A stretch of DNA of 64,000 nt from Polytrichum commune (lineage: Eukaryota; Streptophyta; Polytrichopsida; Polytrichales; Polytrichaceae). The notes beneath the pieces were generated by a model. It was not told the origin of the DNA. It did not search any database and saw nothing but the letters and a program-made list of their open reading frames with translations. Positions 1 to 64,000 of this stretch are shown one piece after another; position 1 is the stretch's first letter; each line of letters opens with the position of its first letter. A program made the position numbers and the translations under genes. Location of the stretch: positions 43,891,169 to 43,955,168 of the forward strand of contig OX485806.1 of the NCBI GenBank assembly GCA_950295325.1, written 5' to 3'.

Positions 1-159
1 CAGGCTTGATGGAAAATGCCTCCGCATCCTCCTCTACAATGTGAAAGGTTGTAGAGACGTTAACAAGCCATAAACACTCTTGTAAAAGAGGAAAATATCA
101 ACCAAAGATGAAGAGGTTGGGTCCGAAATGAAAATGGGCCTCTGAAAAGGACTTGATTC

Positions 160-1863
160 TTGAACCCCATGATGATATTTTCAAACTTCCTAAATTTAAG
201 TAATTCATATTTTCAAAACAAAGGTCAGTTACTTACAAATTCATCAGTTCACACAAAGGCCAGGGCAAAATTCCAAATTGTGACAAAGTCTAACTTTATG
301 GGCATTATCATGGCAAATTTCCAAGAAACACAACCTTGGAAAATGCTGCAGATGTCATTTCGATGCCATTTGACAAAGTATGTGTAAACTTGGAACCAAA
401 CTTTTGGTGCCCACAATATAGATATTTTCCATCTCTGTACCAAGACAAATTAATTCCAATTTATGGGCATAATCCTCAGTTATTTTTAAAACCCTAGAAG
501 TATTTCTATACTCATTTTGGAAGTAATTCAAAACAATATTTTAATTTTGGAACAAATTTTTTACTTTCCAAAATGCTGATATTTGTTGTCTCCACACCGA
601 GACACCAAATTCTAACTTTTAGGATGTCATCTTTGGTTATTTCCAAAATTCTAGAAGCCTGGAATTTTTTTTCTTTCATTATTCATGGGGAGTGCAGAAA
701 GCGATATTCTCAAGAGAGAAATACACTAAACATGATATTTAGTGTCATATAATATTTTATGTCAGCATGATAACTTTTCGGGTAACCACTTCTTATGAAT
801 ATGTGAATAAATACTGTCATAGATGATGGATGATAACTTTAAGTTCATCCATTGCCAAAAGCCTACTTGCTCTTGTTTGCCCACTCTTCTCTAGGGTGCA
901 CCGCGTCCACACTAACGACTCCTCCTTGCATAGTGTGCTTGAGAGTTCGCCTGTGACACCCTAACATTTATGGAATGAAATATTGTCATAAATGATCGAT
1001 TTTTGGATGAAAAATCACTTAGTCAGTACCAGTAATTGCAACACTATAAATCTATAACTCCCAATTTTTTTTTACAAGAAATGACAAATAATGTGGGGTT
1101 CACATTTAGTGTTGGGGACACTACACCAGGGTTTACAATTAGTATTGATCAAGATAATTAGAATTCATGACACTAAATATCATATGTAGTGTAGTGATTT
1201 ACATCCATAATATTAGATGAAGAATGTAAAGTATAGACAAATTTCATCCACATTTAGGTACTTTCATCCATAAAATAGTGGCACCTGTTCAAAATTGGAA
1301 ACATTCCAGAGATACCATTCGCCAAAAGAGAGGGAATATGTACCCAAATATTCCCTTCCCCTCCAGAAAACATTGTGTGTTGAGCTATACATAGCTTCAG
1401 CAAACACAACCTAGAAGCACATTGGGAGGCTTTTTGAAAGCACTTCAAAAGAAGTGCTCAAATACGGAAACAAAATTTTTGTGCCCAAAAAATTGATACT
1501 TGTTGTCTCTATACCAAGACAACTATTTCTACGTTTTGGGGCATCATCCAGAGTTGTACAAGAAACCTCAGAAGCACTAGGAGTCATTTTGAAATGAATA
1601 AAAATCACAATGTGAAAATTCAAAACTCAAATTTTGTTGCCCAAACTACTGATAGTTGTTGTCATGTCACCAAGATAACAATCCCAATATTTTGTGTATC
1701 ATCCTTTGTTGTTTCTGAACCCCATGAGAGTTAGACGAATCATTTTGAAAGCACTTGAAGAATAGTGTTAAAACTTGGAACTGAATTTCCGGTGGCCAAA
1801 ATGTAGATATTTGTACATAAAGTAAAAAAATAACAAATGCTCAATTTTGGAATCATCCTTGCT
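160..1863. repeat. Degenerate ~155-bp tandem repeat, left block
   Basis: A diverged tandem repeat recurs about every 155 bp. Each unit has a 'gatatttgttgtct' anchor (near 578, 1494, 1649 and 1804), then words resembling 'accaagacaac', 'ggcatcatcc', 'ccctagaagc' and 'attttgaaagcacttgaa'. Anchors at 1494, 1649 and 1804 are exactly 155 bp apart. The short ORFs in it have no coding features. The block is broken by an AT-rich insert near 724-1191 and resumes after the foldback element, so the array is older than both. Confidence 0.6.
724..1191. mobile_element. Possible CACTA-like miniature element
   Basis: The left end reads CACTAAACATGATATTTAGTG and the right end CACTAAATATCATATGTAGTG, so the segment is bounded by related inverted sequences beginning CACTA and ending TAGTG. 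It interrupts the 155-bp repeat. No matching 3-bp target duplication is visible and there is no coding sequence. Each end is also a small palindrome by itself, which weakens the case. It is either a decayed MITE or a palindrome-rich spacer. Confidence 0.3.
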
Positions 1864-1872
1864 GATTTCCAA

Positions 1873-3238
1873 GGCTAGGGTGAACCAGCACCTACACTCG
1901 TACCTTCGGGGGATGAAGGCCTCGCGGATGACACTGAAAACGTCATCCTTCTTTATGGGAAAGCCTTCCTTTAGAAAGCTCTCATTTTTTCTGCACCCGA
2001 CCGAAAACTGCTGCCCGCCCGCCCGATTTCAAAAAAATTAGTGTACTTGCATTTTTGAAGGCTACTTGTCCACAAATCCCATATTGAGTGCACTTCATTT
2101 TCAAGGTCTCAAATCCAATATATATGTTCGCTTCCATTGAGTAAATAAGCAATTGACTAGATTTCATTTTCAAAGTGAAACCGTCAATAAAGCATGCACA
2201 TAACTTGGAAGTCAAAAATATTACAAAATCCTCATTAATACTGAGGTTATAATTTTTGTCACTTACAATTGAAAGGGACCTTGTCATTCTAAAATGAAAC
2301 TAAAATTCATGATTTATTTATTTATTTATAATATTTTATAATGTATTCTAGTATAATATATATTTAATATTTAATATAGTATAGTATAGTATTATATATA
2401 GTATAGTATTATATAATATATATTTAATACCTTCTACAATCATATGCTTACCAAATTAATTAATCCTAATTAATCGTAAATTATATTTACTGGAGTTAAT
2501 TCCAGTAAGTACATTTTATAATTAATTTGGGTTAATTAATTTGGTACGCATATTTTCTGATTTAATTGGGCTTGAATACGATTCATTAGGATTAACCAGA
2601 AATTATTAGACTTAGTTGCATTCAATCTTACTTTACTAGTTTAAATGCGTATGAAAACTTTGTGATTGTAGAAGGTATTAAATATATATTAAATATATAA
2701 TATATAATACTATATTATATAGTATAGTATAGTATAGTATATATTTAAAATATATTATACTAGAATACATTATAAAATATTATAAATAAATAAATAAATC
2801 ATGAATTTTAGTTTCATTTTAGAATGACAAGGTCCCTTTCAATTGTAAGTGACAAAAATTATAACCTCAGTATTAATGAGGATTTTGTAATGTTTTTGAC
2901 TTCCAAGTTAATTGCATGCTTTATTGACGGTTTCACTTTGAAAATGAAATCTAGTCAATTGCTTATTTACTCAATGGAAGCGAACATATATATTGGATTT
3001 GAGACCTTGAAAATGAAGTGCACTCAATATGGGATTTGTGGACAAGTAGCCTTCAAAAATGCAAGTACACTAGTTTTTTTGAAATCGGGCGGGCGGGCAG
3101 CAGTTTTCGGTCAGGTGTAGAAAAAATGAGAGCTTTCTAAAGGAGGGCTTTCCCATAAAGAAGGATGACGTTTTCAGTGTCATCCGCGAGGCCTTCATCC
3201 CCCGAAGGTACAAGTGTAGGTGCTGGTTCACCCTAGCC
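1873..3238. mobile_element. Foldback / Mutator-like element with ~575-bp terminal inverted repeats
   Basis: The left arm (about 1873-2446) and right arm (about 2660-3238) are near-perfect reverse complements, starting GGCTAGGGTGAACC and ending with its complement. The 9-bp word gatttccaa lies directly outside both ends (1864-1872 and 3239-3247), a target-site duplication of the size typical of Mutator-superfamily insertions. The ~210-bp centre is AT-rich and has no transposase, so the element is non-autonomous. The two arms encode the same ORF in mirror image (2287-1982 and 2824-3120). This is best read as a shadow of the repeat rather than a gene. The arms differ by only a few substitutions, suggesting a fairly recent insertion or arm-to-arm conversion. 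Confidence 0.87.
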
Positions 3239-3289
3239 GATTTCCAAGGGAGGGAGGGGAGGGGGTTCACACCTATATATGAAATAATA

Positions 3290-4610
3290 AATGATGTGCA
3301 TTCGAAATCCTTAAATCAATACTGCTATTTACAAAGTTTTGGCCCCCAACAAAGAAAAGATATCCATACAAACTTACAGGTAAGACATAGCTCAACAATT
3401 TTATTATATATATATATATATTTCCATCATCTTGGGCGATTATTAAAACATTAAAACGTTAAGGAAGTGATTTCGAAATCAAAATGTCAAAATGTGGAAC
3501 ACACTTGTCGCCCAAAATTTTATTTTTGTCATGGCAGGAAGAAGACAAAAAAAACCCTCAATGTTTTCTGGCGTTCACCTGGGTTAATTCTAGATGCCTA
3601 GAAGGCTTTTGAAAGTTGTTTTCAAAACATATTGTTAGAAATTGAAACCAAATTTTTGGTGGGCAAAGTGATGATATTTGTTGTCTTGAGCTAAGAGAAC
3701 ATTCCAATTTTTGGCATCATCATGGGTGATTTCTAGAACCCTAGAATCACTCCACAAGTCATTTTGAAAGCAATTGAAATCAAAATGAAAAAATTCAACC
3801 CATTTTTTCTTTCCCAAATATTGATATTTTGTGGTCAAAGCAACGAGATAAGAAATCCCAATTTCTTGTTCATCATCCTCACAACAAGATAAAACTATAC
3901 CAATTTTTGTGGTGTCTATCTGACTTATTTCCAAAAACTCTAGAAGTGATACATGAGTCAGTTTGAAAGCACTAAAATCAAAAGGTTAAAGTTTTGAGCC
4001 CAATTTTTGTGGCCCAAGATATTGAGATATATATATCGCGGCAATGAGATAAAAAAATTTCAATCTATGTGAATCATTTCCCAAACCCTAGAAGCGCTAG
4101 ATGAGTCAGTTTGAAAGCACTTAAAACAAATTGTCAAAATTTTGGGACCTGCTGTATGTTCCCCAATATATTGAAATTTGTAACTGGATTATAGAGATAA
4201 AAAATTCCAAATATATTCAAAATTCCAAAAAAAGGAACAAGAGTCGTTTTGAATTGTGAAAGCACGTGAAATCCAAATGTCAGAATTTTGAACCCATGGT
4301 TCGTTGCCCCTAATATTGATATTTGTTGTCACTGTAGTGTCATAAATCTTTCCAATGGTTTTGGACATTATTCTGGATTATTTCCCAACCTTAGAAGCGC
4401 TACTTAAGCCATTTTGAAAGGATTTGAGAATAATGTCAAACTAGGAACAAAAAACTTTGGGGCCAAATGTTGATATTTGTTGTCTAAGTACCGATAAAGC
4501 TCACTCCAATTTATTGGCATAATGTTGGGTTATTTCCAGAACCTAGAACATTGCGGGATACATATGAAAGCAATTGAAAAAAAATAAGTTAGAAATTGGC
4601 AGAAATTCAG
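3290..4610. repeat. Degenerate ~150-bp tandem repeat, right block
   Basis: This continues the array left of the foldback element. The 'gatatttg' anchor recurs near 3673, 3830, 4316 and 4464, with weaker copies at 4021 and 4170, giving periods of 146-190 bp. Words such as 'ccctagaagcgctagatgagtc' type recur in each unit. No coding signal is seen. Confidence 0.6.
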
Positions 4611-4719
4611 GCATTTAAATGTGCAAGAAAACTATATTTACGACCATGTATGAATGATTCATTGTGTATCTTATTGCATAAATAAAGGTAAAATAAGAAT
4701 TCCTGTTTTATTTCTTTTA

Positions 4720-5200
4720 GATGAGTATGGTAGGTCTTGTGGACCTTACATTATCTAACTGAATGGTCTCAGATGTAGTCTGCAAAATGGCTTGACAATG
4801 GCTTTTTTTGTCACTAGGATGGGGCAACACATGGGTTGGGTGACAGTGATCGGTGAGATTTTTGGGCATAATCAGTTGAGATCCTAGTGTTTGCAAGTCC
4901 AACCAATTACATGTTGACATCCTCCAGTCTTCCTTTATTAAAATAGGGCATATTCTTCTATAGATTCCTCTAAAATGATCTGTAATTTTCCTGCAGTCTT
5001 GAACTTCAACCGGTTATTTCTCAAACTCAACCAGTTCATCTGTAACTAACTGCCAGTTCTCCCCGATCATTGTTGGGTGAGTATCACGCCTCCCAAGGTT
5101 GGTTGGCAAAGGACCAAGCATTGTCAAGCCTCATTTTGCAGATTGCATTGAAGATCATTGTATTGGGTAATGTGAAGGGTCTAAATGGAGATGATAACTT
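4720..5200. repeat. Imperfect inverted repeat
   Basis: The reverse complement of 4720-4810 matches 5110-5190 with scattered mismatches. Shared words include 'cattgtcaagcc', 'attttgcaga' and 'taatgt.aagg'. Weaker pairing extends inward. It could be an old foldback element or two inverted copies of an unrecognised repeat. The two small ORFs here (4920-4717 minus and 5070-5252 plus) are mirror translations of this repeat. Confidence 0.45.
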
Positions 5201-5521
5201 GAGGTTGCTTTATGTGAAATTTCCTGGTTTCTATTGTCAATGCCCTCTTTGACCAACTCATTTTGGACTACTGTTCTCCCTCGTTAGTATGACAAGTTTG
5301 GGAAACAAAAAAGCTGTCGTATTATTGACGTGTCGTCTTCTTGTTAATATGACAAATGGCATAAAATTGTTGTACTAACAAGGGAATACAAAAACATAAG
5401 CAATATGAGCTTTAAAATATATACAATGAGTTTAAGCAATACAAATTGTATAAATTAATAACTTATAACTCCAAACAAATAAAAATATGCTCAAGAACTC
5501 TTGAAATAGGAGTTCAAAGAT

Positions 5522-6660
5522 CTCTAGTGTTGCCTACCCAAGTTAGCAACTGTCAGTTTATCTAAATTTCCTACTAGCTTTTGAAAACTAATAATTTCAT
5601 TAACACCAAAATGTAAAGAGTTGTCCAATAAGAAATTAAACAACAATAATGCATGATGTTTAGCATCATTAAACTTTACTGTAGGTGGAGCAACATCATC
5701 CACATCTACTAAATGTAGATCAACATTAAGATCAAAGCCTTGTGCATAATTGATTTCCAAAGCAACATCCACCAACTCATCAACACTCAATTCTAGCTCA
5801 ATAATCTCTTTCCCTTCTCTTTGAATGTAAGTCTCGATTGACATCTCATCATCACCACAATCGTAACTTTGAAATCAAAGCACCAAGTTCATCTTATTCT
5901 TCTTGCATTCTATTCTTCTCCCTTTCATCAACTAGGGCAAAATTAACATTTCATGTTGCAGGTAATATACGCGCCATCCTCCAACAATTCCTAACTATCT
6001 ATGCATCCAACTCACTCAATACTTCATAACTCCACATGATAGCATGTTTGATGTTGGGCGCCACCTTCCTTAAGTCCTTGAATGTAGCATCATATTGTGA
6101 TAAAAACCCATTGCAAAAGTTTCTTCTTGTACAAAATTTTGAAAGATGCTATTATACCTCGATCCAAAGGTTGAACTACACTTGTAACATTGGGAGGAAA
6201 GAATATGAAAGTCATGTTGCTTAATTCCAAGGTTGAAAAACCATGAGGCTTGCCAACTTTGGCAGAGCTAATAACATGTGAAGATGCATTATCCAAAATC
6301 ATAATCACCTTTCGATATTGGCCTTTGAAGTGATTATTGAGCTGCAAAATCCAAGCTTCAAATATATCGCCCTTCATTCAAGTTGTTTTATTTGAGTGCC
6401 ACCGAACATACTCATGAGATTGCCACCTTCTAGAACATCATGGTTTTTTAAACATATAAATCACAAGCAACTTCGACTTATTAGTCCCAATTGAATTAGC
6501 AGCAAAAGCAAGTGTTACACAATCCTTATGTAACTTCCAGCCCTTCACCTTCCCTTGTGCTAATGTTTTATGAGGATGTGATCTGAAATACAATCCGGTC
6601 TCATTCATGTTGTAAACATCTTAAGGCTCATAATCTGACAAAAGAATAGGAAGGAGGCCA
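5522..6660 (-). pseudogene. Tigger/pogo-type (DDE) transposase relic
   Basis: Reading the minus strand from about 6625, the frame shows VYNMNETGLYF, then about 65 residues lower a stop, then ILQLNNHFKGQ, VIMILDNASSH, IFFPPNVTSVVQPLDRG and a C-terminal stretch down to 5522. These match the order of the pogo/Tigger DDE transposase core. The second and third acidic residues (LDN and PLDRG) are present. The first, normally D in an 'N.DETGL' block, is N here. Stops and frameshifts split the ORF into pieces at 6377-6090 and 5844-5524, so it is inactive. Near 5278-5385 a short inverted repeat (ccctcgttagta and its near complement) lies just outside the coding relic and may belong to a subterminal region. 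Terminal repeats and a TA duplication were not identified. Confidence 0.8.
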
Positions 6661-7136
6661 CCCTAATTCTAACCAGGTCCATTATGCACTGGTAACCCTA
6701 ATTATCATTAAGTTCCCAATGATAAGTGAAGTTCCCAAGTAGTTCCCAAGTGAAAATGGATGTATTTTAGATGTACATAACATAGATGAAATGAATTTTA
6801 ACATTGATTACCTCTTTAATATGACAAAACGGAGATTCTAAATATCATATTATTGAGTGTCGTAGTCGTATAAAAAATAGAGTTTTGAACTAAAAAATTT
6901 GGCCGCGCAAAAATGTGTCGTAATATTGAGGGTGTTGTATAAACAAGTGTCATACTAGAAATGTTAGATTGTTTATTGTTTATGGTATTTAGTATCATAT
7001 GCATAATAATGTCACTTACCTTATTTTGAGGCGTATGCTAGGTGTCGTATAAATAACGATCATATGTCACTGCAGCTCGAGTACCAATCACCACTAACAA
7101 ACAACACTAAAATATAGCAAAGTCACACATAAGCAA
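6661..7136. other. AT-rich flank, nothing recognised
   Basis: Rich in words such as 'gtcgtat' and 'tatgac' that also occur near 5280-5390. This may be the other non-coding flank of the Tigger relic, but no clean terminal inverted repeat is visible. Confidence 0.3.
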
Positions 7137-7290
7137 CACACCTCGACAGAGATGGAAGATAGTCAAATCCTTGTAAGAGCTCTAATCTCTCTTCAAATGC
7201 ACAGAATGAGTCAAGGGACAACACAACTATGTGAGCGTAGAACGGAGAGCAGAGATTTGGAGAGCGGAGAGCGGAGATGAAGAAAAAATA
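7137..7290. repeat. Dispersed repeat fragment (also near 36.7 and 57.3 kb)
   Basis: The phrase 'agagctctaatctctcttcaa' with 'atgcacagaatgagtcaa' is nearly repeated at 57353-57390. The stretch 'gtgagcgtagaacggagagc' is the reverse complement of 36770-36800. The fragments are in mixed orientation, so this is a composite of a dispersed family whose full form is not in the window. Confidence 0.55.
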
Positions 7291-7770
7291 GCAAACTTTT
7301 CAGACTAAATTTAGTAAAAAATTTAATAGCAAATAATATTTTTGGAATATTCTAAAATAGTAAAAAGTGTGACCTATTTCCATGGAATAGATGGGTCCAA
7401 CAATAAATGAAAATGATCTGAATTTGAAATGGAGTCGTTAAATTTAGAATACGGGAAGTGCAAAAATGATATAAGAATTATGATAAAATAGATAAGTATA
7501 TGATTTAAACCAAGGGTGATTCCAAAAAAGAATAATTGAAAATGATTTTATCGAGTTTGGTATAATTGAAGAATAAATCAATGAAAATACAAATGGCGAC
7601 CAACTTGCTTCGTTTTTATTCCATCACTTTTATATTTGTCCTATGTGTGAGTCAACTATAGAGCTTGGACTCGCACAATTATTGTTTGTGGAGATTATCT
7701 TCAGCTCAAAATATATAAGGACATAAGTTAGACTCGTATCCAATATGGATGTAGAGTGTTTAGGGACACA
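7291..7770. other. AT-rich spacer, nothing recognised
   Basis: No ORF, repeat unit or RNA gene could be supported here. It precedes the interrupted ORF that starts at 7771. Confidence 0.4.
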
Positions 7771-8268
7771 ATGGGAGAGGAGAGAGACATATTCGCTGGC
7801 CTAGGATGGGAGAAGGAGATTAGGAGTCTAGGAGATCCCCATGTTCATTTTAATCCATCGCCGGAACATGACAAAGGTGCTGGAAAGCTATGTAATGATG
7901 ACTACGAGCTCACTCCATTTTCGCAGTCCACACAAGCCTGGAGGTGGAGGATGCATGAGGAGCAGAAACAATATCCAAAGAAAAATAAAACGCGAGCGGA
8001 TGTGTAGGAGAAGGACGCTGATGTGAATGAAGACGCTGATTTGAATGAAGAGAAGACAACGAATGGGGAGGATGAGGTGAAGGTAGTAGGCGAATCTTCG
8101 AGGTCTTTGTCGTTTCGCGAGAGGATGAGAGGATTATCGCCGCATCGTCGTCCACTGAAAGATCGAATGAGGGATAAAACAGTGTCATACATTGATTTGC
8201 TTCGACCGGGTCCACCTCCATCAAGAAGGGACGATGAAACATGTAGAAGGTTCGCGAAACGAAAATAG
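7771..8268 (+). pseudogene. Unrecognised ORF interrupted by one TAG
   Basis: One frame stays open from an ATG at 7771 to the stop at 8266-8268 except for a TAG at 8005-8007, giving about 165 codons. The product would be hydrophilic, with a short acidic repeat (DADVNEDADLNE) after the stop and an Arg-rich, Pro-rich C-terminus (RERMRGLSPHRRPLKDRMR). I do not recognise it. It may be a gag-like or exon fragment of a mobile element. The minus-strand ORFs over the same span are shadows. Confidence 0.35.
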
Positions 8269-8821
8269 ATTTGATAGACATAGGTAGCACTTTCAAATTG
8301 AACATGAAATGTTCAACCGGGAGATAGAGACATGATACATTTGAATATTGTAATACAAAATTTTGAAGAGAATAAAAATAATCCATGAAATTATATTTAT
8401 TATAGCAATTTATTATGAGTTCACATTCGGTCCAGAACTGACCACATCCATTAGAACAAAATGTAGTGCTAGGATGAGAGTAATTCTAGGAAGTAGACTG
8501 TGTCAAGAGGCCCCCTTCGAGGATGAGTTTGACCTCATTGAAGCTAAAGGTAGGGGCGTGAATGAACAAGTCAACTTCGGGGTCTACATTAGAGACCTTG
8601 ACAAATATGAAGTAGAAGTGCTTACAATGCAGGAACGAATTTCGTTTACGGCCAAACTTTGATATCATATCCTTGAAGGCCGGGCAATTACACTCCGACA
8701 GGAAACTGACTGTGAGTTGGTAAATTGATTGAATAGGTGCAGGTTTGGACTACAACATGATAACGCAACCAAATCCAGGGCGTGGAATCATGATCACCTT
8801 CAAAATGGTCCCATCCATAGC
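8269..8821. other. Spacer downstream of the MULE-like pseudogene
   Basis: Short open frames at 8363-8662 (+) and 8668-8486 (-) show no conserved motif. This is probably the 3' flank of the minus-strand transposase relic. Confidence 0.3.
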
Positions 8822-11560
8822 TCATGCAGATGCAACCATCTGCATTTGTTTTGTTGATGGTGCGGTGGCCGACCGTCTCGTAGTCTTGGACTGCCTGGAA
8901 GAAGGATACGAGTCTGGGTTGGCAGGAACATCCACTCCAGAGAGGTCGAGTGGAGGAGTCGATGTGTTGAAGAGGTGAGTGGGCGTGATGCGCTCTTTTT
9001 TAGGGAGCTGAAAGCCGGCGTTCTCAAGGTTAAGGATCTCCGGACGAGTGAGGTTGGTACCAATTTTGACAGGCCACACGGGCGGGATTGGAGGTCGTTC
9101 TTGGTCTGCAGAGAATTTGTCGACCCACTTGCGACGGGATCCTTTGAGACAACGTTCAATGTCGTCTGGGCAAAAAAAAAACTTCTCGACCTTAGGTGTT
9201 GTGAATTTGTAATAGTTCCAAACTCCAATGTATGCCGGTGCAGGGGTGCTCTTGGAGTTGGAGACGATTTTGGCATTGCATTTCTTCTTGGTGACAGCAT
9301 GCATGGCCCAACATGCTTTGGAGGAATTGTAAGGAACTCGAGCAATATGCCAGAGCTTCTCGTCCACATTGGATTCTTGCACGACAGTGACACGACGGAA
9401 ATCCAATCCAGTAGGAGGGGGTGGTGGAACCTCGATCACTGTCGGGGAGGACTCCTCGACGATGATAGGCAAAGGTGAAGTGTGAGATCTTGTGGTTCTC
9501 TGAGCGACACAAGGGCGAGAGAAGTTGAGGGTGTCGGGGCGGTGGGTTTCATCATCAGCTCCAATGGGGGTGTCAGGCTTGCGTTTCTGGGAGCCAAAGA
9601 CCTCGGCACCCTCAAGGTGGGGACTACGAGTACAAAATTCCTCTCCGCTAGGCATGTCGAGAAGAACCTTTTGCAGGACAGCGGGGTCACCAGTACGTTG
9701 AGCACGACGTTGAGCAGCACGAAGCTTGAGTTGTTCTTTGCTAGGGCCATCGCCCCCAATGCCACCCTTAAGAAACTGATGGTACGCCACAACTTGGAGG
9801 AAGGCTCGAATATAGTCATCCACAATGGCCACGTATAGATCGCCACCTTTGTTGCCGGACGCTTGGAGCCATTTGTTATAAATGGACTCGGCAAGGTTGC
9901 AATTGGGCATTTGTGCAAATTCCTCGGCGGTCATGATTTTCTCCTGCGAAATGGAAAGGGTGTGCAAGAAATAAGAAAAGCTTGAAAAAAAAGATAAAAT
10001 AGAAAACAAATAGCAATAACACTAGAGACGCACCAATTTCATGAAGCCACCCCATTGTTGATAACGAAAGTGCCAGAAGGCCAACCAAAACTGAAGGTGT
10101 TTCAGCCCCTCCGCGGAGGTGCAGTTAGACGAAGCCCACCAGGCCTTGATGGCGAGGTACCTCGTTTCCGCCTCGAGCATAGAGGATGCGTCGCGATACT
10201 ACAGGCAGAGACGTTTGTGTTGGTTTTGCAAATCATGCTTGATATATAGCTTGGTGTGTTTCTCTAAAGACTGGGTCCAATGAAAGTAGCAGGTTCTCTC
10301 ACGCCCATCGATGGGAACCTTTGGGTCTCTGGACCCGTAAACAATCCTCACAACATTCCAATTGGCTTAGGCACTGTGTGCCATGAAGCCTTTGAAGTGG
10401 GGCTTGGAGATTCCATGGCGGGCCATGACGTGGTTGAGGTTATGCCAGAAAAGAACTTGAGCATCCTTGTCCTCGGATTGGAAGTCGCAGCAAGCGATGG
10501 TCATGACGCGCTGGTAGGTACCGTCGTATACGTGGCAGGCCATGGTGGTCCAATTTGCGACGCGTTTGACATGGTCGGACATGATCCAAGCATGCTCGAG
10601 ATCATTGCTAGGTTGCATGCGCTTAACCAAGTCGACCCCACTACCAGGGCCGACCTCGGACATCTTGAAAACGAAAACCTTGTCCGTAGCGTCACCTTGG
10701 CCTGTGAATTGATTCCGCTGGACATAGGCCCAGGTGCTGACACCTCGAAGCTTGGCGATGCCATCCATAACCCCCAATCTACGTAAGTATTTGAAAGTGG
10801 TAACCTTGTTATGGAGGTGGGGGGAATGCAACTCCTTGCAACGATCAAAAACGGGCTCAAGTTCTTCCAAGGAAAGGAGTTGATGAGGATCAGTATCATT
10901 GCGGAGGGGGAACTCACCCACAAGGTCCTTGCTGGCTTCAAGGACGATTTTGCTATGAGTGGCTTGGGGCGTTGGCTCGACGTGCTCCTCGATGAGGGCG
11001 TCGATGCGCTGTTGGCTATCTCTGCAATTGCCAACCTTGACGGGATGATGATGGTTGCCCAGATGAATACAGGCACGCTGAGTGGTGCCTTTCCCGTGGA
11101 CGTAGAAGATTTTGGTAGGACATGGTGCAATGCATTTGGGAGGCTCCTTACATATCCGGCACATTAGAGTGGATCCCAAAGGCAAGGGTCCACCAACGGG
11201 GAAAGGCTCCTTGGTGAATCCGTCGAAATCAGTATCATTGACCGGGGAAGTCCGATGAGCACGTTGTAGGTAATCGCACTGAGGATTTTGGCATTGGAGG
11301 TGGCCAACACAACTGGAGGAGCAAAAAACAAGGCCAATGTCATTGGTGATATTGGTGGTCTGGGTCTTAGTCCAAACATGGCCGTCATAGCGTTTGTCCA
11401 TGCCGTCCATGGATTGGGCCTTTTTATGAGAGGAAGAGACACCGAGTGGGGGCAGGACAAACATAATATCACCATCAAAGCGAGGCGGCAAGAAATTCAC
11501 CTCTTCAATTTGTAAGGTGTTATAATCCAGCTTCTTGAGGATGTTCTTCCTACCGGGCAT
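8822..11560 (-). pseudogene. MULE-like transposase family protein, nonsense-mutated
   Basis: The frame opens with MPGRKNILKK at 11560 and continues in phase to 8822 across one 90-bp intron (GT at 10033, AG at 9944) and two stops (TAA 10369-10367, TAG 10201-10199). Both stops are one C-to-T change from Gln codons. The N-terminal half has paired cysteines (CSSSCVGHLQCQNPQC, then CRICKEPPKC) and a C..H..HHHP cluster, resembling a WRKY/FLYWCH/GCM-type zinc DNA-binding region. It is followed by a MULE-like core (CHVYDGTYQRVMTIACC, then HFKGFMAHSA). From memory of this family in non-seed plants the core has MADSAQANW, so the apparent H replaces a likely catalytic Asp. The C-terminal part after the intron is low-complexity. 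The two halves are normally read as separate ORFs, but phase and splice sites join them. Whether the minus-strand ORF upstream (13132-12548) is its first exon is unresolved. Confidence 0.72.
9944..10033 (-). other. Intron within the MULE-like pseudogene
   Basis: On the minus strand the intron begins GTGCGT after the codons FMKL, ends TTTCGCAG before EKIMTAEE, and has a T-rich interior. The phase is kept exactly. A spliced structure argues that this copy was made for nuclear expression and is not a random ORF. Confidence 0.7.
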
Positions 11561-12547
11561 GGAAACAAGAGAACGTAGACATTGAAGAATGGAATTCGGG
11601 GGTTTGTCTGGAACTCGGGGAGTTCACTGCGATAATATTAGAAAACAACGTGCGGGAAAATATAGGGTAATTTATATTCACAAAAGGAAAAACTTAGAAT
11701 TTTCTTAGAAGTAATATAGGTGAGTATGTATGATAAAATTTGTATTATAAATAATATAGGCTTGATACAAATAACGCATATTTTTAAAATATTTGTAAAA
11801 ATATACCGTAGGATTTAAGGATCCTAGGTTTTTTTTAATAGGGTGTCCTTTGTGTTCAGAGGCGGGAAGATTTTGGATGAAAAACTATGTCGATTCAGTT
11901 GAAAAAATGGGATGAAAGATTGATGAGGACGGCTGACGGATTAGGGTTTAGGAAACATTGGGGGAGAACATTGCTGGAGGATTAGGTTTTGAGAGTTTTT
12001 TTTCACCATTCTGAGAGGTGGGGTTTGCAGGTGGCCTATGCAAGTCTCTCTCTCTCTCTCTCTCTCTACTTTGAGTGGAGATCGAATCTTCATAATGACC
12101 ACACAAGTCCAACTTTTGAACTCGTGCTTGCATGTAGGTCCCATTTCACTCCCAAATCCTGAGTCCAGACCGTCGGTTGCCCTCTGCTTGTTGTTGGTGT
12201 TTTGAGTGTTTTTTTTTTTACACTCAGTATCGTTGTGTTTAATTGTGCGTGTAACTTGATTGAAAAACATGGGCTAATTTTGTTGTTTGAAACTGCTTAT
12301 GAACACTCTTAATGTAAAAGCTTGTTGTGCCTTGGATTTTGGTGACTTAGTACTTTGAATGCTCTTAAACCCTTTGGAGCAAAATCAAATAATTGTAATG
12401 AACATACCTAGCTTAAAATTAAAGCTTCATCAAATTTAAAAGTAATTATAGGGTCGTTTAAAAAACAAGAAATTAGCAAATTATATAATAATACGGTACA
12501 AAAAATTAAGGATGGATAATTAAATACCCCTTGAATAAATACCCTTG
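11561..12547. other. AT-rich stretch with CT microsatellite
   Basis: There is no supported gene. A (TC)n tract lies at about 12045-12068. A 15-bp inverted pair (AGTGAACTCCCCGAG at about 12579 and its complement near 11613-11627) brackets the stretch. It could be the intron joining the ORF at 13132-12548 to the MULE-like gene, but no donor/acceptor pair with certain phase was found. Confidence 0.4.
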
Positions 12548-13132
12548 TCACGCACGTGTATACATATATACATGTCTAGTGAACTCCCCGAGGTCTGGAA
12601 AGGGAGGAAGAGGAGACGGAGGTGGCGGGGTAACAAAGGTGGAACGGACGGAGGATGGGGATGGCTTGTGAATGGGAGTGGAAACGGGGGGATCATCACC
12701 CTCGGAGGAATCGGAAAGATGTATGACAGTCTGCGTACCGGGTTCAGTCTTAACTTTGACCAAGGGAGGAGTATTGAAAGTGGACGCAGAGGAATGGGGA
12801 GGGGTACGGATATTCGTGGATACATTCGTGCAAGGACATGGGAGTCCGTACACCCTGTATTTACCAGCGCAGAGTTCCCACATTGACGATCCGCTGTCGG
12901 CAACCCTAGGATTCTCACGCATGGTCAATGACAAAAGAGAAGTAGCAGTATCATAAATCTCGCGCTCGACCCATATTGTAGTGTTTTGCAACGAAAACCT
13001 GATACTAAGGTCTAGGGAAGAGATAGATGCAAATCCGTTCGCATCTATGGGAAAAAGAAGGGGGATCCCCACGCCAGTGGCACGGAGCTCAACCATCTCC
13101 GACACACATGGAGTTGTGGATGAGGAAGCCAT
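12548..13132 (-). CDS. Unrecognised hydrophilic protein or first exon
   Basis: An ATG at 13132 opens 194 codons. The first ~100 residues look globular, with a Cys/Trp patch (SSMWELCAGKYRVYGLPCPC). The rest is Ser/Thr/Pro-rich with acidic runs and a proline-rich end (VTPPPPSPLPPFPDLG). No family is recognised. The last ten codons read through sequence that looks intronic, so a splice donor may lie near 12570. The ORF starts 206 bp from the ATG of the large plus-strand gene and points the other way, so the two could share a promoter. It may be the 5' exon of the MULE-like gene. Confidence 0.45.
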   Translation of the reverse strand: MASSSTTPCVSEMVELRATGVGIPLLFPIDANGFASISSLDLSIRFSLQNTTIWVEREIYDTATSLLSLTMRENPRVADSGSSMWELCAGKYRVYGLPCPCTNVSTNIRTPPHSSASTFNTPPLVKVKTEPGTQTVIHLSDSSEGDDPPVSTPIHKPSPSSVRSTFVTPPPPSPLPPFPDLGEFTRHVYMYTRA

Positions 13133-13338
13133 GGACAAAGACAGGGACGAATAATAGAAAAATCCAAATAAGGAAAACGAGGCAAGGCTAACAGAGAATT
13201 GTAAACCCTAAACGTTGAACAGTGGTACTATAAAGGTAAGAGAAGGTCGGGGAAGGGTCATTTAGTGAGAGAAGTAAAGGGATGCCCAGAGAGTAGAGAG
13301 CGCAAAAGAGAGGAAGAAAGGGGAGCTTGAACACACAC
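13133..13338. promoter_or_regulatory. Putative bidirectional promoter between divergent ORFs
   Basis: Only 206 bp separate the two start codons. The interval is purine-rich on the plus strand (repeated gagaga/aaagag) and no clear TATA box was recognised. The call rests on the head-to-head arrangement alone. Confidence 0.35.
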
Positions 13339-13668
13339 ATGAAAGAACCAGACCAAAATACAGTCTCCACAATTGATCCAGGAAAGAAGCGAAAGATGAG
13401 AAAGGGAGGGACGAGTTTTAGCACTTCGAAACAGAGGAGACGGAGAGAACTAAAGAAGAAGAAGGAAACGTGCATAGAAGGAAGAGGGACCCCATCAGAC
13501 TCGCAAAATACTTGTGGAGGGGACAAAGGAGGGTTGAATCTGCAGTCGATAGACAAAGAAGTGGAGGACAATGGTTCACAAGCACCATCTATGGCAGAGA
13601 ACGAGCATCCGAACAGTTCAAATCAGAGCGGGTCCTGCGAGGAGAGAAGGGAGAATTCGATGAATACC
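13339..13668 (+). CDS. Exon 1 of the ParB-like gene (basic N-terminus)
   Basis: It has 110 codons from the ATG at 13339. The product has clustered Lys/Arg (GKKRKMRKGG and KQRRRRELKKKK) followed by an acidic, Ser/Asn-rich stretch. The exon ends NSMNT at a textbook donor, GTAAGT, at 13669. Phase 0 matches exon 2 (VSQFMDLIL at 20311). The 6.6-kb distance makes the link inferential. Without it, translation could begin at the in-frame ATG at 20323. Confidence 0.55.
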
Positions 13669-13984
13669 GTAAGTTTGTCGTAAGCTTATATGCAAAAGGG
13701 GTACTTCAAGATTTAGGTTTATGGGAATATGAAACAGTAATTTCAATTCTCTAAATATGGGAGAGAACTTGCAAAGAATAGGACAAGCAATATATGGAAA
13801 GGGATAAGGAAATAAGAAGGAGCCTTGAGTGGGAGACATGCGCCTGGGTGGGATTGACACCCACCTGCCTGTATTATAGGAAAGACCTTAGTTCGTTATG
13901 GAATAGAGAAAGACCCTCTCGGATCCGAGAGGTTCTTTCATTGAGGGCTTGAGGACTACATTGTGAATTCAAGGTTGTATATGT

Positions 13985-14420
13985 TCAATTGTGTCCACTA
14001 GTACGGTTCATAGTGCCGGAAAGGACCTAAGGACTAGATATTGAATTGAAGGTAGTGTACGTTGTATGAGTAGATAGGGAAAAATTGTGTCCACTAACTC
14101 GGTTCATAGTGCCGGGAAGGACCTAAGGACTAGATTTTGAATTGAAGGTAGGGTACGTTATATGAGTAGATAGGGAAAACTTGTGTCCACTAGTTCGGTT
14201 CATAGTGTCGGAAAGGACATAAGGACTAGATATTGAATTGAAGGTAGTGTATGTTGTATGAGTAGATAGGGCAAACTTGGGGGCACTAGTTCGGTTGATA
14301 GTGCCGGAAAGGACATAAGGACTACATTTTGAATTGAAGGTAGTGTATGTTGTACGAGTAGATAAGGTAAACTTGGGTGCACTAGTTCGGTTGATAGTGC
14401 CGGCTAGGCCATAAGGAATA
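13985..14420. repeat. ~96-bp tandem repeat in intron 1
   Basis: Four to five units each contain 'gtgtccact', 'cggttcatagtgccgg' and 'gactagat.ttgaattgaagg'. The gtgtccact word starts at 13991, 14087 and 14183, a 96-bp period. It abuts the 139-bp array and shares loose words with it ('ggactag', 'gtgtatgtt'). Confidence 0.75.
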
Positions 14421-14727
14421 GTTTCCGAATTGAGGTATAGGGTTTTTGAATTGAATACATATCACTTGTGTGGTGTAGCTCGGCATAGTTGTTGAGGTGA
14501 ATGTTGTGAGGCATGTATGTGTAGCAAGGGTTCACTTGTCTATGTCATTATGGCTTATAGTTAGTCGGCCATGAGGACCAGGTAGGCCATGAGGACTAGT
14601 TTTTCAATTGAGGGTTAGGGTTTTGAATTGAGAAGCTCGTGTGGACAAGCTCGGCTAGGTATTGGGAGGCGGGCAAGAGACCAGAAATGGAGGTGAATGC
14701 CGTGAACTACATATTCCTTATGTGTTA

Positions 14728-16918
14728 GGAATAGGACCCTCTCGGATCCGAGAGGGTCATTGATGTTTCCTCCTAATGGCCAGATTTTGATTGAAATGAT
14801 TTGAGGCATGTATGTTTAAGTGTATGTTAGATATGTTCTCGGTTTCGGCCTTGTTGTGTATGGCTCGGTAGGACCCTCTCAGATCGGAGAGGGTCAAGGA
14901 GAAGGGCTTTGGAGGGCCAGATTCCGATTGAAATGATTTGAGGCATGAATGTTTAAGTGTATGTTTGATATGTAATCTGTTTCGGCCTAGTTACGTATGG
15001 GCTGGGGTAGGACCCTCTCGGATCCGAGAGGGTCATCGGGTAGTGCTCTGAAGGGCCTGATTTTCATTGAAATGACATGAGGCATATATGTTTAAGTGTA
15101 TGTTTGATATAATTTTTGTGTCGGCCTAGTTATGTATGGGCTGGGGTAGGATCCTCTCGGATCCAAGAGGGTCATCGGGTAGTGCTTTGAAAGGCCTGAT
15201 TTTGATTGAAATGATTTCAAGCATGTATGTCTAAATGTATGTTTGATATGTTTTATGTTTCGGACTTGTTGTGTATGGGTTGGGGTAGGACCCTCTCGGA
15301 TCCAAGTGGGTCATCGGGTAGTGCTATGAAGGGCCAAATTTGGATTGAAATGATATGAGGCATGTATGGTGAAGTGTATGTTTGATATGTTTTATGTTTA
15401 GGCCTTGTTGTGTATGGGCTGGGGTAGGGCCGTCTCGGATCCGAAAGGGTCATCAGGTAGTGCTATGAAGGGCCAGATTAGGATTGAAATGATATGAGGC
15501 ATGTATGTTGAAGTTTATGTTTCATATGTTTTCTGTTTCGGCCTAGTTATGGATGGGCTGGGGTAGGACCCTCTCGGATCCGAGAGGATCCGAGAGGATC
15601 AAGGAGTAGGGCTATGAATGGCCATATTTTGATTGAAATGATTTGAGGCATGTATGTTTAAGTGTATGTTTGATATGTTTTATGTTTCGGCCTTGTTGTG
15701 TATGGGCTGGGGTAGGACCCTCTCGGATCCGAGAGGGTCATGGAATAGGGCTTTGAAGGGCCAGATTTTGATTGAAATGATTTGAGGCATGTATGTTTAA
15801 GTGTATGTTTGATATGTTTTATGTTTCTGCCTTGTTGTGTATGGGCTGGGGTAGGACCCTCTCGGATCCGAGAGGGTCATGGAATAGGGCTTTGAAGGGC
15901 CAGATTTTGATTGAAATGTTCAAGACATATATGTTTAAGTGTATGTTTGATATGTTTTATGTTTCGGCCTAGTTATGGATGGGCTAGGGTAGGACCTTCT
16001 CAGATCCGAGAGGGTCATGGAATAGGGCTTTGAAGGGCCAGATTTTGATTGAAATGTTCAAGGCATGTATGTTTAAGTGTATGTTTGATATAATTTTTGT
16101 GTCGGCTTAGTTATGTATGGGCTCGGGAAGGACCGTCTCGGATCCGAGAGGGTCAAGGAGTAGGGCTATGAATGGCCAGATTTTGATTGAAATGATTTGA
16201 GGCATGTATGTTTAAGTGTATGTTTGATATAATTTTTGTGTCGGCCTAGTTATGTATGGGTTCGGGAAGGACCCTCTCGGATCCGAGAGGGTCAAGGAGT
16301 AGGGCTATGAATGGCCAGATTTTGATTGAAATGATTTGAGGCATGTATGTTTAAGTGTATGTTTGATATAATTTTTGTGTCGGCCTAGTTATGTATGGGC
16401 TCGGGAAGGACCCTCTCGGATCCGGGAGGGTCAAGGAACAGGGCTTTGAAGGGCCAGATTTTGATTGAAATGATTTGAGGCATGTATGTTTAAGTGTATG
16501 TTTGATATGTTTTATGTTTCTGCCTTGTTGTGTATGGGCTGGGGTAGGACCCTCTCGGATCCGAGAGGGTCATGGAATAGGGCTTTGAAGGGCCAGATTT
16601 TGATTGAAATGTTCAAGGCATATATGTTTAAGTGTATGTTTGATATGTTTTATGTTTCGGCCTAGTTATGGATGGGCTAGGGTAGGACCCTCTCGGATCC
16701 GAGAGGGTCATGGAATAGGGCTTTGAAGGGCCAGATTTTGATTGAAATGTTCAAGGCATGTATGTTTAAGTGTATGTTTGATATAATTTTGTGTCGGCTT
16801 AGTTATGTATGGGCTCGGGAAGGACCCTCTCGGATCCGAGAGGGTCAAGGAGTAGGGCTATGAATGGCCAGATTTTGATTGAAATGATTTGAGGGATGTA
16901 TGTTTAAGTGAATGTTTG
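14728..16918. repeat. 139-bp satellite array, first segment (intron 1)
   Basis: About 16 units of 138-140 bp. Each has a 24-bp perfect or near-perfect palindrome with half GACCCTCTCGGA centred on a BamHI-like GGATCC, then 'gaagggccagattttgattgaaatg', 'gaggcatgtatgtttaagtgtatg' and 'tttcggcctagttatgtatgggct'-type words. Neighbouring units differ by a few substitutions. An earlier isolated palindrome lies near 13914. The array ends at an LTR insertion. Confidence 0.92.
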
Positions 16919-19715
16919 TGTGAGCCCTAAATTGTGCTCACATTGTTCTCTAATCATTAGGAATTGCTAATACCTTGAATATGCGTTTGCTTGAATTATC
17001 TAAAGGTTAAGAAAGGCGAAGGGTCAAAAGCCTTGGTTAGATTAAATTAAAGGGTGAATAAAAGTAATAAAGGTTAAGAAAGGCGAAGAGTAAAAGGCAT
17101 AAGTATTTAAGTGTGAGTTTAGTAAAGAACATATTAAAAACAACCTAGAAATACCAATAGAATAATAGAAGGGGTCATAACAATGACCATTATTGATTGA
17201 ATGATATGTACACGATAGCTCAGGAAGAGGGGTAGGAGCCGGTTGGTTGATACAGTTTTCCTGCCTAGAAATCACTAGCAGCACCAAGTCATGCTTAATA
17301 CACTAAACGGTCAGACGAATTCAACGGGAATCGAACCCGGACCGTCTAAGTGTAATACAAATGTCCTTCCTCAACGAACAAAGGAAACATGACTTGGTGA
17401 CCACAACCACAACAAATCACAACTTATACCATAACACAAACGTGATTACTTGGTAACAACTATGGTGAGTTACTTTTATTTTATTTTATTCTATCTATCT
17501 ATCTATCTATCTATCTATGAGTTTTATTTATCTATGAGTCTAAGGGGAGAAGAAGTCAAGTGAAGAAGAGGGAAAGTGGGTTTGAAAGGGGGAGAGGCCA
17601 AAAGAAAAGGTCTTAACCCGTTTTTTCTCTCGGGCGGCCCGAAAGATGCCGGGCAACCCGGGAAAAAGGTAGAGGTTGGAGTGGTCTCGGGAGGTAGGAG
17701 GTAGAGAGCTCATTATTCATGCCTAGGGGGTAGAGAAGGAGAGAGAGAGGAGTGGGGCGAAGCCCTGCCGCCTTGGGGAGCCTCTGGTAGCATCCTCGCG
17801 AGTGTTGCTGCACAAATTGGTACAAGGAGGACGAAGGAGGGCTTTGGGTTTTCAGCCGAGGGAGGAGCAAGACCGTGGGCGTGCGTTGAAGGTGGAAATG
17901 GGAAGCGGAAGAACCACATGGGAAGTCAAGGCTGCTGGGAGTTCGATGTGGACGGAGGACCTAGCTTGGGGCATCGAATCTGCGGCAATAACTGGTATTT
18001 GTGTAACGGTGAGGGAATGGTCACTAGATGTCGGTTGTCATGATAGGAGATGAGGCCCTGGGTCGTGGATGTAGCTCATGGTGAGGCTAGAAGTGAGAGA
18101 GTCAGGGGAGGAAGGCTTCCCATTGAAAGGGAGATTTCGGTGCGATGATGGTTGAGTAGCGAGAGAAGGAATGGGTGGGTTGCGGTCAGAGGTGACTTGA
18201 ATCCGGAGTGACTCTGCGCATCTGTGAAGTATATTGAAGGGGGTGTTTGGGAAAGCTTGATGGCTATGATGTACCATCATGGACACAAGGATCCTCATGG
18301 TGGTTGCGGTCTGGATCTTGGTATGGGAAGCATGTGTTATCATAACATGAATAAGGAGCGTTTCCTAGGTAGTGTCAGTCGGAGTGGTTGAGAGAGCCCA
18401 AGCGCATTGGTCAAACAATCAGAATGTCATAAATCACCTAAGGAGTAGCCGGTATCGGAGGTTCAGACTGGTCTTCCAAAGGGGGTGGAGATTAATGCAT
18501 GATTAGTAACTGGAAGAGGATTTAAAAACCACTGGTGTTGACTGAGACTGTGTAAGGGTCATGCATTCATGTCTGTTGCAATGTCATTGCAAGCACTACG
18601 AAGCATGACGCGGGTGACGGTGTTCACTCTGCCTCTAGGACAGTAGGGGCATGGATATATTCCGTTGGCACTAGTCTGCATAGTTTTGTTGGTCGGGGTT
18701 TAGTTACAAGAAACGGGAATGTCGCATCAATGAAGATTACTACGCCCGAGTAGTGCCGATTAAGGTTGTGGGAGGCTCAACATGCTGTTCCTTCTTTCAA
18801 AGAACGCCCAAATTAACGAGTAGCGCCGCGGCTGTGAGCAAACCAAGTCTTGAACTGGGTGGATGTGTAAGGTAGGAAGGGAATTCCAGAGGTAAGTGGC
18901 AGTAGACCAAGAGGAGGACGACGGTGAAGTGGCGATCCACTGAGGACCTATGCAATTCTTTGAATCTTCTGGTTGTTCTTCCCTCACTCCCAACTTGTTG
19001 CTTAGAAGTTGTAGGGGCCGCGACCTTACTTAGAATCGGGTTGAGGTTGTGGAACGCTCCGGAGAGTTTCTGTTGTGGGGTGTTGGGTCTTCTTTGCAGG
19101 GGTTGCATCGCCGACTGCCGGGAAGTTGGCTTAAAGGTGCTGGTGTCGGAGAAGGAGTGTGTGGTTAAAGGAGCAGCACTCTGGACCTGGCCGAAATGGA
19201 GTAGTGAGACTCGGTGGTGTCCCGAGGATAGGGGCTGCGGGTGCAGGCTGCAAGCAAGAGTTGGACTGTGGCTGCAGTGGGGGTAAGGGAGAGTCGGCGC
19301 GCGTTGCAGTTCCGGGTCAGTTGTTATTCGAGAGGCATGCAAACTCTCTCACAGGCAGAAGATGGGCTTAGGGTATCTCGGGGGCGATGGGTGGTGAGAC
19401 AGGGGTGTTGTTCACAATTCCTTAAGCAAATAGTAGAAACTAAGGGGTAGTTCAATTGTGGTAATAGTAAGAGTAGTACAAGCAAAAGCAGGGCATAATT
19501 GTGAAGCTTTGGAAGTAGTGCGAGGCAATAGCATTGTGACTCAAGTGTTTGTGAGCGCTTGAAAGATCTTAATAAAGAAAGAAAGGTGTTATACACACCA
19601 CTTCTCCCAATCCTCTTTCCTTGCGTGCACTTGTTACTTGCATATTTGAATGTAGCCCATGAACCCTCACCCGGACTAGGACGCAATCAAAGGGTGAGGG
19701 GGATTTGGGCTTATA
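16919..19715 (+). mobile_element. LTR-like insertion, family 1 copy 1
   Basis: It begins TGTGAGCCCTAAATT and ends GGGCTTATA. The 5-bp word gtttg flanks both sides (16914-16918 and 19716-19720), and the flanking array is otherwise continuous across it. Close to the 3' end it has CACCCGGACTAGGACGC, shared with copies 2 and 3. The 5-bp duplication and TG start suggest a solo LTR or TRIM-like retroelement. At 2.8 kb it is longer than the other copies, so it may hold a further insertion. It contains a (TCTA)n tract near 17490-17518 and a tRNA-like hairpin near 17283-17400. Its GC-rich ORFs (for example 19342-18797) show no domain. Confidence 0.75.
17283..17400 (-). other. Hairpin with tRNA T-arm-like loop
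   Basis: The arms CACCAAGTCATG and CATGACTTGGTG enclose a second inverted pair (GACCGTCTAAGTGTA with a near complement). In the loop the minus strand reads CCGGGTTCGATTCCCG, identical in form to a tRNA T-arm and containing a pol III B-box (GGTTCGATTCC). No acceptor stem or anticodon arm fits a complete tRNA. Confidence 0.45.
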
Positions 19716-20259
19716 GTTTGATATAATTTTTGTGTCGGCCTAGTTATGTATGGGCTAAGGTACGACCCTCTCGGATCCGAGAGGGTCGAAGAGTAGGGCT
19801 ATGAATGGCCAGATTTTGATTGAAATGATTTGAGGCATGTATGTTTAAGTGTATGTTTGATATGTTTTATGTTTCGGCCTTGTTGTGTATGGGTTGGGGT
19901 AGGACCCTCTCGGATTCGAGAGGGTCATCGGGTAGTGCTATGAATGGCCAAATTTGGATTGAAATGATATGAGGCATGTATGTTGAAGTTTATGTTTCAT
20001 ATGTTTTTTGTTTCGGCCTAGTTATGGATGGGCTAGGGTAGGACCCTCTCGGATCCGAGAGGGTCAAGGAGTAGGGCTTTGAAGGGCCAGATTTTGATTG
20101 AAATGTTTAAAGCATGTATGTTTAATTGTATGTTTCATATGTTTTATGTGTCGGTCTAGATATGTATGGGCTAGGGAAGGACCGTCTCGGATCCGAGAGG
20201 GTCAAGGAGTAGGCCTATGAATGGCCAGATTTTGATTGCAATGTTCAAGGCATGTATGA
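19716..20259. repeat. 139-bp satellite array, second segment (intron 1)
   Basis: About four units continue the array after the LTR insertion, with palindromes near 19765, 19903, 20041 and 20180. The array stops in mid-unit about 50 bp before exon 2. Confidence 0.9.
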
Positions 20260-20498
20260 AATGACATTTGGATCAGATTATGACTTCAATGTTCTCTTGC
20301 ATTTGTGTAGGTTTCACAATTCATGGATCTTATTCTATCGGTGGATCCCTCAGGGGATGACCATAACGTTCTTCTGGTATGATCTTAAGCCACTGCCTCC
20401 CTCCTTGAGTTTTTCGTCGTATCCCAAACGTGGCCTCGCTTTCATTGTATTTTCAATATTTTTCGCATTACCTTATGTTTTTATGGTTGCCCTTGTAG

Positions 20499-21366
20499 AA
20501 TGATGCACCAGTTGCATCTGACTCTTTGCGTCCTCTTGATGAGTCCAACCCAGAAGAGACTGAGCTCTTGATTCGGAGATCACAAAAAGAAGACTCTAAT
20601 GCTATCATTCACCGGGTTCGAATGAAACCTTTTCATAAGTCGCGTTTCTCTATCCCTTTGTGGCGCTTGCGATGTCTTCCACTTGTTCGTCCCATCAACG
20701 AGGTTGATGTTGCTCGGTTGGAAAATGAGTTCGTCATGGGTTACTGTGACGGTGACCGAGCCTTGTATGTCTCTCCCTACAACAACCTCAATGAGGAACT
20801 CCATGTCTCCGATGACATCCACAATTCTTGGAGTTCATTATGGCAAGAGGCCAATGAGGAATTCGACACCATGCTCCAAAATGACCCTGACCTTGAACAC
20901 CTTTCTAGAAAGATGTTCTACTTGTGGGAAGGGAACCACCGTTTGTCGGCTTGGTGGAGGCACATTAATAAACATCATTCGCTGGATAAAAATTGGCATA
21001 TCTCTGTTCACTGTATTGTCATGGATCCAAGGAATTCCACCGCCGTCTTCTTGAATGCCATGAATGACATCAATTGGTAAGTTTACTTTTTCTTTCCCTT
21101 TTTTCTTTCCCTTTTCCGGTTTCCTTTTATGTTTCACTTTTTTTTGGACCCTCATTACTCCGTCTTTTAGGTCCACGAAGCACGATCATATTAAGGACAA
21201 CCTCCCTGCCAAATTGCTTCGCATTCGTACATTTGGAAAAATGAAGCTTGAGGATTTCAAGGACCTCATTTCGGTTGACGACTACAAGATGTGCGAGGCT
21301 AAGATGGAGAAGATTCCTACTTGGTATCCCCTCACATTGGATGTCTTCGTCAAGTTCTTGTACAAG
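20499..21366 (+). CDS. Exons 3-4: ParB-like domain
   Basis: Exon 3 (20499-21076) and exon 4 (21171-21366) encode CLPLVRPINEVDVARLE, then a variable segment, then FYLWEGNHRLSAWWRHI and HISVHCIVMD. This order, a 'P...I..V..L' strand, a 'dGnHRl.A' loop and a final hydrophobic strand, is that of ParB-N/sulfiredoxin-like domains, where the GNHR loop binds nucleotide or phosphate. The donor is GTAAGT and the acceptor TTTTAG. In bacteria and phages ParB-like domains are often fused to DNA methyltransferases. The domain call is from motif pattern only. Confidence 0.6.
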
Positions 21367-21446
21367 GTAATATTTCTCCTTACTCTAGTTTTTCCCTTTC
21401 TCATGTTTTGTGAATTAATCCTTACCCACATTTATGTTTGTTTTAG

Positions 21447-23084
21447 AGAGAGATCTCGAATTCGGCGGATACTGCTGCACGGTTATACCGTGAGTCCACT
21501 CCCGAGACTCTTAGATCTGCTACTGGGATTTGGGATGCTATGACAAAAACCCATGATAGATTGATCAAAAGTATTCGATCTTGGAGCTTTGAGAAGTTCA
21601 TTTCAGTCGCCCATAAGGACAACGGCGATGACTTCTTCCAAGAGGTATTCCATGGACCTCTTCAATTTTTGTTTCCCTGTACCTTCATGTTTTTGTGCTT
21701 TTGCTTTATGTATATTCCCTTACATTGCACTATGCATTTTTTCAGATTGACCGTCATTTCTCCACCTTTGTCGTCTCGGATATGACTATTGAGAAACTGC
21801 AAAAGGTGGCAGCTACACATGTAGATGCTTCCTTTAAGGCTAGATGGCTTTGGTGGTGGAATTCCCCCGCCGAGGTCAAAACCAAAAACAAGTTCCCGTC
21901 TTCTCTTTCTCTTCGCGAGAAAACCCTCGATGACTGGCTTCACAAAGCTTCTTTTTGGGCACAGGTGCTCCCATACCTTATACTTTCTGGATTGTGATTT
22001 TGGGTTGTGATGTTGAAATATATTACCTTCTGTGTTGGGTACTTCGTGTTTAGTTAGGCCACATTTCTAACTTCATGTTTTTCTCATCTTAGTTGGAGAA
22101 AGGGGTTGAGGGTGAGATCGCCTCATTTGAAAATGAACTCTCCATCAACATCGACTGGGTTTCTACGGAAGATCTTTTGCAACCTGCTCATTTTGTCGAG
22201 CATTGGAGGCTCATTTTGTGGGACAAGGCTTTTCGAGTGTATTTTGATGACAAGGGACACTTAAAATTCACCAAAGGGCTCGATCTCATGGAGTTCGAGG
22301 AAGGTCCCATAGCTATCAAGCGCGTTGCTTACCGGTATTCATTTTTGTTTTTCTTCTCGCGTTAATATCTTCTTTTATTTTCAACTCCTATTCTTTGTTC
22401 TCATGTTCTCTAATGTGTAGGTACATTCACCGTGAGCTTGTCGTGAAGAATGCTCTTCCTTCTTCGTCCTTGCCGACATTCCTTGACGATTGGATCGATG
22501 ACACCTCAAAGCTTTGTGTGTACACTCCCATGCAACTTGTAAAATTCCCACGCGTGCATTTGGTGGCTGGTGGTTGGTACTTGGATTACTCTCGTGGATT
22601 CGTTCCCGACGTAGAAGAACCCCTCTACGAAAGCCTCGCTTCCTCTACCCCTGAGGTAATTGAATTGGAGGAAGAGCCGAAAGAAGATGAGAATCCCCCT
22701 CCTCCCACCATTGACAAGGTGGTTGCACCGGTGAAGGCCAAGGCCAAAGGCAAGAAAGTGGCCTCCAGGCAAGTCTCCACCAGCTCTTACACAAAGGCCT
22801 CCGTTTGGGGCACTGCAGCTCCAGCTACCACGGTTGTGGGAAGTCCAACGACAACTCCTTCTGCCCCTTCTCGGGACCATGTTCCGTCCCATAGCGTTGT
22901 CACCATTCCATCCGTGCCGCGAAAGAAGAAGGCTGTTGCTCCGAATACCTCCGCAACTTCTTCGGAGAAGTTGTCTTCTCTCTCTTTGATAGAGAATGTC
23001 GACATGGGGGACCTCATAGAAGATCTCATGCGGTCTAAAGTTCCCCCTCCCGCTTACCGCCGCATCCAAGAATTCCTCACTAAG
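21447..23084 (+). CDS. Exons 5-8: linker region of the ParB-like gene
   Basis: Exons at 21447-21644, 21746-21964, 22093-22334 and 22421-23084 are joined by introns of 86-128 bp. Exons 5-7 encode a mostly helical, aromatic-rich stretch (FKARWLWWWNSPAEV, HFVEHWRLILWDKAFRVYF) of unknown fold. Exon 8 starts similarly, then becomes disordered: acidic (ELEEEPKEDENPPPP), Lys/Ala-rich (VKAKAKGKKVA), Ser/Thr-rich, and with a basic patch (PRKKKAVAP). It ends with a short helix before the C-terminal module. No catalytic motif is seen. Confidence 0.6.
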
Positions 23085-23173
23085 GTATATGCAACATTCT
23101 CTTGTTTACCCGTTCTTTCATTCTAATTCAACACTTGTTTTCTTATATTTTTCCTTGGATTTTTGCTTTCCAG

Positions 23174-23870
23174 GTTGGAGCGGGTCGTACTCGTCCTAAT
23201 ACCAAGCCTAAAGTGTACACATGGCTTGATCTAGTCTTTGCAAATGTGCCTGAGAACCTCCGTATACCGGGCATCTTGTCATCATCGTCGGATGTTCTCT
23301 AATGGAACAAGCGGTCTTCGACTTACTTTAAGGTTTTGTTTGCCTTTGCAAACGCCAACCTCCATGACAATGGCATTCTTGTCTTTGCACACGTCGCTGA
23401 TCCTCACGTGTCTAGATCTATATATGACTGGGCACATACAGAGGAATTCTACGTTGTCGAAGACTGGTTCAGCATGAATGACCTCGACCTCCAATCGCCT
23501 ACTAATCCATCGGAGTTGGTAATTTCTTGCTTTCCTTATCGTCTTGTATTCTTGTTTTTTTTTCCCTTGTATTTTTGTATTCCTAATTCAAAATTTTTTC
23601 ATGTCTTGCAGACTCGCAAGTTCTTCATCAAGGTTCTCGTGCATAATGATTCTTTTTTTAATGTCCGGACCTCGGACTTCGAAGACATGGGTTACAATCT
23701 CAAGAGAGATGGTTGGCTCAATAGCTTCGCTGATTCGAAGAACTAGTCGCTGAGGGAAGATGGCGTGCCTTGGAGAGGTGCTCATGAAAAGCACCCCGAG
23801 TTCTTCTCCGTCATTTTCTCCGCCCTCACGGACAAGGACGACATTATCATGGATTGGCAATTTGGCCTTG
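23174..23870 (+). CDS. Exons 9-10: putative methyltransferase-like module with two stops
   Basis: Exon 9 (23174-23518) encodes TWLDLVFANVPENL, then DVL-stop-WNKRS, then LFAFANANLHDNGILVFAHV. Exon 10 (23612-23870) encodes TRKFFIKVLVHND, SKN-stop-SLRED, then EKHPEFFSVIFSAL and DDIIMDWQFGLG. The order resembles amino-methyltransferases that place their catalytic motif before the SAM-binding motif. In that reading 'LVFANVPE' stands where 'DPPY' is expected, and 'HPEFF..LTDKDDIIMDW' stands where 'KP...GD.VLDPF.GSGT' is expected. The key residues are not canonical, so the domain may be non-catalytic or the match may be chance. TAA 23300-23302 and TAG 23744-23746 interrupt it. Confidence 0.5.
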
Positions 23871-23910
23871 GTTGGTTTTTTTTCTCCTTGTTTCTCATGA
23901 CTTTGTTCTG

Positions 23911-24960
23911 GCATATATGATTAAGTGTATATTTCATATGTTTTCGGTTTCGGCCTAGTTATGTATGGCTTGGGTAGGACCTTCTCGGATCCGAGAGGGT
24001 CATCGAGTGGGACTATGAAGGGCCAGATTTTGATAGAAATGTTTTAACGCATATATGATGAAGTGTATATTTCATATGTTTTCGGTTTCGGCCTAGTTAT
24101 GTATGGGCTTGGGTAGGACCCTTTCGGATCCGAGAGGGTCATCCAGTGGAACTGTGAAGGGCCAGATTTTGATAGAAATGTTTTAAGGCATATATGATTA
24201 AGTGTATATTTCATATGTTTTCGGTTTTGGCCTAGTTATGTATGGCTTGGGTAGGACCCTCTCGGATCCAAAAGGGTCATCCAGTGGGACTATGAAGGGC
24301 CAAATTTTGACTCAAATATTTTGAGGCATGTATGTAAAAGTACATATTTCTTGTGTTTTCTGTTTCGGCTTAGTTGTGTATGGGCTAGGATAGGACCCTT
24401 TCGGATCCGAGAGGGTCATCGAGTAGTACTTTGAAGGGCCAGATTTTTATTGAAATGTTTTAAGGCATGTATGTTTATGTATATATTTCATATGTTTTCT
24501 GTTTCGGCCTTTTGTTTATGGGCTGGGGTAGGACCCTCTCGGATCCGAGAAGGTCATCCAGTAGTACTTTGAAGGGCCAAATTTTTATTGAAATGTCTTA
24601 AGGCATGTATGTTTAAGTATATATTTCATATGTGTTCTGTTTCGGCCTTGTTGTGTATGGGCTGGGTAGGACCCTCTCGGATCCGAGAGGGTCATCGAGT
24701 GTGACTATGACGGGCCAGATTTTGATTCAAATATTTTGAGGCATGTATGTAAAAGTATATATTTCATAGGTTTTCTGTTTCGGCCTAGTTGTGTATGGGC
24801 TGGGTAGGACCCTCTTGGATCCGAGAGGGTCATCGAGTGGGACTATGAAGGGCCAGATTTTTATTTAAATGTCTTAAGACATGCATGTTTAAGTATATAT
24901 TTCATATGTTTTCGGTTTCGGCCTAGTTATGTATGGGCTTAGGTAGGACCCTCTTGTTTG
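23911..24960. repeat. 139-bp satellite array, third segment (intron 10)
   Basis: Seven units of the same family as in intron 1, starting about 40 bp after the exon 10 donor, with palindromes near 23975, 24116, 24255, 24390, 24534, 24668 and 24810. These units share private variants ('gtgtatatttcatatgttttcggtttcgg'-type), so they form their own subfamily. Confidence 0.9.
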
Positions 24961-25930
24961 GTCTATGTGTGTGCACTAGTTTGGTTGTTAGTGTCGGGTA
25001 GGACAACTTGGGGTTTACGGGTTGAACATTTTTATTTTTTTTTAAATTTGTCATGTTAAGGGTTGGACTAGTTAGGGACCCTCTCGGTTCCGAGATGTTC
25101 CACGGGTTGGGGGATTGATCCAGATTTTATGCATGTGGCATTATAGCCATAATGCTATATATTGCATCCAGGTCATTATGAGGTGTACTACGTAGGATCC
25201 CCTAATTAAGTTAAGATTTAGCCCAGAAGTTGAACTAGTTGGTTGATAGGCTATACATGTAGGATGTGTGGTTGTGTGGATAATTCCAACTACATTGTTG
25301 GTAGGATCAACTATTTTGTATCTTGGCTGGAATTAGTCACTCTCGCAACCGAGAGGGTTTTAGGCTAGGAATGTAGGACGAGATTTTCCAATTTCGTTTT
25401 CAAAGCTTCCATGTGTGGATAGTTTCAATTACTTGGTTGTTAGGTTAAAATAGTTTGTATTTTGGATGGAATTAGACCCTCTCGGAACCGGAAGGGTCTT
25501 AGGCTATTAATGTAGGCCAAGATTATGGGCATAATGATAAATATTGCATCCCCTTTCATTATATGGTGTACTAGCTAGGATCCCCTAATCAAGTTAGGAT
25601 TTTCCATACTAATGTAATACACTCAAATTAAATCAAACATCATAGCAATGATGGTCACCTCCCCTTCCACCCTTTTCACAATGGAGGACTTCCAAGCACA
25701 TGCCCTTCAAAACAAATGCAACTTTTCATTGCATTCTCCTACTCCATTCTGGTGAGTGTTCGGACTCTGCCCCCTTTGAATTTTTGTTCATATTTTTGTA
25801 GGCCAGATTTATGGGTTTAATGCATAAGATGTCATTCTATGTTTTGGTTTTCTTTCTTGTATCCGAAAAGGTGTATGGTATGCAAGATTGTTGGGTTTTC
25901 ATGCATAAGATGGAGTTTTGTGTGGGAATT
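24961..25930. repeat. Transition zone with diverged palindromes
   Basis: Palindrome relatives persist at about 25078, 25335 and 25470, with changed centres (CGGTTCCG, CGCAACCG, CGGAACCG) and irregular spacing. The flanking words are intermediate between the 139-bp and 105-bp units. A short unique stretch (about 25600-25800) has no feature. Confidence 0.6.
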
Positions 25931-26195
25931 TTGTGTGGCTAGTTTGGACTTCAATGTTGAATGCTTGTTTGTGTATATAGGTTGGACTAGTGTGTATGTG
26001 TATGTGGCTGGATTGGACACTCTTCCTTCAAGTATTTAGGACCAGATTTTGGACTTCATTGTTGAATGTTTGTTTGTGTATATAGGTTGGACTTGTGTGT
26101 ATGTGTATGAGGCTTGATTGGACCCTCTTCCTTCAAGTACTTAGGACCAAATTTTGGACTTCATTGTTGAATGTTTGTTTGTGTATATAGGTTGG
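25931..26195. repeat. 105-bp satellite, first units
   Basis: About two and a half units of the 105-bp family ('ggaccagattttggacttcattg', 'tgtgtatataggttggactagtg', 'tgtatgtggctggattggacc') precede a retroelement fragment. Confidence 0.85.
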
Positions 26196-27672
26196 ATCCA
26201 CATTCCGCCAAGTGGTCTCCCGGCTGGGTCCGGGTTCCGGATGATGATGAGGGGGAGGAGAGATTGGCCTCTGGAGGGTCGGCGGCGGACTTCCGGGTGA
26301 AGAGGGAGTGCTTCCGGAATGATGGGGTCGCTGGAAGTTTCCATCTCGAGGTCTCCGGCTTCCGGATGGAGCTTGTAGGTGACCTCATCCGCCGCGATCG
26401 TCAGCAGGTCCTCCTCCTCGGCCGTGATGGAGTCAAAGTGTTGATAGAGGTGCAGAATGAAGGGGGAGAGGAAGGAGGGTTTCCGGCCTATATGGGGGAG
26501 GGCCCGCCCTACTATTTCTTGAATTATCAGCCCCCAATTCACAGGCCGGACTCCGGACATAGCGCCGAACAGGGTGTTAGCCATGGTAAGGCTAGTCCGC
26601 TTAGGCTTGTCCGGGTTAAGGATGGGCAGGAGGAACTCTAATACTCTCCGCTCTCTAAGGTTTCGGCAGTTCCCGGGGTGGAAGCCGTCCTTCGGGTCCG
26701 CGTCCCCTCTAAACTTTCCGGCGAATAGGCCATCGCGACGGCCGGCCCATCCCTCTGCAATTTCCCTCGGAAACCCATAGACCCTATTCCAAACATCCGG
26801 AGTCCAACTATCCGGATCCCTCCTCTCGGTCCCTAGCCACTGATTACCTCTCTCGAACTTGAACTCCCGGAGGGTATCTTCCGCTCGGAGGTTCCAGGGT
26901 TTGGCGAGCAACCCCGCGCAACCCATAACCCGGAGATCCTCCGCTAGCTCCTGCAGCTCCCCGTCCTCCCTCAGAATTGCAGGGATGAGGGCTTTGAGCG
27001 GAACCGGGATGGGTTCCCTCCGATCCTCTTCTCGTGCTTCCGGCATTTTCCTACTTCTCCCAACTTCGGTCTCAACCATGGAAATTCTCTCCCCTCCGGA
27101 TTCCCTCTCTTCCGCACAACTGCTACGGAGTCCCAGCAAGCCAACTGCCGGTGACTGGAAATTACGGAATCCCAGCAATCCAACTGCTGGCGGCTCGGAA
27201 AAAAAAAACAGCCTCACCATTCGTTCTCTCAACAATTTTTTTCTTCTTGCAAAAAGTGGGGAGGAAAAGGAAGGGACCCTTAAATATCCTTCCCCCTATT
27301 ACCGTTAGTGTTTAACGGAAAACGGTTGCCAACCGTTTTCCGACGGTTTTCCCCCAACCGTCATAAGTCTGTTGTAACCGCCACTTCCGGACCGTTGGTT
27401 AATCTTGGCGTAACCGTTACTAGGTCTGGACCAGCGGTCCGGACCATTGATCAAACGGTCCCCCCTAGTCCAATTTGCCGGACCGGTAATAATACCTTTT
27501 TTTGTCATTTTTATCGTGTGAGGCGGATTTAGAACGCCTTATTTCCTAGTATATTTAATTTTAACCTAAGAGACCCTATTATCCCTATATGAGCAGGGTG
27601 AAATATGGAAAATGGATCCGTATTTCCGTATTTCCGTATTTCCGTATTTCCGTAGAATATTGGGCTCCCACA
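26196..27672 (-). mobile_element. Truncated gag-type LTR retroelement, copy 1
   Basis: On the minus strand it starts TGTGGGAGCCCAATATTC at 27672, has a ~430-bp LTR/leader with several 'aaccgttttccg' words and a (tccgtattt)n tract near 27621-27655, then an ORF (27235 to about 26196) of ~345 codons. The ORF includes REFKFERGNQWLGTE, YGFPREIAEGWAGR, MANTLFGAMSGVRPVNWG and LPHIGRKPSFLSPFILHLYQ. The same protein, more decayed, lies at 55750-54521, so this is a repeated gag-like coding region. It is cut off on the left directly in the 105-bp array, where the ORF runs into satellite sequence. No protease or RT is present. It is a non-autonomous or deleted element. Confidence 0.7.
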
Positions 27673-29036
27673 TTTAGGACCAGATTTTGGACTTCATTGT
27701 TAAATGCCTCTTTGTGTATATACGTTGGACTAGTGTGTATGTGTATGTGGCTGGATTGGACCCTCTTCCTTCAAGTACTTAGGACAAAACTTTGTACTTC
27801 ATTGTTGAATGTTGTTTGTGTTTATAGGTTGGATTAGTGTGTATTTGTATGTCGACTTGAATGGACCCTCTCGGTTCCGAGAGGGTTTTCCTTCAAGTCT
27901 TTAGGACCAAATTTTGGACTTGATTGGTGTGTGATAGTTTGTTTGTGTATATAGGTTGGACTAGTGTGTATGTGTATGTGGCTGGATTGGACCTTCTTCC
28001 TTCAAGTATTTAGGACCAGATTTTGGACTTCATTGTTGAATGTTTATTTGTGTATATAGGTTGGACTAGTGTGTATGTGTATGTGGCTGGATTGGACCTT
28101 CTTCCTTCAAGTACTTAGGACGAGATTTTGTACTTCATTGTTGAATGCTTGTTTGTGTATATAGATTGGATTAGTGTGTATGTGTATGTGGCTAGATTGG
28201 ACACTATTCCTTCAAGTATTTAGGACCAGATTTTGGACTTCATTGTTGAATGTTTGTTTGTGTATATAGGTTGGCCTAATGTGTATGTGTATGTGGCTGG
28301 ATTGGACACTCTTCCTTCAAGTATTTAGGACCAGATTTTGGACTTCATTGTTGAATGTTTGTTTGTGTATATAGGTAGGACTAGTGTGTATGTGTATGTG
28401 GCTAGATTGGACACTCTTCCTTCAAGTATTTAGCACGAGATTTTGGACTTCATTGTTGAATGTTTGTTCGTGTATATAGGTTGGACTAGTGTGTATGTGT
28501 ATGTGGCTGGATTGGACACTCTTCATTCAAGTATTTAGGACCAGACTTTGTACTTCATTGTTGAATGTTGTTTGTGTTTATAGGTTGGACTAGTGTGTAT
28601 TTGTATGTGGATATGAATGGACCCTCTCGGTTCCGAGAGGGTCTTCCTTCATGTATTTAGGACCAAATTTTGGACTTGATTGGTGTGTGATAGTTTGTTT
28701 GTGTATATAGGTTGGACTACTGTGTATGTGTATGTGGTTGGATTGGACACTCTTCCTTCAAGTATTTAGGACCAGATTTTGGACTTTAATGTTGAATGAT
28801 TGTTTGTGTATATAGGTTGGACTAGTGTGTATGTGTATGTGGCTGGATTGGACCCTCTTCCTTCAAGTATTTAGGACCAGATTTTGGACTTCATTATTGA
28901 ATGTTTGTTTGTATGTATAGGTTGGAGTAGTGTGTATGTGTATGTGGATGGATTGGACACTCTTCCTTTAAATATTTAGGAGCGGATATTAGACTTCATT
29001 GTTGAATGCTTGTTTGTGTATATATGTTGGACTAGT
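27673..29036. repeat. 105-bp satellite, second segment
   Basis: About 13 units. Occasional variant units replace 'ggaccctcttcc' by the full palindrome ggaccctctcggttccgaga (about 27860 and 28620) and then have a longer 'gattggtgtgtgatagtttg' spacer, forming a higher-order pattern. Confidence 0.9.
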
Positions 29037-30575
29037 TGTGAGCCCAAAATGGTGCTCACATGTGTTCTTAACTCTTCGAGACCATTAGAAGTTATGTTTT
29101 GATGTTTTATGATTATTCACAAAAATATAAAAAGAATGAAGCTTGAATGAAGTTATGTTTATACTTTAGGCTTGTGTGGAGTAGTTGATTAAAAGTTTAG
29201 GGATGTGAAAAAAAATTCTTTAGTTAGGTGAGCGTAGTATATGGTGAACCAAGGGTAGCTCCTTGATTTAAATGTTTGAATTAAGACCTAAGTTGTTGGT
29301 TTAAGAATTGAAGGCTTAGAGGATAGGATGAGAACCTACAAAGTAGCAAAGGATCAAAAGGCTTATCTTGAGCCTTGGGGGTGCTCACCTACTCCCTCTC
29401 AAGTCACTATATAAACCCTCATTTTTCCCTTTTTCATCCTCTTCTCCTTCATATTCCTTGGCACCCCACGTGTTATAAGTGTGGGTGTGCGAAGCAAGAA
29501 CGGAGCACATGTGCGTGCAAGGTCTCAAGGTGAAGAACCAAGACTAATTCACCTTGAAATTAGTTTGACATTTGTTAGGAGTAGTCTTTGGTTGATACAT
29601 TTAGAGCTTAGCTTATTGTATGTGACTTATAGAATTTAGATTCATGATATTTAGATTTATAGTGTTTGGAATTATGGCATTTAGAATTGTAGCATCCACA
29701 TTCATGTTGAATTTAAAGCTCTCTTTTCTCTAAGGAGTTGAGCTCTTAGAGCTTTGGGAAATACAGTATTTAGTTGCTGGAACTACAGTATTTAGTTGTT
29801 GGAAATAGAGTATTTAGTCAGAGGGTTAGTTGCTGGAACTACAGTATTTAATTGCTGGAAATACAGTATTTAGTCAGAGGGTTAGTTACTGGAACTACAG
29901 TATTTAATTGCTGGAAATACAGTATTTAGTTGCTCGAACTACAATATTTAGTTGCTGGAAATATAGTATTGGGTTCAGAAGTTAGACAGCTGGGACATTA
30001 GATTGGGTCATAGTTAGTTAATAAGAATATTACCTAATGCTAATTAGGTAATGAGCATTTAGCTAGGGAGTTGACTACAAGGCATCATAAGGTGATATCA
30101 AGGGGGGGTACTTGTAGTTAAGTTGTTGGGATTGTAATCAAGCACTTAAGGGTGCAATGGCGAAGAATTAACGAACTTGGGAGTGAACGGCGAAGAATTG
30201 TGGAAGAGAATGTAACGCTAAGGGATGAGAGTGATGAGTGTTTTTTAACACTTGTGTACTCATCACATGGAGTCAACAAGTCACAACTTCAGCGAGGTGA
30301 CGAGCACTAGTGAAGAATCAACGGCCATAACTAAGGTTTCAAGAGGGAAGTCCTTAAAAACATGTGTAGCTAAGGCCGTGGGATGGACCCTTGAGGCGGC
30401 CAATGCTATATCCACTCAAGAAAATTGCATTAATAAAACATCATGACTTAAGAGAAGTTGGGGGTTCATTGAGATGGGACTTATATCTTATGTTGCTATT
30501 TTTGGTGTGACACATGCGAGTCTCAAAACCATCACCCGGACTAGGACGCTTAATTGTGGTGGGTTTGGCCTCATA
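29037..30575 (+). mobile_element. LTR-like insertion, family 1 copy 2
   Basis: It begins TGTGAGCCCAAAATGG with GTGCTCACA 20 bp in and ends CACCCGGACTAGGACGC then TTTGGCCTCATA. It interrupts a 105-bp unit (left flank ggactagt, right flank agtgtgtatg), so only part of a target duplication (agt) survives. 'cactatataaaccctc' near 29405 is a good TATA-type promoter, as expected in an LTR. Near 29760-29960 there is an internal repeat of 'ctggaaatacagtatttagttg'-type words. It has no coding domain. Confidence 0.75.
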
Positions 30576-33500
30576 AGTGTGTATGTGTATGTGGCTAGAT
30601 TGGACCCTCTTCCTTCAAGTACTTAAGACCAAATTTTAAACTTCATTGTTGAATGTTTGTTTGTGTATTTAGGTAGGACTACTGTGTATGTGTATGTGGC
30701 AGGATTGGACCCTCTTCCTCCAAGTACTTAGGACCAAATTTTGGACTTCATTGTTGAATGCTTGTTTGTGTATATAGGTTGGACTAGTGTGTATTTGTAT
30801 GTCGACTTGAATGGACCCTCTCGGTTCCGAGAGGGTCTTCCTTCAAGTAATTAGGACCAGATTTTGGACTTGATTGGTGTGTGATAGTTTGTTTGTATAT
30901 ATAGGTAGGACTAGTGTGTATGTGTATGTGGCTGGATTGGACACTCTTCCTTCAAGTACTTAGGACCAGATTTTGACCTTCATTGTGGAATGTTTGTTTG
31001 TGTATATAGGTTGGACTAGTGTATATGTGTATGTGGCTGGATTGGACTCTTTTCCTTCAAGTATTTCGGACGAGATTTTGGACTTCATTGTTGAATGGTT
31101 TTTGTGTATATAGGTTGGACTAGTGTGTATGTGTATGTGGTTGGATTGGACACTCTTCCTTCAAGTACTAAGGACCAGATTTTGGACTTCAATATTGAAT
31201 GTTTGTTTGTGTATATAGTTTGGACTAGTGTGTATGTGTATGTGGCTGGATTGGACCCTTTTCCTTCAAGTATTTAGGATTAGATTTTGGACTTCATTGT
31301 CAAATGCTTCTTTGTGTATATAGGTTGCACTAGTGTGTTTGTGTATGTGGTTGGATTGGACACTCTTCCTTCAAGTATTTAGGACCAGATTTTGGACTTC
31401 TTTGTTGAATGTTTCTTTGTGTATATAGGTAGGACTTTTGTGTATGTCTATGTGGCTGGATTGGACCATCTTCATTCAAGTACTTAGGACCGTATTTTGG
31501 ACTTCAATGTTGAATGTTTGTTTGTGTATATAGTTTGGACTAGTTTGTATGTGTATGTGGCTGGATTGGACCCTTTTCCTTCAAGTATTTAGGACTAGAT
31601 TTTGGACTTCATTGTTGAATGCTTCTTTGTGTATATAGGTTGGACTAGTGTGTATGTGTATGTGGCTGGATTGGACCCTCTTCCTTCAAGTATTTAGGAC
31701 CAGATTTTGGACTTCATTGTTGAATGTTTCTTTGTGTATATAGGTAGGACTTTTGTGTATGTGCATGTGGCTGGATTGGACCATCTTCATTCAAGTACTT
31801 GGGACCAGATTTTGGACTTCAATGTTCTATGCTTGTTTGTGTTTATAGGTTGGACTAGTGTGTATGTGTATGTGGCTAGATTGGACCCTTTTCATTCAAG
31901 TACTTAGGACCAGATTTTGGACTTCATTGTTGAATGTTTGTTTGTGTATATAGGTTGGACTAGTGTGTATGTGTATGTGGCTGGATTGGACCCTCTTCCT
32001 TCAAGTATTTAGGACTAGATTTTGGACTTCATTGTTGAATGCTTCTTTGTGTATATAGGTTGGACTAGTGTGTATGTGTATGTGGCTGGATTGGACCCTT
32101 TTCCTTCAAGTACTTAGGACCAGATTTTGGACTTCATTGTTGCTTGCTTCTTTGTGTATATAGGTTGGACTTGTGTATATGTGTATGTGGCTGGATTGGA
32201 CCCTCTTCCTTCAAGTATTTAGGACCAGATTTTGGACTTCATTGTTGAATGTTTCTTTGTGTATATAGGTAGGACTTTTGTGTATGTCTATGTGGCTGGA
32301 TTGGACCATCTTCATTCAAGTACTTAGGACCAGATTTTGGACTTCAATGTTCAATGCTTATTTGGGTATGTAGGTTGGACTCGTATGCATGTGGCTAGAT
32401 TGGACTCTCTTCCTTCAAGTACTTAGGACCAGATTTTGGACTTCAATGTTGAATGTTTGTTTGTGTATATAGTTTGGACTAGTTTGTATGTGTATGTGGC
32501 TGGATTGGACCCTTTTCTTTCAAGTATTTAGGACTAGATTTTGGACTTCATTGTTGATTGCTTCTTTGTGTATATAGGTTGGACTTGTGTATATGTGTAT
32601 GTGGCTGGATTGGACCCTCTTCCTTCAAGTATTTAGGACCAGATTTTGGACTTCATTGTTGAATGTTTCTTTGTGTATATAGGTTGGACTTATGTGTATG
32701 TGTATGTGGCTGGATCGGACCATCTTCATTCAAGTACTTAGGACGAGATTTTGGATTTCAATGTTCAATGCTTGTTTGTGTATGAAGGTTGGACTAGTGT
32801 GTATGTGGCTGGATTGGACTCTCTTCCTTCAAGTACTTAGGACCAGTTTTTGGACTTCAATGTTCAATGCTTGTTTGTGTTTATAGGTTGGACTAGTGTG
32901 TATGTGTATGTGGCTGGATTGGACCCTCTTCATTCACGTACTTAGGACGAGATTTTGGATTTCAATGTTCAATGCTTGTTTGTGTATGAAGGTTGGACTA
33001 GTGTGTATGTGGCTGGATTGGACTCTCTTCCTTCAAGTACTTAGGACCAGTTTTTGGACTTCAATGTTCAATGCTTGTTTGTGTTTATAGGTTGGACTAG
33101 TGTGTATGTGTATGTGGCTGGATTGGACCCTCTTCATTCACGTACTTAGGACCAGATTTTGGACTTCAATGTTGAATGCTTGTTTTCGTATGTAAGTTGG
33201 ATTAGTGTGTATGTGTATGTGGCTGGATTGGACTCTCTTCCTTCAAGTACCTAGGACCAGATTTTGGACTTCAATGTTCAATGTTTGTTTGTGTTTATAG
33301 GTTGGACTAATGTGTATGTGTATGTGGCTAGATTGGACCCTCTTCCTTCAAGTACTTAGGACCATATTTTGGACTTCATTGTTCAATGTTTGTTTGTGTA
33401 TATAGGTAGGACTAGTGTGTATGTGTATGTGGCTAGATTGGACCCTCTTCATTCAAGTACTTAGGACCAGATTTTGGACTTCATTGTTGAATGTTTGTTT

Positions 33501-35770
33501 GTGTATACAGTTTGGACTAGTGTGTATGTGTATGTGGCTGGATTGGACCCTTTTCTTTCAAGTACTTAGGACCAGATTTTGGATTTCAATGTTCAATGCT
33601 TGTTTGTGTTTATAGGTTGGACTAGTGTGTTTGTGTATGTGGCTAGATTGGACCCTCTTGCTTTAAGTATTTAGGACCAGATGTTGGAGTTCATTGTTGA
33701 ATGGTTGTTTGTGTATATAGGTAGGACTTGTGTGTCTGTGTATGTGGCTGGATTGGACCCTCTTCATTCAAGTATTTAGGACCAGATTTTGGACTTCAAT
33801 GTTGAACTTTTGTTTGTGTATATAGGTTGGACTAGTGTGTATTTGTATGTGCACTTGAATGGACCCTCTCGGTTCCGAGAGGGTCGTCCGTCAAGTATTT
33901 AAGACCAGATTTTGGACTTGATTGGTGTGTGATAGTTTGTTTGTGTATATAGGTTGGACTAGTGTGTATGTTTATGTGGTTGGATTGGACACTCTTCCTT
34001 CAAGTATTTAGGATGAGATTTTGGACTTCATTGTTGAATGCTTGTTTGTGTATATATGTAGGATTATTGTGTATGTGTATGTGGCTAAATTGGACACTCT
34101 TCCTTGAAGTATTTAGGACGAGATTTTAAACTTCATTGTTGAATGTTGTTTGTGTTTATAGGTTGGACTAGTGTGTATTTGTATGTGGACTTGAATGGAC
34201 CCTCTCGGTTCCGAGAGGGTCTTACTTCAAGTATTTAGGACCAGATTTTGGACTTGATTGGTGTGTGATAATTTGTTTGTGGACTTCATTGTTTAATGCT
34301 TGTTTATGTATATAGGTTGGACTAGTGTGTATGTGTATGTGGTTGGATTGGAGCCTCTTCATTCAAGTACTTAGGACCAGATTTTAGACTTCAATGTTGA
34401 ATGCTTGTTTGTGTATAGAGGTTGGACTAGTGTGTATTTGTATGTGCACTTGAATGGACCCTCTCGGTTCCGAGAGGGTCGTCCGTCAAGTATTTAAGAC
34501 CAGATTTTGGACTTGATTGGTGTGTGATAGTTTGTTTGTGTATATAGGTTGGACTAGTGTGTATGTTTATGTGGTTGGATTGGACACTCTTCCTTCAAGT
34601 ATTTAGGATGAGATTTTGGACTTCATTGTTGAATGCTTGTTTGTATATATATGTAGGATTATTGTGTATGTGTATGTGGCTAAATTGGACACTCTTCCTT
34701 GAAGTATTTAGGACGAGATTTTAAACTTCATTGTTGAATGTTGTTTGTGTTTATAGGTTGGACTAGTGTGTATTTGTATGTGGACTTGAATGGACCCTCT
34801 CGGTTCCGAGAGGGTCTTACTTCAAGTATTTAGGACCAGATTTTGGACTTGATTGGTGTGTGATAGTTTGTTTGTGGACTTCATTGTTGAATGCTTGTTT
34901 ATGTATATAGGTTGGACTTGTGTGTATGTGTATGTGGCTGGATTGGACCGTCTTCATTCAAGTACTTAGGACCAGATTTTGGACTTCATTGTTCAATTCT
35001 TGTTTGTGTATGTAGGTTGGACTAGTGTGTATTTGTATGTGGACTTGAATGGACCCTCGCGGTTCCGAGAGGGTCTTCCTTCAAGTATTTAAGACCGGAT
35101 TTTGGACATGATTGGTGTGTGATAGTTTGTTTGTGGACTTCATTGTTGACTGCTTGTTTATGTATATAGGTTGGACTAGTGTGTATGTGTATGTGGTTGG
35201 ATTGGACCCTCTTCCTTCTAGTAGTTAGGACTAGATTTTGGACTTGATTGTTGAATGTTTGTTTGTGTATATAGGTTGGACTAGTGTGTATGTGTATGTG
35301 GCTGGATTGGACCCTTTTCATTCAAGTACTTTGGACCAAATTTTGGACTTGATTGTTGAGTGCTTGTTCGTGTATATAGGTTGGACTTGTGTGTATGTGT
35401 ATGTGGCTGGATTGGACCGTCTTCATTCAAGTACCTAGGACCAGATTTTGGACTTCATTGTTGAATGCTTGTTTGTGTATATAGGTTGGACTTGTGTGTA
35501 TGTGTATGTGGCTAGATTGGACCCTCTTCATTCAAGTACTTAGGACCAGATTTTGGACTTGATTGTTGAATGCTTGTTTGTGTATATAGGTTGGACTAGT
35601 GTGTATGTGTATGTGGTTGGATTGGACACTCTTCGTTCAAGTATTTAGGATCATATTTTGGAGTTCATTGTTGAATGCTTGTTTGTGTTTATAGGTAGGG
35701 CTAGTGTGTATTTGCATGTGGAGTGTATTGGACCCTCTCGGGTCCGGGAGGGTTTTCCTTGAATTATTTA
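30576..35770. repeat. 105-bp satellite, third segment
   Basis: About 48 units of ~105 bp run almost to exon 11. Palindrome-bearing variants occur near 30812, 33865, 34200, 34457, 34793, 35053 and 35731. The block at about 33830-34300 is repeated almost exactly at about 34425-34900, a segmental duplication of several units. ORFs of 60-100 codons here are repeat translations and not genes. Confidence 0.92.
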
Positions 35771-35861
35771 GGGCCTGATTTTGGATTTGAATGTTGAATG
35801 CTATGGGTTGGATTCATATGATATGTGTCTCTTTTTGTAACCGATTGGGATTGGCCATCAG

Positions 35862-36391
35862 GTTGGGGAAGATCACGCCAATCCCACGTCATGGAGCCTT
35901 TTGCATTGTATTTGGACGAACATGTACAATTGAAGGTCTTGGTCCCAAACTTGTTGGTGGGTGCGGCAAATGTGGATATGGGTGCAGAGAAGGCATTGGA
36001 CAACCATGTCCGTTTCTTGCTTATCCATAGTTTGAGGCTATGTTGCAAATCATGGAAAAATTTTGTGAATAAAAGTGCCGAGTACAATGCTCTTCGTTTG
36101 GCTCAATATGAATACGCCATGGGTCCCAATGTAGACTTAAGGGTGTGTTTGCCACGCGAACATAACTTCCTCACACAATTTCAAATGAACTTGATGTGGT
36201 TCTCTCATAGCCGGCACGTCAGCTCAAATTTTTTGCAGAGGATTCTTATGTCGGACTTGGGGGATTTGTCATTGCGTTCATTGGCTAAGCTAAGGGATGA
36301 ATTGAAGAGCTGCTCGTGTGCGGTGGAGATGTATGGCATGATCTTTGAATCATTTTATCCATATTGGACATGCCCGGCCGATAGGGTGTAG
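35862..36391 (+). CDS. Exon 11 (last) of the ParB-like gene
   Basis: The exon follows a CCATCAG acceptor at 35861 and needs one base from the preceding exon, which exon 10 supplies (phase 1). It encodes about 176 residues (GWGRSRQSHVMEPFAL to WTCPADRV) up to the TAG at 36389-36391. The composition is like that of the other exons. AATAAA at 36494 lies 103 bp past the stop. The 12-kb gap to exon 10 is satellite DNA, so the join is inferred from strand, phase and composition. It could also be an orphan exon. Confidence 0.55.
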
Positions 36392-36493
36392 ATGGAAATA
36401 AAGTAGAGTAATCTGTATATAGGTAGTTGAACTGAATACACATTTTTGTAACTCTTGAGGTTGGCACCTAACTTCACCTGCATTTTTTTGGGC

Positions 36494-36499
36494 AATAAA
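36494..36499 (+). promoter_or_regulatory. Candidate poly(A) signal
   Basis: AATAAA lies 103 bp after the stop of the last exon, in an AT-rich 3' region. Confidence 0.4.
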
Positions 36500-36639
36500 A
36501 TATTTTGTTTATGGTATTTTGATTTCAATTGGTGACGTCAGCCTAATTTAATATGAAACATTTGAAACCTAGCCTATAAGATGTTTGATAACACATGCAA
36601 TCTTCCACGCCTATAGGATCCGTTGGTTTCTCGAACAAT

Positions 36640-36930
36640 TTTGGGTTTTTATGTCCACGGAAATGGGGTGCATTTCCAACAATTTGAATTCAAACTATCT
36701 CTAATTCCATGAAAATAGGCACTGCTTCTCCTAAAATTACCCATCAAAATCCAAAATTTTGGCTCTCCAATCTCCGCTCTCCGCTCTACGCTCACACTAC
36801 TAAGTTTCCCATGAGTCAAGCTATCTCTCACTCCACCACGGGAGAATCCAAGAGTGTAAGGAAAACAAGAAGAACTCAACTAACGAGTGTGGTAAACGTT
36901 ATTCCAAGGAACTATAGGCTGGGTGCAATG
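36640..36930. repeat. Dispersed repeat fragment
   Basis: 'ctcactccaccacgggagaa' and 'tccaagagtgtaaggaa' recur at 57400-57440. 'ctccgctctacgctcac' is the complement of a stretch near 7230. It lies between the gene's 3' end and the gypsy element. Confidence 0.55.
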
Positions 36931-37149
36931 TGAGCCCTATTCTTAATCGCCTCTGATGTTTGGCCATCAGATTCCAAAGAATTAATTCCACCGCCTCATG
37001 TTGATTGCGTCTCTAAGCCATACCTCCTCATTTTCCACTTGGGCAGGCACAAGATGATGAAAACCACACAGGAATATTGAGCACGATTGGTGGAAGCACC
37101 AAGTACCGATGATCCTCAACAGCAAAGACAATTCCACTGTCCAGATGGT

Positions 37150-37285
37150 AGAGAAGTCAAGGGTGGCCTCAAGCATGCATGTATCAACCACGTTGACACT
37201 AATCACATAAAAACATATTAGTCGATCATCTCTTCTCTCCACACACAAAATATGGAAGACCCTCTGGCACGACGGCCAGTTCAAG
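37150..37285 (-). pseudogene. Decayed PHD-finger-like module after integrase
   Basis: Directly after the integrase C-terminus (LELAVVPEGLPY) the same frame reads FVCGEKR-stop-STNMFLCD-stop-CQRG-stop-YMHA, then SGIVFAVEDH. The spacing C..C, LCD.C..G.H, then a G-W-like position followed by a Cys-like position is that of a PHD finger, which binds histone H3 tails. Several expected Cys/Trp positions are changed and four or five stops occur, nearly all reachable by C-to-T or G-to-A changes. A chromodomain fills the equivalent place in chromoviruses. Confidence 0.5.
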
Positions 37286-37639
37286 ATGAACTACACCTTC
37301 TATGGATAGATGACATGGGGTACAATTTTTGGAATGCTCGCGACACTCCCTACCATCTTTGTCTTCCAGCAACAACAAACCACTTGGCAACACCTCTTTC
37401 ACCCAAAGAATAGTGTGCTTTGCTTTGACATCCAATGTTGTAGGCGCTTCACGTTGGAGATAAACATAATCCCCCTGTTGGAATCTCCGCAACTGAGTTC
37501 GGTAAGCACCACTGCGAATGCGTGCATAACGCAATGTGTCACGGTGTTGAGCAATGGACAAATTCTCCATGGCCATAGGCATGGCCCTCTAAAAGAATTG
37601 AGCTCGCTCCTGCAAACACTTTGCCCAAATGTTTGGGTC

Positions 37640-38428
37640 ATCTAAGTCCACAATAGGAGCTAGCTTTTCCCGAATAGAACTCGGGAGTATAGGCTCACGT
37701 CCATATAACAATTGATACGGGCTGTAGGATGCCAAAGAGGCCTACCTACTAAATCGATAGCCCATAGCAATCCAAGGCAACATAAGGTGTCAATCCCGAT
37801 GGTTCCCCCGAAGTAATCCATACATCCTCAAGCCACACTTGGTTGTCTGAACAACCCGTTCAACCAAGCCATCCGCCTCCGGATGATCCCGAAAGGTGGT
37901 GCGGTGATCTATGAGCGCCTTAGTGCACGACTCCTCAAAAGCACCGAGGAATTCCCTCCCTTGGTCCATCAATACCTCAGCCGATGCTCCAAAACATGCC
38001 AACATACGATCCAAAAAGGCGGCCGCGGCCAACTTTGCAGAGTTTTGGGGTAAAGCAACAAGTTCAATCCATTTGCTAAAATGCTCCACCATCACCAACA
38101 TGTACTTTGCTCCACGTGGTGTGACAACCAATGGTCCCGCAAAATCCAACGACCAACGGTAGCCCAATTCCATAATAGGTAAGGGCTGTAACTGAGGTGA
38201 CAAGGTGTTAAAGCTAGACCTGACCTGGTCACAAACTTCACACCTCTCGACATATGCAACCACTTGTTGATACATGCCAGTCCACCAATATTGGCCACGC
38301 AACATCAAATGTATCATGCGTATGCTAAAATATCCAAGTTCCTCGTGCACTTGTTGCACCAAGGAGGCCCTCAGATCCGGCCTAGGGACAATATGCCTTG
38401 TCCCATCCGGCCACAATCGAAATAACAA
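37640..38428 (-). pseudogene. Integrase of the gypsy element
   Basis: The HHCC zinc motif is seen as VHEELGYF, MIHLMLRGQYWW and ERCEVCDQV. The core acidic triad is present: WSLDFAGPL, VLMDQGREFLGAF and DHPEADGLVERVVQT. After a stop near 37790 the frame continues through LLYGREPILPSSIREKL to the C-terminal domain at 37582-37226 (RRFQQGDYVYLQ, ILWVKEVLPSGLLLLEDKDG). Confidence 0.85.
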
Positions 38429-38589
38429 ATTGTTCTCCCAACGGAACCTTGCTATTTGATGTCCAATCCTATCCCTTTCATTGCTGAGGTGAACAAAAGA
38501 AAAGTCCCTTGTTGAAGCTTATGCAATACGGAAAGATCGTCCCATATATCCGCAATGGCTTGGGGTTGATTAGTCTCATCATCCGAGCC

Positions 38590-39250
38590 CTACATCGGAA
38601 CCTCAATAGCCGCACCAAAAAATAAAGTGAGGTAAGCAGTTGCGTGCCAACCTGGAACCGCCTCTCGATCACAGTCTCCATGCCACCTAGCTCCGGTTAA
38701 GTCTTTATCCAAAGGACTTGGATTGCGTGAGAGTCCATCTGCATCCAGGTTGGTAATCCCAGCACGGTGCACCACTTCAAAGTCATACACCTGGAGCAAC
38801 AAAGCCCATATGGCAAACTTGCCATCCGATTCCATGAGCCACCGTAACGGCTGATGGTCAATCACCAAAGTAAAACGCTGATCATAAAGATATGGCCGAA
38901 AATGGGCAATAGCCCACACCGCCGCCAATGCTTCTCCCTCATAGGACAAATAATTGGCCTCCACCGTGTTGTTGCTTCGCGACGCGTAAGCAACAACATA
39001 CTACCGGCCAAAGTCATCCTTCTAAGTTAGAACTGCTCCCAAACCCAATGAGCTCCAGTCCGTATGCAACTGGAAAGATTTGGAGACATCTGGACGTCGA
39101 AGCACCAGAGCCGTATCTAGTTTCTGCTTCAATGTCTCAAATGCTTGCTGCTGCTCACGACCCCAAGTCCAAGGTTGGTCCTTGCTCGTGAGAATGGTGA
39201 GAGGCTTGGCGATCAAGCTTAAATTCTTGACGAATCGACGATAGTAATTT
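38590..39250 (-). pseudogene. RNase H of the gypsy element
   Basis: FQLHTDWSSLGLGAVLT, NYLSYEGEALAAVWAIAHFR and FTLVIDHQPLRWLME give the D, E and D of the RNase H active site. A stop follows GAVLT and another precedes YVVAYASRS. The connection domain ends with VVHRAGITNLDADGLSRN. Confidence 0.85.
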
Positions 39251-40171
39251 GCCAAGCCCAAGAAAACACAAAGTCTCGGCACATTGACTGATGCCGGGAT
39301 CTTCTGCAAGACGTCCACTTTAGCTTGTTGCATTCCAAAACCTTCTAGAGTAATCATATGACCTAGATGTGCTAGTCGGTCATGGAAAAACTTGTACTTG
39401 CCATGATGCAAGCGCAATCTCCACCGCCGCAACCGCTCAAAAACAACTTGAAGATGCCTTACATGCTCATGTGGTATTTTACTGAAAATGATCACGTCAT
39501 CAATGTAACATCAAGGAAAGGGCAAGCTAGAGAGGACTTGGTCCATCACTCTTTGAAACTCAGCAACCGCATTCTTGAGGCCAAATGGAAAAAACTTCCA
39601 ATGGTACAGTTGATCCTTCCAATCATCAAACTCCCCAGAATGCGGTTTTCACTCGATATCCCGCAAGTAATGGGAGTTGGTGATAGCCAGATCTCAAGTC
39701 CAGGGTGCTAAAAACCCGAGAAAATCCGATTGCATTGAACAATTCCTCCGGGATTGGTATGGGATACCAATCTGACTTGGTCTTTCAATTAACTAGATGG
39801 TAATCCCCACACATCCGCTTCTCCGTCCAATTGCCAAAGATATCATTTTTCGATGGCATAACCGTAGCACAAGTAGACTCCATGTTGGAAAGTTCGATTA
39901 GCCTTGCTGCCAAGAGTTCTCGGCAACGAGCCTGAACGCCAATCCGCTCGGAAACACTAAGCCTATAAGGTCTCCAAAAAATGAGATGCTCATCCTCCAA
40001 CTGAATGTGGATGGGTTTTCCTTTATAACCTTCAAGATCTTGAAGTCTAAAAGCAAAACACCTACGGTACGAGCGAATAAATGCTCGTATTTTCCATGCC
40101 TCAGTACTAATGAGATGAGGGCCTAATTCCAATGGCCAATTATCAAACTTTGTAGTCTTCCTCTTCACCAA
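39250..40171 (-). pseudogene. Reverse transcriptase of the methyltransferase-bearing gypsy element
   Basis: The frame shows WRPYRLSVSERIGVQARCRE, RVFSTLDLRSGYHQLPLL, LPFP-stop-CYIDDVIIFS (the YIDD box is at 39506-39495) and LGLANYYRRFVKNLSLIAKP. The catalytic box is intact, but a TGA precedes it and two further stops lie between the LDLRSGYHQ block and it. A frameshift lies between 40480 and 40171, separating RT from the methyltransferase. Confidence 0.85.
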
Positions 40172-40479
40172 AAGAAAATGGCCTGATGCTGGTACAGGCT
40201 CTAATTGCTATTGAGAGGAGAGGGCATCAACCATGCCCCCAACCTCAGAGCTAACAATAGAGTCTGTCCCTTCTTCATCACCACCAATATCTGATGAAGA
40301 AGCCAACACCGGAGGTGAAGAAGCCAAAGCCGTATAAACCCGTTGAGCTCGGAGCTCCTCTTGCATCTGTTGCTCAAATCAAAAGATTCATTCGGCTTTT
40401 CCAACCATGACCTCAATTCCCTCCTCCATGGATGTGGACCACTGTGCCCCTTGATTAGAATCCTCTGCCCAGAGACTAA

Positions 40480-42660
40480 AACTGGTCATCATGATGCCGT
40501 TGCAATGCAAGGCATAAACCAACAGTCCACACCATGGTATGGAAATCCATGGTTTGGCCCAACACGAAGCCTCGTTGGCCCTCAGAATGGCCAAAAGTTG
40601 TAGTAGTGCCACTACGGAATCCCATGGCACGCTCTTGTTCGTCAGCCAATGGTTCGATGTAGGTTTTGGTATAAGCATCCCACACCATACCTGGCCCCCG
40701 ATCGCGGAATGCGAATGACTGTGGAAACGTCATAAAGGTGGGAAATGCTCTCCGTGGTGCCCTCATTTTGTTGACCAATGCCAACGGGGGTAAATCATCT
40801 CGAACAACCGGCAAAGAGGTCTGGTTTGGATCCAAGATGTCATCCACATTTTGATCAAAAGGTGGAGGCAATGCAAAAAATGTTGCAGCTCAATTAGATG
40901 ATGGTGCGAGGTTGGTCCAAATCCACCGAGGACGGTGGACATAAGAACCAGGGCTCGCCGCATCCATAAAAATGGGATATCCAAGGTGTTGATGAACATA
41001 ATGGCGGCCTTCCAACACCTTGTCCCAAGAGTCTCCTAATAAAGGTACATTCTCGAAGATATACCCTAGAGGGGAAGGTTGGTGGGAATACCACCTATGG
41101 ATGAAGCAGATGAGGTCCCAAAATAGACTAGACTTGGGATCCTCTAGACCTTGGCCTACTCCAACACGTGAATGGCCCTGTATGAGCCCAAAATAAGTGC
41201 TCATATTGGTTTTAGGTTTAGAATTTATTTAGAATTGCATTTGGAGTGTTATTGAAACAATTAAAAGTATAAAAAGAGTGAGGCTTGGTGTGGTTTATAT
41301 TTTAGGCTTTAAGCCTACTTTGTGTGGTTAATTAGAAGCTTAGTGATATTAGGGAGTGTGGTGGTCAAGTGAGTAGTGTTTGATGAGGCAAGATGAAGGT
41401 CCTTGGATTTAAATATTTGAATTAGAACATGCTCTTGTTGGTTTAGAGGGTGAGGATTTAGTGGATAGGATAAGGTCTTACTAAGTAGGAGAATGTTAAA
41501 GGGGTTTGTGGTCTTGGGTGCCCTCTCCTCTCTCTCTCTCTCCCCCTCCTCTCTAGGATTTAGAGCTCTTAGAAGTAGAAGGATAGTGGAATTAAGTGGT
41601 GAATTAGTAGGGGATTTAGTGGAATTATTAGAATTAAGTAAGGGGATTAGTTACGGAACTTATGGTGTTAAGAGGTTGAACTTATGGTTAGGGAACTACT
41701 GGAATTTCACTAGGAAGCTGCTGGATTACAGTCGGGAGCTGCTGGGCTGCAGTGGGAGCTACTGATTTTACACTAGGAACTGCTGGGTTGCAGTCGGGAG
41801 CTACTGATTTTACACTTAGTGAACTGCTGGGTTGCAGTTGGGAGCTGCTGGGCTGCAGTGGGAGCTACTGAATTTACACCTTGGGAGCTACGGAAATTAC
41901 GCTTAGGGAGTCGCTGGATTTACATTTAGGGAGCTGCCGGAGTTATGGTTCGGAGGGGTACATGAGGATTAAGTTCACATTATATGGTGGTTGGTTAATT
42001 AGTAAAGGGATAGGGAGACTAAACTAGAGACTTAACTCCTTAAGAAATTAAGGAGGGAGGAGGTCCCTAACATGCAAAAAGGTGACATAAGGGAACAAGC
42101 TTTTGGTAAGGATTGGAGTGTTGAGTTTGAATCAGTGTAGGAAGAGAGGACTACTAGAGAAGAGTATTTTTTAATACTTGTACTCGTATTATGGAATAAA
42201 GTGATGTGTAAAAGTTGATGGGGAGTGAAATAGATTTTTATGAATTTGGTAAGAGGTAGGATGTAAACATGAATGTGATACCCATACCCTCACCCGGACT
42301 AGGACGCTTAAGGATGGGCGGTTTGGCCTCACACCTTGGCATGGCCATCCTGCAATCACCATATCCACCGGACCCAGGTGTCGTAAGTCGGCCTCACTGA
42401 CGAGTATGACATGACGAGGGAAGCGTGAAAAACACCAACGAATGGCAGTCGAGTGTAACTGATGTGGGTACAACATCATCAAATGGTGAAGATGGTGATG
42501 AGCCACACGGGTAGACACTTGAGAGTTGTCCACATAGACATATCGTTTGATTGTGAGGCCAACCTCCAATACGGCCGCCAATCTTATGCCGATGCCTCCA
42601 AACAATTCCACCAAAATAATCCCTGCGTCCGGCGGCCGCCACAAAATGGGGTGTGCCATT
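40480..42660 (-). pseudogene. C5 cytosine DNA methyltransferase domain in a gypsy polyprotein (split by LTR)
   Basis: Left of the insertion the minus strand encodes ILVELFGGIGIRLAAVLEVG (SAM-binding motif I), RYVYVDNSQVS (motif II), EADLRHLGPVDMVIAG (motif III) and WPCQG (motif IV with the catalytic Cys). Right of the insertion come HSRVGVGQGLEDPKSSLFWD, GYIFENVPLLGD (motif VI ENV), YVHRPRWIWTNLAP (motif VIII), then ADEQERAMGF and EGQRGFVLGQTMDFHTMVW (motifs IX-X). The reading frame is restored exactly when the LTR and one copy of its target duplication are removed. All catalytic residues that I can see are kept. A stop lies after APSSN (~40890) and two lie between protease and methyltransferase. 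The enzyme would transfer methyl from SAM to cytosine C5. Confidence 0.88.
41181..42333 (+). mobile_element. LTR-like insertion, family 1 copy 3 (in the methyltransferase)
   Basis: It begins TATGAGCCCAAAATAAG with GTGCTCATA close inside and ends CACCCGGACTAGGACGC then TTTGGCCTCACA. Flanks ccctg (41176-41180) and ccttg (42334-42338) are a 5-bp duplication with one change. Deleting it joins Q-G to H-S-R of the methyltransferase in frame. Near 41700-41900 it has internal repeats of 'gggagctgctgggctgcagt'. It has no coding domain and fits a solo LTR. Confidence 0.8.
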
Positions 42661-42767
42661 GCCGATGTGCTATCCGGTATGACCGGTGTCGTAGAGGCGA
42701 GAGAGAGGATAATGTCCTCACATCACCTGAATAACTCGGCGGAATCGCGCCAAGGAGGATGAGGATC

Positions 42768-43364
42768 TTAGGAATGGCGCACCAATATAGTATGAGGTGC
42801 CATCTGTCGTTGATCCTCAGCACTCCCCATAAATGCCAACGATTCCTCCAATAATGCGGATCCATAGGGCAATGTATCAACAACAACACCACATCCAAAA
42901 ACCATGGATAAGGGTGCTATGGTAACAGCCACCGCGAACGCCACAAGAATAAGTTCTCTGCGACCATCCCCAGCTGACCAACCTAGTCGGATCCACGCCT
43001 CCTCAATCCAGTTGTCCAAACCAAAACCAAGAGGGTAAAGTGCTTGCTTACCAACTAAAATGTCATAGTTGGTCGCATCCGTCACCACACACCTAAGAAG
43101 AAGAGATGCGGGTGGATCTCTAGGCTTCACTTGGAAGCTAAGCTGTAATGACTCCCGAGTATAACCAGTGGCCCACTCCACGTGGCCAATCAATGTAACG
43201 ATGGTAAATGGGCAAGGAGCCAAGTCGTCAGCCATCAACCGCAATTCTTGTGCAAGGTTTTTGCCGATCATAACAGGTTGTACTCCCGAATCTATCATCA
43301 CACTGGGGTGCAACTCAAATAGGGTTTCCCCCAGCCCGACTAACCACCAAAATGCCATAATCAT
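42768..43364 (-). pseudogene. Retropepsin-like protease of the gypsy element
   Basis: HPSVMIDSGVQPVMIGKNLA at ~43310-43250 is an aspartic protease active-site block (DSG in place of DTG/DSG variants). It is followed by the second hydrophobic block DATNYDILVGKQALYPLGF, typical of retropepsins in plant Ty3/gypsy elements. The frame goes on past a stop at 42770 into the methyltransferase. Confidence 0.75.
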
Positions 43365-43641
43365 TCATCATATGTACAACGCCATGTCGAATGCCTCGAC
43401 GTTCGCGAGCAGATCGAGCAACTACATCTGAGAGATAGGATGCGCTCGCGGGGGCTGGTGAATCATAAGATGAGGTGGACTCTTGGCCATCCAAGGTGTG
43501 TGCGTCAAAAGACGCAATGGCCTCTACTGCAAGCCTCACTCGTCGTCTAGCCGCTTCTTCCGGATCCTCAATGGTAGGAAGGTCAGTGGTGGCTTGAACC
43601 ACAGTCAAAGAGGACAGGGGTGTTTTTCCTTCCAAAATCAA

Positions 43642-46250
43642 TCATGCTAGGTGAAAAACCTTAGCTGGTTGGATGCTGGATGACGACCATCTCATCATTG
43701 TACACAAAGGTGTATGCAACACTTTAGATGCTAAAGTGTGCACTACATCAGTCGCCGGATTCGAAGCCTCCAAGCTCGAATGCCGACCACTGACAGATTG
43801 GACAGCATCCGCCAATTCAAAAGACAATGGCAGACGGGCCTGACCAATCTGATCCGCGGGACCATTGTCCCGAGCTCGTAAGTTGTTTACAGACTGTCCT
43901 GTGGGCGAAGGCGTGGCTCGTGACACGGAATGAGCACGTGTCACCGCTACGGAACTCACCACCTCCCCCGAGGTTCCGAACATATAATAATATGGAGTGG
44001 AAGAACTAGCCTTAGCTTCGATGAAAGACGGTGACTCCAAGAATTGGCCGAATGACGCCAAACTTTTGAACCTCTCTTCTAAGGCTCTAATCTTTGCATC
44101 CAACGCCTTTTCTCAATCGAAAGAATGACGTTTCTCTAGATGGAGAGCAAAGCAGTTGTCTACCACGTGATTGTTCCGCCCACAATGGGAACACTTCAAT
44201 TGCTTGGGTAAATATGTACCCACCCTCGTTGAATCCTTAGCATGAACAACTGGTTTCCGTTTTGGATGACCTACGGTCTGGACTTGCCTTTGCTTCAAAA
44301 GACAATCCTTCTTAGCATGGCCCGCCTGCCCACAAGACCAATAATATAAGATTTTGTCCACCTCTGCCTCCGCCAATCCCGCAGCCGCAACCGGAACCTT
44401 CCGGGATTTGCTAGAATTCACTAGCATGGACACCAAGTTAGTGACATCGTGCTGACACAAGGCACGATCACTCTGCTCAACAATGTCGAAAACCTCTACA
44501 AGTGTCGTCCGGCCACCATAATTCATGATGATCTTGGGAAGTGCTAAGTCAATTGGCCGTTTGTCAATCTTTGACAAAAAGACCTTTACCAACTGGTTCT
44601 CTACAAAAACACCGCTAGATTCTCTGGCAAACCTCACCAAGCTCGTGTACATGGTACGAGGTATGTCCTTTTTCTCTAGTCAAAAGTCTTGGATCAACTG
44701 CATTTGATCCCTGCGGAGACCTCCATATTCCTCCTCCAAATGGAGTTAGAATTCATGAAGATGATCAAAATTTGGCGGAACCCCTAAAAAAACTAAGGCC
44801 ACTTAGATAGCATGGGCATAACCCAAAGCGGAAAGCTTGGACTGGACGTACTCACGGATGCGGAAGCGGAAACCTTCTCCTTAGGTTCACCAGGGAATGT
44901 CCCTTCCACATCCACAACAAAGACGCCCTCCGCTTGCTCCGTCGTCACCACAGGAGCCACCAATGAACTAGAAGTTGCGCCTTCCTTCAATGCGGATGTC
45001 ACGCACCTCTCCATGAGGAGTGCCCAAAACACCATGGGCACAAGGGGGACCCAAGAGTGACACCCGGGACTTGTGGCGCCGTTGGTGAGAGGGCTCAAGA
45101 GATTCTAGTGTGGGTGAGGGCCCCGGGCGTTGGGAATGCCTCTCACCCACGGAGACTAGGAGGCACGAGGGTAGGGCCATAAGGTATGCGTAGTTTATGG
45201 TGTGGTGATTCCATAAAGCTCAAGAACACCTCAATCGGAGGTGTGAGCTAGGAGTTATGGCAATTTGAGTGGGGCGCTGTCCCGGGACAGCGCCCTGGTA
45301 CAGCAGTACCTGGGAGTGATTCCCGGGACTGCCAAGGTTCAAACAGGCATAACTTCGTCAATACTTACCTGAATGGGGCAAGTAAGGCGTTCATCGGCAT
45401 CTACGTGAAGCGTAGATGAAGATAAAGTGGTTGTTTGTTAGCATCAAACATCATACAAGGAAGTTATGATGGTCTGAAGCTGATGGGCGCTTCTAGGCCC
45501 AACGGCTAAGGGAATATATCTACTTGGCCCCAACTCTTGGTAGAGAGACAAAAGGTCTCTTGACAGTGGGGTAAGGGCCCCGCGTAGAGTCTTAGAGGCT
45601 TATATGGGTGAGGTGGTGTGGCCTCACCACTCGAGGCCGAACGGCACAGCCTCCATGGGCATTGGCCCAATGTGAGGCCATAGTTGCCTAGTACGCTTCG
45701 GGTTGTTGTAGTGTTGCTCCGGCAACGCGATGATCAACATAGGATTGGACTTCCACATTGAAGAAATGGGTTACTGATTAAGGGGGTGAATCCCGAAAGT
45801 AAAGTAAGAGGGTTGGTTCCCTTCTTATGAACTAGAAGGTCCGGGGTAGGAGGAGCTAACCATTAGCATGGCGGAATGCGAAGGGTTAGCGCTCGTAACC
45901 TTTGCTAGAAATGAAAAGAGGAAAGATTGCTAAGGGGGCTAGCAAGGGTTGCGACAGCGGAAACCAACTCCACCCGAGTAGTCTAGTACCGTTTCATTTG
46001 GCGCAACTCCATCCAATGAGCATCCCTCCATTGCTCATATGTTTGGAGCGCTTTGTGCTCCAAATATTGAGATAAAAGCTCAAACGTATATTAATCATTA
46101 AAATTGGTATTGAGTTGACGTTTCTCCCTTATTTACGTCCTTAACCAAATTTTCCAGTTTTGCAGATAAATGGTCCCTACTCGACCGAAAAATTGGTCTC
46201 AAACTCCACCTCGCGTTTATTCCTCCATATCGTCAAAGGTTCCTACCCAA
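43642..46250 (-). pseudogene. gag region of the methyltransferase-bearing gypsy element
   Basis: After removal of the solo LTR at 44997-45956 the frame reads through QTYEQWRDAHWMELRQMKRY into ALKEGATSSSLVAPVV and on to the main gag piece (44652-44113). Two zinc knuckles are visible: CGQAGHAKKDC at ~44328-44302, whose first Cys seems replaced, and a complete CSHCGRNNHVVDNC at ~44193-44152. After a stop a Ser-rich linker (44103-43642) leads to the protease. The part right of 46000 is heavily mutated (several stops). Confidence 0.7.
44997..45956 (+). mobile_element. Solo LTR, family 2 copy A (in gypsy gag)
   Basis: The 960-bp sequence starts TGTCACGCACCTCTCC and ends GGGTTGCGACA (TG...CA ends). 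It is flanked by perfect 5-bp duplications gcgga (44992-44996 and 45957-45961). Inside is the palindrome GGGCGCTGTCCCGGGACAGC with its complement end. A second copy in opposite orientation is at 51917-52891. Confidence 0.9.
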
Positions 46251-46285
46251 AGGTCGTGAGACCGAGTGGCAATCCCCCACGCCTG

Positions 46286-46700
46286 TAACATACATTGCTA
46301 ATCTTTCATAAAAAAAATCACTTATTAAGTAAAGCTCACCTCCTAACCTAGAGATGCACCGCAAAATATAATGTGTGTTCTCCTTTCCCCGAGCCATATT
46401 TATACATAATATCTATGAGATACTTTTAGAAGACTCAAGTCTTTCTATACATAAGTCTTTCTATACATAGACTAAAGTCTCCTTATCTTTATGTTTAAAT
46501 TATTTTTTCTTTTTCTTTCTTAAATCACTTTTTATTTTTATTTTCATAGATAAGAATCATCCAACTTCTCGTCCTTCTCGTCCTTCGATTTCCCATTCAT
46601 CCACGCTTCTTAGTCTTGAATGTTCATCCCTGCAATTTAATTCTCATCCTCAATAGTGCATTTCCCAATTAGCCTATTATACTCTTTCCCTCTCAAATTA
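46286..46700 (-). other. Non-coding junction, possible LTR of the second gypsy element
   Basis: The stretch begins tgtaacatacattgc on the plus strand, is AT-rich, and contains a 'tatttatacataat' TATA-like word near 46400. It separates the 5' gag of the first gypsy element from the chromodomain end of the second, so it is the likely place for a 3' LTR. No matching partner was found. Confidence 0.3.
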
Positions 46701-49700
46701 AGTCATTATCCGCAATGACAAAATTTGGGTAAGTTTCCTTGAACTCATTTTCTAACTCCCATGATGCCTCATCTTTAGGATAATCTTTTCACTTAATAAG
46801 AAATCTCTTGAATGACCTATTCCTGAGGTGTTGTAAATCATCCTGTAAAATTCTTTCAGGTTCAACCAACATCTCCCCTTCATGAACTACTTGAGGTAAA
46901 TCTGGAAGCACATGATTGGAGTCAGAGACGTATTTTCTTAACAAACTTACATGAAACACATTATGAATTTTCCAGTCTTTGGGTAAGTCTAACGCATACG
47001 CCACTTGACCAACTCTCTCAAGAATTTGAAACGGACCACAAAATCTAGGGGATAATTTTCTAGACCTTCCAAGTTTCAATCTAGAGCGTTTAGGCGTTAC
47101 TTCCAAAAAAACCTTCTGACCAACTTCAAACTCTCTTACACTTCTTTTTTGATCAGCATAGAATTTAAATCTCTCTTGTGCACCTTGCATACATTGCTTA
47201 GCACATTCTAATATACTATGCATTTCTTGAATCATTTGATTCAAACTTTCAATTTTAGAGTTAGGAGTTGCTAAGGAGATTGGAGTTCTACATTCTTGAC
47301 CATATAAAGCATAAAATGGACTCATCCCTATGCTACTATACTCTTGTTGATTATAAGCAAATTGTATCAAATACAACCACTTATCCCAATACTATTGTTT
47401 TTTACCAACATACATTCGAAGCATGTCTTCAAGATTTATGTTGGTTCTTTCAGTCTGTCCATCCAATTCCAGGATGATATGCCAAACTCATACCAATCTT
47501 GGTGCCACATAATTTGAATAAAGATTTCCAAAATTCACTCGAGAAATTTCTATATCTGTTACAAAATTATCTCTCGCGGCAACCCATAATTCACAAATAT
47601 CTCTTTAAAAAACAACTCATCTACTCCCGAAGTTCTCACAGTTGTAGTTGTAGGTATAAATCGAGCTACCTTAGTTAGTCTATCAACGACCACAAAAATG
47701 CTATCAAAGCCCTTTTGAGTCCTAGGAAGATCCACAATGAAATCCATAGAATTATATACTCCCACTTTTTATTAGGCACTGACAATGGTTGCAACAACCC
47801 TGGATGTTTTACTTGCTCCACTTTGTTCGTCTAACATAACAAACACCTCTCGATATGATCTTTCACATCTCTTTTCAATTCTGGCTAAAATAATATTTTT
47901 TACTGCCGCATATGTTTTCTGAAACCATGGATGACCAGAGATAGGAATATTGTCACAATGATAGATAATATTTTTCCTATAATCTCCCACCTCAGGAACA
48001 CAAATTCTACATTTATAATATAAAATATCCGCATCCAAAGCATAGGCAAAAAACTTATCAATTTCTTCTTGAGTTCTAGAATCTTTCGACAAACTCTCAA
48101 AATGAATAGAGAAGAACACATCATCCTTATAACATCCTTTGATTTTATCAAGTATAGTGTCTTTCACTAAAGACATTGCATTTGAAAAGGATCTACGTGA
48201 CAAAGAATCTGCCACAACATTTTTTTTGCCTTTCACGTATTGAATCTCAAAATTAAACTCTTGCATCAAGTCCATCCAACGACTTTGTCTACTATTTAGA
48301 TTAGCTTGACTAGTCAAATATCGTAATGACTGATGATCTGTCTCTATCTTAAATTCACTACCTAGTATGTAGTGATGCCAGACCTTTAAAGTGTGCATTA
48401 TCACTAATAGCTCTTTCTCTTAAATGGGATAAACAACTCTGCATTGTTAAGTTTTTTTGGATTCATCAGCGATCACCCTGCCTTCTTGCATAAGGACAAC
48501 ACCTATAGCCATAGCATTGACATTTGTGCATAAGACTAGCCCGCCTCTCAAGGGATCCATGATCCTCAAGACCGGGGTTTCTGTCAGAACTTTCTTTAAA
48601 GCCACAAAGCTTTCATGACAATCATGAGTCCAAGTGATTCTTTCAAATTTGCCTTTCAATAAATCCGTCATGGGGGCTGCAATCTTGGCAAAATTTCTTA
48701 TATATTTCCACATGTAAGTAGCCAACCCCAAAAAGCGTCTGACCTCAGTCTTATCCTTTGGCACATGCCACCTAATCACTGTCTCGATTTTTTTAGGATC
48801 AATTGAGACACATTCGCCAGACAACACGTGTCCAAGGTATTTAATCTGGGTGCGAAAAAATTGACACTTTCTTTTCTTGGCATACTATTTATGTCTTCTC
48901 AAAACAACAAACACCTTCTCAAGGTGTTCTTTATGTTCTTCCTCGTTTTTGAAAAACAAGGGAGAAGACTCCCATATATTCTCTGAATATGGTATTTATG
49001 AGATTCATAAATGTGGCAGGTGCATTGGTAAGTCCTAAAGGCATTACCAAATATTCATAATGACCAAAGCGACTACGAGAAGCTATTTTTTTAATGTCAC
49101 TCTATTTGATTCTTATTTGATTATATCCAGTTTTTAAATCAATTTTTGAAAACATCTTAGCCCCGCTCAATTGATCCACCAATTCATCAAATATGGACAA
49201 TGGATATTTTTTTTAATGGTAGACTTGTTGAGACCTCTATAATCCACACATAGCCTCAAACTACCATTTTTATTCTTTTGAACTCCACGGAGATTTGTTA
49301 GGTCTAATGTAACCCTTCTTTAACAAATCTCTTAATTGAGTTTCCAACTCAACATTCTCTTTAAAACAATGTGTATAAGGTGCCTTAGCTATCGATGCCA
49401 CACCAAGTACCAATTCAATAGTATGATCCACCTCTCTTTGAGGTGGCATTCTTGGCAACTCATCAGGAAAAATATCCTGATAATTTACAAGAAAATCCTT
49501 AACATTTATTGGTTCTTTGCAACTTGATTCCGACTCATCTAAAACCTTACGAATATCAATTGTAAAGACTTCTTGTTTCTTTCTCAGACACCTTTTCATT
49601 TGTGTAGCAAAAAGTAAAGGTATTTTAGGTAGAACTCTCGTACCTTTTATTGTGAAGGGTTTATTGTCGGAAAGTTTGCCATGAACCTTCCCATATTTGC

Positions 49701-50870
49701 AAGCAATCCATGCATCCACGTCATTGAGCTAGGATATTACCAAAATGACGTCGTATTGACTTCCTGTCCAAACTTCAAAATTTGCAATGGTTTGTGTTCC
49801 TTGCAATATAACAGGGACGTCCAACAATCGACAGTCAATCAAGTTTAACTCACAATTAGGTAAGAAAACCTTACAAGGTTCGGTCTTACTGACGGGAAAT
49901 CCCAACTTTGATGCAAATTTAAACGACATCAAATTATGGGTTGATCATAAATCAATCAACATAGAATTTGATTGAATACCAATTGACCCTTGAACCTGGA
50001 GCACCGTAGGTTTTCTCGCTACCCACTCCTCACATACTGCAGCTGACACACGAACTATTTCTTTACCTTTGGACACCATTGGCGGTTCCACCTTCATTGC
50101 CAATGCTACAGACTGTTTTGGACGTTTCTCTATTGGTCGCAAACATTCCTTAGCCAAACGTCCTGGCTCATGACAATTATAGTACAATCATTTTTTTTGG
50201 TGTTTTGCTTGATCTTTGTAGGTGGGTTTATTGCTTGGTTGAACGTTGCTCTGTCATTCTACATGTGAAAACTTTGGGACTTCTTCCACTTTCCTATTTT
50301 TTTTTCTCTACTATGATCCTTACGAGAGACATCAAAATAGAAATTTTTCTCTTTCACTAACTCAATATTTTTAGTCTCAAACGTTAAGGCCATGCTATAT
50401 GCTTTTCCAAACGTATAAGGCTTCAAAGCTTTGACATCATATTTGATTGAATTTTGAAGTCCTGTAACAAAAAATATTTGTTTGTCTTTTTCAGACAAAT
50501 CCGGAATATATTCGACTAATTTGTCGAAGCTATCTTTGTACTCACGAACTGACAATGTCCCTTGTCCAAGGTTTTTCAAACGGTCTTTCATAGTCTGGAT
50601 ATAATCACGTGGTAAAAAAATATTCTAAGAAAAATTTCTTGAACTTAGACCATGTTTCCATTGGATCTTTGTTGGTTTCCTCCCTATCAGTTTTAACATG
50701 GGTCCACCAGAGATGGGCTCGTTCTCTCAACAGAAAAGAAACTGCTCTCATTTTCTCCTTGTCTGAGAGCTTCCCCTCAAACAAATTTTCTATTGTTTCT
50801 AAAAACGATAGAACTGCCTCAGGTTTAGTGTTGGCTCCACCTGAAAATGTAGGTGGTTGCATGCTCTACC
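46700..50870 (-). pseudogene. Ty3/gypsy chromovirus, degenerate
   Basis: The minus-strand order is gag (MQPPTFSGGANTKPEAVLSF at 50862, zinc knuckle CHEPGRLAKEC near 50175 with its His replaced by Arg), protease (MLIDL-stop-STHNLM near 49950), RT (49719 to ~48450), RNase H (FKIETDHQSLRYL, 48404-), integrase (NSMDFIVDLPRTQKGFDSIF at 47765, then [20 protein letters not shown]) and a chromodomain ([20 protein letters not shown], then FLIK-stop-KDYPKDEASWE at ~46850-46740). The chromodomain stop is TGA where Trp is expected. The RT lost its YxDD box by a small deletion near 48950-48985. More than ten stops make it inactive. Chromodomains steer integration to heterochromatin. Confidence 0.88.
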
Positions 50871-51911
50871 GGATGTCGTGTAAGAGTGTGTTTTACCTCT
50901 CTCAAACGTGTGGGATGGATGAGTAGCAAGGAAAAATAAAAAATAAATAAAAAATGCAATATACACTTGCAATCACTGCCAACCTTATGGTATGCTGGTC
51001 ATTATTCCAGCCTTACCATGACGGAAAACAAGCACCGCCCACTTGGTACACACACAAGGGTCCCGTCGGTCATCACTTCGACCTCACTCCTACAATACCC
51101 TATCACAAACTAGTACAACACAAAATGGGGCAAGTTGGCAATTGCCAACAACACAGCCCACAACGGGGGAAGGTACCACGACAAAATACAGAAAAACAAT
51201 GCAATTATAGCACTAGGTTTTCTTCCCCTAACAACACTTAAGCAAAAATGAAAATTGACCGCGTCCAACCGGCACTCGCATGCGGTTGGTGGTCAAGCGT
51301 GAGACACCCCTGTTGCAGTGAAAAAAAAATTGCTTATAAATACATTTCTCATCTCCCGCTACAACATAAAAATCCTCTCCTCCTCTCCTCCCTGGAATCT
51401 GTGTTGCTAAACATAATTCGCCCATAACAATTATCTTGTTAAGTCAAATGGCGATTCCATGTATCAAATTGCTCCACCCCTCGGCAATCCTTCAACAACC
51501 CCAAATGAATCCCAACGCCTCTCCTAATTTGTTGCAGGGGATGTGTGGGAGCACACGAACACCAAAAATTTCCGGATAGGCGTTTTTCAATGCCTAACCC
51601 GGTCTGTCCAGATGATCCAAGTATCTTCCAGGGATTCTGTGAAGTGTAGGATGTCAAGGACCCTCTTTTCCTGCTTGAAAATCGACCACCGGCCGATTCG
51701 GCTTTCCGGATCCGGATGGTCCTTTGGAAGTCCTTGTTCCGGGACTTGCCTTCCGGATTGAACCTCTATAATTACATCTTACTTCTACGTGCCACTTTCC
51801 TCAATACCTACCTATCTATGTCCTACCTCCAATGATGATTTCGTTCATCCGGTGAAGACATCCCTGTATGGTCAGAATCCGGATTTCTCTCACAACCAGT
51901 CCGGATCGGCC
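50871..51911. other. Unassigned sequence between retroelements
   Basis: The part near the chromovirus gag (50880-51240) may be its leader. From about 51540 the sequence becomes CCGGA-rich and resembles the interior of the gag element at 53.5-56 kb, which may extend here. No coding domain was found. Confidence 0.35.
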
Positions 51912-51916
51912 TAATC

Positions 51917-52891
51917 TGTCGCAACCCTTGCTAGCCCCCCTTGACCATCTTGCCAATTTTCATTTCTAGCAAAGGTTACGGGCGCTAGCCCTTCGCATTC
52001 CGCCATGCTAATGGTTAGCTCCTCCTACCCCGGACCTTATAGTTCGTAAGAGGGAACCAACCCTCCTACTTTGCCTTTGGGACTCACCCCTTTAATCGGT
52101 AACCAATTCTTAGATGTGGACTTCCATCCATGGAAGTCCAATCTTATGTTGATCATCCCATTGCCGGAGCAACACTACAACAACTCGAAGCATACTAGGC
52201 AACTATGGCCTCACATTGGGCCAATGTCCATGGAGGCCGTGCCGTTCGGCCTCGGGTGGGTGAGGCCACACCACCTCACCCATATAAGCCTCTAGGACTC
52301 TACGCGGGACCCCTACCCCACCGTCAAGAGACTTCTTGTCTCTCTACCAAGAGTTGGGGCCAAGTAGACATTTTCCCTTGGCTGTTGGGCCAAGAAACCC
52401 CCAGCAGCTTCAGATCATCATAACTTCATTGTACGATGTCTGATAATAACAAGTGACCACTCCATCTTCATGTACGCTTCACGTAGATGCCGATGGACTC
52501 ATCACTTTCCCCATTTGGGCAAGTCTTGAGGAAGTTATGCATGTTTGAACCTTGGCAGTCCCGGGAATCACACCCAGGCACTGCTGTACCAGGGCGCTGT
52601 CCCGGGACAGCGCCCCACTCAAATGGCCATAACTCCTAGCTCACACCTCCGATTGAGGTGTTCTTGAGCGTTCTAGAATCACCACGCCATAAGCTACGCA
52701 TAGCTTATGGCCTTACCCTCATGCCTCCTAGTCTCCATGGGTGGGAGGCGTTCCCAATGTCCGGGGCCCTCACCCACACTAGGATCACTTGGGCCCTTTC
52801 ACCAACGGCGCCACAAGTCCCGGGTGTCACTCCAGGGTCCCCCTTGTGCGCATGGTGTTTTTGGGCACTCCTCATGGAGAGGTGCATGACA
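51917..52891 (-). mobile_element. Solo LTR, family 2 copy B
   Basis: This 975-bp sequence is the reverse complement of copy A at 44997-45956 with modest divergence. Its minus strand starts TGTCATGCACCTCTCC. Perfect 5-bp duplications taatc flank it (51912-51916 and 52892-52896). Independent duplications show that the two copies are separate insertions and not the ends of one element. Confidence 0.9.
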
Positions 52892-52896
52892 TAATC

Positions 52897-53497
52897 TTTC
52901 TTGGCAAGTCACAGAGAGAATTTGGATGGTTCCCCGGAACTATAACGACATAAAGGTTAAGAAGCGTCCGGAGATTTGTTAATCCAGGATAACTGGGCAA
53001 TCCGTGCCACTTCCCGGATTGCCCCGCCCAAGGACTGTGAGACCTCTTCAGAAGGTCGGATGGCGTAAGTCCGGCACCTCCCTGATCTTACCCAATTCTA
53101 ATGACGGCTATCTCACATGGACGTTACCCAAACATCCAGAATAATGAGGTTTCCTTCCCACTACACTCAGAAAGGATCCATAATACTACAGTCGGATCCG
53201 ATCCGGGTTTCCTCTCCTTTGTCCTATCCGTACTTCCTGCTCATTCATTCCCTCTAGATCTGCAACATTTTCCTTACAGTCTGTGTACCAAACAAATCAG
53301 AATAGAATGAGAACTAGAGCTTTATTGAGTGGGGAGCGACAAAATACAACATCGGAGAAAAGAACCCTTCTCCTACTCCTTATTCAGCCTTAAGTAGAGA
53401 CTGTAATCCCTAACTACGGGTGGCGGCCCAGTTGGCCGCCCAGAAAACCCTGCCTGTCTAATTCTGATCTACCTGCAGCCGCATGCTTAAGTCTAAA
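52897..53497. other. CCGGA-rich non-coding part of a retroelement
   Basis: It continues the composition of 51540-51911 across the solo LTR (ccggaact, gtccggag, ggatccgatccggg). It is likely the 3' interior of the gag element to the right. No ORF is supported. Confidence 0.4.
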
Positions 53498-56110
53498 CTA
53501 GGTGGTACAATGCTTCTTCAAAGCCGTCCCGTCCGTGGAGTGACTCGCGGGCCCACTGATGGCAGAGGAGCCTCCTCCGGGGGTCAAAAGTCGACGCTCC
53601 TGCAGCCTCGTAAATACCCTCCTCATGTTTGGGGAGGGGACGATTTCTTCCTCGGAGTCGCCGGCAGTGGACGGATCCTCTCCTGGTCCGTCACCCGATC
53701 CGGACCGCGCTGTTCTGGAAGCCTTCTTCTCCTTCCGGGAGCTCTGGATGGGTGAAGGGTCACTCCCGGTGGTCCGCTCCCTGTTTCGGCCACAAGAAAC
53801 TGAAGTCGCCCGAGGATCGCTAGATGACATCGCGTGTGAGGGTGGGGGCGCCCACTGCTCCAATATCATGCAATCCGGAGCAGGAGCTGGTGAGGCCTGC
53901 GACATCGGCGCCTTACCCCGATCCGGAGTCTTCGTCCGATCCGGTGTCCTCATCCTTTCCGGTGTTCTGGCCCTCTCCGGTATTCTGGACTGCTCTAATG
54001 CCCTACCCCGATCCGGATTCGGTGTTTGCCCACGTCCGGATCTGGCTGACCGCTCTGTGCTCTTCCGTCGAACCTGGGATGAGTGGGTCCATTCCGGGAC
54101 AGGAGTCTTCTCCCGATCCGGAAATCTTTCGGATTCCGGTGGCTTGGAAATTCCTGCTGGCTGACTGGGCCCCGCACCCGCCTCAGAGGCCGATACTAGT
54201 TCAACCTCCCCTATAACCTCATATAGCGTGCCCGTTGGAGATCCGGGTGGACCCGGATAGAGCATCCGTCTGGGGGTACCACTCGGACGCAGAAGCTTCT
54301 GGATCTCCTTGAGCAGATCCTTCATCGAGCGGGAGTACTTCACCAGGATCTGGAGCGTTTGTCGGGCGGAAGACGGATCCGCTGACTCCATCAATTGGTC
54401 ATAGAGGTGCGCCTTGTTGAGGACTTCTCCCGGATGGCCCACTAATTCCCGGACCCGGCTTAGGACTACAATTTGTTCCGCCTGGTACTTCCGGATCTCT
54501 TCGCTCTTCTGGGTGAGCTCCTACGTCATAGCGGCCACCTGCACGGCGAGCTGCGCCTTCTCCGTCTCCAGGGTCTCTACCTGCTTCCGGTCCGTCCGCT
54601 TGGCCAACTCCCGGAGGATATTTCCGGGTCCACAGTTGTTTAAGGCCCGGTTCACCCCGCGAGTGATATGTTCCATACGGAAATATTGGTTCTGGAGTTC
54701 CGTCAACTCCTCCCGGACGCGCTTAAAGGGGGCTTCTGGAAACTCAAACGTCGATAGATCGATGTCCCTCCAGGGAACTTCCCGGCTGGTTCCTGCTTCT
54801 TGTCGTGGTGGTGGTGAGGTTGGTTTCCGGACTTTTGGAGGGGACGGAGCGGGAGGTGGTTCCGGAACCGTGGTGTCACTAGAGTCTTCAGTTCCGGTTT
54901 CCGCAATCTCGACTTCCGGACCGAGCTTGTACACCACCTCGTCTTCCACTATCGTCAGCATATCCTCTTCCGCTTCATTGATGCAGCCGTGGTGTTGGTA
55001 GAGATGGAGGATGTAGGAAACGAGGTAAGAGGGTTTCCGGCCAATGTGGGGGAGAGATTTCTCCACATACTCCTGAATTAACCTTCCCCAATTGACGGGC
55101 TAGACTTCGGACATCGCTCCGAACAGGGTGTTGGCCATGGTAATGCTAAGCCGCTTGGGCTTTTCCGGACTAAGGATGGGGAGGATTAATTCTATTACCC
55201 TCCGCTCTCTAGGGTTCCGGCAATTCCCGGGATGGAATCCGTCTTTCGGATCAAGATCCGTTCGGAATTTTCCTACATAAAATTATCCCAGCGGCTAGCC
55301 CAACCCTCGCCCTTTCCTTGCGGAAATCCGTAAACCCTAGCCCATACCTTTGCCGTCCATTTTTCTGGATCCTGCCTAATTGTCCTAAACCACTGATTGC
55401 CTCTTTCGAATAGAAATTTGCGCAATGTGGCCTCCGGCCAGATATTTCAGGGTTTGGCGAGTAGTCCCTTGCAACCCATCCGGCTAAGATCCACTATGAA
55501 CTCCTTCAACTCAGATTCTCTCTTTGGGATGGCAGGCGATACGGGTTTCACTGGAATCGGGACCTGTTCCATCTCATCTTCCTCTCGCGCTTCCGGCATT
55601 TTGCTTCGCGACCTCAAACCTTCAACAATACCCGGATTCTCTCCTCCGGAATTCTACCTGCTAATCACTACGGAATCCCAGCAAACCAACTGCTGGTGAC
55701 TCGAAAAAGCAACTCACCACTCGTTCTCTCCACAATGCCGCTCGCGCAAATGGCTCGGAGAAGAGGAAAGATTCCCTTAAGTACTCTCTCTCTCTTTCTC
55801 TCTCTCCTCTAACGGGTCTGGTTCCGTATCCGTTCCCCCGCAACCGTTCGGAGTTCGTTGTAACCGTCTCCCGGTCCGGACGCTCCGGACCGGACCGTTC
55901 CTAAACGGTCTTACCCGGTTAATATCCGGTCTGGCCAAAGTATCCGTTTTAACCATTTTAATGCGTATGGCGGATGCCTAGAACCTTATTTCCTAAAACA
56001 ACTAACCTACTCTAGGAAACCCTACTTTAATAACAATCTCAGGGTATTATTTGGGTATTAATCCGGTTCGGAAGCCAATCCAGACTTCCGTGGATTTTTG
56101 GGCTCCCACA
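53498..56110 (-). mobile_element. Gag-type LTR retroelement, copy 2, degenerate
   Basis: The minus strand begins TGTGGGAGCCCAAAAATCC at 56110, as copy 1 does at 27672, then a leader, then gag-like coding sequence in broken frames: MPEAREED near 55590, the YGFPQGKGEGW block near 55310, KSLPHIGRKPSYLVSYILHL at 55066, and an ORF of 314 codons at 54442-53498. The last ORF is Ser/Pro/Arg-rich, with four to five tandem R(T/I)P(E/D)R units (IPERARTPERMRTPDRTKTP) before an acidic stretch. No protease, RT or integrase is seen, so it is non-autonomous or truncated. The plus-strand ORFs over the same span are shadows. Confidence 0.7.
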
Positions 56111-56606
56111 GGATGAATAAACCAACCGCACGTTCGCCGCAGCCCCACGCTCTCTACGTTTTCCCGGATACTCCCACAAACTTCTCCTGCAATGTTGTTC
56201 TCCTCTGAAATTCAAACACCTTAATTTCATAAGATGGTTGGGAATAAATATATCGGGTTGTCCCAAACCCCAAGTTTCATTCTTGATTAATGTGTGGGTG
56301 GGATATTAGTTGCAAATAGGAATTTGGATACTTGCTTGGTTGGACTAATAATAGTGGAGAAGCCCAGACTTTAAACAAGCTTTTGAACCACCATCTTGCT
56401 ATCCACTACGACATAAGAAAAACTAAATAAGCTAGGCTTGCTACAATTTCATACTAAACTATGCTCGGGGAAAACCGGCAGTTAATTAAAGATGAACCGA
56501 TTAAATTTTACAAATAACCGGTTGTAGTTTAAGTTTGCAAGAAAGTTACCTATCGTTTTAGAGGAATTAGTGGGATATAACCCAATTTAATAAATAAAAA
56601 CAAAGA
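56111..56606. other. AT-rich spacer, nothing recognised
   Basis: No gene or repeat was recognised. It lies between the LTR start at 56110 and the rRNA fragment. Confidence 0.4.
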
Positions 56607-56651
56607 GAAATTCAACCAAGCGCGGGTAGACATAGGAGTAACTACGACTCG

Positions 56652-56687
<36 letters not shown>

Positions 56688-56886
56688 GTGCGCATGAATT
56701 GATTAACGAGATTCCCACTGTCCGTATCTACTATCTAATTAATAGTGCGCATGAATGGATTAACGAGATTCCCACTGTCCCTATCTACTATCTAATTAGC
56801 AGCGCACATGAATAGATTAACAAGATACTCATTGTTTCTATCTACTCCCTAGCTACCACAACCAAGGGGGGAGAAGGCTTGGCAGG
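56607..56886 (+). pseudogene. 26S (LSU) rRNA gene fragment with a 57-bp triplication
   Basis: ttcaaccaagcgcgggta, cttaaggtagccaaatgcc, tcgtcatctaattagtg and gagattcccactgtcc follow the order of the conserved LSU rRNA region around the R2/I-PpoI site. The segment starting ctaatta is present three times (56678, 56735, 56792), a 57-bp period. It then continues into the normal downstream rRNA order (accacaaccaaggg, ggcttggcag). Numerous substitutions and the triplication rule out function. Confidence 0.88.
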
Positions 56887-57180
56887 CAGGCAGGGCGAGC
56901 CGGGCAGGCTAGCTGCCGTCGTTGGCCGCTGCACCGGAGCAGACAAGGGCGGCCAGGAGCTCCGGCTCCCGAAGTTGGCTCTTGGCCACTCCTCCTCTTT
57001 CTTTTTCTTTCTTTTTGATTTTTTTAATGAATTGTTTTTAAATGCAAATAAGAATAGTTCTTCACAGCTCAATGGCGCGAATTTCAAGCTTGCATGCAAT
57101 CAATTGACACGAAATTCCGTGGAAAATTTAACACTTCATCACCACAATTCACCTTGATGTATCATATACAAAGAAGCATT
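56887..57180. other. GC-rich then AT-rich spacer
   Basis: A (ggca)n-like stretch and a GC-rich patch follow the rRNA fragment. The ORFs at 57099-56842 and 56879-57157 show no domain. Confidence 0.3.
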
Positions 57181-57640
57181 CTTCTTCTTGTTGCTCCGCA
57201 AATCCGTGGTGTTTTCGCTCCGGAACTTCATACCTTTGTCACTCTTTATCTTCACACCCCTTTTGCGCGTTACATCTTAAGAGTGAAGAAAAGAACATAA
57301 AAAATGAAGCGCATTCTTACCAAATGAGAAGGAAGAGAGTCAAACCCTTGCAAGAGCTCTAATCTCTCTTCAAATGCACACAATGAATTAAGCTATTTCT
57401 CACTCCACCACGGGAGAATCCAAGAGTGTAAGGAAGGGAAAAAGAACTTAAGATTTATTGCAAAAACATGCAATCTTCACCTCACACAAGGACTCTCCAC
57501 ACACACACTCAAAAGACCTGATTTGGCAAGAATGCCAAGCCAAAGAAGAGGCTCCTCACTTAGGAACCTTCCTCTTCATATCTAAGATTCATCCATCCAA
57601 ATCTAAATGGATGAAGCCCATTGGATAAGGTGCGGCCGCC
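57181..57640. repeat. Dispersed repeat fragment
   Basis: This shares 'agagctctaatctctcttcaa' with 7170-7195 and 'tccaagagtgtaaggaa' with 36850. It is the longest copy of this dispersed family in the window, but its ends are undefined and it has no coding domain. Confidence 0.55.
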
Positions 57641-59576
57641 GACGCCGTATACCATGACATAAGTTACAATGATAATTTAACAAATTAATCATAAGTGTTA
57701 CCTCATGACACTTGGCATTGAAGTGCGCTTACTAATATTTTGGCATGAGTATGTTCAATAATATTATGAGGTGCATGCCTATGTTACACAATGATCTACA
57801 AGTTGGCTAAAGTGTAAACACATGACACTTGCCATTAGTACATTCAAAATTATCTTTCCCTTGCATACTAAAACACAACACTATCATCTAAAGTATTCCA
57901 ATTTCCTACTCTAAATGTCATAATGTCATGATGTCAATATTTTTTCACTTAAAGAAATTACTTATGTTGATGAATGGAATCATATTGACAATTAGTAAAT
58001 GTGATACTAACTATCATAAATAATGTGCCTCTTTGTTAAGTTTTGGTTATTTATTATCTTAGATGAGATAATGGGTTACATGCACACTGATGTTTGTAAG
58101 AATATAGATCCATCACTTGATTTCCTAGATCAAAATGTTTCCGGTTGTGCAAAATCTATAAATGCTACACATGTAGCCACTATTGGATCGCAAGGACTGA
58201 ACCGAATAGCTACAAATAGGAGACTGCTACTTTGAATTTTTTTCACCCTGATGATTTTATGTGGCTGTGTGGGCCTTTGGATGATTTTGTGTGATCAAGA
58301 TATCTTGTGAAGCTAAATTTTATTACCCCATTCAAACTTACATAGAATCCACTTTGGAATGGCAAGGATAAAGTCTATAATATTCATGGCTTGTATATAA
58401 TGGTACTACCATGTTGATATTTGCATACATTGCATAGTCAGATGTTGTTTATGGAGGTATCATGTGAAGTGTTAGCAATTGTTTTTATTTGTCATACGTT
58501 GAACCAGCATTAGCAAGATAGATCTATACATGTATATACTCATACACATGCATATATGGATGATAATAAGCCATTTTTCAAAGTGGCATGTAAATGAATA
58601 TCTTTAGTTCAAGAGAAGTGAAACTCTAGTGGACATTGTGATATGTTCAACTACAAGTTGAGAGCACATCCACCTTTATAGGTCTTCGCATGAAGTTGCA
58701 CTAACTCGTTGGGAGGTGAGGGTGCAACTACAATGATCACACCTAGTACTGTGAGTTATGTGTACAATTACCATGCTTTTAATGCCTATAAAGGGGGATT
58801 TGTGGCACTCAAGTAAAGTCATCCAATAACGAAAATCGGATGAGTCCATCAAGAAGCTCGGATGGAGCTTACTTTAGTGAAACACCTCCGAGTTGGCATG
58901 TAAGACCTATTTTCTCCCTCATAGTTATTTTATAAATATAAATTAGTTGGCAAGGGGCAATGATGTGGCCTTGGATGCTCTAAGCCTATTTCTAACCTCC
59001 CTTGAGTTGTTTTCAAGGCCATGATGTGGCTTTGAATTCCACATGGTTTTTTTGATAAATATCGCAAGATATCAACATGTGCAATATATAATTATGACGT
59101 ATTGTCAGACTCTTTTTTTTGTTCATAATTCATTTATTTTGCACAGGTGTGATTGCTCAAACATTTGTAATATGTCAAAATAATATATATCACCTTATGA
59201 TAAATTGGTGAACTAAAAAAAATTCAATATTATTACTATTACTATTACTAGTACTATTTATAATATTTATTTTAAAATAAATAATATACACCATGTGATT
59301 TTAAAGATAATACAATATGTGATGAGGATAAATTATTACAATAATTCAGATAGGCTATAGTTAGAAACTTATGATTTTTTGAGTATACCCCATCCATAAC
59401 ATTGTCCCACAAGTCTAATTCCGAAGAACATATCATTTATTTATACCTTATATTATATTACCTAAAAAAAAATATTTATATTTATATACATTTTTGCTAT
59501 ATGTTTTATATTCTATCTTCATTGTTTCATTTTGGTCATCTTATGAACACTTGCACTAATCTATCATTAGAATGAC
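57641..59576. other. AT-rich intergenic DNA
   Basis: No ORF with a recognisable domain, no tandem repeat and no RNA gene was found. The 70-codon ORF at 58023-58235 has no features. Confidence 0.5.
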
Positions 59577-59900
59577 ATTGAGGTCATTGAGGTCATTTGA
59601 TTAAATGGCAAGTCACAAAATTATAACCTCAATGTTAATGAGGAGTTTGTAATGTTTTTGATCTCCAAGTTAATTACGTGCTTCATTGATGGTTTCACTT
59701 CCGAAATGAAATCCCAATCAATTGCTTATTTACTAATTAGAAGTGCACATATATATTGGATTTTAGACCTTGAAGGTGAAGTGCACTCAATATGGGATTT
59801 GTAGTCAGGCGGCCTTCAAGAATGCAAGGGCAATGTTTTTTTCGAAGTTGGGCAAGGCAGACAACAGTTTTCGGTCGGGTTTAGAAAATTTCTCTAGAAG
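59577..59900 (+). repeat. Diverged single arm of the foldback element
   Basis: It aligns with the right arm at 2830-3120: 'aaaattataacctca.tgttaatgagga', 'gtaatgtttttga.ctccaagttaatt' and 'gtgcactcaatatgggatttgt' are shared, with about 15-20 percent differences. No inverted partner is nearby, so it is an old, broken copy. Confidence 0.8.
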
Positions 59901-61108
59901 GTTGCCCCAACCCGGATTTGATACCTCCGAAAGTTCGCGAGGGGGTATTTAACGTCCGCCCATGTTAATTTTTCTTTTAAAAAACCGGATTAGTAGTGAT
60001 AGGTTGGCAACACAAGATGCCCCCACTTGCTTCTATATGAGGTTTTATTTATTTTTTATGTCTATACCCCTTTATATTGGTGCCTTAATTATTAGATTAG
60101 ATTAGGATTTTTAAAACTACTAAAACTTGGTATTTTTGAAACCCTTGAGACAAGGAGCCGACGACGTATGGAAGTATCTAAAGTGGTTCATCTCATCTGC
60201 AAAGATGAATGAACTCTCACTGATGAGAATACATGAGTGCCACGAATCCCCAGCCCCAACAACACCCATTAATGCAAGTCAGTGTACGGTGTAGAGCTTC
60301 GTGATTAGCAAGGCCCCAGTGAATTTGATGGAGTGTATACCACATCAACTCTGGACAATATTTGTGACAAGGTCATTACCAGCCTCAAGTTTTCAATTCC
60401 AACAAGCACTGTAGAAAAATGGCAATCAAATGGTAATATAGGAAAAAAGGTCTGGAAAATAGTTCCTATTTATTGATAGTATGTACATCTATCTGAATTG
60501 AAAGACTACATATTCAGAGCAAACAACACCAGAAGTCTGAAAAGCATCTGAAGGCTCAGAGGCCTAGGTGCTATCCCAAAAGATGACTGCAAATTCAGAA
60601 TATTTTGATACTATTCAATACTATAGCTGCATAAGTCTTTTGCTAATGATTTGAACTCCCTAAATGACTTACCACCTCGTACATTCAAAGTTTTTCCTTG
60701 CATGCACTGGTTTAAAGGTCATGCTACAAATATAAATCTAAGGATTTCAACCAACACAGTCTAGTGAAATCCATGCTCTTCAGTCTACACTAAAGTGCTT
60801 CACCTCTGCATGGCATAGATAGACTAATCATTAGCCAATACAATACAAACATTCCCTAATCACGAAGCTCTCCAGTCATCTTTTACATTAGAAATTCACA
60901 TCAAATCCAAGCAAGTATTATATCTAATCTGCATAAAGCTTCAGTTTCAACATTGAGCAATGAATAAGCTTGGAACCAGTGGTTCACATATCCGCTCAAA
61001 TTTAATATGATGTAGAAGTAATACTAAACATGCACATACATAATAGGTCACAGCAACACGGTAGTCTGTTCCTCTCGTATGTATCCTGTACCACCATCTT
61101 ACCAAGTA
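59901..61108. other. Intergenic DNA and kinesin 3' flank
   Basis: No coding or repeat feature was supported. The part next to 61108 should include the 3' UTR of the kinesin gene. Confidence 0.45.
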
Positions 61109-63914
61109 TTATCTCCAAGAGGTTGAGGAGCTGGCACCATTTGCCACTCTCCTGTTACCTGCAAACACCAACAATAAGAATTCTATACATCAGCAAGAAT
61201 GTGCTTCAAATTTTATTTCTATTTTTCTAAATCAAAGATATTGAGGACTAGCCTGCAAAGTCACTTCACAAAATCAATCCAAAAATTTGGAGTGACAAGA
61301 GAGGAAACAGACCACTGGAGTCGGGATCGAAGTTCAAGTTTCCTCCCAAAGACACATTCCTCTTTGATGCAAGTTTATCTGTTGAAGCATTAACACCAAC
61401 ATTTGTATATCTGCGGAGACGAGTTTGGGGATTCCCTGCTACTGATTTTCGATCCACTGCTGGTGAAAGTTTACGTGCTCCCTTCACAGGAGGTCGAGGA
61501 ACCTGAGTTTGGAGCAGGGCCCTGGCAACAAGAAATCTATCAAATGGAAGCCTAAGAAAACACATTAGTTCAATACAATACAACTTATGTTCTATAGATC
61601 CAATGAATTAAAAACCTATTCAACCCAACTAGAACCCAGATCAAGACAATGACCCTGAGATTCAACACCTACATGACATGTGACATGGAAAGAAAATGTA
61701 TAATAAACACCAAAGAAAGACTAGACTGCAAACAAGTCAGAAATATGCACATTGACAATAGTGAACAAAATCACAGTAATCTACTAGGAACATCATCTCA
61801 GTTCTGAATCGTACTGTCAACTAATCCAGCACAATAGGTAAGAAGATGTGTTGATGCAAAAAACATACCTTCTTTCATGTCGAGGTAGTCCAAAGCTTGA
61901 CTGAACCTTCTTGTTTTGGTCCACTTGGCTGGATGAGGACAGGTCAGCTTCTACAGACAGACCACTCTCTGAGAACAAGCTTGCACTATCATCATACCCA
62001 TCCCGAAGGTCGAAAATTCCATCACTTTCAAATTGATCTTCCAGACCTACATCGTTCAACAGGAATGAACTTCTTTTATTGATAACCCCCCGATTCTCGT
62101 GGTGATCAGCTAGCATTGCCTCGTGCACTGGAGACTCGTAGTAACCATTTGAATTCTGCTGACTACTGGAGGCAATATCAAAGAGAGGCTTAAGCTGAGA
62201 TATACCCTGCAATGATCGCTGACTTAAGCCAGTTGAACGCCCAGCTTCAGCCTCCCCATTTGCTTCATACAGGTACCCACCAGTAGCGAATGTAGTATGC
62301 TTGTCAGCATCTTGAGAAAAAGATCGGCTCTCCTCTCCACTATGTCGAAATCTATCGTCCCACTCTTTGATTGTAATTTCCTCCTGGGCTGGTGATGAGC
62401 ATGAAGTTGTGGTGTGGATAATTTCAAGTTCATTAACTTCACCTTGCTGTGGTTCCCGCTGCTTACTTCCCTGCTTGTTCTTCAACAGCACATTGTCATT
62501 TTCCAATGCTGCACTTGTACCATTTTGATGAACTCTAAGGAGTTTGAGCTTTTCATTTATGTTGTGGGCGCCCTCTTCCAGGACTTCAAACACGCCTTTC
62601 TGCTCTGTAGGGGAACTCAATGGTGAGCAAGCTGAAGAGGACACAAAGTGTTCTGTAGGGTCCTCCGAGTCATGACTTGTGCTTAAGCCGAGTGGAATGG
62701 ATGGCTTTGGTTGACCTGGAAGTTTTCGAAGGCGTTGACGACTCTGAAGCATATCAGCATAATCAGCATAATCAGCATAAGGTAATGCGAAAAAAAAACC
62801 ACTAAAGATATCTCTGAACTCCCACCAGGTCTGAGTGAACATGCTTATTGAATGCTTAGAGCCTGGTCCATTCTTAGTGATATCAGTATACACTGGAGAG
62901 GCAGATCGTACAATGTAAGCCCAAATAAAACCTACAAAATGTTCACAAAACACCTGATGGTCAAGGTAATATTTACTGAAAAAATAGTTACTCTATCACT
63001 CCCAGCTCAATCACAAATTTCAGATTGTTAAATTAAACACACCTCCATAATTCCACTTCCAGCTTCATTTTGAACTGTGAGACTCCGTTGGACACTAGTA
63101 TCTGAAGTCGTCCGACGGAAATGTGGAGATGGTTTAGCTGGCTTGGACTTATATTTCTCACCAGCCATTGCAAATTCACCCTTCTCAAACCGTTCCTTGA
63201 ATCCTTGAAGACTTGCAATCTCCGCATCTTTCTTTGCAGCAGATTCTTTAAGGAGAGCAACCTGTTATGAAAATATCACCAACTAATGAGTTTAAGCTGG
63301 TTAAGCTGTAATTGAATTTTTGCACACTATTCAAAACTTAGAATCATCAAAAGATATTTCAGTTAAATACATATCTCAAAACTCTTAATATTACTAAACC
63401 CAACTATAGAGATGAAGCACGTGACTTCCTTACTCCAGCAAATTAACACACCATGTTATTTTAGAATCAAAAACAACATTTAAAAACATATCCATCTATC
63501 CAAAATGATGTCCAATTATGTAGGCTTTTGATGTAGGGGTGATAATTTGCATGGACCATGTAGTAAACACCAGATAATCTCAAACCCAAAGAAAATTGAA
63601 ATCTCAAAGCTTCTTCCAGAATTTGAAGAATGCATAGTCAGGTCAAATATGCATACACTAGTGACTAGATTTCACAGAAGTCTATACATGAGAAAGTAAA
63701 TCTTCACAAGAAAATCAAAACAAATCAATTCCCAAGTATCACATAAGTACCTGGTCCTTCAAGGTCTGAATTTCACCACTTTCCTTGTTACTACGTGCGG
63801 CCCCAAGCTCAACAGATGACACACGCTCAGCAAACTTTAGTGTACTGACTGTCTCCCCAAAGGACTCCACATCTGGACTTATGTGCACAAACATAAGAGT
63901 TTTTGCTTGTCCAC
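61109..63914 (-). CDS. Kinesin-14 (plant KIN14-type), 3' part, five exons, partial
   Basis: Exons on the minus strand are 63914-63751, 63261-63043, 62743-61869, 61521-61313 and 61158-61109, all with GT/AG borders and matching phase, ending at TAA 61111-61109. The first exon holds the end of the motor domain: GQAKTLMFVHISPD, then FGETVSTLKFAERVSSVELG and ARSNKESGEI. 'STLKFA.R...VELG' is the C-terminal motor signature and neck of plant kinesin-14 proteins. A short coiled coil follows (EIQTLKDQ...LKESAAKKDAEIASLQGF). The remaining ~430 residues are Ser-rich and disordered, with a basic patch (VKGARKLSPAVDRKS) and the end ASSSTSWR. The protein is a minus-end-type microtubule motor. The rest of the motor and the 5' end lie beyond 64000. 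No stop or frameshift was found, so it is probably functional. Confidence 0.9.
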
Positions 63915-64000
63915 CTGCACAACATCAACAGAAGCTCAATACCAGACATTGAATGCAACTATATAAAATGGGCGGCCAAGAATTACCAATCTCTGTCATC

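What the first reader, a model, noticed from the sequence alone, without database searches (positions are those of the whole stretch)
36940..46285. Ty3/gypsy retrotransposon with a built-in C5 cytosine methyltransferase in a land-plant genome
Seen: on one strand, gag with zinc knuckles, a DSG protease, methyltransferase motifs I, IV (PCQG), VI (ENV), VIII and IX-X, then RT, RNase H and integrase with its DDE triad. Protease and methyltransferase share a frame. Known: methyltransferase-bearing retroelements have been reported from charophyte algae and dinoflagellates. Inference: this lineage persisted or was regained in land plants and may have methylated its own or the host's DNA.
Basis: partly seen in the sequence, partly recalled or inferred. 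Interest (0 to 1): 0.9.

Follow-up and report, generated by a model that had tools for sequence, protein, structure and literature searches.

The report
Plant retrotransposon family carrying DNA methyltransferase
A broken jumping gene in this plant-type genome carries its own DNA-methylating enzyme between its protease and reverse transcriptase; the genome holds more than a hundred matches to that enzyme, nearly all of the 60 examined sit in the same kind of element, and some copies are very young, so a genomic parasite here keeps the kind of enzyme that hosts use to silence parasites.

Summary
One dead Ty3/gypsy copy lies on the minus strand: gag, protease, DNMT3-type C5 methyltransferase (MT), RT, RNase H, integrase, plus an unreported PHD finger. 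Nested insertions stretch it from a 5' LTR at 57.66 kb to a 3' LTR scrap at 36.81 kb; one splits the MT after PCQG. It is not a one-off: its own 408-Mb genome has at least 123 MT hits; of 60 fetched, 56 have protease upstream and RT downstream, 15 have a twin of 99% or more, and two LTR pairs are 100% and 99.8% identical. The MT is under purifying selection (median dN/dS 0.11). Named relatives occur in Marchantia, Calypogeia, Sphagnum and, in the same order, Klebsormidium (published KnitGypsy-Dnmt3). New: gag-protease-MT ends at UAG-CAR-YYA, the tobacco-mosaic-virus leaky stop, in 41 of 42 copies whose first stop is at that boundary; in 40, RT continues in frame. So the MT should be made with Gag, and RT-integrase-PHD by readthrough. 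What the MT methylates is not shown; C-to-T decay is raised at CG and CHG alike, as host silencing would give.

The parts
57326..57659 (-). 5' LTR of the element (displaced from the coding part by nested insertions)
   Evidence: 87.5% identical over 335 columns, E 1.7e-116, to the 334-bp LTR of a genomic sister copy
56908..57323 (-). 5' leader, first part, directly after the LTR
   Evidence: 72% over 438 columns to the sister's leader, E 1e-53
51022..51294 (-). 5' leader, later part, upstream of gag
   Evidence: matches L018 8295-8504 in two pieces (70% over 99 and 63% over 132 columns; E 2e-4 and 0.01); best hit in the reversed-window control E 0.12
46300..50950 (-). nested chromovirus-type Ty3/gypsy element inserted between leader and gag (not part of the MT element; edges approximate)
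   Evidence: RNase H and Tf2-type SH3 Pfam hits; only distant similarity, mostly 25-35%, to the ORF2 relatives; chromodomain-like C-terminus read by eye
45953..46288 (-). gag, N-terminal part (first ~37 residues not found)
   Evidence: tblastn to P0001/P0002, 50-57% identity
44996..45957 (.). insertion in gag, solo-LTR-like (TG...CA), second copy inverted at 51916-52892
   Evidence: 89% copy; 5-bp target duplication TCCGC on both sides, read by eye
43306..44817 (-). gag remainder with two CCHC knuckles, in three frames
   Evidence: tblastn, 40-49% to P0001-P0008; zf-CCHC E 0.0019
42969..43301 (-). aspartic protease (DSG)
   Evidence: tblastn; weak Pfam; up to 88.6% DNA identity to genomic copies
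42333..42659 (-). C5 methyltransferase, N half: motifs I and IV (PCQG)
41181..42333 (.). about 1.15-kb insertion splitting the MT after PCQG; diverged relative at 29039-30573 (+) shares its ends
   Evidence: probable target duplication CAAGG/CAGGG, 4 of 5, read by eye
40485..41183 (-). C5 methyltransferase, C half: motifs VI, VIII, IX, X; one in-frame stop
   Evidence: 51-60% to the nine sister proteins found with it; first piece Pfam DNA_methylase E 0.013, below cut-off
40202..40210 (-). end of ORF1 (gag-PR-MT): UAG CAA UUA, exact UAG-CAR-YYA leaky-stop context; RT frame continues directly after it
   Evidence: same boundary in genomic copies
39022..40207 (-). reverse transcriptase
   Evidence: RVT_1 E 9e-10 and RT_RNaseH_2 E 1e-12; 76-77% to P0037
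38590..39075 (-). RNase H
   Evidence: RT_RNaseH E 6e-19
37226..38518 (-). integrase (H2C2 + rve; D, D and E positions as in relatives, by eye)
   Evidence: Integrase_H2C2 E 1e-13, rve E 4e-12; 80% to P0037
37083..37178 (-). decayed PHD finger at the integrase C-terminus
   Evidence: 53% over 32 residues to the P0037 PHD region; PHD E 1e-11 in P0037; unbroken in two genomic copies
36811..36879 (-). 3' LTR remnant
   Evidence: 90% over 69 bp to the sister LTR; 88% to the window's own 5' LTR

Best explanation
This is a dead member of a multi-copy, recently active Ty3/gypsy family that has made a DNMT3-type de novo cytosine methyltransferase part of its coding region. ORF1 = gag-protease-MT; it ends at a leaky UAG (CAR YYA context), so most ribosomes should stop there and a minority read through to add RT-RNase H-integrase-PHD. 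SHOWN by sequence: domain order, retention in the examined genomic copies, purifying selection, DNMT3-like predicted fold, conserved leaky-stop signal. INFERRED (p about 0.85): readthrough is how RT-integrase is made, so the MT is produced in Gag-like, not Pol-like, amounts and packaged with the particle. INFERRED (p about 0.4): the packaged MT methylates cytosines, CG first, in the element's newly made cDNA or at its fresh insertion, so that the copy enters the genome already marked like resident DNA; the integrase PHD finger (a histone-tail reader by family) steers insertion to particular chromatin, as chromodomains do in chromoviruses.
Against: No methylation, expression or readthrough data. 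K. nitens element MT gave no methylation in yeast, judged inconclusive (PMC5890265 section read). Motif IV is PCQ, not DNMT3's PCN (alignments). C-to-T decay in old copies is raised at CG (0.141) and CHG (0.128) over CHH (0.086) in subfamily 2, and hardly differs in subfamily 1 (0.069, 0.078, 0.057), so there is no CG-only footprint of the element's own enzyme. In subfamily 1, 21 of 23 boundary copies have an in-frame Met at codon 14 of ORF2 and one at codon 6, and ORF2 relatives P0037, P0038 and P0042 begin with MP close to where the stop should be, so reinitiation is possible there.
Confidence: 0.7

Rival explanations
1. The MT acts in trans on the host genome or chromatin (for example creating a methylated landing zone or disturbing silencing), not on the element's own cDNA.
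For: DNMT3-type enzyme; PHD finger on the integrase; old copies show CG and CHG C-to-T excess in subfamily 2.
Against: That excess is what ordinary host silencing gives; production as a Gag fusion suggests particle packaging; nothing tested directly.
Confidence: 0.35
2. ORF2 is made by reinitiation, internal initiation or splicing rather than UAG readthrough.
For: 21 of 23 subfamily-1 boundary copies have Met at codon 14 of ORF2; P0037, P0038 and P0042 start MP near the expected stop. Some relatives have MT and RT in one ORF (P0025, P0030).
Against: In the 17 in-frame boundary copies of the other type the first in-frame Met is at codon 115-145, at the edge of or inside the RT domain; L018 likewise has none before the RT edge; UAG-CAR-YYA kept in 41 of 42 copies stopping at the boundary.
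Confidence: 0.12
3. The MT was independently re-captured in land plants, or moved there horizontally, instead of being inherited from a streptophyte-algal ancestor.
For: Klebsormidium MT sits on a long, weakly placed branch (81/37); no host DNMT3 in the trees; a second architecture with MT between RNase H and integrase exists, and its rows are not one clade in the integrase tree, so the domain may have moved more than once.
Against: Klebsormidium shares the order PR-MT-RT-RNase H-integrase and 49% identity with the window over 368 residues of integrase; MT and integrase distances correlate, Mantel r 0.64, 0 of 10000 permutations as high for 12 elements, r 0.75, 1 of 10000 for the 9 with longer pieces.
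Confidence: 0.25
4. The MT here is a chance host-gene fragment or nested insertion at one locus.
For: The window copy alone is broken and interrupted.
Against: 56 of 60 genomic copies share the layout; sister proteins continuous through PR-MT.
Confidence: 0.01
5. The MT is a passenger whose catalysis no longer matters (for example only binding nucleic acid).
For: PCQ for PCN; no activity data.
Against: dN/dS 0.11; in a 32-row alignment motif IV P-C-Q is kept in at least 90%, motif VI E in all and N-V in at least 90%, motif VIII R-W-N and motif IX E-R-E-G in all.
Confidence: 0.08

Closest known systems
KnitGypsy-Dnmt3 of Klebsormidium nitens (de Mendoza et al. 2018, PMC5890265; abstract, passages and sections 9-11 read)
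   Same: Ty3/gypsy, DNMT3-type unrearranged MT, order PR-MT-RT-RNase H-integrase (P0030; that P0030 is this element is my inference from species and layout)
   Different: There MT sits in one Pol ORF; here gag-PR-MT is one ORF closed by a leaky UAG. PHD finger here; none listed for P0030, which is a partial record. Relatives here are in land plants and in high copy number.
SymbioDIRS-Dnmt3 and SymbioLINE-Dnmt of Symbiodinium (same paper)
   Same: Retroelement with built-in cytosine MT; SymbioDIRS MT shown to methylate CG de novo in yeast
   Different: DIRS and LINE classes, independent captures according to that paper; not compared by sequence here
Animal DNMT3A/DNMT3B
   Different: PCQ not PCN; part of a gag-protease polyprotein; PWWP/ADD domains were not found by Pfam in the four ORF1 proteins scanned
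Chromoviruses
   Same: Ty3/gypsy with a chromatin-reader domain at the integrase C-terminus
   Different: PHD finger instead of chromodomain; carries an MT
SIRE1 (soybean copia; UAG suppression) and TMV leaky UAG
   Same: Plant-type stop suppression as expression switch (PMC2194720 passages)
   Different: In SIRE1 the stop lies before the envelope-like frame; here it separates gag-PR-MT from RT-integrase

Membership tests
Ty3/gypsy LTR retrotransposon | PR, RT, RNase H, integrase in that order | tested here: met
   (window); PR and RT in 56 of 60 copies
Ty3/gypsy LTR retrotransposon | flanking LTRs | tested here: met
   5' LTR 57326-57659 and 3' remnant 36811-36879; LTR pairs of 334/334 and 99.8% in the two genomic copies examined
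KnitGypsy-Dnmt3 type | DNMT between PR and RT | tested here: met
   P0030 Pfam order and PR match; window and 56 of 60 copies
KnitGypsy-Dnmt3 type | MT inside one continuous Pol ORF | tested here: not met
   UAG between MT and RT
DNMT3 family | catalytic domain closer to DNMT3 than to other C5 MTs of known structure, unrearranged motif order | tested here: met
DNMT3 family | PCN in motif IV | tested here: not met
   PCQ in window and relatives; PCN in DNMT3A alignment
DNMT3 family | de novo CG methylation activity | not testable with these tools
   needs enzyme assay
Chromovirus | chromodomain at integrase C-terminus | tested here: not met
   Pfam gives PHD and no chromodomain at E up to 0.01 in P0037 and P0038
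TMV-type leaky stop | UAG CAR YYA followed in frame by coding sequence | tested here: met
   40 genomic copies, L018, window
TMV-type leaky stop | readthrough protein made | not testable with these tools
   needs reporter or proteomics

The most novel reading that the evidence does not exclude
A bryophyte-type genome hosts a recently amplifying retroelement family that makes a de novo DNA methyltransferase at Gag dosage through a virus-like leaky stop and joins a histone-reading PHD finger to its integrase: a parasite that writes the silencing mark on its own DNA and chooses matching chromatin, kept since streptophyte algae because being methylated on arrival helps it. It would overturn the printed view that land plants lack methylase-bearing transposons.
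Probability: 0.4. Interest if true: 0.9.

Novelty: new variant of a known kind. Interest (0 to 1): 0.8.

Why it matters
DNA methylation is the host's weapon against transposons, so a transposon that keeps its own de novo methyltransferase under selection is a paradox; the report I know of covers an alga and dinoflagellates (PMC5890265). [quoted passage not shown] named Marchantia, Calypogeia and Sphagnum records show that bryophytes have them. Marchantia is a genetic model, so the question whether a transposon gains by methylating itself becomes testable. The leaky-stop layout adds a new clue: the enzyme looks dosed like a structural protein.

Tried and rejected
Scans of IMG/VR with the gag-PR-MT and ORF2 alignments gave no relatives; the type-B alignment gave 17 short C5-MT matches in viral contigs, not followed. 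Of the 17 loci from prokaryote bins only L018 has the MT by tblastn. First MT model from 6 sequences was poor (pLDDT 46) and was not used; the second, with 32 aligned rows, was. LTRs were not recognised by self-comparison alone; they became clear only with a sister copy as bridge. In the window-L018 dN/dS the RNase H piece was off (19 codons) and was dropped; synonymous sites of gag and both MT pieces were saturated, so genomic copies were used instead. Trees: P0025 and P0036 (long branches) were left out of the second MT tree; in the first MT tree and the integrase tree P0036 was mislabelled type B, its order being MT-RT; in the integrase tree the rows labelled B need three changes and are never one clade in 200 bootstraps, which speaks against a single simple history of that layout. 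A copy count with ORF2 (P0037) in the own genome did not complete. Host naming failed: the genome handle has no name; a kinesin gene fits a plant but is not diagnostic. Target duplications of the two dated copies were not established. Literature: ten searches listed no report of MT-bearing gypsy elements in land plants; I saw listings, and passages of seven papers; the library lacks most subscription papers and bioRxiv.
Full report
What is in the window. The minus strand carries a Ty3/gypsy element whose parts align by tblastn to sister proteins: gag 46288-45953 and 44817-43306, protease and MT N-half 43301-42333, MT C-half 41183-40485, RT to integrase 40195-37178, PHD scrap 37178-37083. Protease and MT share a frame. 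The copy is dead: stops, frame changes, an insertion in gag with an exact 5-bp target duplication and another in the MT immediately after PCQG with a probable 4-of-5 duplication (both read by eye). With a sister copy's LTR as query, the 5' LTR is at 57659-57326 (87.5%) and a 3' LTR scrap at 36879-36811; the leader is at 57323-56908 and, by comparison with L018, 51294-51022 (reversed-window control best E 0.12). A chromovirus-type element and other insertions lie in between. The finding's coordinates therefore cover the coding part only.

It is a family. Searching 5.8 billion proteins with the MT C-half returned 9 proteins, which align from gag through protease to MT (P0009 lacks the gag N-terminus); with the MT of the most distant one, 35 rows including the query. 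Named ones: Marchantia polymorpha (P0021 Mp_4g09160, P0026, P0027; P0060), Calypogeia fissa (P0020), Sphagnum fallax (P0035; PR-MT-RT-integrase matches in order in one gene model) and Klebsormidium nitens KFL_009030040 (P0030; PR-MT-RT-RNase H-integrase). Searching with the integrase gave 28 proteins, the weakest being unrelated elements of hare and a fungus; nearest is P0037 at 79%, and Riccia sorocarpa and Calypogeia are among them. P0011 (ORF1) and P0038 (ORF2) both list an 8955-base NCBI contig, so probably sit together.

Own genome. The window is G000:C4:43891169-43955168 of a 407.8-Mb assembly of 64 contigs; the seven contigs that gave loci are 42-78 Mb. PF00145 gave 353 candidates, 123 scored, all above cut-off; counts are lower bounds, and the window's broken copy is not among the 123. 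I fetched 60 of the 123: rows 1-40 and rows 98-117 of the list; the six weakest were not taken. Protease upstream in 57, RT downstream in 59, both in 56 of 60. They fall in two subfamilies of 29 and 25 plus six strays at 88% identity; 15 of 60 have a twin at 99% or more; 35 have an unbroken MT. The window copy is about 88% identical to its nearest subfamily-2 copies. Two copies dated: LTR pairs 334/334 identical, and 99.8% over 438 columns (one gap). So the family amplified recently.

How it is expressed. ORF1 ends in the window at CAA UAG CAA UUA with RT in frame immediately after (the only UAG-CAR-YYA on either strand of the window). L018, a 9285-base contaminant contig in a cyanobacterial bin whose ends overlap by 127 bases, is a sister with both ORFs open and UAG CAA UCA at the same place. 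In the 60 genomic copies, 58 could be scored: the first in-frame stop after the MT is UAG-CAR-YYA in 41 (40 with RT in frame, one with a frameshift); one more copy stops at the boundary with a different last base; the other 16 have another stop or a frame change. Of the 40, 37 have no further stop before the RT match. Differences among copies (UCA, UUA, CCA; CAA, CAG) stay within the consensus though they change the amino acid. In 17 of the 40 (the window's type) the first in-frame Met of ORF2 is at codon 115-145; in the other 23 it is at codon 14 in 21, 6 in one and 117 in one, so reinitiation is not excluded there. CAR-YYA is the plant-virus readthrough consensus (PMC2194720 passages), and the TMV context gave 32% in one plant reporter system (PMC2754532 passages).

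PHD finger. ORF2 relatives end in a PHD finger (P0037 E 1e-11, P0038 5e-10), present in both dated copies. In a profile whose PHD rows come from the other layout (type B), the best solved matches include CHD4, KDM5A, BAZ2 and ATXR5 fingers, which I recall as mostly readers of unmodified H3K4; binding is untested.

Evolution. In the MT tree without two long rows the PR-MT-RT type (31 rows) is split from the other layout (6 rows) with 100/99 support, the moss and liverwort MTs fall in one clade with two unnamed rows (100/98), and the window falls with P0001-P0008, P0017 and L018 (100/99). The integrase tree puts the window with P0037 and P0038 (100/99), but the rows of the other layout are not one clade there. 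MT and integrase distances of 12 elements carrying both correlate, r 0.64, 0 of 10000 permutations as high; r 0.75, 1 of 10000 for the 9 with longer pieces. The second layout, MT between RNase H and integrase, occurs in unnamed records (P0029, P0031, P0033). Klebsormidium's place is weak (81/37), and host DNMT3s were not included.

Against. No footprint singles out the element's own enzyme: C-to-T in old copies at CG 0.141, CHG 0.128, CHH 0.086 in subfamily 2, and 0.069, 0.078, 0.057 in subfamily 1, which ordinary plant silencing would produce. De Mendoza et al. saw no activity for the K. nitens MT in yeast and called it inconclusive. Function is therefore an inference.

Print status. PMC5890265 reports the algal and dinoflagellate cases (abstract, passages, sections 9-11). 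PMC6338049 states absence from land plants such as tracheophytes (passages). [quoted passage not shown] A plant LTR survey has no occurrence of 'methyltransferase' in its main text (PMC6317226). My ten searches listed no land-plant report; that is a statement about this library and these terms only.

Noticed in passing
27672-29036 and 30576-35800: Large tandem arrays of a 105-bp unit (about 11 copies, and 34 plus shorter runs); separate arrays of a 138-139-bp unit at 14732-16918, 19716-20258 and 23910-24954.
   Followed up: no
61817-63924 (-): Exon of a kinesin-like gene (63739-63924, Kinesin Pfam E 8e-8; best PDB match the kinesin Ncd), with further open frames down to 61817 that look like its continuation; from recall it resembles a plant kinesin-14.
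   Followed up: partly
26356-27161 and 54910-55706: Two paralogous stretches, 70% identical over 817 columns, overlapping long ORFs (26141-27295, 54521-55099) with no Pfam match; possibly gag-like ORFs of an unclassified element.
   Followed up: no
P0029, P0031, P0033 (unnamed records): A second layout with the methyltransferase between RNase H and integrase, PHD in two of the three.
   Followed up: partly
L018 (CADCWO010000201.1): A sister element with both ORFs open, binned as part of a cyanobacterial metagenome-assembled genome; contamination, ends overlap by 127 bases.
   Followed up: yes
8822-11623 (-): Two long ORFs (399 and 418 aa) without Pfam match, possibly another mobile element.
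   Followed up: no
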